Below the pieces are notes generated by a model. It was not told the DNA's origin. It was given only the letters and a program-made list of their open reading frames with translations, and ran no database searches. Made by a program: the position numbers and the translations under genes. Shown here one piece after another: positions 1-42,468 of a stretch of DNA of 42,468 nt. The stretch is taken from positions 1 through 42,468 of the forward strand of contig CALEDI010000050.1 of NCBI GenBank assembly GCA_937949535.1. The letters run 5' to 3'. The DNA is from an uncultured Lewinella sp. Lineage in GTDB: Bacteria; Bacteroidota; Bacteroidia; Chitinophagales; Saprospiraceae. Each line of letters begins with the position of its first letter. Positions within the stretch are counted from its first letter, which is position 1.

Positions 1-59
1 TTGATCAGGTTTGGGGTCAAGGTACGGTTTTCGTGCTTGATCCGATGTTTAAAACCGTT

Positions 60-112
60 TTTGCATCCTGCGTTCGCGCCGCATAATGATTTGGCGCAAA
101 CGCGGGTGCAAA
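60..112. repeat. Inverted repeat/hairpin beyond the end of secA
   Basis: A 21-nt left arm (60-80) and a 20-nt right arm (93-112) are near-complementary around a 12-nt loop. Each arm resembles a degenerate copy of the window's dispersed 19-bp motif (compare TTGCATCCTGCGTTCGCGCC), so the hairpin could be two decayed copies facing each other. It may also act as a transcription end for a gene outside the window. No T-run follows. Confidence 0.4.
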
Positions 113-160
113 ATTTGGTTTTGAAGCATAGCGAAACCGAATCAACTTCATAGCCACTAT

Positions 161-265
161 ACTTGACTCGGCCACCAGAGGTAACCACGAAGTAGCAGCG
201 TAGCTAAATTTTGCCGAGGCGAAAAAAGCATCTGGCAAAAATCACCTAGGGTGGCCGAGCCAAGT
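161..265. repeat. Element bounded by a 16-bp inverted repeat
   Basis: ACTTGACTCGGCCACC at 161-176 is the reverse complement, with one mismatch, of 250-265. The enclosed stretch of about 73 nt has no convincing gene. It lies just past the secA stop codon, so it could be a small non-autonomous element or a long-range stem in the secA 3' region. The rest of 1-272 shows no gene I would support. Confidence 0.4.
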
Positions 266-272
266 TTAAACA

Positions 273-3200
273 CTACTTACCATGGCAGTGCTTGAACTTC
301 TTACCACTACCGCAAGGGCAGAGGTCATTTCGTTTCGTCTTCGCTCCTTCTCTCTGGTAAGTCTCTACCTTCTGGCGCTGCCCCGCGCCTTCGGCAGCGC
401 GGCGCGCTGCTTTTTCCTCTTGGCTACGGTTCGTAGAGGTGGCGGGAGCTTGTGCGCGGCGCGGTGCGCGGGCCTCCTGCACGTCTTCGGGTTCGGCAAG
501 CACGAGGTCGCCAGTAGCTAGGTAAGTCGTTGTTTTCTCATTCGTCATCCGGACCAAGCCTTCGAAAAGCTTGTAGGCTTCCATCTTATAGACTACCAAT
601 GGGTCTTTCTGCTCGAAGGACGCCAAAGAGGTGGCGGTCTTCAGCTCGTCCATAGAGCGGAGGTGCTCCTTCCAGTGGTCATCAATAATGGCGAGGGTGA
701 CGGTCTTCTCGATGTCGGAGATGATGGACCGGCCATCACTCTCGATGGCCTTCTCGATGTCGGCCGTAATGATGAAGGGGTGCGTACTGCCATCGGTAAA
801 CGGAATAATGATCCGTTTGTAGCGGCCTGGCTGCTCTTCATGGACGCGGCGGATGGTCGGCATCACCCGGTCTACTAACAGCAACATCTTACGCTGGTAA
901 AAACCTTGAAACTCCTCAAGGAGGCGGTCGGCCAAAGCGTTGACGTCCTTGGTTTCTTTGAAGTCTGGTGCCTGGATGCTGGTGTCAAAACCAAGCAAGC
1001 GTTGTACTTCAAAGCGGAACTCATCGTAGTCGTTTTTCTGCTTACTGGCGTACACGATGTCATCAAGCAGCCCCTCAAACATGGTGTTGAGGTCGAGGTT
1101 GAGGCGTTCGCCGCTCAGGGCGTTGTTGCGCTTACGGTAGATGGCCTCCCGCTGGATGTTCATCACGTCATCGTATTCGAGTAGGCGCTTACGGGTACCG
1201 AAGGCGTTCTCTTCAACTTTCTTTTGGGCGTTTTCGATGGACTTCGTCACGATGCCCGCCTGGATGACGTCGCCTTCTTGGTGGCCAGCGCGGTCCATCC
1301 ACTTCGCGATCCGCTCGCTCTGGAAGTAGCGCATCAGTTTGTCTTCAAGGGAGACGTAGAACTGGCTAGAGCCGGGGTCTCCTTGGCGGCCAGCACGGCC
1401 GCGCAACTGGCGGTCTACCCGTCGGCTATCGTGCCGTTCCGTACCGATGATGGCGAGGCCGCCAGCATCAATGACTTCCTTGGAAAGCTTAATGTCTGTA
1501 CCACGACCGGCCATGTTGGTAGCAATGGTCACTTTGCCGGGGCGGCCAGCCTCGGCCACGATGTCGGCCTCCCGCTGGTGTTGTTTGGCGTTGAGTACGT
1601 TGTGGTCTATACCGCTAGATTGAAGTACCCGGCTCAGTTTTTCACTGATCTCTACCGTAGTAGTACCAACAAGAACAGGGCGGCCTTGGGCAACCAATTC
1701 TTTCACGTCGTTGATCACGGCATTGTACTTCTCCCGCTCAGTTTTATAGATGAGGTCGTTGCGGTCATCGCGCTGGATGGGGCGGTTGGTCGGGATGACG
1801 ACGACGTCGAGCTTGTAGATGTCCCAAAATTCTCCGGCTTCCGTTTCGGCAGTACCCGTCATGCCCGCAAGCTTGTGGTACATCCGGAAGAAGTTCTGGA
1901 GCGTAACGGTGGCATAGGTCTGGGTGATCTCGCCCACCTTCACGTTTTCTTTGGCTTCTAGGGCTTGGTGGAGCCCGTCGGAATAACGACGGCCCTCCAT
2001 CATCCGGCCCGTCTGCTCATCAACGATTTTCACTTGCCCGTCCATCACGACGTACTCGCTCTCGCGCTCGAAGAGGGTGTAGGCTTTCAGGAGTTGGTGG
2101 ATTGCGTGAAGGCGTTTGGATTTGACGCCGAAGTCTTGGCTGATCTTGTTTTTTTGCAAGATTTTTTCTTCCGCCGTCAGGCTGTCATCTTTATCAACTG
2201 CCGCCATGTCGTCGGCTAAGCTGTTCATGATGAAGAACTGCGGGTCATCGTTGTACTTGCTCAAGAAGGCGACGCCTTTTTCGGTGAGGTCTACTTGGCG
2301 GTTCTTTTCGTCGATGGAGAAGAGGATTTCGGCATCTACCTCGCCCATCCGTTTGTTGTTCTCGGCCATGTAGGTATTGTCGGCCTTCTGTAGCATCACC
2401 TTTACGCCTTCCTCGGAGAGGAACTTGATGAGGGGGCGGCTTTTGGGCATTGCGCGGTGGGCGCGCAGTAGGGGTAGGCCTGCTTCGCCTTCTTCTACAC
2501 CAACGTAGCCTTCTTTGAAGAGTTTCTTGGCTTCGGTGAGGTATTTGTTGGCGAGTTTTTGCTGGGCTGCGACGAGGGTTTCGATGTTGGGCTTCAGCTC
2601 TTCGTAGTCTTTGTCGTCGGCGTTGCCAGTAACGGGGCCGGAGATGATGAGTGGGGTCCGCGCATCGTCGATCAAGACGGAGTCTACCTCATCAATCATG
2701 GCGTAGTGGTGCTTGCCTTGCACCTTATCGTCTTGGCTACGGACCATGTTGTCGCGCAGGTAATCGAAGCCAAACTCGTTGTTGGTGCCGTAGGTGATGT
2801 CGCAGTTGTAGGCCGCTCTCCGCTCGGGGCTGTGGGATTTGTAGTAATCGATACAGCTGATGCTGAGCTGGAGGAATTCCATTAGCGGGCCGATCCACTC
2901 CGCATCTCGTCGGGCGAGGTAATCGTTGACGGTGATGACGTGTACACCCTGGCCGCTCAAGCCGTTGAGGTAGGCGGGCAGGGTAGCAACGAGGGTCTTA
3001 CCCTCACCGGTCTGCATTTCGGATATTTTGCCCTCGTGGAGGGCGATACCACCGATGAGCTGTACGTCGTAGTGGATCATTTTCCAGACGATCTCACCGC
3101 CGGCGGCGGTCCAAGTATCGGAATAGACGGCTTCATCTCCGTCTATGGAGATGTGGTCTTTCTTGGGGTTGGCGGCCAAGTCTCGGTCTGCTTGGGTGGC

Positions 3201-3590
3201 GGTAACGCGCAGTTCGCCGTCTTCGGTAAGGCGGCGGGCGGCTTCTTTTACGGTAGCGAAAGCTTCGGGCAGAATTTCCTTGAGCACGACTTCAAGCTCT
3301 TTGTCTCGTTGCTCCTTTAGCTTGTCTATTTCTTTATAAATGTTGTCTACTTCGCGGAAGCTCTCTTCCGTTTGGGCTTCCTCTTTAAGGCGAGCAATGG
3401 TGGCGTCAATTTCAGATAGATGCTCCTTGATGCGGGCGCGGAAGGTGTGAGTGCGGTTGCGCAACTGGTCGTTGGTTAGGCCAGAGAGACCGGCAAATAC
3501 GTCGTTGATCTGTTCTACAATAGGGGTGTAGGTAGCGACATCGCGGTCCTGCTTATTACCAAACAGCTTGCCGAGCATTTTCTTAAACAT
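273..3590 (-). CDS. secA: Protein translocase subunit SecA
   Basis: ATPase motor that drives unfolded preproteins through the SecYEG channel; it acts at the inner face of the cytoplasmic membrane. The chain starting MFKKMLGKLFG is about 1105 aa. The Walker A motif MQTGEGKT lies near residue 192, followed by the DEAD-type box MIDEVDSVLIDDART, the helicase motif TNMAGRGTDIKL, and a C-terminal SEC-C zinc motif CPCGSGKKFKHCHGK. It is longer than E. coli SecA (901 aa), as is usual in Bacteroidota, mostly through an insertion between the nucleotide-binding parts. The frame stays open 10 codons further upstream (to 3620), but the ATG at 3588-3590 begins the family-like N-terminus and is preceded by a purine-rich AGAGAAAG. 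A copy of the dispersed 19-bp motif lies 26 bp upstream in the leader. It is transcribed alone, divergent from the next gene. Confidence 0.97.
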   Translation of the reverse strand: MFKKMLGKLFGNKQDRDVATYTPIVEQINDVFAGLSGLTNDQLRNRTHTFRARIKEHLSEIDATIARLKEEAQTEESFREVDNIYKEIDKLKEQRDKELEVVLKEILPEAFATVKEAARRLTEDGELRVTATQADRDLAANPKKDHISIDGDEAVYSDTWTAAGGEIVWKMIHYDVQLIGGIALHEGKISEMQTGEGKTLVATLPAYLNGLSGQGVHVITVNDYLARRDAEWIGPLMEFLQLSISCIDYYKSHSPERRAAYNCDITYGTNNEFGFDYLRDNMVRSQDDKVQGKHHYAMIDEVDSVLIDDARTPLIISGPVTGNADDKDYEELKPNIETLVAAQQKLANKYLTEAKKLFKEGYVGVEEGEAGLPLLRAHRAMPKSRPLIKFLSEEGVKVMLQKADNTYMAENNKRMGEVDAEILFSIDEKNRQVDLTEKGVAFLSKYNDDPQFFIMNSLADDMAAVDKDDSLTAEEKILQKNKISQDFGVKSKRLHAIHQLLKAYTLFERESEYVVMDGQVKIVDEQTGRMMEGRRYSDGLHQALEAKENVKVGEITQTYATVTLQNFFRMYHKLAGMTGTAETEAGEFWDIYKLDVVVIPTNRPIQRDDRNDLIYKTEREKYNAVINDVKELVAQGRPVLVGTTTVEISEKLSRVLQSSGIDHNVLNAKQHQREADIVAEAGRPGKVTIATNMAGRGTDIKLSKEVIDAGGLAIIGTERHDSRRVDRQLRGRAGRQGDPGSSQFYVSLEDKLMRYFQSERIAKWMDRAGHQEGDVIQAGIVTKSIENAQKKVEENAFGTRKRLLEYDDVMNIQREAIYRKRNNALSGERLNLDLNTMFEGLLDDIVYASKQKNDYDEFRFEVQRLLGFDTSIQAPDFKETKDVNALADRLLEEFQGFYQRKMLLLVDRVMPTIRRVHEEQPGRYKRIIIPFTDGSTHPFIITADIEKAIESDGRSIISDIEKTVTLAIIDDHWKEHLRSMDELKTATSLASFEQKDPLVVYKMEAYKLFEGLVRMTNEKTTTYLATGDLVLAEPEDVQEARAPRRAQAPATSTNRSQEEKAARRAAEGAGQRQKVETYQREGAKTKRNDLCPCGSGKKFKHCHGK

Positions 3591-3615
3591 AACTTTCTCT
3601 TTAAAACGAATCCTC

Positions 3616-3634
3616 TGCACCTGCGGCCGCGCCC
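3616..3634 (+). repeat. Dispersed 19-bp motif, copy A
   Basis: Exact match to the consensus TGCACCTGCGKCCGCGCCC with K=G, followed by GAAAAAA. It sits in the presumed 5' leader of secA, reversed relative to that gene. It contains a GCGGCCGC octamer (3623-3630). Confidence 0.85.
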
Positions 3635-3723
3635 GAAAAAATCACGCCCTTATATATATGGCCGTTTCAATTTTCAGGAGGTCACCGGGCGGAAAAGCTC
3701 CGCGTCGATTTTTTTTAAGACTG

Positions 3724-3731
3724 CAAAGATA
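3724..3731 (-). promoter_or_regulatory. Candidate -7 element for secA
   Basis: The minus strand reads TATCTTTG, matching the Bacteroidota -7 consensus TAnnTTTG. It would give a leader of about 130 nt before the secA ATG at 3590. No clear -33 TTTG is seen at the expected distance. Confidence 0.45.
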
Positions 3732-3842
3732 CCGCAGACGAAGGGGAGATGCGCGAATATCGGGCCGGAGGTTGAAGGCGGACAAAATGGCACTTGTTTT
3801 GACTTTTGCCTGACAATGTTGCCATGCATTTCGCAATCTCCC

Positions 3843-3850
3843 TAACTTCG
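3843..3850 (+). promoter_or_regulatory. -7 element, leaderless start of the epimerase-like gene
   Basis: TAACTTCG, a one-base variant of the Bacteroidota -7 consensus, ends 4 nt before the ATG at 3855. A TTG at 3819-3821 is at a plausible -33 distance. The spacing implies a transcript starting at or next to the start codon. Confidence 0.55.
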
Positions 3851-3854
3851 CTTC

Positions 3855-4691
3855 ATGAAGCAACTCAACATCTCTATTCTTGGCTGTGGCTGGCTAGGTT
3901 TACCCTTGCTAAAATCTTTGGTGGCCGACGGGCACACCGTGAAAGGTAGTTCGCGCAACCCCGCCACCTTGGCTGCCATCACGGCGGCAGGCGGCGAGGC
4001 TTTTCGGATCAACCTGCCAGAAAAACTGCCCGCTGGCTTTACCGATGAATGCGATGTCCTCATCTTCACGCTACCACCCGGAGGGCGGAAGTTTGGTGAA
4101 GACGCACCAAAGAAATACCTCGAACAACTCCTATCTCTTGCTGAGTGGCTAAGCCTCCCCGATGGCCCCGCAGTCATTTATACGAGTAGTACGGGTGTGT
4201 ACGGCAATGCCGAGGGAGTAACCACCGAAGAAAGCCCTACACTTCCGAATACGCATTCGTCGCGGGCGGTGCTAAAGGCTGAGGCTGCGTTTGCCTCTAT
4301 TCGTTGCCCACTTATCGTTCTCCGCCTTGCGGGTCTAGTGGCAGAAGACCGGCACCCGGGCCGCTTCTTCGGGGGGAAAGACCGGCCAATACCACTGGCC
4401 GACGCTCCCGTAAACCTCGTTCACCGAGATGACGTAATCGCTGCAATTAAGCTTTGCCTTAGCAATAACAGAACACCAGTAACCTACAACGTCTGCGCCG
4501 CAGCCCAGCCCACCAAAGGAGACTTCTACACCCGAGCGGCTAACGCGCTCGGCCTAGTAGTAAAAGGAACCGAAACCGGAGGCGAAGAAGGCAAGGTCAT
4601 CAACTCCGACAAACTGCGCGCGCGCGGCTGGAAGCCCGTCTGGGATGATCTGGATTTGGAACATCTGGAAAAAAAAGAAAAAGATGTGTGA
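3855..4691 (+). CDS. NAD(P)-binding SDR/epimerase-like protein (YeeZ-type)
   Basis: A 278-aa cytoplasmic protein of the atypical short-chain dehydrogenase/epimerase class. The N-terminal Rossmann signature ILGCGWLGLPL (residues about 7-17) is the glycine-rich dinucleotide-binding loop. A YTSSTGVYG block (about 109-117) resembles the epimerase active-site strand, and a conserved VNLVHRDDV segment follows. This pattern, with a GWLG loop and a short C-terminal domain, resembles E. coli YeeZ and 'NAD(P)-dependent oxidoreductase' entries; the substrate is unknown. It stands alone between secA (divergent) and a 381-bp gap. The ATG follows a -7 box by 4 nt, so the message is probably leaderless. Fold assignment is firm, reaction is not. 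Confidence 0.85.
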   Translation: MKQLNISILGCGWLGLPLLKSLVADGHTVKGSSRNPATLAAITAAGGEAFRINLPEKLPAGFTDECDVLIFTLPPGGRKFGEDAPKKYLEQLLSLAEWLSLPDGPAVIYTSSTGVYGNAEGVTTEESPTLPNTHSSRAVLKAEAAFASIRCPLIVLRLAGLVAEDRHPGRFFGGKDRPIPLADAPVNLVHRDDVIAAIKLCLSNNRTPVTYNVCAAAQPTKGDFYTRAANALGLVVKGTETGGEEGKVINSDKLRARGWKPVWDDLDLEHLEKKEKDV

Positions 4692-4898
4692 CCTTTAAAC
4701 TAAGTGCCCGTCATAAAGCTGAATTTGTTTTTAAAGGCTACATAACGATATTGAACAACTAATTTCTTACAGCTGATAAACAACACTAAACAACTGATTT
4801 TATTTTCTATAAGTTTTGCCCCCCAAAAACACAAAATCTGTTTTTTTTTCAAAGAGTTAAGATATAAGTGATCCCTAATGAATTTTCAACCCCGCTTT

Positions 4899-4936
4899 GT
4901 GCCGCTTCTCTTCTGGAGAAGCGGCACTCTTGTTTT
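4899..4936 (+). terminator. Rho-independent terminator-like stem-loop
   Basis: A perfect 12-bp stem (GTGCCGCTTCTC at 4899-4910 pairing with 4916-4927) with a 5-nt loop TTCTG, followed by TCTTGTTTT. This is the best intrinsic terminator in the window and would end transcription from the epimerase-like gene. Confidence 0.75.
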
Positions 4937-4992
4937 AGGTAAATAGTTCCGAACGAGCTCTAAGTTATTTTCACGGCATCCCTAAACATCTC

Positions 4993-5000
4993 TACCTTTG
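4993..5000 (+). promoter_or_regulatory. -7 element upstream of the DUF5916 gene
   Basis: TACCTTTG matches TAnnTTTG exactly. It predicts a leader of about 65 nt before the ATG at 5073. The -33 region (TTTTC near 4968-4972) is only a partial match. Confidence 0.55.
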
Positions 5001-5072
5001 CAGACTTTACAGCTAGTAGCGACAAGCTTTTTGTCGTTTTGGTTGCCAACTAGGGATAGAGAATAAAAAACT

Positions 5073-7337
5073 ATGTTTTATTCATCTCACACCTCTAAGG
5101 CTCCACTTTATCCAAGAATTTCGATTGTGAGACTTCTACTGCTTTTATTCCTACTCTTTCCTTTTTTACTGCTTGCCCAGTTTGACCCTTCGGGGCGCGA
5201 TGCGCCGCCATCGTCAACTGCAGTCCGGATAACCGAAGGGATTACGCTAGACGGAAACCCCGACGAAGCCATCTGGCAGGCCAGTAAGCCCGCCACTGGT
5301 TTCTGGGAGACCTTCCCCTCAGACACGACCTTGGTACAAGACCAAACAGAAATTTACTTTGGCTTCGACGATGCAAACCTCTACGTGGCCGCCAAATGCT
5401 ACGTGAAGGGGACAGACTTCGTTATTCCTAGTTTGAGACGAGATTATCGGGCGGGCGGCAACGACAACCTCACCCTGATCTTCAACCCTTTCAAAGACAA
5501 GACCAACGCCATCGTGTTCGGGATGAACCCCCTCGGCGTTACCCGCGAAGCACTGATCTATAACGGCGGCGAGAGCGGAGACGACTTCCGCGAAGAATGG
5601 GACAATAAGTGGCGCGGCGAGAGCTACATCGGCGAAGATTATTGGTCGGTAGAGATGATCATCCCCTTCACCAGTTTGCGCTTTCCGGACGGAGACCCGC
5701 AGTGGTACTTCAACTCGTACCGCTTCGATACCCAATCCAACACCCGCTCTACTTGGCACCGGATTCCGCAAAACCAGATCATCATGAGCTTGGCTTACAT
5801 GGGTACGATTGATTTCATCGGCGGTGCGCCGAAGGCGCAGGGCGGCAACCTCACCGTGATCCCCTACGTAGGCGGAGGAGTAACCAAAGATTACGAGGCG
5901 GGGACGCAGGTGCAATGGAACGGTAACGTAGGCGGGGATGCCAAGATCGGCATCGGATCGGGCCTGAACCTAGACCTCACCGTGAACCCAGACTTTAGCC
6001 AAGTGGAGGTAGATGCGCAGGTCATCAACACTACCCGCTTCGAGGTCTTCTTCCCCGAACGAAGACAGTTTTTCTTGGAAAACGCCGACCTCTTCAGCTC
6101 CTTCGGTTTTGAACGCCTCAACCCCTTCTTCAGCCGCCGCATCGGTGTAACCCAAGACACCACCACCGGCGTCGCGATCCAAAACCCGATCTACTACGGC
6201 GCTCGCCTAAGCGGAAAAGTGAACGACGACTACCGCATCGGGCTGCTAAACATGCAAACCGCCCCCAACTTCGACCAAGGCCTGCCGAGCTACAACTACA
6301 CCGTAGCCGCTGGCCAACGAAAAGTTGGAGACCGCTCCTCGTTGGGAGGCATCTTTGTCAACAAACAAAACTTCGGAGATTTTACCGATTCAACGGGCAC
6401 AAACGTGAACTTCAACCGCGTAGCTGGCATCGACTTCAACCTCGCCACCAAAGACAACAAATGGAACGGCAAGACCTTCCTACACCGCAGCTTCTCCGAC
6501 GGAGAAGATGGAGACGACTACGTCCACGGGGCCGTACTTCAGTTTCGGGAGCGCAACTGGAACCTGACCTATTTCCACGCTTACGCCGGGGAGAACTACA
6601 ACGCCGAAGTTGGCTTCGTGCCGAGGAAAGGCGTATTTACCTCCAGTATCGAAGCACAACGGATTGATTACCCAGACAACCCCAACGTTGTCCAGAAAGG
6701 CCCCTCCGTTGAAGTCCAAGCCTTCACCCAACCAGGGGAGGGCATAACGGACTACAACTACGACTTTCGGTACAACTGGCAGTACGCCAACACCCAACGC
6801 TTCACGGTTGGGGCGGGCTTTCAGAACATTTACCTCTTCGATGGTTTTGACCCTACCCGAACCGATGCTACCCCGCTGCCGGGCTCCCAAGACTACGGAT
6901 ACTGGCGAGCGGGCGTCAGCTATCAAAGTGATCGGCGTAAGAAGTTCAGTAGCCGCTTTGAGGTAGACGCCGGAGAGTTCTTCAATGGCTACAGCTACGG
7001 TATAGGCGGAGGCTTGGTATACCGTTACCAACCCTACGGCGCTATCAATTTACGCTTCAACTACCAGTTCATCGACTTGCCAGACCCTTACGCCAGTACG
7101 GCCCTATTCCTCATCGGCCCAAGGATAGACCTGACCTTCAGTAAGTCCGTTTTCCTGACCACCTTCTTGCAGTACAACGAGCAGTTCGACAACTTCAACC
7201 TCAACGCCCGTTTGCAGTGGCGTTTCGCGCCGGTATCGGACTTTTTCTTGGTGTATACCGACAACTACAATACCGTTGGGTGGAAGACTCGGAACCGGTC
7301 TTTGGTGGCTAAGGCTACTTATTGGTTGAATATGTAG
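5073..7337 (+). CDS. DUF5916-type outer-membrane protein with CBM9-like domain
   Basis: A 754-aa exported protein. A hydrophobic signal segment (about residues 20-36) ends in LLAQ, a typical Bacteroidota signal-peptidase I site. Residues about 50-230 form a family-9 carbohydrate-binding-like sandwich (ITLDGNPDEAIWQ... FDDANLYVAAKCY). The remaining about 500 residues alternate aromatic-rich beta strands and end in an aromatic/hydrophobic strand (KATYWLNM), as expected for an outer-membrane beta-barrel. This architecture is the DUF5916 family, common in Bacteroidota. Its function is not established; glycan or metabolite binding at the cell surface is inference from the N-terminal fold. It is flanked by its own promoter and by convergent trmB. 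Confidence 0.88.
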   Translation: MFYSSHTSKAPLYPRISIVRLLLLLFLLFPFLLLAQFDPSGRDAPPSSTAVRITEGITLDGNPDEAIWQASKPATGFWETFPSDTTLVQDQTEIYFGFDDANLYVAAKCYVKGTDFVIPSLRRDYRAGGNDNLTLIFNPFKDKTNAIVFGMNPLGVTREALIYNGGESGDDFREEWDNKWRGESYIGEDYWSVEMIIPFTSLRFPDGDPQWYFNSYRFDTQSNTRSTWHRIPQNQIIMSLAYMGTIDFIGGAPKAQGGNLTVIPYVGGGVTKDYEAGTQVQWNGNVGGDAKIGIGSGLNLDLTVNPDFSQVEVDAQVINTTRFEVFFPERRQFFLENADLFSSFGFERLNPFFSRRIGVTQDTTTGVAIQNPIYYGARLSGKVNDDYRIGLLNMQTAPNFDQGLPSYNYTVAAGQRKVGDRSSLGGIFVNKQNFGDFTDSTGTNVNFNRVAGIDFNLATKDNKWNGKTFLHRSFSDGEDGDDYVHGAVLQFRERNWNLTYFHAYAGENYNAEVGFVPRKGVFTSSIEAQRIDYPDNPNVVQKGPSVEVQAFTQPGEGITDYNYDFRYNWQYANTQRFTVGAGFQNIYLFDGFDPTRTDATPLPGSQDYGYWRAGVSYQSDRRKKFSSRFEVDAGEFFNGYSYGIGGGLVYRYQPYGAINLRFNYQFIDLPDPYASTALFLIGPRIDLTFSKSVFLTTFLQYNEQFDNFNLNARLQWRFAPVSDFFLVYTDNYNTVGWKTRNRSLVAKATYWLNM

Positions 7338-7341
7338 ATTG

Positions 7342-7378
7342 CCGCTTCGCAGCGGTAGGAACTCAGCCTGAAAAGGCT
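7342..7378. terminator. Two small hairpins between convergent genes
   Basis: CCGCT-TCGC-AGCGG (7342-7355) and AGCCT-GAAA-AGGCT (7365-7378, a GAAA tetraloop) lie in the 73-bp gap between the DUF5916 gene and trmB. They could terminate transcription from both sides, but no T-run follows either. Confidence 0.3.
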
Positions 7379-7410
7379 TCGACCGAGACAAAGACCGTAG
7401 CTAGAGGCTA

Positions 7411-8154
7411 CTACAACTCCTGCCCAGGCACGCCCTTCCCCCCAACAATCTCCACCTCCTCTGGCCCAAACCGGAACTGGGTGTAGGTGATCGTCTTGCC
7501 CAAGCCTTTATGGAGTTTTTCGTAATAAGTCTCGGTGCTCAGCTCGGGGATGGGTAGGGGTTTGCTGTAGATGTCGTGGTCGTGGTAGAGGACGTCTACG
7601 GCGGGTTGTTCGGCGAAGGTCTCCTGTGTCCATTCGTAGAGTTCGCGGCTGTCGGTTTTGAGATGAACCAAGCCGCCGGGCTTCAAGATGTGGCGGTACT
7701 GCTTTAGGTAGCGGGCGGCGGTTAGGCGGCGGTTTTCTTTGCCCTTCTTGAGGAAGGGATCGGGGAAGGTGATCCAAATTTCGTCTACTTCGCCGGGGGC
7801 GAAGAAGGTAGAAATGATCTCGATGCGGGTACGGAGGAAGGCGGCGTTGTTTAGCTTGCGCTCCCTAGCGATGGTGGCGCCCTTCCAGATGCGGGCGCCT
7901 TTGATGTCTACCCCGATGAAACTCCGGTGGGGGTATTGGCCCGCGAGGTCTACGGTATACTCTCCTCTGCCGCAGGCGAGTTCGAGCGTGATGGGGTTGT
8001 CGTTGCCGAAATGGCCTTGGGCCCAGTTTCCTTTGCGTTCAACGGGCAGGCCGCCTTCCCCAACCAGTTCGGGGTTGCGCGGGTCAAAATTTTCGTAGAC
8101 GTTGGAGAACTGAAGTATCTCTGCGAATTTCTGCAGTTTGTTGCGGGTGGCCAT
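7411..8154 (-). CDS. trmB: tRNA (guanine-N7-)-methyltransferase TrmB
   Basis: Methylates N7 of G46 in the variable loop of tRNAs using S-adenosylmethionine. The 247-aa chain has the SAM-binding loop LELACGRGEY (about residue 57), the acidic GVDIKGARIW block, and the family signature TFPDPFLKKGKENRRL that carries the catalytic Asp. The C-terminal TETYYEKLHKGLGKTITY block is also typical. The initiator ATG at 8154 lies 19 nt from a -7 box. It is adjacent to truA on the other strand, so two tRNA-modification genes share this intergenic region. Confidence 0.95.
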   Translation of the reverse strand: MATRNKLQKFAEILQFSNVYENFDPRNPELVGEGGLPVERKGNWAQGHFGNDNPITLELACGRGEYTVDLAGQYPHRSFIGVDIKGARIWKGATIARERKLNNAAFLRTRIEIISTFFAPGEVDEIWITFPDPFLKKGKENRRLTAARYLKQYRHILKPGGLVHLKTDSRELYEWTQETFAEQPAVDVLYHDHDIYSKPLPIPELSTETYYEKLHKGLGKTITYTQFRFGPEEVEIVGGKGVPGQEL

Positions 8155-8173
8155 TGAGGTTGTAGCTTTCGGG

Positions 8174-8181
8174 CAAAGTTA
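8174..8181 (-). promoter_or_regulatory. -7 element of trmB
   Basis: The minus strand reads TAACTTTG, an exact TAnnTTTG match, leaving a 19-nt gap before the trmB ATG. Confidence 0.6.
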
Positions 8182-8238
8182 GAAACTAGGAACTAGTACA
8201 GTGTAATTTAAGTCGTACTAATCAGCCATTCGCGACCG

Positions 8239-8246
8239 TATCTTCG
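8239..8246 (+). promoter_or_regulatory. -7 element, leaderless start of truA
   Basis: TATCTTCG (consensus TAnnTTTG, one change) ends 4 nt before the truA ATG at 8251. Spacing is the same as at 3855 and 35295. Confidence 0.55.
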
Positions 8247-8250
8247 CGCC

Positions 8251-9054
8251 ATGCCCCACCACCACTTTTTATCATTGGCTTACGACGGGACCGACTTTCG
8301 TGGTTGGCAACGCCAACCCGGCGGCGTAATTACCGTACAGCAAACCCTGGAAGAGTGCCTGAGTGAGGTCCACGGCAGGGAGGTGGTCCTAGGCGGATGC
8401 GGACGGACGGATGCGGGCGTTCACGCAACCCAATTTTACGCCTATCTACGTACAGATGAACCTCTGCCGAAGCGGTACAACTTCATCGTCAACAAACGCT
8501 TGCCAGCAGGTATTTCGCTGTACGACGCCCTTCCGGTGCCAGACAACGCCCAAGCCCGCTTCGACGCTACAGAACGAACCTACGATTACTTCTTCCACGA
8601 CAAACCGGATGCTTGGCTAGACCGAGCCAGCGGCTTGTTCGACCTCAATGGTTTTGACCCCGAGCGGCTTGCCCAAGCATTACCGCTCTTGCTCGAACAC
8701 GAAGACTTCCGAGCCTTCTGTAAGGCTCCGGACCGGCACAATACGACCATCGTTCATTTCCGCGAAGCGACTTTGTACCGTAACGCGGCGGGAGGCCGGT
8801 TTCGGCTGCGGTTCGTAGCGAACCGCTTTTTGCGCGGCATGATCCGGTTACTGGTAGACAACTTGGTTCGGGTCGGGAAGGGCCACGTCTCGACGGAAGA
8901 CTTTGCCACAGCCCTCCGCTCCGGAGCGCGGTTGGAGCGCTTTCACCTTGCGCCGCCGGAAGGGCTTTATTTGACCGGGGTTCGGTATCCTTATGTTGAC
9001 GCTGAGCCTGTTTTGCCGGTTAGTGGGCGGGAAAGTTGGGTGATGTTGAGCTAG
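8251..9054 (+). CDS. truA: tRNA pseudouridine(38-40) synthase TruA
   Basis: Isomerises uridines 38-40 in the tRNA anticodon arm. The 267-aa length is normal. The N-terminus has the family block LAYDGTDFRGWQRQP, and the catalytic aspartate is D54 in GCGRTDAGVHA. The FVANRFLRGMIR block (about residues 190-201) lines the active site. It begins with an ATG 4 nt after a -7 box and ends 16 bp from the converging T9SS cargo gene, with no clear terminator between. Confidence 0.96.
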   Translation: MPHHHFLSLAYDGTDFRGWQRQPGGVITVQQTLEECLSEVHGREVVLGGCGRTDAGVHATQFYAYLRTDEPLPKRYNFIVNKRLPAGISLYDALPVPDNAQARFDATERTYDYFFHDKPDAWLDRASGLFDLNGFDPERLAQALPLLLEHEDFRAFCKAPDRHNTTIVHFREATLYRNAAGGRFRLRFVANRFLRGMIRLLVDNLVRVGKGHVSTEDFATALRSGARLERFHLAPPEGLYLTGVRYPYVDAEPVLPVSGRESWVMLS

Positions 9055-9070
9055 GTTTCAGCTACTAAAA

Positions 9071-10522
9071 CTACTCAATTATCAGCCGTTTCCTACCCAT
9101 GAGTTGGCCCTCTTGAAACAGGAGTAGATGGTAAATGCCGGAGGGTAGGCCCGCTGTATTGATTGTTCCGCTACCGGATACCGTTTCATTTTTCATAAAG
9201 GTTCGACCAAGCTGGTCTAGTACCGAAAAGCTAAAATCACCAGGTTCTTCGATCAAGAAATGGAGTTCATCGCTTACCGGATTCGGGTAAACATTAAAAC
9301 TCGTGCTTCCAGGTGTTTGTAGAAAGCTAGTTGAGGTACCTCCGATTACATATGGTTCGCCACATTCCAGCGTACTGGTGTTTGCATATTGTAGGGTACG
9401 CTCGTAGGAGATCACGGAATGGATTTCGCCAAATGAGTTCCCTAGACCGGGATAGAAAAAATAGCTTGGGGTACCATCAGTAGCTTCTGTATTGAATAAG
9501 CACTCCCTGTTTTCGTACTGGTACATCTCTACGCTAGCTCGTTTACCATGGAGGCCACATAAATTCGCGGGAAACATTTGAGCGACAACATAGGTGCCTT
9601 CAAAACCTTCATACATAGGATAAAACTCTCCTGGCTGCTTACGAAGCATTTCTAACATAAATTGAGAGGAAGTCCAAGAGGAATTCACCTCTTCTACCTG
9701 TACTACAATCTCAACGAACTCTCCATCACGGAAAATAGTCGTCGATGATATCCTTTCTCCAGAGTAGTTGATTTTAACGCGGTTTTCTGTTCGTTCTACA
9801 CTGACAATTTCTACCAACAGCCTTCCTGCGTCGTAGCCGTCGAGGTTGTGATTTTCATAAATATGGAATTTATCGCCGGCTTGGAGATCGAATACTTCTT
9901 CGTCCGTATAATTCTGAAGGCCAACTTCTGGCTCGCTCATACCTAATAATGTTAGAGGGCTTGCGCGTAAGCCACCTCTTCGGGCACCAAGCCTAACACA
10001 AGAAACCAATCCATAATTTTTGCTAATGATTACTGGCAGACTAAACAAAGTATCCGCTTCTGAATGGAAAAAAGAGATTGTCTTTACAGAATCAAGAAGC
10101 CCAAGAAAACTCATCGTATCAACGTCTGTCACCCGACCTGTAACTACGATATTGTCCATCAGGCCTGCCGTCCAGCTATCTCCAAGTAGTGCTTGGGTTT
10201 CAAGCCGGAAAGAATCACGCTCTCCCATGTGCATAATTGTAGCGTCAGGCGATTGGCAAATTTTGTAGCCAGCGAAAGATGGCCCTGGCTGACACTGCCA
10301 GGAACTAATAGTCCGGTAAAGATCTTGGCATTCCCGTTCATCCGTCTTCATCCCTACTATTGGGGAATCGGTCTCAGACTGAAAACTGCGAAAGCTGCTA
10401 GATTCTATAGAGTAGTTTTCGTACAAATACTGGACATCGGGCCGAAAGAGTTGGTAGTCAAACTGCGCCGTCAAAGCTGGAACCGTAAAAACGATCAGAA
10501 CAAGGATAAATAGGTGTTTCAT
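9071..10522 (-). CDS. Secreted protein with T9SS type A sorting domain, function unknown
   Basis: A 483-aa protein with an N-terminal signal peptide (about 1-19, ending LTAQ). A C-terminal domain of about 80 residues starts at FNVYPNPVSDELHF and ends with SGIYHLLLFQEGQLMGRKRLIIE. That is the Por secretion (type A) sorting domain, which directs export through the type IX system and attachment to the cell surface or release. The middle contains several cysteine pairs and no domain I recognise. A weak -7-like TATCTTGT lies at 10540-10547 on the minus strand. Base composition is somewhat AT-richer than the flanking housekeeping genes. Confidence 0.85.
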   Translation of the reverse strand: MKHLFILVLIVFTVPALTAQFDYQLFRPDVQYLYENYSIESSSFRSFQSETDSPIVGMKTDERECQDLYRTISSWQCQPGPSFAGYKICQSPDATIMHMGERDSFRLETQALLGDSWTAGLMDNIVVTGRVTDVDTMSFLGLLDSVKTISFFHSEADTLFSLPVIISKNYGLVSCVRLGARRGGLRASPLTLLGMSEPEVGLQNYTDEEVFDLQAGDKFHIYENHNLDGYDAGRLLVEIVSVERTENRVKINYSGERISSTTIFRDGEFVEIVVQVEEVNSSWTSSQFMLEMLRKQPGEFYPMYEGFEGTYVVAQMFPANLCGLHGKRASVEMYQYENRECLFNTEATDGTPSYFFYPGLGNSFGEIHSVISYERTLQYANTSTLECGEPYVIGGTSTSFLQTPGSTSFNVYPNPVSDELHFLIEEPGDFSFSVLDQLGRTFMKNETVSGSGTINTAGLPSGIYHLLLFQEGQLMGRKRLIIE

Positions 10523-10561
10523 TCAAGTGCATTTGCTGCACAAGATACAACCCAACTACAG

Positions 10562-11014
10562 TTACTCCCGCGCCTTTGAGTCAATCCAGATCGTAACCGG
10601 CCCGTCGTTCACCAGCGCGACCTGCATGTCTGCGCCAAACTCCCCAGTTTCTACAGTACGGGCCGCGGTAAAAGCCAAGGTTTTTACAAATTGCTCATAG
10701 AGCGGTACCGCTACCGGCGGCTTCGCGCTACGGATGAAGCTCGGGCGGTTGCCCTTCTTCGTGCTGCCGTAGAGGGTGAACTGGGAGACGACGAGCAGTC
10801 CGCCGTCTACATCCGTCACGCTGCGGTTCATGAGGCCGTCTTCGTCGCCGAAGATGCGGAGGCGGCTGATCTTGCCGCACAGCCAGTTGATGTCGTCGAT
10901 GGTATCGGCATCTTCGATGCCGAGCAGGATGAGAAGGCCGGGGCCGATCTGGCCGGATATTTCGCCGTTAATGGTTACGGAGGCGGAGCTTACTCTTTGG
11001 ATTAGGGTGCGCAT
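10562..11014 (-). CDS. dtd: D-aminoacyl-tRNA deacylase
   Basis: Hydrolyses D-amino acids mischarged on tRNA (notably D-Tyr), a chiral proofreading step in the cytoplasm. The 150-aa length is exact for the family. Both diagnostic motifs are present: SQFTLY at 77-82 and NDGPVT at 136-141, the latter with the cross-subunit Gly-Pro dipeptide. It lies between a T9SS cargo gene and the 71-bp tandem repeat array; no -7 box is evident in the repeat-rich upstream sequence. Confidence 0.95.
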   Translation of the reverse strand: MRTLIQRVSSASVTINGEISGQIGPGLLILLGIEDADTIDDINWLCGKISRLRIFGDEDGLMNRSVTDVDGGLLVVSQFTLYGSTKKGNRPSFIRSAKPPVAVPLYEQFVKTLAFTAARTVETGEFGADMQVALVNDGPVTIWIDSKARE

Positions 11015-11065
11015 GGTAGGGGATTGTATGGTTAGGCGGCGCTGCGCGCCGGGGGATATGCGTAT

Positions 11066-11081
11066 CGGATTACGTCCGGGG
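11066..11081. repeat. Degenerate copy of the repeat's first hairpin
   Basis: CGGATTACGTCCGGGG corresponds to the CGGAC-TAC-GTCCG hairpin of the neighbouring array with one stem base changed. Confidence 0.5.
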
Positions 11082-11097
11082 GGGGAGAGGCTGCGTA

Positions 11098-11370
11098 CCC
11101 CGGACTACGTCCGAGGTTATCCGAGGGGTAATCGCTACGCGATAGCTTACGTTGGAGCTGGAGACGTACCCCGGACTACGTCCGAGGTCATCCGAAGGGT
11201 AATCGCTACGCGATAGCTTACGTTGGAGCTGGAGACGCACCCCGGACTACGTCCGAGGTCATCCGAAGGGTAATCGCTACGCGATAGCTTACGTTGGAGC
11301 TGGAGACGCACCCCGGACTGCGTCCGAGGTCATCCGAGGGGTAATCGCTACGCGATAGCTCGCGTTGGAG
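11098..11370. repeat. 71-bp tandem repeat array with two triloop hairpins per unit
   Basis: Units start at 11098, 11169, 11240 and 11311, an exact 71-bp period, with the fourth unit cut short at about 11370. Each has hairpin 1 (CGGAC-TAC-GTCCG; TGC loop in unit 4) and hairpin 2 (ATCGC-TAC-GCGAT) joined by a short linker and followed by a conserved CTTACGTTGGAG tail. Units differ by only a few bases. A single related copy lies at 15771-15888, so the family is dispersed (REP/BIME-like). Confidence 0.9.
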
Positions 11371-11416
11371 GCGTTATCAGACGTGACCGTAACGTTGGAA
11401 GGGAGGGAGAGTTGTG

Positions 11417-11938
11417 TTATAAGTGCATCTCCATAATCCAGTCTTCCATTAGGTAGCCGTTGCCGATGTCGGTGTTGCAGCGTTCTGTTTTTTGGAAGCC
11501 GAGCTTTTCGTAGAAGCCGATGGCGCGGTTTTTGTAATTAACATCTAGGCGGAGTTTTTGCTGTTTGGCGGCACGGGCCTGGGCGGCCACATGGTCTACC
11601 ATCAGGCGGCCGTAGCCTTTGCCCTGTACGGCGGGCAGGGCATAGAGTTTGTGGATTTTGGTCGTTTTGGGGAGATAGTCGAACTGGTGGCTGACGTAGC
11701 CGACAATCTGCTTTTCGTGTAGACGCATATCGATGGTTTCTAGCACATAGAATTCCTGCCCAGAGGCTACTTGCTCAACGATGGAAGCGGGTGAATACAT
11801 CATGTTTAACATGTAGCTGATCTGCTCTGGGCTGAGGATTTCACCGTAGGCCGAAGGCCACGTTGCGTGGGCGATCAGTTCGATCGTTCGGTACTCCGCC
11901 GGGTGGGCGAGGCGGATGGTGGGGCGTTGGGTTGGCAT
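11417..11938 (-). CDS. GNAT-family N-acetyltransferase
   Basis: A 173-aa cytoplasmic acetyl-CoA-dependent acetyltransferase. Motif A (KLYALPAVQGKGYGRLMVDHV, with the QGKGYG pyrophosphate loop) is at about residues 97-117, and motif B (NYKNRAIGFYEKLGFQKTE) follows. The acceptor is unknown; the domain order resembles RimI/PaiA-like enzymes. It lies upstream of the 71-bp repeat array and 48 bp downstream of an aminotransferase gene on the same strand, so the two could be co-transcribed. Confidence 0.88.
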   Translation of the reverse strand: MPTQRPTIRLAHPAEYRTIELIAHATWPSAYGEILSPEQISYMLNMMYSPASIVEQVASGQEFYVLETIDMRLHEKQIVGYVSHQFDYLPKTTKIHKLYALPAVQGKGYGRLMVDHVAAQARAAKQQKLRLDVNYKNRAIGFYEKLGFQKTERCNTDIGNGYLMEDWIMEMHL

Positions 11939-11986
11939 TGGGCTAATGTACTACGAAAGAGTGGTATTGGAGCGACTTGCCCCCCC

Positions 11987-13165
11987 CTAGCCCAGTGCAG
12001 CCAGTACGATTTCGCAGGCTTCCCGAATCTCGTTTTCGGTGATGATGAGGGGCGGAGCGATGCGTAGGCTGCGCTCGTTCCAGAGGAACCAATCGGTGAT
12101 GAGGCCACGTTCGAGGCAACCCGCGATGGTAGCGCGGACCTCATCGAAGTCGTTTAGCTCAACGGCAAACCAGAGTCCGGCAGAGCGAACGTGACGAATT
12201 TTGGGGTGTACAAGGAGTTCGTGGAAGAGGGCTTCTTTGGCGCGAACGCTAGCAATAAGTTCGGTTTCGGAGAGCAGGGTTTTCAGGGTAGCTAAGCCTG
12301 CTGCGCAGCTCACTGGGTGGCCGCCGAAGGTAGTGATGTGGCCCAGCACGGGGTTCTCCGTAAAAAGGTCCATCACTTTCTTATTCGCGATGAACGCCCC
12401 CAGCGGCATCCCGCCGCCGAAGCCTTTGGCCAGCAGCAAAATATCTGGCACAACGCCGTATTGCTCGAAGGCGAAGAGCGTACCTGTGCGGCCCATTCCG
12501 GCCTGGATTTCGTCGAAGATCAGTAGGGTTCCGGTTTCGTCGCAGCGTTGGCGCACGGCCCGGAGCCACTCCGGGCGCGGCTTACGGATGCCCCATTCGG
12601 CCTGTACGGTTTCTAAGACGACGGCGGCGGTTTGGGTCGTGATGTGGCGTAGGCAATAGTCGCAGTTGAAGTCGAGGTGGTTTACGCCGGGGAGCAGGGG
12701 GTGAAAGGCTTGGGTAAAGTCCTTCGGCCACTGGAGCGACGCCGCGCCTTGGGTACTGCCGTGGTAAGAGCGCTTGGCGCTGATGAACTCCGCGCGGCCG
12801 GTGGCGCGCTTGGCCAGTTTCATGGCCCCTTCCGTCGCTTCCGCGCCGGAGTTTACGAAGTAGACGTTGTCTAGCTCGTCGGGCAGTTGCGCCGTGATCA
12901 GGGCAGCGAGCTCGGCTTGGGGCGCGAGAACGAACTCCCCGTAAACCAATGTATGCATATACGTCCCCGCCTGATCTTGTACTGCCTTCACTACCGCCGG
13001 GTGGTTGTGGCCCAGCGCAGAAACGCCGATACCCGCGATGAGGTCTAGGTAACGCTTGCCGGAAGTGTCGTGTAGGTATACGCCCTGCCCACCGGCGATT
13101 TCGAGACCCATCGGGCCGGGGCTAGTTTGGCCAACGTGGGCCAAAAAATTTGCTCTTTGAGACAT
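11987..13165 (-). CDS. Class III (PLP-dependent) aminotransferase
   Basis: A 392-aa fold-type I PLP enzyme of the acetylornithine/ornithine/4-aminobutyrate aminotransferase class. The Schiff-base lysine is K247 in LLLAKGFGGGMPLG, with the cofactor aspartate D218 in LIFDEIQAGMGRTG. VNSGAEATEGAMKLAKRAT and GHNHPAVV are also typical. The frame stays open 46 codons further upstream, but the ATG at 13163-13165 (MSQRANFLAH) is preferred because a -7 box lies 5 nt ahead and the upstream stretch overlaps the divergent gene. A short CDYC motif (169-172) is unusual but within normal variation. The donor and acceptor cannot be told from sequence; no argD-type pathway genes are nearby. Confidence 0.9.
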   Translation of the reverse strand: MSQRANFLAHVGQTSPGPMGLEIAGGQGVYLHDTSGKRYLDLIAGIGVSALGHNHPAVVKAVQDQAGTYMHTLVYGEFVLAPQAELAALITAQLPDELDNVYFVNSGAEATEGAMKLAKRATGRAEFISAKRSYHGSTQGAASLQWPKDFTQAFHPLLPGVNHLDFNCDYCLRHITTQTAAVVLETVQAEWGIRKPRPEWLRAVRQRCDETGTLLIFDEIQAGMGRTGTLFAFEQYGVVPDILLLAKGFGGGMPLGAFIANKKVMDLFTENPVLGHITTFGGHPVSCAAGLATLKTLLSETELIASVRAKEALFHELLVHPKIRHVRSAGLWFAVELNDFDEVRATIAGCLERGLITDWFLWNERSLRIAPPLIITENEIREACEIVLAALG

Positions 13166-13170
13166 GGCCG

Positions 13171-13178
13171 CAAAGGTA
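13171..13178 (-). promoter_or_regulatory. -7 element of the aminotransferase
   Basis: The minus strand reads TACCTTTG, an exact consensus match, 5 nt before the ATG at 13165. A leaderless or near-leaderless message is implied. Confidence 0.6.
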
Positions 13179-13186
13179 GGTATACG

Positions 13187-13194
13187 TAACTTTG
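13187..13194 (+). promoter_or_regulatory. -7 element of the sulfatase-like gene
   Basis: TAACTTTG, an exact match, 23 nt before the ATG at 13218. It is back to back with the aminotransferase -7 box, 8 bp apart, so the two promoters overlap and could be mutually exclusive. Confidence 0.55.
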
Positions 13195-13217
13195 CCACAC
13201 CCCGCCACCCGTACCAA

Positions 13218-14528
13218 ATGATAAAACACCTCCTACGGCTAATCCCCGCCGTCGCTTTCCTTGCCTCCTGCGGAACCTCCCCCGCACCTGCGGCCCCGCC
13301 CATATCCGCTTCCGACCCTCCGAATATATTGCTGATCGTAGCCGACGATCTCGGCTGGGCCGACCTAAACTGCTACGGCAACCCACTAGTGAAAAGCCCC
13401 AACCTAGACGCATTGGCCCGTAACGGCGTGCAGTTTATGCAAGCCTACGCCGCTGCGCCCATCGGCCAACCCTCCCGCAGTGCCCTGCAAAGCGGGCTGC
13501 ACCCGCAGCGCACAGGACACGGTGAACTAAGCAACAACTGTGAAACCCTAGGCGAGCTAGCACAACGCGCCGGACTCAAGACCGCCCACATCGGGAAATG
13601 GCAACTCGGCACCGAAGAGAAATCGCCCGAAGCCCAAGGCTACGACCACGTCTTCGCCGCCAACGAAGGCCACCCAGACAGCTACTACCATCCCTTTTTT
13701 ACCGAGCGGCCGCAGGCCGATCTCTTGGCCGAATCTCAACCCGGAGATTACCTCACCGATAAGCTCACCGACCACGCCATTGGCTTGCTCGACGGCTGGC
13801 GAGATTCAACTTGGTTGCTGTCTTTGAATTATTACGCACCCCACGTTCCGCTGGAAGGCCGCAAAGACCAAGTAGCCGCCTATCGCGCCCTGATTGACAG
13901 TACGCACTGGCGCAAATTCCCTACCCTAGAATACGCCGCGATGGTCTCCGCCATCGACGAAAACATCGGCCGAATAGTCGAGTTGCTCCGCGAAAATGGC
14001 CAATTGGACAATACCCTCATCATCTTCACCTCAGACAACGGCGGGCTGGACCGTTCCGCCGAAGGCAAACTCCTGCCACACACACCACCAACCGATAACG
14101 GTATCCTGCGCGGCGGTAAAGGCACGCTCTACGAAGGCGGTATTCGAGTACCATTCATTGTCCATTTCCCCGCTTTTGCAACGACGAAATTCGCCAGCCT
14201 AGAGCAAGTGATCGGGACCGACGTTTTCCCGTCTGTCGGCGAAGCACTGAGCCAAGGCGACTATGCGGCCAGCCCCGACGGGCGCAGTTTTCTGCCCTTG
14301 CTTCAGGGAGCAACCAGTCGTCGGCGCCCGCTGTTTTGGAGCGCGCCCTACGGCGGGCCGGAAGGGCCAGCCTCCGCCGTCCGGTACGGAGACTACAAAC
14401 TCTACCGAGACGACGCCGCAGATTCGTTGACCTACTTCAACCTCGGCGCGCTGCCGGGGGAATCGCGCCGGATGGCGCTGCCGCCGGGGGAAGTAGACCT
14501 GCTAAAGGAGTTGGAAGCTAGAAATTAG
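13218..14528 (+). CDS. Sulfatase-fold lipoprotein lacking the catalytic Cys/Ser
   Basis: A 436-aa alkaline-phosphatase/sulfatase superfamily protein. The signal peptide ends in a lipobox LASC (C18), so it is an anchored lipoprotein. Metal-site blocks are present: NILLIVADDLGWADL (D43, D44), YYAPHVPLEG, TSDNGG and RGGKGTLYEGGIRVPFIVHFP. The sulfatase signature C/S-x-P-x-R reads GQPSR here, so the residue normally converted to formylglycine is Gly83, and the usual GKWHLG reads GKWQLG (Q129). By family knowledge it should not act as an ordinary sulfatase; a pseudoenzyme or a different hydrolase is possible. The start at 13218 is chosen for the signal peptide. It is divergent from the aminotransferase. 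A variant of the dispersed motif encodes APAAPP just after the lipobox. Confidence 0.9.
   Translation: MIKHLLRLIPAVAFLASCGTSPAPAAPPISASDPPNILLIVADDLGWADLNCYGNPLVKSPNLDALARNGVQFMQAYAAAPIGQPSRSALQSGLHPQRTGHGELSNNCETLGELAQRAGLKTAHIGKWQLGTEEKSPEAQGYDHVFAANEGHPDSYYHPFFTERPQADLLAESQPGDYLTDKLTDHAIGLLDGWRDSTWLLSLNYYAPHVPLEGRKDQVAAYRALIDSTHWRKFPTLEYAAMVSAIDENIGRIVELLRENGQLDNTLIIFTSDNGGLDRSAEGKLLPHTPPTDNGILRGGKGTLYEGGIRVPFIVHFPAFATTKFASLEQVIGTDVFPSVGEALSQGDYAASPDGRSFLPLLQGATSRRRPLFWSAPYGGPEGPASAVRYGDYKLYRDDAADSLTYFNLGALPGESRRMALPPGEVDLLKELEARN
13284..13301 (+). repeat. Dispersed 19-bp motif, copy B (variant)
   Basis: GCACCTGCGGCCCCGCCC differs by one base from the consensus and lacks the first T. It lies inside the sulfatase-like gene and is read as A-P-A-A-P-P in the linker after the lipid-attachment Cys. 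Confidence 0.6.
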
Positions 14529-14575
14529 CCCGCCTTCCTCATTCACTAGCGAAGCGAGCATGACCTTTCTGCCAA

Positions 14576-14604
14576 GTGCGGTAGCAACTACATTACTACC
14601 GCAC
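14576..14604. terminator. Inverted repeat between convergent genes
   Basis: GTGCGGTAG (14576-14584) pairs perfectly with CTACCGCAC (14596-14604) around an 11-nt loop. It is well placed as a bidirectional terminator between the sulfatase-like gene and the DUF4252 gene, although no long T-run follows on either strand. Confidence 0.5.
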
Positions 14605-14616
14605 CACACTACTCCC

Positions 14617-15123
14617 TCATTCCTTCATAATCCGGTTCAATACCTCCCCAACTTCCTCGGCGGTAAAGTCCGTCTTCATGTGGGCGAAGAAGGTCTTGTC
14701 TTCGTCTGGGACGGAGACAAGGGCGACGATGTTTTTCACCATATCTCCCCGCATCTCTACGGTCAGTTCTACCTGTTCGCCGGTTTGGGCGCGGAGGGTG
14801 GCCCAGCGTTCGTAGCCGTGTTCGGTCTCTAGTTCGCTCAGGAGCCTGCGGATATCTTTTTTAGTGCTAAAATCGTTGGTATCGAAACCCAATACGCGGG
14901 TAGTCCCGAACTCTGAGGCTAGGGAGAAAATGAGGTGTTCTTCTTCGTCTTCGGCGGCCAGCATCCCGATTTCGCCGGCCAAGCCGATGAGCCAACCGGG
15001 AACGGTGACGGAGATATTTTCCGGCCCGTTGTTGTGCTTCCGGATGAACTTCTTAATTGGGTTCTGGGCGAGGAGCGCAGTAGAAAACAGCACGAAGGCG
15101 AGGAAGGTAAATAGTTTTTTCAT
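14617..15123 (-). CDS. DUF4252-like exported protein (second of a pair)
   Basis: A 168-aa protein with a signal peptide ending ALLAQ (about 1-20). It has the layout of DUF4252: an acidic middle block, an RWATLRAQTGEQVELTVEM strand region and a C-terminal IVALVSVPDEDKTFFAHMKTDF block. It is more diverged than the copy upstream (15253-15756) and is probably an old duplicate. It is the last gene of the ECF sigma cluster. DUF4252 proteins commonly sit beside ECF sigma/anti-sigma pairs in Bacteroidota; their role is unknown, and a periplasmic or surface output of the regulon is inference. Confidence 0.7.
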   Translation of the reverse strand: MKKLFTFLAFVLFSTALLAQNPIKKFIRKHNNGPENISVTVPGWLIGLAGEIGMLAAEDEEEHLIFSLASEFGTTRVLGFDTNDFSTKKDIRRLLSELETEHGYERWATLRAQTGEQVELTVEMRGDMVKNIVALVSVPDEDKTFFAHMKTDFTAEEVGEVLNRIMKE

Positions 15124-15140
15124 GGCTAAGGTTGGGTGTA

Positions 15141-15166
15141 GGCCAGCGCGACGGAGCGTGCTGGCC
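15141..15166. repeat. Hairpin between the two DUF4252 genes
   Basis: GGCCAGC pairs with GCTGGCC (7 bp, extended inward by CG/CG past a single mismatch). It could stabilise or end the upstream part of the transcript. No T-run is seen. Confidence 0.4.
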
Positions 15167-15252
15167 CAGTGGTGGATTGTTTTAGAAAGAGTCTTTTGAG
15201 CAATTCGGTAACATCACTTAGGGTTACAGCGATCAGGGTGATGCGCAAACGC

Positions 15253-15756
15253 TTAATTGTCCTCGATGGCGCGTTGCAGGTCGGCGAGCTTAGAGAGGTC
15301 TACGGCTCCAATGAAGCTGAGCATCGCGAAGTTGTCTTGTGCCCCGATGAGGAGGAAGAGCTCGGAGATGACGGCTTCTTCGTCTTGGACGAAGGCTTCC
15401 ACGTTGTCTCCGTCGGCGGTACGGACTTTGAAGAGGAGCTCGTACTTATCTGTCGGGATGCGTTTTTTGGCTTCCTTCCAACGCGCCATCGCGTTGTGCT
15501 CGGTGTGTAAGGCTCGGATGCCTTGGATGTCTTTTACGACCTCGAAGACGGCTTCGACTTCTTTTTCGTCGAGGTCTTCAAGATCGAGGTTGGCGTCTTT
15601 GAAGAGGCCGAAGACTTTGCCGCTTACGTAGACTACGGTGAAGTCCTGATCGTCCACATATTCGCTGAAGTAGCTGGAGATAGCGTCTTTGGGGAGCGTC
15701 TGGGCGGTGGTTAGGAGAGGTAGGAAGAGTAGGAAGAGGGGGAGTAGATTTTTCAT
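15253..15756 (-). CDS. DUF4252 domain exported protein
   Basis: A 167-aa protein with a signal peptide ending TTAQ (about 1-19). The body matches the DUF4252 layout closely: FSEYVDDQDFTVVYVSGKVFGLF, then a lysine/glutamate-rich helix, KDIQGIRALHTE, and DKYELLFKVRTADGDNVEAFVQDEEAVISELFLLIGAQDNFAMLSFIGAVDLSKL. It is located 202 bp downstream of the anti-sigma gene, with a triloop-hairpin repeat in that gap, and may be co-transcribed with the sigma operon. The function of the family is not known. Confidence 0.87.
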   Translation of the reverse strand: MKNLLPLFLLFLPLLTTAQTLPKDAISSYFSEYVDDQDFTVVYVSGKVFGLFKDANLDLEDLDEKEVEAVFEVVKDIQGIRALHTEHNAMARWKEAKKRIPTDKYELLFKVRTADGDNVEAFVQDEEAVISELFLLIGAQDNFAMLSFIGAVDLSKLADLQRAIEDN

Positions 15757-15770
15757 TGTTGAGGTTTAAT

Positions 15771-15888
15771 CCCCGGACGGTGCCTGGGGTTATCTTAATG
15801 CTCGGACTGCGTCCGAGTGGATCTGAGCCCCCGGACTACGTCCGGGGTTATCCAGGGGTTAATCGCTACGCGATAGCTTGCGTTGGAG
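15771..15888. repeat. Dispersed copy of the triloop-hairpin repeat
   Basis: It holds a degenerate hairpin at 15771-15789, CTCGGAC-TGC-GTCCGAG at 15801-15817, the perfect CCCCGGAC-TAC-GTCCGGGG (8-bp stem) at 15829-15847, and ATCGC-TAC-GCGAT at 15862-15874 followed by the same GCGTTGGAG tail. It matches the unit of the 71-bp array at 11098-11370. It lies between the anti-sigma gene and the first DUF4252 gene. Confidence 0.85.
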
Positions 15889-15958
15889 AGCCCCCCAGCC
15901 CCCAAAGGGGAGTTTAGTGAGGCAGGCGGCACGACGTAGGACTGGGGTAGCATTTGGC

Positions 15959-16435
15959 TTACCTCAGTGCGTTGCGGGCAGCACTGATCTCCTTGACGGT
16001 GATGCGGGCGCTGCGGTTCATTTCGGCACTGGCGGTGCCGAGGGCGGTTCGGAGGACTTTGTAGGCTTCCTTTGGGTCGGTGACTTCGTATTTGCTCCAG
16101 TCGATGGTTTCGGCTTCGGCCTGAGCGATGGATGGCTCTGTCAGGTCGGATTGTTGACTAAACCAGTTTCCAGCGACAAAGAGTAGTAATACGGCTGCTG
16201 CGGCAGCGGATAGCCAGCGGACGGGCAATCTGCGCCGCACAGCGGCTTTTTTCACGGGCGGAGCCACGATGCTGGCCGCTTCGTCCCAGTAGGCGAAGAG
16301 GGGGTCCAGTTCGGCGAGGTCTGGGCGGACATCGCCGGCGCGGAAGTATTCCCGCAGGCGCATCTCTTCATCGAGGGAGGTTTCTCCTTCGAAGTAGCGG
16401 TGCAGCAGGATTTCGGCTTCGGAATGCTTCATCAT
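15959..16435 (-). CDS. Putative membrane anti-sigma factor
   Basis: A 158-aa protein with a cytoplasmic N-terminal part (ILLHRYFEGETSLDEEMRLREYF, about residues 9-31). This is the 'Y.eGe.s..E...l..y' pattern seen in Bacteroidota anti-sigma-like proteins; no zinc-binding HxxxCxxC is present. One transmembrane helix (WLSAAAAAVLLLFVAGNWF, about 74-92) precedes a short periplasmic tail. It overlaps the ECF sigma gene by 4 bp (ATGA), so translation is coupled. Partner and position fit an anti-sigma factor; a true anti-sigma domain cannot be confirmed by eye. Confidence 0.7.
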   Translation of the reverse strand: MMKHSEAEILLHRYFEGETSLDEEMRLREYFRAGDVRPDLAELDPLFAYWDEAASIVAPPVKKAAVRRRLPVRWLSAAAAAVLLLFVAGNWFSQQSDLTEPSIAQAEAETIDWSKYEVTDPKEAYKVLRTALGTASAEMNRSARITVKEISAARNALR

Positions 16436-16962
16436 GGGTTAGTAATTTTTTCTTTGAGTAATAATGCCCTGAGTTTATGGCGGCCTCGGTGCAGATAGGT
16501 TTTCACCTGTTGCATCGTTAGGCCAGTAGCGTCGGCTATTTCCTGGTATTCCATCCCTTCCACCTCGCGCAGGTGGAGCACCGTCCGCTGATCTGGCGGA
16601 AGTTGCTGGAGGAGCCGGTGGACATGGCCGAGGGCATCATTGGCAGCAGCGATCCGGTAAGGCGTTCGTGCGTCGCGGTCGGAAGCGGCCGCTTCCGTTT
16701 CGCGGGCACTGCGCACTTTGGCGGAGCGCAAGCGGTCAATCGCTTGGTGCTTAGTCATCCGCAGGAGCCAGGCCGGCGGGTTGTCTAGGCAAACGATTTT
16801 TTCGCGTTGTCGCCAGCTTTTTACCAGTACATCCTGTACCACGTCTTCCGCGTCGTCGGCGTCGTTGACGACGCGCAACGCTAGGCGGTAAAGCCGATCA
16901 CGAACGGAGGTAATGATGTGGGTGTAATGGTCCAAAAGAATGGCTGCGTTTGCCCTAGTCAC
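16432..16962 (-). CDS. ECF-family RNA polymerase sigma factor
   Basis: A 176-aa sigma-70-family factor. Region 2 is at about residues 20-80 (DDAEDVVQDVLVKSWRQRE, then PPAWLLRMTKHQAIDRLR). Region 4 (LPPDQRTVLHLREVEGMEYQEIADATGLTMQQVKTYLHRGRHKL, about 118-163) contains the -35-recognising helix-turn-helix. It starts with GTG at 16962; no ATG alternative is available nearby. It is the first gene of a sigma, anti-sigma, DUF4252, DUF4252 cluster, a gene order recurrent in Bacteroidota. The regulon is likely to include its own cluster (inference). Confidence 0.92.
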   Translation of the reverse strand: MTRANAAILLDHYTHIITSVRDRLYRLALRVVNDADDAEDVVQDVLVKSWRQREKIVCLDNPPAWLLRMTKHQAIDRLRSAKVRSARETEAAASDRDARTPYRIAAANDALGHVHRLLQQLPPDQRTVLHLREVEGMEYQEIADATGLTMQQVKTYLHRGRHKLRALLLKEKITNP

Positions 16963-17024
16963 GTTGGGGCGGAGTAGTTTGTTACAAGGAGAGACGATCT
17001 TTTTTCCCAGACGTTGCTTTTTGG

Positions 17025-17042
17025 GGGCGCGGCCGCAGGTGC
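17025..17042 (-). repeat. Dispersed 19-bp motif, copy C
   Basis: GGGCGCGGCCGCAGGTGC, the reverse complement of the consensus minus one terminal base, followed on its own strand by an A-rich tract (CCAAAAAG). It faces copy D, 124 bp away. Intergenic. Confidence 0.85.
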
Positions 17043-17166
17043 GAAGGGAGATTTTTGGCTTTGGTCGAGGCCTTCTAGGTCGAGTTTTAGCACAGGCTTA
17101 TGGTTGAGCTTTACTTCCAAGTTGAGCCCCAGCTTGGAAGGTTTCAACCGCGCCAAGACCTCTCCT

Positions 17167-17184
17167 TGCACCTGCGGCCGCGCC
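17167..17184 (+). repeat. Dispersed 19-bp motif, copy D
   Basis: TGCACCTGCGGCCGCGCC followed by AGAAAAA. With copy C it forms an inverted pair framing 17025-17184 in the gap between the divergent sigma factor and purine nucleoside phosphorylase genes. Confidence 0.85.
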
Positions 17185-17245
17185 AGAAAAACGAACTTTT
17201 CCCAAGCCTCAACCTTTTTATTCTACAAAGCCAAAAACCAAGCCC

Positions 17246-18067
17246 ATGCTCTACGACCAAATCCAAGAAACCGTCGCCTTCATTCGCCAACGGTGCGATC
17301 TTCAGCCCCGTCTAGGCATCATCCTCGGAACGGGCCTTAGCTCGATGGCGGAAGACATTGTTGTGGAGCGGGAGTTCACCTACGGCCTGCTGCCCTATTT
17401 CTGTGCCGCTACGGTAGACTCTCACCGGGGAAAACTCATTCTCGGCACCCTACACGGCGTACCCGTAGCCGCGATGGCGGGCCGCCTGCACTACTACGAA
17501 GGCTACAATATGCAGGAGCTGACCTTTCCGGTGCGCGTGCTGCATGCTCTAGGTATTGAGCACCTAGTCATCTCCAACGCCAGCGGTTCTGTCAATGCAG
17601 ACATCGACGCCGGAGACCTCATCTTCTTGCGCGATCACATCAATATGCAGCCCGAAAACCCGCTGCGGGGGCGCAACGATGACCGCCTCGGCCCCCGCTT
17701 CCCCGACATGCTCAAAACCTACGACCGCAAGCTGAACGCTTGGGCCATCGAGCGCGCCAAAGCCCACGGCATCAAGGCCCACGAGGGCGTTTACCTCGCC
17801 CTGCCCGGCCCGAACCTAGAAACGCCCGCCGAGTACCGCATGGCCAACATCATTGGCGCAGACTGCATCGGGATGTCTACCGTACCCGAAGTACTCGTTG
17901 CGCGCCATTGTGGGCTGCCCGTTTTTGTGGTCTCCGTGGTGTCTAATAAATGTTTCCCGATTGCGGAAATCCAACCTACTACCGTTGACGACGTGATCGC
18001 TACCGTGCAGGCGGTGGAGCCTAAGTTGCGGGGGTTAATGAAGGAGGTGGTGGAGCGGTTGGGGTAG
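17246..18067 (+). CDS. punA: Purine-nucleoside phosphorylase (trimeric type)
   Basis: Phosphorolysis of (deoxy)inosine and (deoxy)guanosine to base plus (deoxy)ribose-1-phosphate, in purine salvage. The 273-aa length fits the low-mass homotrimeric class. Visible blocks: GIILGTGLSSMA (phosphate loop, about 24-35), MAGRLHYYEGY (about 77-87, with the conserved His), ISNASGSVN, GPNLETPAEYR (nucleoside-binding Glu) and GMSTVPEVLVARHCGLPVFVVSVVSNK (base-binding Asn). The start ATG at 17246 follows a 283-bp gap containing the inverted pair of dispersed motifs. It ends 3 bp from the convergent racemase-like gene. Confidence 0.95.
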   Translation: MLYDQIQETVAFIRQRCDLQPRLGIILGTGLSSMAEDIVVEREFTYGLLPYFCAATVDSHRGKLILGTLHGVPVAAMAGRLHYYEGYNMQELTFPVRVLHALGIEHLVISNASGSVNADIDAGDLIFLRDHINMQPENPLRGRNDDRLGPRFPDMLKTYDRKLNAWAIERAKAHGIKAHEGVYLALPGPNLETPAEYRMANIIGADCIGMSTVPEVLVARHCGLPVFVVSVVSNKCFPIAEIQPTTVDDVIATVQAVEPKLRGLMKEVVERLG

Positions 18068-18070
18068 TCC

Positions 18071-18790
18071 CTAAGTCAGAGTGGTTTGGTCTTTCTTGTT
18101 GAGCATTCGGTCCAGAATGGCGTTGACATGGATTTCCGTTGTGTTGAAGACTTTCAGCTTTTCAAAATCAGCTTGTTCTAAAATCAAGGGCAGTTCGGTT
18201 CCTCCGAGAACAATGCCTTCGATATGCTCTTCCTCTTCCAGTTCGTTTACTATGCGGACCAATCGTTGCTTTGTGTTGGGGTTAATATGATTGAACACCA
18301 ACTCTCTCATGTATTTTTCATGGACGTAGTCTTGGTTTTCTTCATTTGGTATAACCATTTCGATTCCGTAACGCTTCGCCACACTTTGATAAAACCCTTT
18401 ACTCATAGTTGATTTAGTACCAAGCAACCCTACTTTCGTTACACCTGTTTTTGCGATTGACTTACAAGTCTCTTTCACAATGCTTATCATTTTTGCATTA
18501 ACTGAATCCGATAGTTTATCGAAAATCAAGTGTGGTGTATTTGATGCTAATGCCACATAATCAACACCAGATTGTTCCAGAGTTTCAATTTTACCTTTAA
18601 GAAAATCCGTTAGTTCCTCCAGCCTATTGTTGAAGACAAAGTCTAGCATCTTTGTCATATTTATGCTGTGTATCAGGATTTCAGGATAGTGGTCAGTCTC
18701 CAATCTGGCTTGGTACAGCTCAAGGAGCATTCTGTAGTATTCCATTGTTGACGCAGGGCCAATACCTCCAATTATGCCAATTTTTTTCAT
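18071..18790 (-). CDS. Asp/Glu-racemase-family protein without the usual cysteines
   Basis: A 239-aa cytoplasmic protein of the aspartate/glutamate racemase superfamily. GIIGGIGPASTMEYY opens the chain, as in amino-acid racemases. The two positions that carry the acid/base cysteines in canonical members (CNT and GCTE motifs) read SNT (S83) and GGTE (G197) here. Either this is a subfamily with different chemistry or it is not a racemase. The DNA is visibly AT-richer than the flanking genes, suggesting recent acquisition. The gene is single, convergent with the phosphorylase, and has no recognisable -7 box. Confidence 0.8.
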   Translation of the reverse strand: MKKIGIIGGIGPASTMEYYRMLLELYQARLETDHYPEILIHSINMTKMLDFVFNNRLEELTDFLKGKIETLEQSGVDYVALASNTPHLIFDKLSDSVNAKMISIVKETCKSIAKTGVTKVGLLGTKSTMSKGFYQSVAKRYGIEMVIPNEENQDYVHEKYMRELVFNHINPNTKQRLVRIVNELEEEEHIEGIVLGGTELPLILEQADFEKLKVFNTTEIHVNAILDRMLNKKDQTTLT

Positions 18791-18931
18791 AGCTTAGTTT
18801 TGACTTCGTCTTGGTTCAAGTGGACAATAAAGCGCCGTTTGCGCATTATTGGTTACATCATCAGCAATCATCGATTTACGCCTAAGAGCGTGTCTAAAGA
18901 CACCTTTTAGTCTCGGTATTAGAATAACCGA

Positions 18932-20797
18932 CTACCTTCCCAAATGAACTAGAAGCACCGAGACATCCGCCGGGCTGACCCCAGAAATCCGACTAGCTTG
19001 CCCGATCGTTCGAGGCTTTAGGTCCGAGAGCTTTTGCCGCGCCTCCATGCTGAGGCTGGTGATGCCGTGGTAGTCGAAGTCGGCGTGGAGTTTGATGCCT
19101 TCTAGGCGGCTGGTTTTCTCTACGGCGGCGCGTTCGCGTTCGATGTAGCCTTCGTACTTGAGGGTTACTTCGGCGAGGTTGATCGTCTCGTCGTCGTAGG
19201 CGGAGAGGAAGTCGTTGAGGGCGGGCACGGCTTCGGCCAGCGCGGGCAGGGAGATGCCCGGGCGGGTGAGGACGGAGAGGAGCTTCACCCCCTGCTTCAG
19301 CGGGGTAGTTCCGGCCTTTTCTAGGAACGCATTCAGTTGGCTTGGCGTAACGCTGTGGTTGCGCAGTTCGCGTTGGATGGCGTCTACGGCGGTTTTCTTT
19401 TCGTCTACGCGGGCCATGCGGCCGTCCATGTTCATCACGCCGAGTTTGGCGGCGATGGGGCTAAGGCGCAGGTCGGCATCGTCTTGGCGGAGGAGGATGC
19501 GGTACTCTGCGCGGCTAGTGAACATCCGGTAAGGCTCTTCGGTACCTTTATTGATGAGGTCGTCGATAAGGACACCGATGTAGGCTTCGCTGCGCTTCAG
19601 GATGAGCGGGTCGCGCTCCTGCACGGCGAGGGCGGCGTTGGTGCCGGCAATGAGGCCTTGGCAACCGGCTTCTTCGTAGCCGGTAGTACCGTTGATCTGG
19701 CCCGCGAAGAACAACCGAGGCACGAGCCGTGTCTCTAACGAAGCATCGAGCTGGGTTGGTGGGAAAAAGTCGTACTCGATGGCATAACCAGGCCGGAACA
19801 TCTTCGCGTTCTCGAAGCCGACGATCTTGCGCAGGGCCTTGTACTGCACGTCTTCCGGCAAGCTAGAGCTAAAGCCGTTGACGTAGATCTCGCAGGTATT
19901 GCGCCCTTCGGGCTCAACGAAAAGCTGGTGGGCATCCCGACCGGCAAAGCGGTCGATCTTGTCTTCAATGCTGGGGCAGTAGCGCGGCCCCAGGCCGCGG
20001 ATGCGGCCATTGAACATCGGGCTACGGTCAAAACCCTCTCGGAGGGTGTCATGAACTTCCTTGCTGGTGTAGGTGATGTGGCAGGGCATCTGGTTGGTCA
20101 GCGGAGGGGTGTCGGTGTAGCTGAAACGGCCAGGGTTTTCGTCGCCGGGCTGTTCGGTCATCTTAGACCAGTCTAGGGAGCGTCCGTCTAGCCGCGCGGG
20201 CGTACCGGTTTTCATGCGTCCGGCCTCGAAGCCGAGTTCCTGGAGTTGTGCGGTGATGCCGGTGGCGGCGCGTTCGCCTGCGCGGCCTCCGCCGAACTGT
20301 TTTTCGCCGATGTGGATGGTGCCGTTCAGGAAGGTCCCGTTGGTGAGCACGACGGCTTTGCCGGGGATTTCGATGCCGAGGCCGGTGTGTACGCCCTTGG
20401 CTCTTCCGTCTTTGATCACGATGCCGGTGACCATCTCTTGCCAGAAGTCGACGTTGGGGTGTGCCTCTAGGCGTTCGCGCCAGTTGAGCGCGAAGGCCAT
20501 TCGGTCAGACTGGGCGCGGGGACTCCACATGGCGGGGCCTTTGCTTTTGTTGAGCAAGCGAAACTGCACCATCGTCTCGTCGGTGATGATGCCGGAGTAC
20601 CCGCCGAGCGCATCGATTTCGCGCACGATTTGCCCTTTGCCCACACCACCCATAGCGGGGTTACAGCTCATCTGCGCGATGGTCTGCATGTTCATGGTGG
20701 CCAGCATGACTTTTGCGCCGAGGTTGGCGGCGGCGATGGCCGCTTCGCAGCCCGCGTGGCCTGCGCCGACTACTATTACGTCGTAGGTAGGGAACAT
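18932..20797 (-). CDS. mnmG: tRNA uridine 5-carboxymethylaminomethyl modification enzyme MnmG
   Basis: FAD-binding partner of MnmE; together they install the (carboxymethyl)aminomethyl group on U34 of certain tRNAs. The 621-aa length is normal. The N-terminal dinucleotide fold GAGHAGCEAA (from residue 11) binds FAD. CNPAMGGVGKGQIVREIDALGG, GTFLNGTIHIGEKQFGGGRAGE and FFAGQINGTTGYEEAGCQGLIAGTNAA are family blocks with conserved cysteines. The C-terminal helical domain for MnmE/tRNA binding ends RISGVSPADVSVLLVHLGR. MnmE is not in the window. A -7 box lies 42 nt upstream of the ATG. Confidence 0.97.
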   Translation of the reverse strand: MFPTYDVIVVGAGHAGCEAAIAAANLGAKVMLATMNMQTIAQMSCNPAMGGVGKGQIVREIDALGGYSGIITDETMVQFRLLNKSKGPAMWSPRAQSDRMAFALNWRERLEAHPNVDFWQEMVTGIVIKDGRAKGVHTGLGIEIPGKAVVLTNGTFLNGTIHIGEKQFGGGRAGERAATGITAQLQELGFEAGRMKTGTPARLDGRSLDWSKMTEQPGDENPGRFSYTDTPPLTNQMPCHITYTSKEVHDTLREGFDRSPMFNGRIRGLGPRYCPSIEDKIDRFAGRDAHQLFVEPEGRNTCEIYVNGFSSSLPEDVQYKALRKIVGFENAKMFRPGYAIEYDFFPPTQLDASLETRLVPRLFFAGQINGTTGYEEAGCQGLIAGTNAALAVQERDPLILKRSEAYIGVLIDDLINKGTEEPYRMFTSRAEYRILLRQDDADLRLSPIAAKLGVMNMDGRMARVDEKKTAVDAIQRELRNHSVTPSQLNAFLEKAGTTPLKQGVKLLSVLTRPGISLPALAEAVPALNDFLSAYDDETINLAEVTLKYEGYIERERAAVEKTSRLEGIKLHADFDYHGITSLSMEARQKLSDLKPRTIGQASRISGVSPADVSVLLVHLGR

Positions 20798-20839
20798 TGA
20801 TTACTTAGTTGGTATGGTTACTAACGCTTGGTATGGGAG

Positions 20840-20847
20840 CAAAGTTA
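20840..20847 (-). promoter_or_regulatory. -7 element of mnmG
   Basis: The minus strand reads TAACTTTG (exact TAnnTTTG). A TTG 17 nt upstream could be the -33 element. The leader would be about 35-40 nt. Confidence 0.55.
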
Positions 20848-20886
20848 CGGGATTGTTTGGTTAGCAATACTGTTGATCAAGTGTTG

Positions 20887-21807
20887 CTAAAGAAGCCTTG
20901 TATTTTCATTGCTGAAGTAAAGGAGTATCGTTTTCACAAAATTTTCTAAAGCTGGGTTTTCATTGTCTGGTCGCCAAACAGCCGAAAGCGTAGTACGCTG
21001 CGGGATGTTGTTTAGCTCAATGAATTTTACGTTCATCTTATATCCGATTTTTAGAGAGGTCGGTACGATGGAAATGCCAAAGTTGTTTTCTACAAGACGG
21101 TAAATGGTGGTAGCGTGAACGGTCCGGTGTGTAATCTTTGGTACGATATCGGCGTCAGTGAGAATTTTTATCACCTTATTATAGTGTGGCAGGCTGAAAT
21201 GGGAATCAAAGAGGATAAAGTTCTCATCAGCAAATTGATGGATGCCCTCGTAGTTCTCGGCAGATATTGGATGATCAGCGGGTAGAACCAACGAGAAGGT
21301 GTCAACGAATACAGGAAGGCTAACGAGCTCATGGTCATTATCGTCTAGGCGAACAAAACCAATGTCGAGATCGCGAGAGAGTAAGCCCTCGATCTGGCCT
21401 TGGTTACTCATGGCTTCCAAGCCGTAAATCACCTTGGGGTTGTCTTGTCGAAATCGAAGTAACAATTCGGGTATGATGTTTTGCATAGCCGAACCAACGT
21501 AGCCGAAGTTCAGCCTTCCTTCTTGGCCTTCATGCACTTCTCGGGCGTGTTGTAGGCTGCTGTTCAAACGCTTAAGAAGGTCGCCAATTTCACCTTTCAG
21601 GTAAGTACCCGCTGGGGTCAGGCGAACCTTTCGGTTCGTCCGGATGAGCAAGGGGTAGCCAAGACGCTCTTCCAATTGGCGAACCTGGCGGCTAAGGCCA
21701 GGCTGAGAGATGAAAAGCCGCTCTGCGGCTCGCCTAAAATGTAATTCATCGGCTACCACAAAAAAATACCTGAGGTGGCGCAGCTCTATTTGGTCATTCA
21801 TAAGCAT
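20887..21807 (-). CDS. LysR-family transcriptional regulator, probably of the hut genes
   Basis: A 306-aa DNA-binding regulator. The N-terminal winged helix-turn-helix (LRHLRYFFVVADELHFRRAAERLFISQPGLSRQVRQLEERLG, about 8-50) is classic LysR. The rest is a periplasmic-binding-protein-like effector domain. Two in-frame ATGs exist: 21807 (MLMNDQ) and 21801 (MNDQIEL). It is divergent from hutU with a 326-bp gap, so by LysR convention it likely controls that operon and itself. The inducer is unknown; urocanate or histidine would be the natural guess from context only. Confidence 0.9.
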   Translation of the reverse strand: MLMNDQIELRHLRYFFVVADELHFRRAAERLFISQPGLSRQVRQLEERLGYPLLIRTNRKVRLTPAGTYLKGEIGDLLKRLNSSLQHAREVHEGQEGRLNFGYVGSAMQNIIPELLLRFRQDNPKVIYGLEAMSNQGQIEGLLSRDLDIGFVRLDDNDHELVSLPVFVDTFSLVLPADHPISAENYEGIHQFADENFILFDSHFSLPHYNKVIKILTDADIVPKITHRTVHATTIYRLVENNFGISIVPTSLKIGYKMNVKFIELNNIPQRTTLSAVWRPDNENPALENFVKTILLYFSNENTRLL

Positions 21808-21822
21808 CAATATAGCAAAACA

Positions 21823-21840
21823 TGGTATTACTTAGTATCA
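21823..21840. promoter_or_regulatory. Candidate LysR operator
   Basis: TGGTATTACTTAGTATCA is an imperfect dyad (5 of 7 arm positions) just upstream of lysR. It resembles the T-N11-A, AT-rich sites typical of LysR proteins. Assignment is by position and symmetry only. Confidence 0.35.
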
Positions 21841-21876
21841 ATCTATGTACGATCTTTGGGTTACAAATGGTTTTTC

Positions 21877-21975
21877 ACAGGTAGAGTACTCGATTTTTTA
21901 AGTTGAGATCCAAGTCTTTAAACAACACAACACGAACAACAACACGGATTGAACTTCACTGAGTACTCTACCTGT
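21877..21975. repeat. Perfect 15-bp inverted repeat bounding a 99-bp segment
   Basis: ACAGGTAGAGTACTC (21877-21891) is exactly repeated in inverse at 21961-21975, with 69 nt between. Each arm ends in the palindrome GAGTACTC. It could be paired operators for a dimeric regulator, a long-range stem in a hut leader RNA, or the ends of a small non-autonomous element. Confidence 0.75.
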
Positions 21976-22133
21976 CTTTTATCCCACTTTCGATTTTTTT
22001 AGCCGCGAGTTCATTTGAGCGAAGTATGGGTGTTTCTGCACTGCACCTTGATAGAATGTCACGCAACTGCAAACAATTATCCTCTTTTGCTATTGTAGAC
22101 ATCAATTCTTCTAGTTGCATTTAGAAAACATTC

Positions 22134-24134
22134 ATGGTTTTTTTTGACGAACAGGTCTTAGAGGGCATCCCAACGGATTATTTACCTCAGGCTAAACCTT
22201 ACGATACCTCTGTCTCTCACGCTCCTCGGCGCAAGGACATCCTCACGCCTGCCGAGAAGGAACTTGCTCTTCGGAATGCCCTGCGCTATTTCAACCCTTC
22301 TTTGCATCCTGCGCTCGCGTCTGAATTCTTGCAAGAACTGAAAGCGTATGGCCGCATTTATATGCACCGCTACCGGCCCAATTATGCCATGCACGCCCGG
22401 CCGATTGAGGCATATCCGGCCCGTTCAAAAACGGCAGCAGCGATCATGCTCATGATCCAGAACAACCTAGACCCCGCCGTAGCGCAACACCCGCACGAGC
22501 TGATTACCTACGGCGGCAACGGTGCGGTTTTTCAGAACTGGGCGCAGTACCGCCTCACGATGAAGTACCTCGCCGAAATGACCGAGGAGCAAACATTGCA
22601 CCTCTATTCTGGCCACCCGATGGGGCTGTTTCCGTCGTCGGAAAGTGCGCCGCGCGTGGTGGTTACCAACGGTATGACGATCCCGAATTATAGCAGTCCC
22701 GACGACCTCGAACGCGGAAACGCCCTCGGCGTTACGCAGTACGGACAAATGACGGCGGGCTCGTATATGTACATCGGCCCGCAGGGAATTGTACACGGAA
22801 CGACGATCACGGTGATGAACGCTTTTCGCAAAATTGGGGCCGACCCGAAGGGCAAGATTTTCCTCACGGCGGGCCTCGGCGGAATGTCTGGCGCACAGCC
22901 CAAGGCAGGCAATATCGCGGGTTGTGTAACGGTCTGCGCCGAAGTAAATCCGGCCGCAGCAACCAAACGCTACGAACAGGGATGGGTTGATGTATTGGTA
23001 GACAACTTAGACGATTTGGTGGCGCGCACGCGGGATGCAATGGCCGGTGAACGAGCAGCGTCTATCGCCTACATCGGCAACGTCGTCGACGTTTGGGAAC
23101 GCTTCCTCGCCGAAGACATCTTCGTCCACGTTGGCTCAGACCAAACCTCCCTCCACAACCCCTGGAGCGGCGGCTACTACCCCGCCGACATGAGCTTCGA
23201 GGCCGCCAACGAACTCCTCGCTTCCGACCCCGAAGCCTTCCGCGAAGCCGTCCAAACCACCCTCCGCCGCCACGCGGCGGCCGTAAACGCCCACGCCGAG
23301 AAAGGAACTTACTTCTTCGACTACGGCAACGCCTTCCTACTCGAATCCTCCCGCGCCGGCGCAGAAGTGATGGCCGAAGACGGCCTTCGCTTCCGCTACT
23401 CCTCCTACGTCCAAGACATACTCGGGCCGATGTGTTTCGACTACGGCTTCGGCCCCTTCCGCTGGGTTTGCGCCTCCGGAAAACCCGAAGACCTCGACGC
23501 TACCGACCGCATCGCGGCGGAAGTCCTCGAAGAACTCATGGCCGAGGCCCCGCCGGAAATTGAACAGCAGATGCAAGACAACATCACCTGGATCAAGGAC
23601 GCCAAGGCGAACAAACTCGTTGTCGGTTCCCAAGCCCGCATCCTCTACGCCGACGCGATGGGGCGGCTAAAAATCGCCTCTGCCTTCAACGCCGCTATCG
23701 CCGACGGAGAGATCGGCCCCGTCGTCCTCGGCCGAGACCACCACGACGTCTCCGGCACAGACTCGCCCTACCGCGAGACGAGCAACATCTACGACGGCAG
23801 CCAGTTTACCGCCGATATGGCGATCCATAATGTGATCGGGGACAGCTTCCGAGGCGCAAGCTGGGTCTCCATACACAACGGCGGCGGCGTTGGTTGGGGC
23901 GAAGTCGTCAACGGCGGCTTCGGCCTCCTGCTCGATGGCTCCGACGCGGCAGAAAAAAGACTGCGGAATATGCTCTTCTTCGACGTCAACAACGGCATCG
24001 CACGGCGGAGCTGGGCGCGGAATCCCGAAGCCAAATTCGCCATCGAACGGGAAATGGCACGGACGCCGGGGCTGCAGGTAACGCCGGCTGAAGTAGTAGA
24101 TGATGTCGTTTTGGAAAACCTTAAATTTGACTGA
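22134..24134 (+). CDS. hutU: Urocanate hydratase
   Basis: Second enzyme of histidine degradation: urocanate + H2O to imidazolonepropionate, with tightly bound NAD+ as electrophile. The 666-aa chain is about 110 residues longer than the Pseudomonas enzyme, as in other Bacteroidota. Family blocks: ITYGGNGAVFQNWAQYRLTMKYL, SGHPMGLFPSSESAPRVVVTNGM, TAGSYMYIGPQGIVHGTT, GLGGMSGAQPKA (NAD loop), and the C-terminal GRDHHDVSGTDSPYRETSNI and NGGGVGWGEVVNGG. It is followed by a palindromic repeat cluster and hutI on the same strand. No histidine ammonia-lyase (hutH) is in the window, so the first step is encoded elsewhere. Confidence 0.97.
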   Translation: MVFFDEQVLEGIPTDYLPQAKPYDTSVSHAPRRKDILTPAEKELALRNALRYFNPSLHPALASEFLQELKAYGRIYMHRYRPNYAMHARPIEAYPARSKTAAAIMLMIQNNLDPAVAQHPHELITYGGNGAVFQNWAQYRLTMKYLAEMTEEQTLHLYSGHPMGLFPSSESAPRVVVTNGMTIPNYSSPDDLERGNALGVTQYGQMTAGSYMYIGPQGIVHGTTITVMNAFRKIGADPKGKIFLTAGLGGMSGAQPKAGNIAGCVTVCAEVNPAAATKRYEQGWVDVLVDNLDDLVARTRDAMAGERAASIAYIGNVVDVWERFLAEDIFVHVGSDQTSLHNPWSGGYYPADMSFEAANELLASDPEAFREAVQTTLRRHAAAVNAHAEKGTYFFDYGNAFLLESSRAGAEVMAEDGLRFRYSSYVQDILGPMCFDYGFGPFRWVCASGKPEDLDATDRIAAEVLEELMAEAPPEIEQQMQDNITWIKDAKANKLVVGSQARILYADAMGRLKIASAFNAAIADGEIGPVVLGRDHHDVSGTDSPYRETSNIYDGSQFTADMAIHNVIGDSFRGASWVSIHNGGGVGWGEVVNGGFGLLLDGSDAAEKRLRNMLFFDVNNGIARRSWARNPEAKFAIEREMARTPGLQVTPAEVVDDVVLENLKFD

Positions 24135-24324
24135 CTGGGTTGAGTGCCTCCGGCGTGAGCTGTATGACTGGGTTGAGCGTCTCCAGCGCGAGCTCCCTGA
24201 CTGGGTTGAGCGTCTCCGGCGCGAGCTCCCTCTTTCAAAAAAATCGCACCGGAGGCGCTCAACCCAATAAGGCTCCGGCGCGAGCTCTCCTATTCAAAAA
24301 ATCGCGCCGGAGGCGCTCAACCCA
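24135..24324. repeat. 33-bp direct repeats and long inverted repeats between hutU and hutI
   Basis: Three units of 33 bp start at 24135, 24168 and 24201 (each beginning CTGGGTTGAG). The third unit (24203-24224) pairs over 22 bp with 24244-24265 with only one mismatch and one G-U. A second, shorter palindrome follows (GGCTCCGGCGCGA at 24271-24283 with 24302-24314), and the sequence at 24302-24323 repeats the right arm of the first hairpin. It lies inside the operon, starting directly after the hutU stop codon and ending 5 bp before hutI, so transcript folding here could set the hutU:hutI ratio. Confidence 0.85.
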
Positions 24325-24329
24325 CTAGC

Positions 24330-25559
24330 ATGACCCTCACCGGCCCCTTCACCCAACTGCTCACCTTCGCGGATTTACCCCTGCGCGGAGCTTTGTCCGA
24401 CGACCAACTCCAGGTAATCCCCAACGCCGGCATCCTGACCGAAGACGGCAAAATCATCGCCACCGGCAACTTCGATGCCTTGCGAGAAGAAACGTCGGGT
24501 AAAGGCGTTGAGGTACACGAAATCTCCGGCGACGCGGTTTGCCTCCCTAGCTTCACCGACTGCCACACCCACCTCCTCTTCGCCGGTAGCCGAGCGATGG
24601 ACTACGCCGCCCGCAACGCCGGCAAAACCTACCAAGAAATCGGTGCCGCCGGCGGCGGTATCAAAGACACGATGGCCAAAACGCGCGCGGCCTCCGACGA
24701 AGAACTGGCCCGCTCGTTAAACGACCGCCTAAACCGCCACCTCCGCAACGGCGTAACGACCATCGAGGTAAAGTCCGGCTACGGCCTAAGCGTAGACCAA
24801 GAACTGCGCATGCTGCGCATCATCAAAAACGTTGGCGACGCGCATACGGCCGATGTAGTCTCAACTTGCCTTGCCGCCCACGTGATTCCGCCGGAAATTG
24901 GTGACGAACGAGATTGGTTGCAGACCATTCTGGAGGGCATCGTCCCTGTCGTTGAAGCCGAGCAACTGGCCCGTCGCTTCGATATCTTCGTGGAGGGCGG
25001 AGCCTTCACGGCGGAGCACGGTCGGCAGTTTCTGGAGCAGCTAAAAAGCCAAGGCTTCGGCATCACCGTACACGGCGACCAGTTCACGGCAGGCGGCAGC
25101 CAGTTGGCCATCGACGTTGGCGCGCTGAGCGTAGACCACCTCGAAGCCTCCGGCGAGAAAGAGATCGCTGCGCTGGCGCAGAGCGACGTGATTCCGGTTG
25201 CGCTACCCGGTGCATCCATCGGTTTGGGCTGCGCCTTCACGCCCGCCCGCAAGCTGCTGGATGCGGGCGCATCCTTGGCCATCGCCTCCGACTGGAACCC
25301 CGGCTCCGCACCGATGGGCGACCTGCTTACGCAAGCCGCCATCCTCGGAACTTTCGAGAAACTGACCACCGCCGAAGTGCTCGCGGGCCTTACCTTTCGG
25401 GCGGCGGCGGCGCTGGGCTTGAACGACCGAGGAAGGCTCTCCTCTGGCCAAAAAGCGGATTTCATCGCCTTCCCTACCGCCGATTATCGTGAAATACTTT
25501 ACCAACAGGGCCAACTAAAACCACACCGGGTATGGAACAATGGATCACCGATCACGTAG
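24330..25559 (+). CDS. hutI: Imidazolonepropionase
   Basis: Third step of histidine degradation: opens 4-imidazolone-5-propionate to N-formimino-glutamate. It is a 409-aa metal-dependent amidohydrolase. The metal-binding HxH is H79-T80-H81 in FTDCHTHLLFAGSR. The substrate loop AAGGGIKDTMAKTR, EVKSGYGLS, the metal ligand in VHGDQF and SDWNPGSAPMG near the C-terminus are all family blocks. Its ATG lies just after the palindromic repeat cluster that separates it from hutU, and its 3' end overlaps hutG by 28 bp. Confidence 0.96.
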   Translation: MTLTGPFTQLLTFADLPLRGALSDDQLQVIPNAGILTEDGKIIATGNFDALREETSGKGVEVHEISGDAVCLPSFTDCHTHLLFAGSRAMDYAARNAGKTYQEIGAAGGGIKDTMAKTRAASDEELARSLNDRLNRHLRNGVTTIEVKSGYGLSVDQELRMLRIIKNVGDAHTADVVSTCLAAHVIPPEIGDERDWLQTILEGIVPVVEAEQLARRFDIFVEGGAFTAEHGRQFLEQLKSQGFGITVHGDQFTAGGSQLAIDVGALSVDHLEASGEKEIAALAQSDVIPVALPGASIGLGCAFTPARKLLDAGASLAIASDWNPGSAPMGDLLTQAAILGTFEKLTTAEVLAGLTFRAAAALGLNDRGRLSSGQKADFIAFPTADYREILYQQGQLKPHRVWNNGSPIT

Positions 25560-26494
25560 CAGAAGCCTACCGCGCGCCCGACGCTAACGTCTGGACGGGC
25601 CGAACCACCACACCAGCACAAGGGGCGCAGTATTGGTACCAAAACGTAGTGCTGCAAGACTGGGCCAAAGGGCCGCTGGCAGGCGCCAACTTCGGCATTG
25701 TTGGTTATGCTTGCGAGGAAGGCGTGCGCCGAAACCAAGGGCGTTTGGGCGCGGCCGCAGGCGCAAAGTCGGTTCGGGAACGGATCGCCCGCATGGCCTG
25801 GCACCACGACCGAAAAATTGTTGTTGATTACGGCGATGTGGTCTGCGTTGGGGAAGGCATGGAAGCCGCCCAAGCCCAGCTCTCCCTGATGGTGAGCATG
25901 ATGATTGATGCGGGGCAAATGCCCATCGTCTTGGGCGGAGGGCACGACTTGGCCTACGGCCACTTCAGCGGCATCCGGGCCGTCACGCGCGGCACAGAGT
26001 TGGGCATCATCAACCTCGATGCCCACTTTGACCTGCGGCCCGTAACGGACCGCCCCAACTCCGGCACGCCCTTCAACCAGATCCTCCAAGAAAACGCAGT
26101 AAGTTATCTAGCCCTAGGCATCCAGCAGCAGGCCAATACTACGGAGTTGTTCGCCATCGCCGAGAAACACGGCGTTGAGTACGTCTTGGCGCAGCAGTGC
26201 CAAACCGACCAACTGCCAGCCGTCATAGAAACCCTCGACCATTTCTTGGACCGCCACGACCACATCTACCTCAGTATCGACCTCGATGGTTTTTCCTCGG
26301 CCTATGCGCCGGGGGTGAGTGCGCCGTCGCCTTACGGCTTTAGCCCAGCCTTTGTGGTGGCGGTGCTCAACTATCTCCTTGCCTCCGGCAAGGTCATCTC
26401 CGTAGATCTCGCGGAGATGAACCCCGTTTTCGATGTGGACGGGAGCACGGCGCGGCTGGCGGCTGGGCTGGTAGATCGAGTTGTGGCAGCCTAG
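25532..26494 (+). CDS. hutG: Formimidoylglutamase (arginase family)
   Basis: Hydrolyses N-formimino-L-glutamate to glutamate and formamide, the last step of this hut branch. It is a 320-aa manganese enzyme of the ureohydrolase fold. Metal ligands are visible in GGGHD (135-139), DAHFD (163-167) and SIDLD (D250, D252). The overlap of 28 bp with hutI implies coupled translation. A copy of the dispersed 19-bp motif lies inside the gene at a loop normally reading GRxGAxxGP; here it gives GRLGAAAGAK, so the protein tolerates the DNA motif. An arginase or agmatinase role is possible in principle, but the operon decides. Confidence 0.92.
   Translation: MEQWITDHVAEAYRAPDANVWTGRTTTPAQGAQYWYQNVVLQDWAKGPLAGANFGIVGYACEEGVRRNQGRLGAAAGAKSVRERIARMAWHHDRKIVVDYGDVVCVGEGMEAAQAQLSLMVSMMIDAGQMPIVLGGGHDLAYGHFSGIRAVTRGTELGIINLDAHFDLRPVTDRPNSGTPFNQILQENAVSYLALGIQQQANTTELFAIAEKHGVEYVLAQQCQTDQLPAVIETLDHFLDRHDHIYLSIDLDGFSSAYAPGVSAPSPYGFSPAFVVAVLNYLLASGKVISVDLAEMNPVFDVDGSTARLAAGLVDRVVAA
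25747..25764 (-). repeat. Dispersed 19-bp motif, copy E
   Basis: GGGCGCGGCCGCAGGCGC, reverse orientation, one base off consensus, followed on its own strand by AAAC. It is inside hutG, read as G-A-A-A-G-A. Confidence 0.8.
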
Positions 26495-26515
26495 TGGGCC
26501 AGCCAGTAGTGCAAC

Positions 26516-26824
26516 CTAGTTCTCGTACCTAAACCACATCAGAATACCGCCAAAGGCTGTTATCAGTGCCATCAATACGGTCGTCATCTTTATGCTCAGT
26601 TGGAGGTAGTTGCTGAAGTTCCTTATCGCCTCCGCAGCGTCGGGGTATTGCGGGATGATTTCGTCTTCTACCCGCAGTTTGCTGAAGATTTGGCTTGGGG
26701 TAAAGTCAACTTCCTTCTGCACCAATACGCGGTAGGCCCGCAGCACCTTTGCCCGGAAGTATAAGTTGACGGCGAGCATCATGACGAACAAGATGCAAAC
26801 GATCGTAATTAGGAGTAAGCGCAT
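26516..26824 (-). CDS. Small two-helix membrane protein, unknown
   Basis: A 102-aa protein with a hydrophobic N-terminal segment (about 2-22, LLLITIVCILFVMMLAVNLYF) and a second near the C-terminus (about 78-97, MTTVLMALITAFGGILMWF), with a charged 55-residue part between. The first segment lacks a signal-peptidase motif, so both are probably transmembrane. It begins 19 bp after the stop of the 1803-residue T9SS protein on the same strand, so co-transcription is likely. I recognise no family. Confidence 0.65.
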   Translation of the reverse strand: MRLLLITIVCILFVMMLAVNLYFRAKVLRAYRVLVQKEVDFTPSQIFSKLRVEDEIIPQYPDAAEAIRNFSNYLQLSIKMTTVLMALITAFGGILMWFRYEN

Positions 26825-26843
26825 AGCTGTCGTTTAAAGACTC

Positions 26844-29800
26844 TTAGTCCTTCATGAAACGAATAGACTGCATCCCTTGCTGCGAAGCAAGCTGCACGAA
26901 GTACATACCGGAAGGCAACTGGCTAATGTCGATCTGTACCGTAGTGGAGTGCTCTCCACCAACAAGGGCTTGGACACCGTAGGCGGTACCGTTCATATCA
27001 CGGACGAAGAGTTGGCCATTGGGGAGGGCCTCAAAGCTTTCCAAATCGAGGTAGAGCAAGCTTCCGCTGGCGGGGTTGGGGCGGGCGGTCATCAGGAGTG
27101 CACCGATTGGCCCGCTGCCTTGCTCGGGGCTGTTGCCATCGGTAAACCCAACTTCATCGGTACGGACTACGGTGACGAAGTTGTCGCTCAGGTCAAAGCA
27201 CGCATCGGCCAACTGCGCCGTAGCGGCGTCGTCTCCCATACCCGCAACGATGTTGCCGGAATAAGACAGCCCCCATACGCGGCAAGTCCCAACGCCCGCA
27301 GGGCCAAAGTCTATACTAGGGCCAACGGAAGTAGCCAGCAACAGGTTGTCTTCGTCGGTGATGAGGTACATGAAGTTGTCGCCTTGTTCGCCTTCCGTAT
27401 CAAAAGCTACAATTGCGGTTGCGTTATTCCCACTCCCAACGATTTCAATTTCTACTTCGGTTTCCCCTTCAGTAGTTGTTACCATCCCGCCGTCAGGGTC
27501 TTGGTAGATGATGGTGATGAAGTTGCTCGTGAGGGCTCCACAGCCAGAGGCCAAGGTGGCGGAATTGATGTTCTGGTTGATGCCCAAAAGGCTCGTTCCG
27601 GTGAAGTTGAACCCATAGATGCGGTAAGTACCCGGGCCGAAGGCTTGGAAAGGAATAATGTTGCTCGGTAGGTTGTTGGCTCGGACGCGGCCATCTTCGT
27701 CGGTAATAACGTAGCGGTAGTTCGGGCCGCTTACGCTGGGTTCAATTACCGCGATCGGGTTGTCTCCTTCTGCGATGCAGAAGGTGATGGTGTCTCCGGT
27801 TCCTTCGGTAGTGATGTTGGTTAGGGTGCCAGCGTTGATTTCGCCGCTTTGGGTTACGTCAAGGAAAGCCGGCGTAAGTTCATAACAGTTGTTGGCGAGG
27901 GCAACAACCGTTATACCATCACCGACCATCGCCGTCACGTTGCCGGTGTACGCCAAGCCATATACGCGGTAAGGGCCTTGGGGCAACGAACCAAGGTCTA
28001 CACTGTTGGGGTCTTCAGCGATTAGTTGTATGACGCCGAAGGTGTCGGTTACCAACACGGCGTATCCGGTGAGGTTGTCGCTGGTAGTAGCTACACTGAC
28101 GGTTCCGTCTCCATCAACGGTACAAGTGATGCCTGAACCGGGGAGGCCATCGATGCTAATTTCGGCGGCATCTGGTGTGTCATTAAGCACTCGGATGCAG
28201 TTGCGAGACAGGCTGACACAACCAGTAGCCAGCGAACTGAACTGAAGGCTAGAGCCAGGGGCAGCAAGGAAATCGCCGGTATAGCTAATGGCCCACACTT
28301 TCAATTCTTGTAGAGGTAGCGCGCCAAAGTCGAAGGAGTCTTGCCCTTCAGGCACGACGGATATGATCACGTCTGTAGCCGTTGCTATGACGTAGCGGTA
28401 GAGCGTATCGGCCGTTCCGCTGTTGGTCGTGAAGCGCACCAGCCCGTCGTTCGGATTGTCTGGGCAGAGGTAAACTTCTTCGGCTCCGTTACCGAGGATG
28501 TCTCCGCCGTTTACCTGTTCTACGTCTACGGTAACGAAGTTGTCGCTGAGGTCAAAGCAACTGGTGGCGAGGTCGGTAGTGAAGATGTTTTGGCCGGGGA
28601 TAAGGCTGAGGTTACCAGCGTAGGCCAAGCCGTAAACAGCATAGGTATCTTCTTGGGCCATGTTGAAGTTGAAGGTATCCATAATGCCCAGCAGCGCGAA
28701 GCTGTCTGCCTGTACGATGATGTAGATGTAGTCTCCGGCAGAAGGGCCAGAGATGAACTCTAGCGCGGGCTCGCTTGCTACGCCAGAACAGACACCAACG
28801 GAAGTACTACCATCGGCGAGAGAAACCGAGCCAGATACGGGAACTGCACGGTTGATGGTGATGAAGTTGTCGGCGAGGGCAGAGCACCCGCTAGCCAAAT
28901 CAGCGTTGGCGATGTCGTCTCCAACTGCCACCGTTACGCCTCCCGCGAAGGCGAAGCCCCATACCCGACAGATGCCAACGCCTGCAGGCTCAAAATCGTA
29001 GGTGTTGCCATCTACCAGTTCGAGTACGATGTTGTTGGTGTCGGTTATGACGTACTGGAAGTTGTTGCCGGTTGCGCCGATGCTGTTGAAGTTAATAATG
29101 TCGGCATTGCCATCATCTGGGCAAGTAGTTATGGCATCAAGGCCACCGTTCAGGCTAAGGGTTCCGCCGATGATGTCTTCTCGGGTCACGGTGACGAAGT
29201 TTTCGGACAAATCCGAACATGCTGAAGAGAGCTCCCCTGCACCTGCGTCCGCGCCCGCTTCAGCTAGCAATTCACCTTGGTAAGAGAGCCCCCAAATACG
29301 GCACACACCGAAAGGAGCAGGGTCAAAATCGAAGGTATTGCCATCTAGTACTTCAATAATGATGTTGTTCTCATCCGTGATGAGGTAAACAAAACCATCT
29401 CCTGCGGAGCCTGTGCTAACTACCTCTACGAGGTCTGGATTGCCATCTTGCGAACAAACGGAAATCTCCGTTTCCCCATTTGTTAGGGAGACCGTACCGC
29501 CTTGGGGCAGTTGCTTGGTCACCGTTACGAAGTTCGGGGAAAGCGCACTACACTGGCTAGCCAGTTGGTCCATTCCTGCTACATCTCCGCGCTCAGCAAT
29601 GATGATGCCATTGTAACCAAGGCCATAAACACGGCAAACGCCCTCGGGGAGCTGCTCAAAGTCGATACGATCCGTGAAGGCCACAAAGAAAACCACGTTG
29701 TTGGTGTCTGTGACTACGTAGTTGAAGTTCTCGAGAGTTGTACCCGTAGAGTCGAACAGGAACGGGTCGGGCTGGGCGTCTCCGGGGCAAGCCAGTATTT

Positions 29801-32255
29801 CTGTTGCTCCGTCTTCGGTGCTGATGGTACCGGTAGAAGCGTTTAGGCGGTTAACGGATATGAAGTTTTCTGAAAGCGCAAAACAACCAGTTGCCAATGC
29901 GGAGCCGTTGATGTTTTCGCCCATCACTAAGGTGAGTTCGCCAGAATAGATAATGCTGTAAACCCGGCAAAGCCCTGGTTCAACATCCTCAAAATCAAAG
30001 GCAGCACCTGCGGTAGTGCCGATGATGTTTCCATCTACGTCGGTTATCAGCCATGCGCCACTTTCTCCGGCGGCACCCTCGCTTACAAAAGACAGGATAT
30101 CTGCGATGCCGTCTCCGGGGCAAATTGTAGTTGAAGTAGCTCCGGTAGAAAGCCTTACGGTTCCTGCTGTAGGCCTGTCCCGAACAACGGTCACGAAGTT
30201 GTCGCTAAGGCTCGAACATTCAGTAGCTAGAGACGCCGAGAGGTTGTCTCCTTGCGTAACGGTAAGCTCACCTGCGTAGCTTAAGCCCCAAACCCTACAA
30301 ATACCAACGCCCGCATCATCGAAGTCAACCGTGTCGCCTTCAGGCACGCCAATAATGTTGTTGTCTGTATCGGTGATGAGGAACGTAAAATTGGCCCCTT
30401 CCGCACCCGTTGCAACAAAGGAGAAGAAGTCCGGCAAACCATCGCCAGGACAAACGGATACCTCGGTCTCGCCTTCGGAAGTCGCTACTGTTCCGCCTTG
30501 TGGTACGGAGCGGATAACGGTAACAAAATCGGTACTCAGTTCATGGCAACCGTCAGCAAGTTGTGCCGTAGTGATGTTGGTTCCGGGGCTAATGGTCAGT
30601 CCTCCTTGGTAGGTCAAAGACCAGACACGACAAACGCCGATACCGGCATCTTCTAAGTCAAAACTTGGGGTGGAGCTGAAGTTCAGTATTTCATTAAGGT
30701 CATTGGTAATCAGGTAAACCAAATTTCCGCCGGAGGAGCCAGTGTTGGTGACCATGATTACGTCTGCGTTTCCGTCTCCGGGGCAGGTCTCGACTTGGCT
30801 ATCGCCGCTGGTAGTAAGTATAGTGCCGCCAAGAGGAACTTCACGAATTACTTCAACAAATGTATTTGAAGCATCAAAGCAAGCATCAGACAATTGGGCG
30901 GTAGCGATCTGGTCACCAACCTGAGCGGTGAAGGAGCCGGTGTAGGTTACGTTGTATACGCGGCAGATGCCGGAGCCCGCGTCGTCGAAATCGACGATAG
31001 TGCCGGTTGGTAAGCCGATGATCTCGCCGTTGTCGTCGGTGATGACCAAACGGAGGGAGCCTTCGGAAGTACTGCTACTGATGAATTCAATCTCATCGGA
31101 GTTGCCATCGTTGGGGCAAAGGCGGACGGTGTTTCCTTGGTCGGTCGTGATCGTGCCGCCGTCGACGGCTTCTCGGATTACGGTAACGAAGTTGCTTGAA
31201 GCATCAAAGCAAGCATCAGACAATTGGGCGGTAGCGATCTGGTCACCAACCTGAGCGGTGAAAGAGCCGGTGTAGGTTACGTTGTATGCGCGGCAGATGC
31301 CGGAGCCCGAGTCGTCGAAGTCGACGGTAGTGCCGGTTGGTAAGCCGATGATCTCGCCGTTGTCGTCGGTGATGACCAAACGGAGGGAGCCCAGATTAGA
31401 GTTGCTGCTACTGATGAATTCAATCTCGTCGGAGTTGCCGTCGTTGGGGCAAAGGCGGACGGTGTTTCCTTGGTTGGTCGTGATCGTTCCGCCGTCAACG
31501 TCCTCCCGAACTACGGTGATGAAGTTGTCCGACAGCCCCGTTCCACAACCAGTAAAATCGGCTAACGCGCTGATGTTGTCTCCGATACCGATTGGTAACG
31601 CGCCGGGGTTTGCGAACGCATAAACGTAGGAGGTACCGATGCCCGTGCCGCCGAAATCAATCACGCCGTCTTCATCAAAGCGCTCTACATCTCCATTTGG
31701 GGTAGTGATTAGGTACGTGACGTTGCTCGCGGCGGAACTCACGGTTACTTGGTTGCTGTCGTTGTCGTCTTCGCAAAAGACGTACCTGTCTTGGTTGGAA
31801 GCGATGAGTAGGCCTCCGGAGTTTGCGTTGTTTACGGAAACAAAGTTGGCGGTGAGGCCGAAACAAGGAGTGGAAAGGGTAGCGGTGCTGAAAACGTCAC
31901 CAATGTTGGCGGTAAGGTTTCCGTAGTTGGAAAACGCATAAACGCGCAGTGCGCCGGTTGGTAGCAAATCAAAATTGATCCGGTTGCTGAAGCCGATCCA
32001 GCGGATGATGTCTTCGGCGTCAACAACAACGTAGGCGTAAGCCTGATTGAAGGGAACTACTTGGAAACGAACACGGTGCAGTATGTCGTCATCGGTGCAG
32101 GTAGAAATTTCTGTAGCTCCCGAGAAGGCAATGGAGACAATTGCGTCTTCTTGGCAAGGCCGATTATCCCCGGAAGGCATCTGAGCAAAAAGAGAATTTG
32201 AGAGCAAAAAGCAGGAAAACGTAAGAAGCAAAACAGCGTGTAAGTTCTTAATCAT
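26844..32255 (-). CDS. Giant repetitive secreted protein with T9SS type A sorting domain
   Basis: A 1803-aa exported protein. The signal peptide (about 1-25) ends SLFAQ. It is followed by about 15 tandem units of roughly 110 residues. A unit reads GGT-(short strand)-two Cys-containing strands (typically VCPGDG), FxYxITDxxNxI, a VDFDDAGxGICRVWGLSY block, GDxxxxAQLAxxC and DNFVTVxR. Each has several conserved cysteines. The C-terminal about 85 residues (TARPNPASGSLLYLDLE... SGMYFVQLASQQGMQSIRFMKD) form the type A sorting domain. Units 3 and 4 are nearly identical in DNA, a recent duplication. This is an adhesin-like or surface-fibre layout; no catalytic motif is seen. It contains copy F of the dispersed motif. 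Confidence 0.9.
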   Translation of the reverse strand: MIKNLHAVLLLTFSCFLLSNSLFAQMPSGDNRPCQEDAIVSIAFSGATEISTCTDDDILHRVRFQVVPFNQAYAYVVVDAEDIIRWIGFSNRINFDLLPTGALRVYAFSNYGNLTANIGDVFSTATLSTPCFGLTANFVSVNNANSGGLLIASNQDRYVFCEDDNDSNQVTVSSAASNVTYLITTPNGDVERFDEDGVIDFGGTGIGTSYVYAFANPGALPIGIGDNISALADFTGCGTGLSDNFITVVREDVDGGTITTNQGNTVRLCPNDGNSDEIEFISSSNSNLGSLRLVITDDNGEIIGLPTGTTVDFDDSGSGICRAYNVTYTGSFTAQVGDQIATAQLSDACFDASSNFVTVIREAVDGGTITTDQGNTVRLCPNDGNSDEIEFISSSTSEGSLRLVITDDNGEIIGLPTGTIVDFDDAGSGICRVYNVTYTGSFTAQVGDQIATAQLSDACFDASNTFVEVIREVPLGGTILTTSGDSQVETCPGDGNADVIMVTNTGSSGGNLVYLITNDLNEILNFSSTPSFDLEDAGIGVCRVWSLTYQGGLTISPGTNITTAQLADGCHELSTDFVTVIRSVPQGGTVATSEGETEVSVCPGDGLPDFFSFVATGAEGANFTFLITDTDNNIIGVPEGDTVDFDDAGVGICRVWGLSYAGELTVTQGDNLSASLATECSSLSDNFVTVVRDRPTAGTVRLSTGATSTTICPGDGIADILSFVSEGAAGESGAWLITDVDGNIIGTTAGAAFDFEDVEPGLCRVYSIIYSGELTLVMGENINGSALATGCFALSENFISVNRLNASTGTISTEDGATEILACPGDAQPDPFLFDSTGTTLENFNYVVTDTNNVVFFVAFTDRIDFEQLPEGVCRVYGLGYNGIIIAERGDVAGMDQLASQCSALSPNFVTVTKQLPQGGTVSLTNGETEISVCSQDGNPDLVEVVSTGSAGDGFVYLITDENNIIIEVLDGNTFDFDPAPFGVCRIWGLSYQGELLAEAGADAGAGELSSACSDLSENFVTVTREDIIGGTLSLNGGLDAITTCPDDGNADIINFNSIGATGNNFQYVITDTNNIVLELVDGNTYDFEPAGVGICRVWGFAFAGGVTVAVGDDIANADLASGCSALADNFITINRAVPVSGSVSLADGSTSVGVCSGVASEPALEFISGPSAGDYIYIIVQADSFALLGIMDTFNFNMAQEDTYAVYGLAYAGNLSLIPGQNIFTTDLATSCFDLSDNFVTVDVEQVNGGDILGNGAEEVYLCPDNPNDGLVRFTTNSGTADTLYRYVIATATDVIISVVPEGQDSFDFGALPLQELKVWAISYTGDFLAAPGSSLQFSSLATGCVSLSRNCIRVLNDTPDAAEISIDGLPGSGITCTVDGDGTVSVATTSDNLTGYAVLVTDTFGVIQLIAEDPNSVDLGSLPQGPYRVYGLAYTGNVTAMVGDGITVVALANNCYELTPAFLDVTQSGEINAGTLTNITTEGTGDTITFCIAEGDNPIAVIEPSVSGPNYRYVITDEDGRVRANNLPSNIIPFQAFGPGTYRIYGFNFTGTSLLGINQNINSATLASGCGALTSNFITIIYQDPDGGMVTTTEGETEVEIEIVGSGNNATAIVAFDTEGEQGDNFMYLITDEDNLLLATSVGPSIDFGPAGVGTCRVWGLSYSGNIVAGMGDDAATAQLADACFDLSDNFVTVVRTDEVGFTDGNSPEQGSGPIGALLMTARPNPASGSLLYLDLESFEALPNGQLFVRDMNGTAYGVQALVGGEHSTTVQIDISQLPSGMYFVQLASQQGMQSIRFMKD
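29238..29256 (+). repeat. Dispersed 19-bp motif, copy F
   Basis: An exact consensus match with K=T, inside the giant repeat protein on the opposite strand, read as A-G-A-D-A-G-A. The sister units read sequences such as GDDAATAQLAD there, so the motif replaced unit sequence without disturbing the frame. Confidence 0.85.
30868..31500 (-). repeat. Recent 330-bp tandem duplication inside the giant gene
   Basis: The segment beginning near 30868 is repeated 330 bp further on (for example GCATCAAAGC at 30871 and 31201), with long identical stretches and few substitutions. It corresponds to one 110-aa repeat unit. The other units are much more diverged at DNA level. Confidence 0.85.
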
Positions 32256-32582
32256 GATGATGTTTTTGAGAAAGGCAGTTGAGGAGTAGACAATACCTCC
32301 TATCTTGGTGTGAGATTATTTCTGTAAATTTAGTGAATTGCCTCCGATCACAATAAATTTTATATGTCGGTCATTCAGATACTGTAAGTTTGTAGACGTT
32401 TTTAACGCTTTTATTGATTTTAGGGCGCGGCCGCAGGTGCAGGCAAGGCTTTTGAAGGAGCAAGGTTTAAAGCTTATTGCTGCTACTGACCCACTTACTT
32501 TGCTTGTTTACCACCCTCTTGAACTAGCTTAAGAATACCGACTCCTTAGATATGTTTTGAGTTAAATCCCAAAAACAACGTT
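32256..32582. other. Intergenic region, 327 bp, between divergent T9SS genes
   Basis: AT-rich except for dispersed motif copy G at 32423-32441. No convincing -7 box is seen for either flanking gene. A 64-codon open frame crossing the motif has no signal peptide or family resemblance and is treated as chance. Confidence 0.55.
32423..32441 (-). repeat. Dispersed 19-bp motif, copy G
   Basis: GGGCGCGGCCGCAGGTGCA, an exact reverse-complement match with K=G, followed on its own strand by TAAAAT. Intergenic, between two large T9SS cargo genes. Confidence 0.85.
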
Positions 32583-35237
32583 TTGCTTATCCCTCGCTAC
32601 TTAGTAATCTTACTGCTGTTGCTGCCTGTACTTCTATTGAGTCAGGAGCTTACCATTGACGCCGACTACGACGCTGAGCGCCTCGTAAAAGAAGTTTTTG
32701 CGTCTGGGCAGTGCGAAACCATATTCAACATCCAACAGATTGGGAGTAACCCAGACGGAATTGGCTTCTTCTCTGGCTCAGACAGCATCACTGGTTTTGA
32801 CCGAGGCATCATACTGTCTACGGGAAGAGTTGTAGACGCCGCAGGCCCCAATTCAGACACCGACATAGGAACCGAACTGGAGGGCCAAACCAATGACCCC
32901 GACCTGAGTTTGGCAGGCTCCGGAGACATTTTTGACCGCTCCGGGCTGGAGTTTGACTTTATACCCTTGCAGCCGACGGTTACTTTTCGCTACGTCTTTG
33001 CCTCCGAGGAATACTGTGAATTTGTAGACGCCTCCTTCAACGATCTATTTGGTTTCTTCATTAGTGGCCCAGGCTTAAACGGCCCCTTTAGCGACGGGGC
33101 GGTCAATGTTGCTACCGTCCCCGGTACCAACCAGCCCGTGAGCATCAATAATGTCAACTTTGCCACCAACCCTTCTTTTTACCTCGACAACGAATTCCCC
33201 AGCGTTCGGGACATCGCCAACTGCGGGGGAAGCAATAGCAACGGCCCGCGCTTTGACCTGATCGAGTACGACGGGCAAACGGTCGTACTTACCGCTACCA
33301 TTGATTTACAAACTTGCCAAACTTACCACATCCGGCTACTGGTAGGCGACGTTTCGGACGGAGACCTAGACTCGGCCGTATTTCTTGAAGCAGGCAGCTT
33401 TGACTTGGGCGGCAGCGTAAGCCTAACCGGTGAAGGCGGAGACTCTACCCTGACAACCGTTTTTGAGGGTTGCGAAGCCACCAACCTCCGGATAGAACGC
33501 GGGGCAGAGAGCAACCCCGAACGAGACCAAACCATTGCTTACCGCATCGGCTCCAATTCCGTTGCGCAGGAGGGGGTAGACTTCACGGCTGGCACCGGCG
33601 AGGTCACTATTCTGGCAGGAGAGATGTTTGCCGAAATACCCATCACGGCGCTTCCCGATGCTACCGTTGAAGGGCCGGAGAGCGTTTGGCTTTACCTAGA
33701 CATACCCTGCGCCTGCTATACGGACTCCATCGAGCTCCTCATCAACGAGCCGGCAGTACTGACGGTAGGCTTAGACGAGGCTTTTTACTGCCCCGGAGAA
33801 ACCGCAACCCTGCGCCCTGAAGCCTCGGGAGGCGTACCTCCGTTACAGTACCAATGGAGCTTTGGAAGTACGGACTCCGTTCCGACCCTGACGCCTCCTC
33901 TACCGACTTCAATCAGCCTTAGGGTTACCGACAATTGCGGTCAGGTAGTCAACAGGTCTATATCTACCTTTAGCAGTACCCCGCCGTCTTTCAGTCTTCC
34001 GGCGCAAGACCTCAAGGCCTGCCGCAACGAGTCCCAGTTTATCGCGATGGACCTAATGGGCGCAACGCCCATTACGGTAGTTTATCAGCTCAACGGTGGG
34101 CCGTTCGAAGAATGGGTGTTCCCGTCGGAAGGCAGGCAGCTCCAACCCATCAATCGAGGTGGTAATTACCGCATTGTTGCCATCGAAGATCGGGCTTGCC
34201 GCATATCCGTTGACACCACCATCCGGGCTGATTTTTTTGAACCCGTCATCAATCCTCGCCTTCAAAACCCGAGTTGCGGAGGGCTTTCTGATGGGTCTAT
34301 CTCGGTTACCCACCTCCAGACGGTTGGGCCTTACACATACGATTGGACGGGGGTGGACCCCACAGCGCTTACGGTTAGGAGGCTCCCTGCGGGGGAGTAT
34401 TCTTTGACCGTTACGGATGCCCTTGGCTGCGTTAGCGAGCGCAACCTAAACCTCCGCGACCCTTCGCCCATCACCCCGATTGAGATCAATTGCACTACGG
34501 TGCGTAGGCCCCCGCTTGTTCTTTCCGCAGGCGGAGGTGTGCCGCCTTATACCTACAGCGTTGACGGGGTAAACTACTTTGACCGTAACGGTTTTGACCG
34601 ACTCAACGAAGGGGAATACTACACGTTGCGCATCAGAGACGACGCTGGGTGTGAGACGGAACAGCGCAACTTCTTTTACCCAACAGCAACGCGCCGCCCG
34701 GTGAGGTTGCCCAACTTTGTGCCACAGGAAATAGCCGGCAGCGCAGTGGTAGAGGCAGAGTACTTTGTGCCGTTAGACCAAATTGCTTCTTACCGCTGGC
34801 ACCCCGCAGAATTATTTGACTGTGCTACTTGCCCCAGCCCTACAGTAAGCGCCCCTTCTAGCCAGCCGATCAGTCTTGTTGTTGACAACATTTATGGCTG
34901 TACGGATAGCCTGGTAACGTTTGTCGCTGTAGATGGGCGCATCCCTGTATACGTCCCGAACATATTTACCCCAAACGGCGATGGTACCAACGACTACGTG
35001 GCCATCTACGCTAGCCCCGACCAAGTAGAGCGGGTGGTCTCCTTCCAAGTCCACTCTCGGTGGGGCGAACTGTTGTGGGAAGGTTATGACTTTGCGCCCA
35101 ACGACAGCCGCCGGGGATGGGACGGGATGCTGAACGGCAAACTGGCCGGCGTAGCAGCCTACGTCTGGGTTGCAGAAGTCCGGCTTACTACGGGGGTTTT
35201 GCAGCGTGAGGCAGGTACGGTGGTATTGATGCGATGA
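32583..35237 (+). CDS. Choice-of-anchor L protein with T9SS type B (gliding-associated) sorting domain
   Basis: An 884-aa exported protein. The signal peptide (MLIPRYLVILLLLLPVLLLSQ) starts from a TTG; no in-frame ATG is available upstream. Residues about 30-260 match the choice-of-anchor L domain (ERLVKEVFASGQCETIFNIQQIG, GFDRGIILSTGRV, FRYVFASEEYCEFV, FGFFISGPG). A Calx-beta-like segment and PKD/SprB-like repeats with VTDxxGC follow. The final about 90 residues (VPNIFTPNGDGTNDYVAIY, RWGELLWEGYDF, GWDGMLNGKLAGVAAYVWVAEV) are the gliding-motility-associated, type B sorting domain. It is predicted to be surface-exposed via T9SS; a role in adhesion is inference. The next gene starts 57 bp downstream. 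Confidence 0.92.
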   Translation: MLIPRYLVILLLLLPVLLLSQELTIDADYDAERLVKEVFASGQCETIFNIQQIGSNPDGIGFFSGSDSITGFDRGIILSTGRVVDAAGPNSDTDIGTELEGQTNDPDLSLAGSGDIFDRSGLEFDFIPLQPTVTFRYVFASEEYCEFVDASFNDLFGFFISGPGLNGPFSDGAVNVATVPGTNQPVSINNVNFATNPSFYLDNEFPSVRDIANCGGSNSNGPRFDLIEYDGQTVVLTATIDLQTCQTYHIRLLVGDVSDGDLDSAVFLEAGSFDLGGSVSLTGEGGDSTLTTVFEGCEATNLRIERGAESNPERDQTIAYRIGSNSVAQEGVDFTAGTGEVTILAGEMFAEIPITALPDATVEGPESVWLYLDIPCACYTDSIELLINEPAVLTVGLDEAFYCPGETATLRPEASGGVPPLQYQWSFGSTDSVPTLTPPLPTSISLRVTDNCGQVVNRSISTFSSTPPSFSLPAQDLKACRNESQFIAMDLMGATPITVVYQLNGGPFEEWVFPSEGRQLQPINRGGNYRIVAIEDRACRISVDTTIRADFFEPVINPRLQNPSCGGLSDGSISVTHLQTVGPYTYDWTGVDPTALTVRRLPAGEYSLTVTDALGCVSERNLNLRDPSPITPIEINCTTVRRPPLVLSAGGGVPPYTYSVDGVNYFDRNGFDRLNEGEYYTLRIRDDAGCETEQRNFFYPTATRRPVRLPNFVPQEIAGSAVVEAEYFVPLDQIASYRWHPAELFDCATCPSPTVSAPSSQPISLVVDNIYGCTDSLVTFVAVDGRIPVYVPNIFTPNGDGTNDYVAIYASPDQVERVVSFQVHSRWGELLWEGYDFAPNDSRRGWDGMLNGKLAGVAAYVWVAEVRLTTGVLQREAGTVVLMR

Positions 35238-35282
35238 GGGAAGGGCTTTGGGGTGTACTCCCCCCAATTCAGCCCGATCCCG

Positions 35283-35290
35283 TACCTTCG
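35283..35290 (+). promoter_or_regulatory. -7 element, leaderless start of the sigma-like/TPR gene
   Basis: TACCTTCG ends 4 nt before the ATG at 35295, the same geometry as at truA and the epimerase-like gene. This is the main reason for preferring 35295 over an in-frame ATG at 35253. Confidence 0.55.
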
Positions 35291-35294
35291 CCGT

Positions 35295-36632
35295 ATGTCT
35301 AACCAAGGCCAACATCTGGCGGCACTGACCCGCAACTTCCACGCCCTCCGTGGGCCGTTCTTGAAATGGGCTACCAAGTTCAACCAAGCGGACAAAGTTA
35401 CCTTGGGCCACTTCCGGCGTGCGCTCATTGGTTGGTATGAGGCACGGATTGATCTGGAGGAGCCGTTTACGGGGGAAGTCCAGAACTATGTTCAGCGGGT
35501 AACGGAGGTATATTTCTCTGGCAAACTGAACGAAGCCGTGCTTGCGGCCGAACGGATACCGGTTGAGGAGCTAGGCATAACTCAAGAGCAGCATCCGCTC
35601 AACCACCTGCCCCGGCCCATCCAGCTCAACAACACGCAGCGGTTGATGCTTAACCAGTTCAAAGAACTTGGGAAAAACTGCCAAGACCTGCTCTTGATGT
35701 TTGATTACCACCAGCTGAGCGAAGAACGAATTGCGGAAGTGATTGGCCTAGAAGGCCAAATAGAAGAAACCGAAAACCGGCGGCAGAAGTGTATGCTGAT
35801 GGTGCGTGAAGCTTGGCAAGCCGGCGGCATCACGGACCCCGTTCACATTCCGTCTCCTATAGACGAAGAGCTGATAGACCGCTACTACGCCGAAGAACTC
35901 AGCGTAACAGAACGCTGGAACGTTGAAGCCCGCCGACCGTCGGACACGGTATTTCGTAGAGCAATGGAACTGCGCGAAGACTGGGCGGAAGTCATTGCCG
36001 TTGCAGGCCGGCAAGACCTGATGGAAACCTTGGTTAGGGAAGAAAAGAAGTATGCCCGAAAACGATCTGTTGCACCTGCGTCCGCGCCCAAAGTAAAGCT
36101 GTCTCCCCGCAAAAAAGGCGGCATCAAGTTCGGAAAGCTGGAACTGCCCAACCTGCAAACCCTCCTAGCCGTTGGCCTATTCGCGGTTTTTGGCTGGGTA
36201 CTTTGGACGACCTTCGGGCCCACCTCCCCACAAAACAAATCCGTTGCGCACTTTGAGCCGCTGCCCAACTTCTTTGACCGCATGGCCCCCCGCGATGCTT
36301 ACGAAGAAGACCTGAAACGCATCCTATACTACTACGATAAGGGCCAGTACCGCTACGCCTACGACGAGTTGTTGCCCGTAGCCCAAGCTTACCCTGCCGC
36401 GCCGCTTTACCTCGGTGTTTGTGCGCTCGCTTTGAAGCAACCCACCCGCGCACTGGAGTGGTTGGAGCAAATTCCGCGCGGCAGTTTCTACCGGCCTTAT
36501 GCCGAATGGTACGAAGCGTTGGCCTATTTGGCGGAAGGGAACTCGGTTGCCGCAGATACGGTTTTGGAAGAAATCCGAGATACCCCCGGCCACCCCTACC
36601 GAGGGCGAGCGGGGGAGCTTATTGGTCAGTAG
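35295..36632 (+). CDS. Membrane protein: degenerate sigma-like and anti-sigma-like cytoplasmic part, TM helix, periplasmic TPR
   Basis: A 445-aa protein of unusual build. Residues about 1-80 resemble a worn sigma region 2 (HFRRALIGWYEARI... VQNYVQRVTEVYF). Residues 113-175 resemble sigma region 4 (LMLNQFKELGKNCQDLLLMF, then LSEERIAEVIGL and a basic helix). Residues 190-235 (ELIDRYYAEELSVTERWNVEARR) match the 'Y..eLs..Er..fe.R' segment of Bacteroidota membrane anti-sigma/TPR proteins. A basic stretch leads to one transmembrane helix (about 288-307). The remaining about 120 residues are TPR-like helices outside. Normally a sigma factor and such an anti-sigma/TPR protein are two genes. The domain reading is by eye and needs a profile search. 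Dispersed motif copy H encodes APASAP just before the membrane helix. Confidence 0.75.
   Translation: MSNQGQHLAALTRNFHALRGPFLKWATKFNQADKVTLGHFRRALIGWYEARIDLEEPFTGEVQNYVQRVTEVYFSGKLNEAVLAAERIPVEELGITQEQHPLNHLPRPIQLNNTQRLMLNQFKELGKNCQDLLLMFDYHQLSEERIAEVIGLEGQIEETENRRQKCMLMVREAWQAGGITDPVHIPSPIDEELIDRYYAEELSVTERWNVEARRPSDTVFRRAMELREDWAEVIAVAGRQDLMETLVREEKKYARKRSVAPASAPKVKLSPRKKGGIKFGKLELPNLQTLLAVGLFAVFGWVLWTTFGPTSPQNKSVAHFEPLPNFFDRMAPRDAYEEDLKRILYYYDKGQYRYAYDELLPVAQAYPAAPLYLGVCALALKQPTRALEWLEQIPRGSFYRPYAEWYEALAYLAEGNSVAADTVLEEIRDTPGHPYRGRAGELIGQ
36071..36089 (+). repeat. Dispersed 19-bp motif, copy H
   Basis: An exact consensus match with K=T, followed by AAAG. It is inside the sigma-like/TPR gene, read as A-P-A-S-A-P in the basic linker before the membrane helix. 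Confidence 0.85.
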
Positions 36633-36636
36633 TATC

Positions 36637-36701
36637 CAGCAATCAGCGTTCAGGCTACCGAATGCAACAGCGGAAGCCTGAATCCTGAACGCTGATTGCT
36701 G
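36637..36701. repeat. Perfect 18-bp inverted repeat
   Basis: CAGCAATCAGCGTTCAGG (36637-36654) is exactly inverted at 36684-36701, with 29 nt between. The similarity continues inward if a 7-nt insertion in the right arm is allowed. It starts 5 bp after the stop codon of the sigma-like/TPR gene. A strong mRNA 3' stem is expected; there is no T-run, so it may be a dispersed palindrome and not a classic terminator. Confidence 0.8.
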
Positions 36702-36792
36702 AAATTCTAGCCTCTTAGTGATTTGGTTGATCTATTGAAAAACCTGCAATTGGTTGTGGGTACGCCACAAAACACGATCTTTTTTATCGCTG

Positions 36793-36800
36793 TACCTTTG
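36793..36800 (+). promoter_or_regulatory. -7 element of the pterin dehydratase gene
   Basis: TACCTTTG, an exact match, 19 nt before the ATG at 36820. A T-rich stretch upstream occupies the -33 region without a clear TTTG. Confidence 0.55.
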
Positions 36801-36819
36801 CGCCCTTAATTCCTGAAAG

Positions 36820-37065
36820 ATGCCCTTCTACGAAAAAGATAAAGCCCTCCGAGCCGAGTTTAAATTTAAAGACTTCCGCGAAGCCTTCGCTTTCATGACC
36901 GAAGTGGCCTTTGCCGCCGAAGCGGCCAACCATCATCCTGAATGGAGCAATGTCTACAATACGGTCTCCGTTAAACTAACAACCCACGACGCGGGTAACA
37001 CGGTAACACAGAAAGACCACGACCTCGCCTCCGCCATTTCCAAGATTTACGGTAAGTATGCTTAG
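36820..37065 (+). CDS. 4a-hydroxytetrahydrobiopterin dehydratase (PCD/DCoH family)
   Basis: Dehydrates 4a-hydroxy-tetrahydrobiopterin, recycling the pterin used by aromatic amino acid hydroxylases. It is 81 aa, slightly shorter than usual (about 95-105) at the N-terminus. The active-site pattern is intact: [36 protein letters not shown], with the paired histidines, the aromatic spacing and the final Asp. No phenylalanine hydroxylase is nearby. Its 3' end overlaps the next gene by 8 bp, so the two are translationally coupled. Confidence 0.92.
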
Positions 37066-38557
37066 AGTTTTATTTTTCATGTTGGTGCTTGCTTTTTCTG
37101 CTAGCCCCGCTACGGTTTCAGCTCGGACGAACGAGATGGTTTTGCCTTCCGACCGGCACTACACCATGAGCCCCCAAGCCAAAGCAATCTATGAACGCAT
37201 TATGGCCGTTGAGCTAGACGGTGCGCAGACAGATCTGGACCAGTTCCGGAAGCGCTACCCCACCAACCTTGCGGCAGAGCACCTTGAAAGTTACCTAGAC
37301 TTTTTCCGGCTCTACCTCAACGGCGACGAACGAATTGACGAGCGCCTCTCGGCCCGGTTTGACCGCAGAATAGACGCGCTAGAAGACGGCGAAACCAACT
37401 CCCCCTACTACCGCTATGTGCTGGCCGAAATTCGCCTGCACCGGAGCCTTATTCATTTGCGCTTCGAGCGCCACCTTTCTGCTTTTCGGGAGCTGAACAA
37501 AGCGCACAAATTACTGCGCGACAACGCGAAGATTTTCCCTGACTTTTTGCCAACCTACAAAGACCTTGGGTTGCTGCACGCGGCAGTTGGCAGCATCCCG
37601 CCGCAGTACAAATGGGGGGTAGAGCTGTTTAGCTCCTTGAACGGGACCATAGCTGAAGGCCGTGAGGAAATACGGCTCGCACTGTCTGATGAAAGCAGTC
37701 CTTTCCTGCTGGAGACCCAAGTGCTTTCTGCCTTTTTGGAGCTCCACTTGGCTGGCGAGCCGGAGGCCGCCTTCCGACAAATCAATAAGCTTGGCCTAAG
37801 CCCAAAGACCAACCCAGTACACTGTTTCGTAATGGCTAACCTAGCGATGCGCAGCGGCCGCAACGGCCTAGCACTACAAACACTAGAAGACCAGCCCCGA
37901 GGCGGAGAAGCAGCAGACTTCCCCTACCTAGATTTCATGCTCGGCCTAGCGAAGCTGCGGTCATTGGACCCTACTGCGCGTTTGTACTTTCAGTCGTTCA
38001 ATGTGCGTTATGCCGGTCGGCACTTTAAAGAGGAGGCGCAGCAGAAGATTGCTTGGGCTTACTTGCTCGGCGGAGACACAGATGGTTACCACAAAGCCAT
38101 GTCTCGGATCGGCGGCGGAAGCAAGGCAGGCGGCGACCAGAACGCAGCCATGGAGGCGGCGCGGCAGCGGCCGCCGCAAGCAGACCTCCTCAAAGCCCGG
38201 CTCCTCTTCGACGGCAATTATTGCACCCGCGCCCGCGCCCAACTACAACAGATCGACGTAGCAGCCCTCACCGAAAACGAACAACTCGAATACTACTACC
38301 GCACCGGGCGCGTACTAGATGGGCTCAACGACTACGACGCAGCCATCTCTTTCTACCTGCAAACCGTCAGAACCGGCCGCAACAACCCCGCCTTCTACGC
38401 CTGCAAATCTGCTCTCCAAGCTGGGCTGATTGAAGAAAAACGTGGCAATAAAGCTCTTGCGCGGAAGTACTTCTCTGAATGCCTAAGCATCTCGCCAGCA
38501 GAGTATAAAACGGGCCTTCACATTTTGGCAAAATCTGGTCTAGATCGGGTACAGTAA
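37058..38557 (+). CDS. Exported TPR-repeat protein, unknown
   Basis: A 499-aa protein with a short signal peptide (about 1-22, [14 protein letters not shown]). The rest is helical with repeated TPR-like pairs ([45 protein letters not shown]). A non-TPR segment [30 protein letters not shown] (about 168-197) is probably family-specific. It overlaps the pterin dehydratase gene by 8 bp. A degenerate copy of the dispersed motif and two further GCGGCCGC octamers (37854-37861, 38167-38174) lie inside. A scaffold or complex-assembly role is the usual guess for TPR proteins; nothing here fixes the partner. Confidence 0.8.
38222..38240 (+). repeat. Dispersed 19-bp motif, copy I (variant)
   Basis: TGCACCCGCGCCCGCGCCC, two substitutions from consensus, inside the TPR gene and read as C-T-R-A-R-A. 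It may be a decayed or forming copy. Confidence 0.55.
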
Positions 38558-38623
38558 AGGTATTGTGACATGTTCCGTGAATGTCATGACGCAGAAATCC
38601 GAGTGGAAAACGAAAAAATACCT

Positions 38624-38631
38624 TACCTTTT
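38624..38631 (+). promoter_or_regulatory. Candidate -7 element of the outer-membrane protein gene
   Basis: TACCTTTT, a one-base variant of TAnnTTTG, 34 nt before the ATG at 38666. Confidence 0.4.
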
Positions 38632-38665
38632 CAGGGCTTTTTCTTTTCACTAGTATTACACCAAC

Positions 38666-39796
38666 ATGCGTTATTTTTTGCTCACCTTACTTCTCTTTTG
38701 CCTTTCTGCACCTACACTGGAAGCGCAAAAGAAAGGTTCAGACTTGGTCGTTTTTCAAGACGGCAGCACGAAAAAAGGTACCGTCCGAAAAAACGGCGTA
38801 TCCGGTTACAGTCGGTCGATCCAGTTCTTGGAACGCGGAGCAGACGAGGCCAAGCAACTGAGCCCCGCTAGTGTTTTCGGGTTCACCATCAGCAGCAACA
38901 AGCGTACTTACCGCTCCGTAACGGCTGAGATCCCGGACCCTAAGCAAGGGGGGCGCAAGGTGCTTCAGCAACGCTTCGGGGAGGTACTCATTGATGGTGA
39001 GATGCAGCTCATTCGCGTCAACCTAGACGGCAACGAATTTGAATCTAAAGCCCTCGGTACGGAAGACTATTTCTACCTGCTGCGGCAAGATGACGTAGAG
39101 TTGGTGTTGGAGCTGACCACCATCGTCGTTTACGAACGGCTACACGCCAACCCCAGCCGTTTCCGGAATAAACTCAAGTTCTTTACTCGGGGCTGTGAAG
39201 ACGTAGTTGAGCAAGCTCGGCGGGCAGATTTCAACGATGCCTCCATTATGCGCATCTTGCGCAACTACGGTGAATGCAAAGATTTCCAAGAAATGGAAAT
39301 GAACGCGGGCCGGATCCCGAGCCGGATCCGTTATCGTCACTCCATCGTTGCGTCTAACCTGAATATGCGGGACATGAACTACGACGAAAACCAGTTCACC
39401 TTCGGGCTAAACTATGAGGTAGAAGCCGCAGCGACCCAACGGCTGAAGTGGTTCGGGATGATATTTTCCGTTGGCTACCTGTACAATACCTTCCGGTGGG
39501 AAGAGCAGTTCAACGTAGCGCAATCTATGCTGAGGGGCAATGTTGCCTTCGCCTTTGCGCCTATTCATAAGGAAGACTTTAGCGTACAGCTTACTGGAGG
39601 GATGAGTAACTACAATGCCTTTGATTCGAGCTTCAACAGTTTCTTCTCCAACAATTATTTTTTGCTCAGTTCGGGGCTGCGGGTACGCCACAAGAACATT
39701 TCCGCACACCTGAACTACGAGCACATGCCTAACCAAGTGAAGGAGCAACCGGGCAACATCCTGGTGCTAGGCGTTGGGTATAAGTTGCCGTTTTAA
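38666..39796 (+). CDS. Exported beta-rich protein, probably outer membrane, unknown
   Basis: A 376-aa protein with a signal peptide (about 1-20) ending TLEAQ. The N-terminal about 130 residues (DLVVFQDGSTKKGTVRKNG...) look like a small beta domain. A helical middle follows (KLKFFTRGCEDVVEQARRADFNDASIMRILRNYGEC, with a Cys pair). The C-terminal half alternates aromatic strands (FGMIFSVGYLYNTFRW, VQLTGGMSNYNAF) and ends in an aromatic residue (VGYKLPF), the outer-membrane beta-barrel pattern. No family name can be given. It starts from its own promoter in a 108-bp gap. Confidence 0.8.
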   Translation: MRYFLLTLLLFCLSAPTLEAQKKGSDLVVFQDGSTKKGTVRKNGVSGYSRSIQFLERGADEAKQLSPASVFGFTISSNKRTYRSVTAEIPDPKQGGRKVLQQRFGEVLIDGEMQLIRVNLDGNEFESKALGTEDYFYLLRQDDVELVLELTTIVVYERLHANPSRFRNKLKFFTRGCEDVVEQARRADFNDASIMRILRNYGECKDFQEMEMNAGRIPSRIRYRHSIVASNLNMRDMNYDENQFTFGLNYEVEAAATQRLKWFGMIFSVGYLYNTFRWEEQFNVAQSMLRGNVAFAFAPIHKEDFSVQLTGGMSNYNAFDSSFNSFFSNNYFLLSSGLRVRHKNISAHLNYEHMPNQVKEQPGNILVLGVGYKLPF

Positions 39797-39810
39797 GGCG
39801 TTCGGGAACC

Positions 39811-39833
39811 GGATTGCTATCGCGTACGCATAA
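39811..39833. repeat. Possible fragment of the triloop repeat (antisense)
   Basis: GGATTGCTATCGCGTACGC resembles the reverse complement of the GCGATAGC part of the hairpin 2 unit. It is short and uncertain, in the 79-bp gap before the MBL gene. Confidence 0.3.
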
Positions 39834-39846
39834 CCAATCTAATGCT

Positions 39847-39854
39847 TACCTTGC
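39847..39854 (+). promoter_or_regulatory. Candidate -7 element of the MBL hydrolase gene
   Basis: TACCTTGC, a close variant of TAnnTTTG, 21 nt before the ATG at 39876. Confidence 0.4.
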
Positions 39855-39875
39855 CGCAAAGCTCAACCCCACCCC

Positions 39876-41273
39876 ATGAAAATTCAATTCTGTGGCGCAG
39901 CCCGCGAAGTTACTGGCTCGGCGCACCTGATTACCTTAGACGATGGCTACACCATCTTACTAGACTGCGGCCTCTACCAAGGGCGCAATAAAGAGATGAA
40001 GGACTTCAACGAAAACTTCGCCTTTAAGCCGGAGAGCGTTGATTGCCTCATCCTCAGCCACGCCCACATAGACCATACAGGGCGGGTGCCGAAGCTGGTG
40101 AAAGACGGTTTCCGGGGGCAGATATTCGCTACCCACGCTACCCGTAGCCTTTGTGCTATTTTGCTACTCGACTCGGCGTTCATTCAAGAGAAAGACGCGG
40201 AATACTACAATAAGAAACACGGCAAATTCGGGAAATCGAAGAAGCCGCTCTACGTCCGGGCAGATGTAAAACCGGCCATGGAGCGCTTCGTTGGTTTGCC
40301 TTACAACCGCTGGGAGCACATCACGGACAAGGTAGAACTGCAGTACCGCGACGCGGGCCACATCCTCGGCAGCGCCAGCGTGACGCTGCGCATCAAACGA
40401 GCCGACGGCACGACGACGAAGCTTGGCTTTACGGGAGACATTGGGCGGCCAGACCGCCCCATCCTCCGAGATCCGCAGCCGATGCCGAAGTGTGACTACA
40501 TCCTCTGCGAATCTACCTACGGCGACCGCGAGCACGAGCTGAAGCCCAACGAAATAGAAAAGTTTCTGAACATCGTGAAGGATACCTGCGTGGAGAAACG
40601 CGGCAAACTGCTCATCCCCGCCTTCAGTGTGGGGCGGACGCAGGAGATCGTCCATATGCTAGACCAGTTGGAGTCTGCGGGCAAGCTGCCCAAGATCAAG
40701 GTATTCGTGGATAGCCCCTTAGCCGTCAATGCCACCACGGTCTTCGGCGCGCACCCCGAGTGTTACGACGCCGACCTGCAGGAATATATGCTGACCGACG
40801 ACAACCCCTTCGGCTTCAACGACCTCACCTACATTCAGGACGTCCGCGAATCCAAAGCGCTCAACTTCTTGCCCGGCCCCGCCATCATCATCTCGGCTTC
40901 GGGCATGATGAACGCCGGCCGCAGCAAGCACCACCTGCGCAACACGATGGGCAACCCGAACAACACGATCTTCATCGTTGGTTACTGCGCCCCGCAAACG
41001 CCGGGCGGTAAACTGCGCGATGGGGCCGAAGGCCTCAAGCTCTACGGTGAGTACCACGAGTTGCGCGCCGATGTAGTGGTCATGGACAGCTTCTCGGCCC
41101 ACGCAGACCGCTCGGAAATGGTCGACTTCCTGGAGAACCAGAAGAAGAGCTGTAAGAAGGTCTTCCTCGTTCACGGAACGATAGACCGCATGGAATCCTT
41201 CGGTGAGACGCTGCTGGAGAACGGGTTTAAGGGGTGGAAGGCGCCTAAATTGGGAGAGGTTGTGGAGCTTTGA
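39876..41273 (+). CDS. MBL-fold/beta-CASP metallohydrolase with RMMBL domain (RNase-type)
   Basis: A 465-aa protein. The metallo-beta-lactamase motif is SHAHIDHTG (H62, H64, D66, H67), and GHILGSASV gives a further metal His. A beta-CASP segment follows with CESTYGDREH and PAFSVGRTQEI. The C-terminal RMMBL part includes ASGMMNAGRSKHHL, DSFSAHADRSEM and VHGTIDRMESFGETL. This layout is shared with archaeal/eukaryotic CPSF73-like nucleases and many bacterial YSH1-like hydrolases, so RNA cleavage is the usual inference. It is cytoplasmic. The function in Bacteroidota is not settled. Confidence 0.92.
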   Translation: MKIQFCGAAREVTGSAHLITLDDGYTILLDCGLYQGRNKEMKDFNENFAFKPESVDCLILSHAHIDHTGRVPKLVKDGFRGQIFATHATRSLCAILLLDSAFIQEKDAEYYNKKHGKFGKSKKPLYVRADVKPAMERFVGLPYNRWEHITDKVELQYRDAGHILGSASVTLRIKRADGTTTKLGFTGDIGRPDRPILRDPQPMPKCDYILCESTYGDREHELKPNEIEKFLNIVKDTCVEKRGKLLIPAFSVGRTQEIVHMLDQLESAGKLPKIKVFVDSPLAVNATTVFGAHPECYDADLQEYMLTDDNPFGFNDLTYIQDVRESKALNFLPGPAIIISASGMMNAGRSKHHLRNTMGNPNNTIFIVGYCAPQTPGGKLRDGAEGLKLYGEYHELRADVVVMDSFSAHADRSEMVDFLENQKKSCKKVFLVHGTIDRMESFGETLLENGFKGWKAPKLGEVVEL

Positions 41274-41281
41274 TTTTCGTG

Positions 41282-41324
41282 TTCCGGCTGGAAGCCGGAA
41301 GCTGGAATACGAAGCCCTGCGGGC
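41282..41324. repeat. Two hairpins after the MBL gene
   Basis: TTCCGGCT-GGA-AGCCGGAA (41282-41300, 8-bp perfect stem) and GCCC-TGC-GGGC (41314-41324). The latter has the same TRC triloop as the 71-bp repeat family. They begin 9 bp after the MBL stop codon and could end its transcript. Confidence 0.5.
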
Positions 41325-41379
41325 TAGTACGTCCGTAGGATTTCGTGGGCTAGGTTGCGGCGGCAACCGTTGTGTTGGG

Positions 41380-42351
41380 GTGGGGCTGCTGCTCCTAACC
41401 CTCCTCTGCACCTGCGGCCGCGCCCCAAAACCGTCGCCGCCCAAAACCACCTTCTACCACTGGCAAACGCGCCTCGCGCCCGACAGCACGGCCCGAAACT
41501 TACTGGCAGAATACAACTGCGACCGCCTCTACACGAAAGCCTTCGACGTAAGCTGGACGGCGGGCCAAGCCGAGCCAGCGGCCTTGGTCCAACTGGCCGA
41601 TACCGTGGGCTTGCCCCAGTTGGTGCCCGTGGTTTTCATCACCAACGAGGTCTTCGTGCGCCAGCCCACGCACAAACTGGAGGCATTGGCCGAAGACGTT
41701 TTGGGCCTGACGGAGCAGCTTTTCGGGCCCAACTTTCCCGAACTGCAAATAGATTGTGATTGGACGGCGCGGACGCAGGTGCAATATTTCGTTTTCTTAA
41801 AAGCATTGCAGCTCCGCCTAAAGAATCGCTCCCTGACCTGCACCCTCCGCCTGCACCAATACCGCGACCGCAAAACCCAAGGCGTCCCGCCCGTAAGCCG
41901 CGCCACCCTGATGGCCTACAACGTCGGCAACCTCAACGCCTGGGAAACCGAAAACTCCATCGTGGATACCAACATCCTGAAAACCTATCTCTCCGGCACC
42001 AAGCCCTACCCGATTGATCTCGACCTAGCCGTCGCGGCCTACGACTGGGCCGCCGTCTACCGCCGCAACGACCTCGCCTACCTCATCAATGAGCCAGACA
42101 CGACCGAACTGCGCGATACGTCTCGCTTCATCGCTCTACCCACCCAAGGCCAAAGCCCGCGCTGGCAAGTAAAAAAATCTACCTACCTAGACGGTATTTA
42201 CCTCTACGCAAATGACTTGCTTCGCTGGGAGTCTGCCCCGCCAGCCGCGATTGACGCTCAGGTCGAATTGTTGGAGCGCTACGTGTCGGGGTTTGAGGGG
42301 CAACGGGTGATGGTTTATCGGTTGGGGGGGCGGTTATGGGCTGGCCGGTAA
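41380..42351 (+). CDS. Putative lipoprotein, unknown (TIM-barrel-like)
   Basis: About 323 aa if it starts at GTG 41380; the frame stays open upstream into the MBL gene, but the hydrophobic stretch LLLLTLLC fits a lipobox with its Cys supplied by dispersed motif copy J. The start is uncertain because the signal would be very short and lacks an early basic residue unless it begins nearer 41360. The body has LQIDCDWTARTQVQYFVFLKAL and LMAYNVGNLN, a pattern of acidic strand ends as in glycoside-hydrolase-like TIM barrels. No family can be named with confidence. Motif copies J and K both lie in this gene, in opposite orientation. Confidence 0.65.
   Translation: MGLLLLTLLCTCGRAPKPSPPKTTFYHWQTRLAPDSTARNLLAEYNCDRLYTKAFDVSWTAGQAEPAALVQLADTVGLPQLVPVVFITNEVFVRQPTHKLEALAEDVLGLTEQLFGPNFPELQIDCDWTARTQVQYFVFLKALQLRLKNRSLTCTLRLHQYRDRKTQGVPPVSRATLMAYNVGNLNAWETENSIVDTNILKTYLSGTKPYPIDLDLAVAAYDWAAVYRRNDLAYLINEPDTTELRDTSRFIALPTQGQSPRWQVKKSTYLDGIYLYANDLLRWESAPPAAIDAQVELLERYVSGFEGQRVMVYRLGGRLWAGR
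41407..41425 (+). repeat. Dispersed 19-bp motif, copy J
   Basis: An exact consensus match with K=G, followed by CAAAA. It is read as C-T-C-G-R-A, and its first codon is the presumed lipid-attachment Cys of the lipoprotein. Confidence 0.85.
41766..41783 (-). repeat. Dispersed 19-bp motif, copy K
   Basis: GGCGCGGACGCAGGTGCA, reverse orientation with K=T and lacking one terminal base, within the lipoprotein gene and read as A-R-T-Q-V-Q. Confidence 0.8.
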
Positions 42352-42394
42352 TGCGTTTATTAGTGGCCAAAACGTATCATTTTTCATCAACTTG

Positions 42395-42461
42395 AGCCAC
42401 TTATAGCCTATTCCTCTAGTTTGGGCCTATGATTGTGCCTGTTTTGCGGCTATAAGTGGCT
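42395..42461. repeat. Perfect 14-bp inverted repeat at the window end
   Basis: AGCCACTTATAGCC (42395-42408) is exactly inverted at 42448-42461, with 39 nt between. It lies downstream of the lipoprotein gene; the window stops 7 bp later, so its relation to the next gene is unknown. Confidence 0.7.
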
Positions 42462-42468
42462 AACATTT

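Follow-up and report, generated by a model that had tools for sequence, protein, structure and literature searches.

A membrane protein of one Saprospiraceae genus joins a sigma-derived domain, an anti-sigma segment and a TPR domain in a single chain

We analysed a stretch of 42,468 nucleotides from an uncultured Lewinella sp. (assembly GCA_937949535.1, contig CALEDI010000050.1), which is called the window throughout. A single open reading frame on its forward strand encodes a protein of 445 aa, built from the N- to the C-terminus of a former ECF sigma factor, an anti-sigma segment, a transmembrane (TM) helix and a TPR domain (Table 1). Sigma part, anti-sigma part and membrane helix thus lie within one open frame. 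An initial annotation had read the sequence as just such a composite polypeptide, and the reading frame, profile-profile alignment, hydropathy and TPR fold bear it out; the TM helix, then placed at around residues 288-307, is shifted only slightly by hydropathy, to about 290-308. A longer frame with a GTG start at 35253 is open as well, but the orthologues share the Met of the ATG at 35295, which argues against the upstream start. The one-chain architecture and the homology of its parts are real. The membrane topology and a sensor role of the TPR domain we infer from this arrangement.

Table 1 Features of the fused gene and its upstream neighbourhood (window coordinates).
Feature	Position	Strand	Remarks
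Choice-of-anchor L / T9SS type B protein gene	32583..35237	+	neighbour outside the unit
TACCTTCG, promoter-like -7 element	35283..35290	+	12 nt before the ATG
Complete CDS, 445 aa: pseudo-sigma, anti-sigma, TM and TPR parts in a single chain	35295..36632	+	ATG at 35295, stop codon ends at 36632
Sigma region 2-like, residues 1-75	35295..35519	+	profile-based; AF2 model gives no confirmation
Arg41-Arg42 codons	35415..35420	+	mostly Q-D/E in split sigmas; Arg42 in 20/20 fused
Sigma region 4-like, residues 111-178	35625..35828	+	profile, AF2 model, fold match
Anti-sigma-like segment, residues 186-250	35850..36044	+	
AGRQDLMETL, residues 237-246	36003..36032	+	anti-sigma helix 4 equivalent, also kept in clade B
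TM helix, about residues 289-309	36159..36221	+	hydropathy only
TPR domain, residues 335-444	36297..36626	+	presumed periplasmic

An uninterrupted one-chain orthologue is present in 20 of the 21 genomes of the genus, the one lacking it being 55% complete, which excludes chance or an assembly error. Six of these orthologues come from named records (L032-L037: four Neolewinella, one Lewinella MAG and one Bacteroidia MAG), so the genus is very probably Neolewinella. We found no one-chain form outside it, neither among 398 genomes of the family, where the 20 hits all belonged to the genus, nor among 295 genomes of the class; as these searches scored 8-11 candidates per genome, and the family profile matches are known to miss at least one split sigma gene (G038, L164), rare cases could be overlooked. 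Five of the seven stop-free frames above 300 aa listed outside the genus (there are at least seven) were fetched, and all five are split pairs. Two long frames within the genus, of 523 and 502 aa, were likewise rejected as fusions, each being a split sigma gene with a run-in and a separate anti-sigma frame.

In a tree of the receptor half, the 20 fused sequences form one clade with support 100/100 on a long stem; judged by this tree, the fusion is of single origin. It occurs in two forms, clade A in 11 genomes and clade B in nine. Clade B is supported, while the clade A rows do not form one clade in the receptor tree (L046 falls outside the rest).

Upstream, a gap of 57 bp (35238-35294), as originally noted, separates the fused gene from a gene whose product matches NCBIfam choice_anch_L (E 9.4e-67) and a type B sorting domain (35.2 bits against a cut-off of 35). 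The link to T9SS and the cell surface that had been proposed on this basis does not hold across the genus: a choice-of-anchor-L gene lies upstream in only 3 of the 20 loci, those of the window and its two nearest relatives, and we reject a conserved T9SS linkage. The consensus of the -7 promoter element is TAnnTTTG. Of the 20 orthologues, 6 (the window's included) have the form TAnnTT[TC]G no more than 40 nt from the ATG, versus 1.1% of the window's 40-nt stretches, which suggests that in the window the fused gene is transcribed independently of the upstream T9SS gene.

Downstream, hisS (named by Pfam on one member) follows the fused gene in 15 of the 20 loci of the genus; the L033 locus ends before the hisS position. 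A genus-type hisS is absent from the downstream part of the window (36633-42468), and the only histidyl-tRNA synthetase match in the window's genome (88% complete) is divergent, with 34% identity (G000:C147:7897-9333). Six of seven other genus genomes checked carry the genus-type gene at 79-100%, the seventh having a fragment at 80%. A hisS replacement in the window's genome is possible.

Taken singly, the protein is hard to recognize as a sigma factor. Its best sigma match over the whole length is NCBIfam sigma C (E 0.057); the N-terminal half alone gives Pfam Sigma70_r4_2 at E 0.12 and an NCBIfam match at E 0.027, all three sub-threshold. Curated ECF family cut-offs are failed by a wide margin (14 of the 20 fused N-halves scanned), and a direct sequence search of the PDB returned 0 matches. 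Profile comparison recovers the relationship. Aligned by hhalign with canonical split ECF sigmas (34 of 41, the seven weakest omitted), the fused N-half gives Prob 98.8 and E 7.9e-17 over 163 columns, versus Prob 0.2 in two mismatched controls; the homology spans regions 2 and 4, with fold evidence for region 4. A profile built from 14 of the 20 fused N-halves, searched against the 398 family genomes, returned the 20 genus matches at 168-261 bits; next came two normal sigma ORFs, each beside an anti-sigma of its own, at 62.9 and 62.8 bits. It picks up ordinary sigma ORFs of about 190 aa in other genera with E down to 1.2e-16. As judged from these profiles, the N-terminal half is sigma-derived. 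The 'worn' ECF sigma factor with regions 2 and 4 seen by the initial annotation is upheld by this alignment, which finds the sigma-70 similarity in the N-terminal half, and by the residue losses described below.

Structure prediction agrees for region 4. In an AF2 model of residues 1-251, residues 109-181 resemble region 4 of SigL (3hug; Z 9.8, rmsd 2.7 over 71 residues). Ranks 1-35 of the comparison are all sigma factors or transcription-complex chains, and the first non-sigma row, at rank 36, is a putative DNA-binding protein with Z 6.6, other non-sigma rows having Z 3.8-5.0; for helical folds, Z below about 13 may mean just a common arrangement. Residues 1-180 come out of the structure check divided, with the region 4 fold found and region 2 poorly modelled: 10-residue confidence means are 37-49 up to residue 110, structure matches spanning residues 1-180 have rmsd of at least 11.9 and were not used for region 2, and that region is assigned purely from profiles. 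With Foldseek alone, neither the full-length nor the 1-251 model had a match at E ≤ 0.001. The full-length model yielded relatives for the TPR domain only, the 1-251 model being needed for region 4. Residues 336-445 match 2xev with Z 14.7 and rmsd 1.8 over 110 residues, a TPR fold to which the Pfam TPR match is weak and sub-threshold.

The relatives of the fused gene are pairs of genes. A family search matched 85 of 150 genomes, many through one in-frame stop, and the split loci consist of an ORF of about 190 aa for an ECF sigma factor and an adjoining one of about 250 aa that encodes anti-sigma segment, TM helix and TPR domain. The fused chain is collinear with these pairs, of which many family genomes have one or more. 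That such genes normally stand as two neighbours in Bacteroidota, as the initial annotation had it, agrees with the presence of an adjacent partner in 41 of 41 non-redundant split sigma ORFs, a count that is no unbiased rate since most loci were located via the partner. The split sigmas are canonical: three tested pass NCBIfam sigma70-ECF with 62.5-68.5 bits against 42.9, and a profile of 13 of them matches solved ECF sigmas (SigW, E 3.2e-12).

In 18 of the 41 split pairs both genes share a reading frame, several with a single intervening stop, so that loss of one stop would suffice for fusion; the count is biased by the route of locus discovery and is used for plausibility only. We looked for a syntenic split ancestor upstream of hisS and found no sigma or anti-sigma match in 39 stretches from other genera, one only 242 bases long and all drawn from the 138 genomes there that matched hisS, or in G006.

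We then compared the RNA polymerase and DNA contact residues of fused and split proteins, counting positions 38, 41 and 42 over the 39 split sigmas with residues there and numbering RpoE by alignment. A review (PMC8103513) describes contact of an acidic DAED motif with the beta' clamp and regards this motif as indispensable for holoenzyme formation. Split sigmas have D/E at position 38 (RpoE 48) in 38 of 39 cases, fused proteins in 0 of 20; at position 42 (RpoE 52), D/E is again found in 38 of 39 split sigmas, where all 20 fused proteins have R. At position 41 (RpoE 51), 26 of 39 split sigmas have Q, versus 2 of 20 fused proteins, 16 of which have R. The acidic beta'-clamp docking motif of region 2.2 is thus missing from the fused proteins, acidic at 38 and 42 in 0/20.

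Basic residues that contact the promoter in regions 2.4 and 4.2 are mostly lost too: K/R stands at position 160 in 39 of 41 split sigmas versus 0 of 19 fused proteins, and at position 71 in 39 of 41 versus 4 of 20. Residues 153-175 carry a median net charge of +5 in split sigmas, but of -1 in clade A and -6 in clade B. Most of clade A retains two basic residues of region 4, R at 163 in 9 of 11 and at 171 in 10 of 11, and contact with DNA may therefore persist there. As the 20 fused sequences share their origin, each of these changes counts in essence as a single event, retained afterwards. Taken together, these losses imply that the fused protein would no longer bind polymerase and is probably no working tethered sigma factor.

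The anti-sigma segment fared differently in the two clades. In the 11 genomes of clade A it is entire, and the 11 sequences match split anti-sigmas with hhalign Prob 97.8 and E 1.1e-12. In clade B (L047-L054 and L004) an internal deletion of roughly 40-50 aa has removed anti-sigma helices 1-3 and spared the last helix, AGRxDLxxTL; this GR-D-L---L helix 4 motif is kept despite the deletion just before it. The two split sigmas with the best scores have anti-sigma partners with similar motifs, NGRQDLKKKL and NGREALKNKL. One of three split partners tried has a Pfam zf-HC2 match at 13.9 bits, below the cut-off of 22.2; the remaining Pfam matches of the three are of TPR type or weak and unrelated, and the one partner run against NCBIfam received no name there. 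The segment is a putative class I anti-sigma, by a match to split anti-sigmas and not to a class I model.

Beside these proteins, one split anti-sigma/TPR gene (L165 at G055:C2, a minus-strand open frame of 374 aa) carries two tandem anti-sigma segments before its TM helix, the anti-sigma profile matching twice within the one frame.

In four sigma/anti-sigma co-crystals, anti-sigma helix 4 contacts RpoE positions 22, 23, 26, 27, 47, 51, 54 and 58; sigma region 4 is contacted by helices 1 and 3 (PMC7406223, Table 2). Judged from MAFFT alignments at about 20% identity, all 20 fused proteins have L, L and Y at positions 11, 44 and 48 (RpoE 22, 54 and 58), and 17 have an aromatic residue at position 15 (RpoE 26); the equivalents of the other helix 4 contacts RpoE 23, 27 and 31 are not conserved among the fused proteins. 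This pattern suggests that helix 4 may lock onto region 2 of the pseudo-sigma in cis. The positions equivalent to RpoE 22, 26, 54 and 58 are also hydrophobic in most split sigmas, and those retained may simply belong to the core of the domain. In clade B, the loss of the helices expected to hold region 4 coincides with the loss of the basic residues of region 4.

We now propose that the protein is a polymerase-incompetent pseudo-sigma factor held by its own anti-sigma helix beneath a TPR receptor, a reading that we consider reasonably likely. An ancestral operon of an ECF sigma factor and a membrane anti-sigma/TPR receptor would have become one gene in the ancestor of the genus. After the fusion, the sigma part would have shed its polymerase-docking acids and many of its promoter-contact basic residues. 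The hydrophobic face of region 2, which receives anti-sigma helix 4 in solved complexes, appears to have been kept, as was helix 4 itself; the cytoplasmic end is thus most likely a self-complementary module of pseudo-sigma and anti-sigma helix. Held in cis beneath the membrane helix and the periplasmic TPR domain, this module would be switched open or closed by occupancy of the TPR domain. Its output would be a protein-protein interaction at the membrane with no release of a sigma factor, the nearest candidate partners being the split sigma/anti-sigma pairs of the same genus.

Selection on the fused protein bears on whether its sigma part still has a function. Region 2 has a pN/pS of 0.19 among the four closest orthologues, region 4 one of 0.20, the anti-sigma segment 0.18 and the TPR domain 0.24; the sigma-like domain is, by these ratios, under purifying selection in close relatives and no debris. 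In three mid-distance clade A sequences the values are 0.41, 0.34, 0.29 and 0.27, respectively, and in clade B they are 0.49-0.66 over all segments; both sets favour the TPR part but, with synonymous sites near saturation, say little. The sigma part might nevertheless be a vestigial cytoplasmic anchor, the periplasmic TPR domain doing all the work. Such a reading would fit clade B, which has lost most of the anti-sigma segment along with the basic residues of region 4, and in which the TPR domain is most conserved (mean identity 0.64 versus 0.52 and 0.49 for the sigma regions); TPR pN/pS also lies below that of the sigma regions in mid-distance clade A and clade B. Against it stand the low ratios of regions 2 and 4 in the closest set and a group of residues, including R42, W47, G60, P101 and P106, that are invariant in the 20 fused proteins and uncommon in split sigmas. 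We regard it as unlikely.

The pseudo-sigma could also act in trans. PhyR, of the alphaproteobacterial general stress response, has a sigma fold with degenerated promoter and core regions and titrates an anti-sigma factor, as the review describes (PMC8103513). A membrane-anchored mimic of this kind, triggered by the TPR domain, would capture the anti-sigmas of split paralogues and free the true sigmas. Potential targets exist: a further sigma-profile match besides the fused gene is found in 18 of the 20 genomes of the genus that carry the fused gene, and the window's genome, outside those 18, has a split pair at G000:C203 (L002, L080). The degeneration on a sigma fold (here seen for region 4 only) is shared with PhyR. 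In place of the receiver domain of PhyR, of which Pfam and NCBIfam found no match at E up to 10, the fused protein has its anti-sigma segment in cis, followed by a membrane helix and a TPR domain, and its own helix 4 would compete with those of the paralogues. With titration in trans drawn by analogy with PhyR, we give this mimic only a modest chance. Equally tentative, and by the same analogy, is a sensor-controlled switch in which the protein's own helix 4 would be exchanged for or against those of the paralogous ECF pairs. If true, a periplasmic TPR sensor would tune several true sigmas by partner switching, and PhyR-like logic would have evolved independently in Bacteroidota through stop-codon loss in a sigma/anti-sigma operon.

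The initial annotation offered two readings, a tethered sigma factor released by proteolysis or a co-opted scaffold, of which co-option fits better; docking residues and many promoter contacts are lost throughout the genus, which disfavours the first. Precedents for it are known: in IutY of Pseudomonas putida (ECF243) and in the Actinobacterial ECF48, ECF52 and ECF53, a sigma factor is fused to a membrane anti-sigma extension (PMC8999054), and IutY is cleaved by Prc and RseP (PMC8999054, section 3.5.3). The fused protein resembles them in joining sigma and membrane anti-sigma in one chain, with the part order of IutY, and retains the region 4 fold. A putative Prc gene (cluster CL2) stands near one locus of clade A and 8 of the 9 in clade B. 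Unlike IutY, for which proteolytic release has been shown, and ECF48/52/53, for which it is expected, the fused protein lacks the docking acids in 20 of 20, with Arg at 42 and no basic residue at position 160 (0/19), and its outer domain is a TPR domain. Rescue by phosphorylation, as in EcfP (PMC8103513), is improbable, Thr being found in the motif, at position 36, in only 5 of 20. A working tethered sigma freed by regulated proteolysis is thus rather improbable.

Internal initiation yielding a separate anti-sigma/TPR protein, so that the pair works as two proteins, is very improbable: Met codons do occur near the end of region 4 (M167 and M169 in the window protein), and between region 4 and anti-sigma helix 1 in 5 of 11 clade A proteins, but none is shared by all (8 of the 11 clade A proteins have Met at 169), and the stretch between residues 170 and 223 of the window protein is free of Met.

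The closest known relatives of the presumed pseudo-sigma are the split pairs (e.g. L160, L161 and L072), homologous over the full length and with the same membrane and TPR head; they differ in being two genes and in having the canonical D...QD/E docking motif. ECF42 also combines sigma and TPR in one chain, an active sigma factor whose C-terminal TPR extension is needed for activity (PMC8999054), whereas in the fused protein the TPR domain lies past a membrane helix. One-chain sigma/anti-sigma proteins and sigma folds that are no sigma factors are thus already known; their combination here appears to be new, being absent from the literature searched, which covered few subscription papers. The same search found nothing on sigma/anti-sigma pairs of Saprospiraceae or Lewinella or on fused or degenerate sigma factors of Bacteroidota.

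A class I anti-sigma was found next to only 6% of the ECF sigma factors of Bacteroidetes (PMC7406223), so anti-sigma/TPR receptors and their one-chain derivative bear on how the phylum controls its ECF sigma factors. The fused gene would also illustrate a route by which a transcription switch ceases to be one, through fusion to its inhibitor and loss of polymerase contact with conservation of the remainder. With split paralogues in the same genomes, the change is testable residue by residue.

The window holds several further genes around the locus. At 36820-37065 (+), an ORF of 81 aa encodes a pterin-4a-carbinolamine dehydratase (Pfam, 93.7 bits); a TACCTTTG element lies 27 nt upstream of it. 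The gene at 26844-32255 (-) is divergent from the choice-of-anchor-L gene and encodes an 1803-aa protein whose sequence looks like a long series of similar repeats and ends in a T9SS type A sorting tail. It is preceded at 22134-26494 (+) by a histidine-degradation row of urocanase, an amidohydrolase that is presumably imidazolonepropionase, and an arginase-family enzyme.
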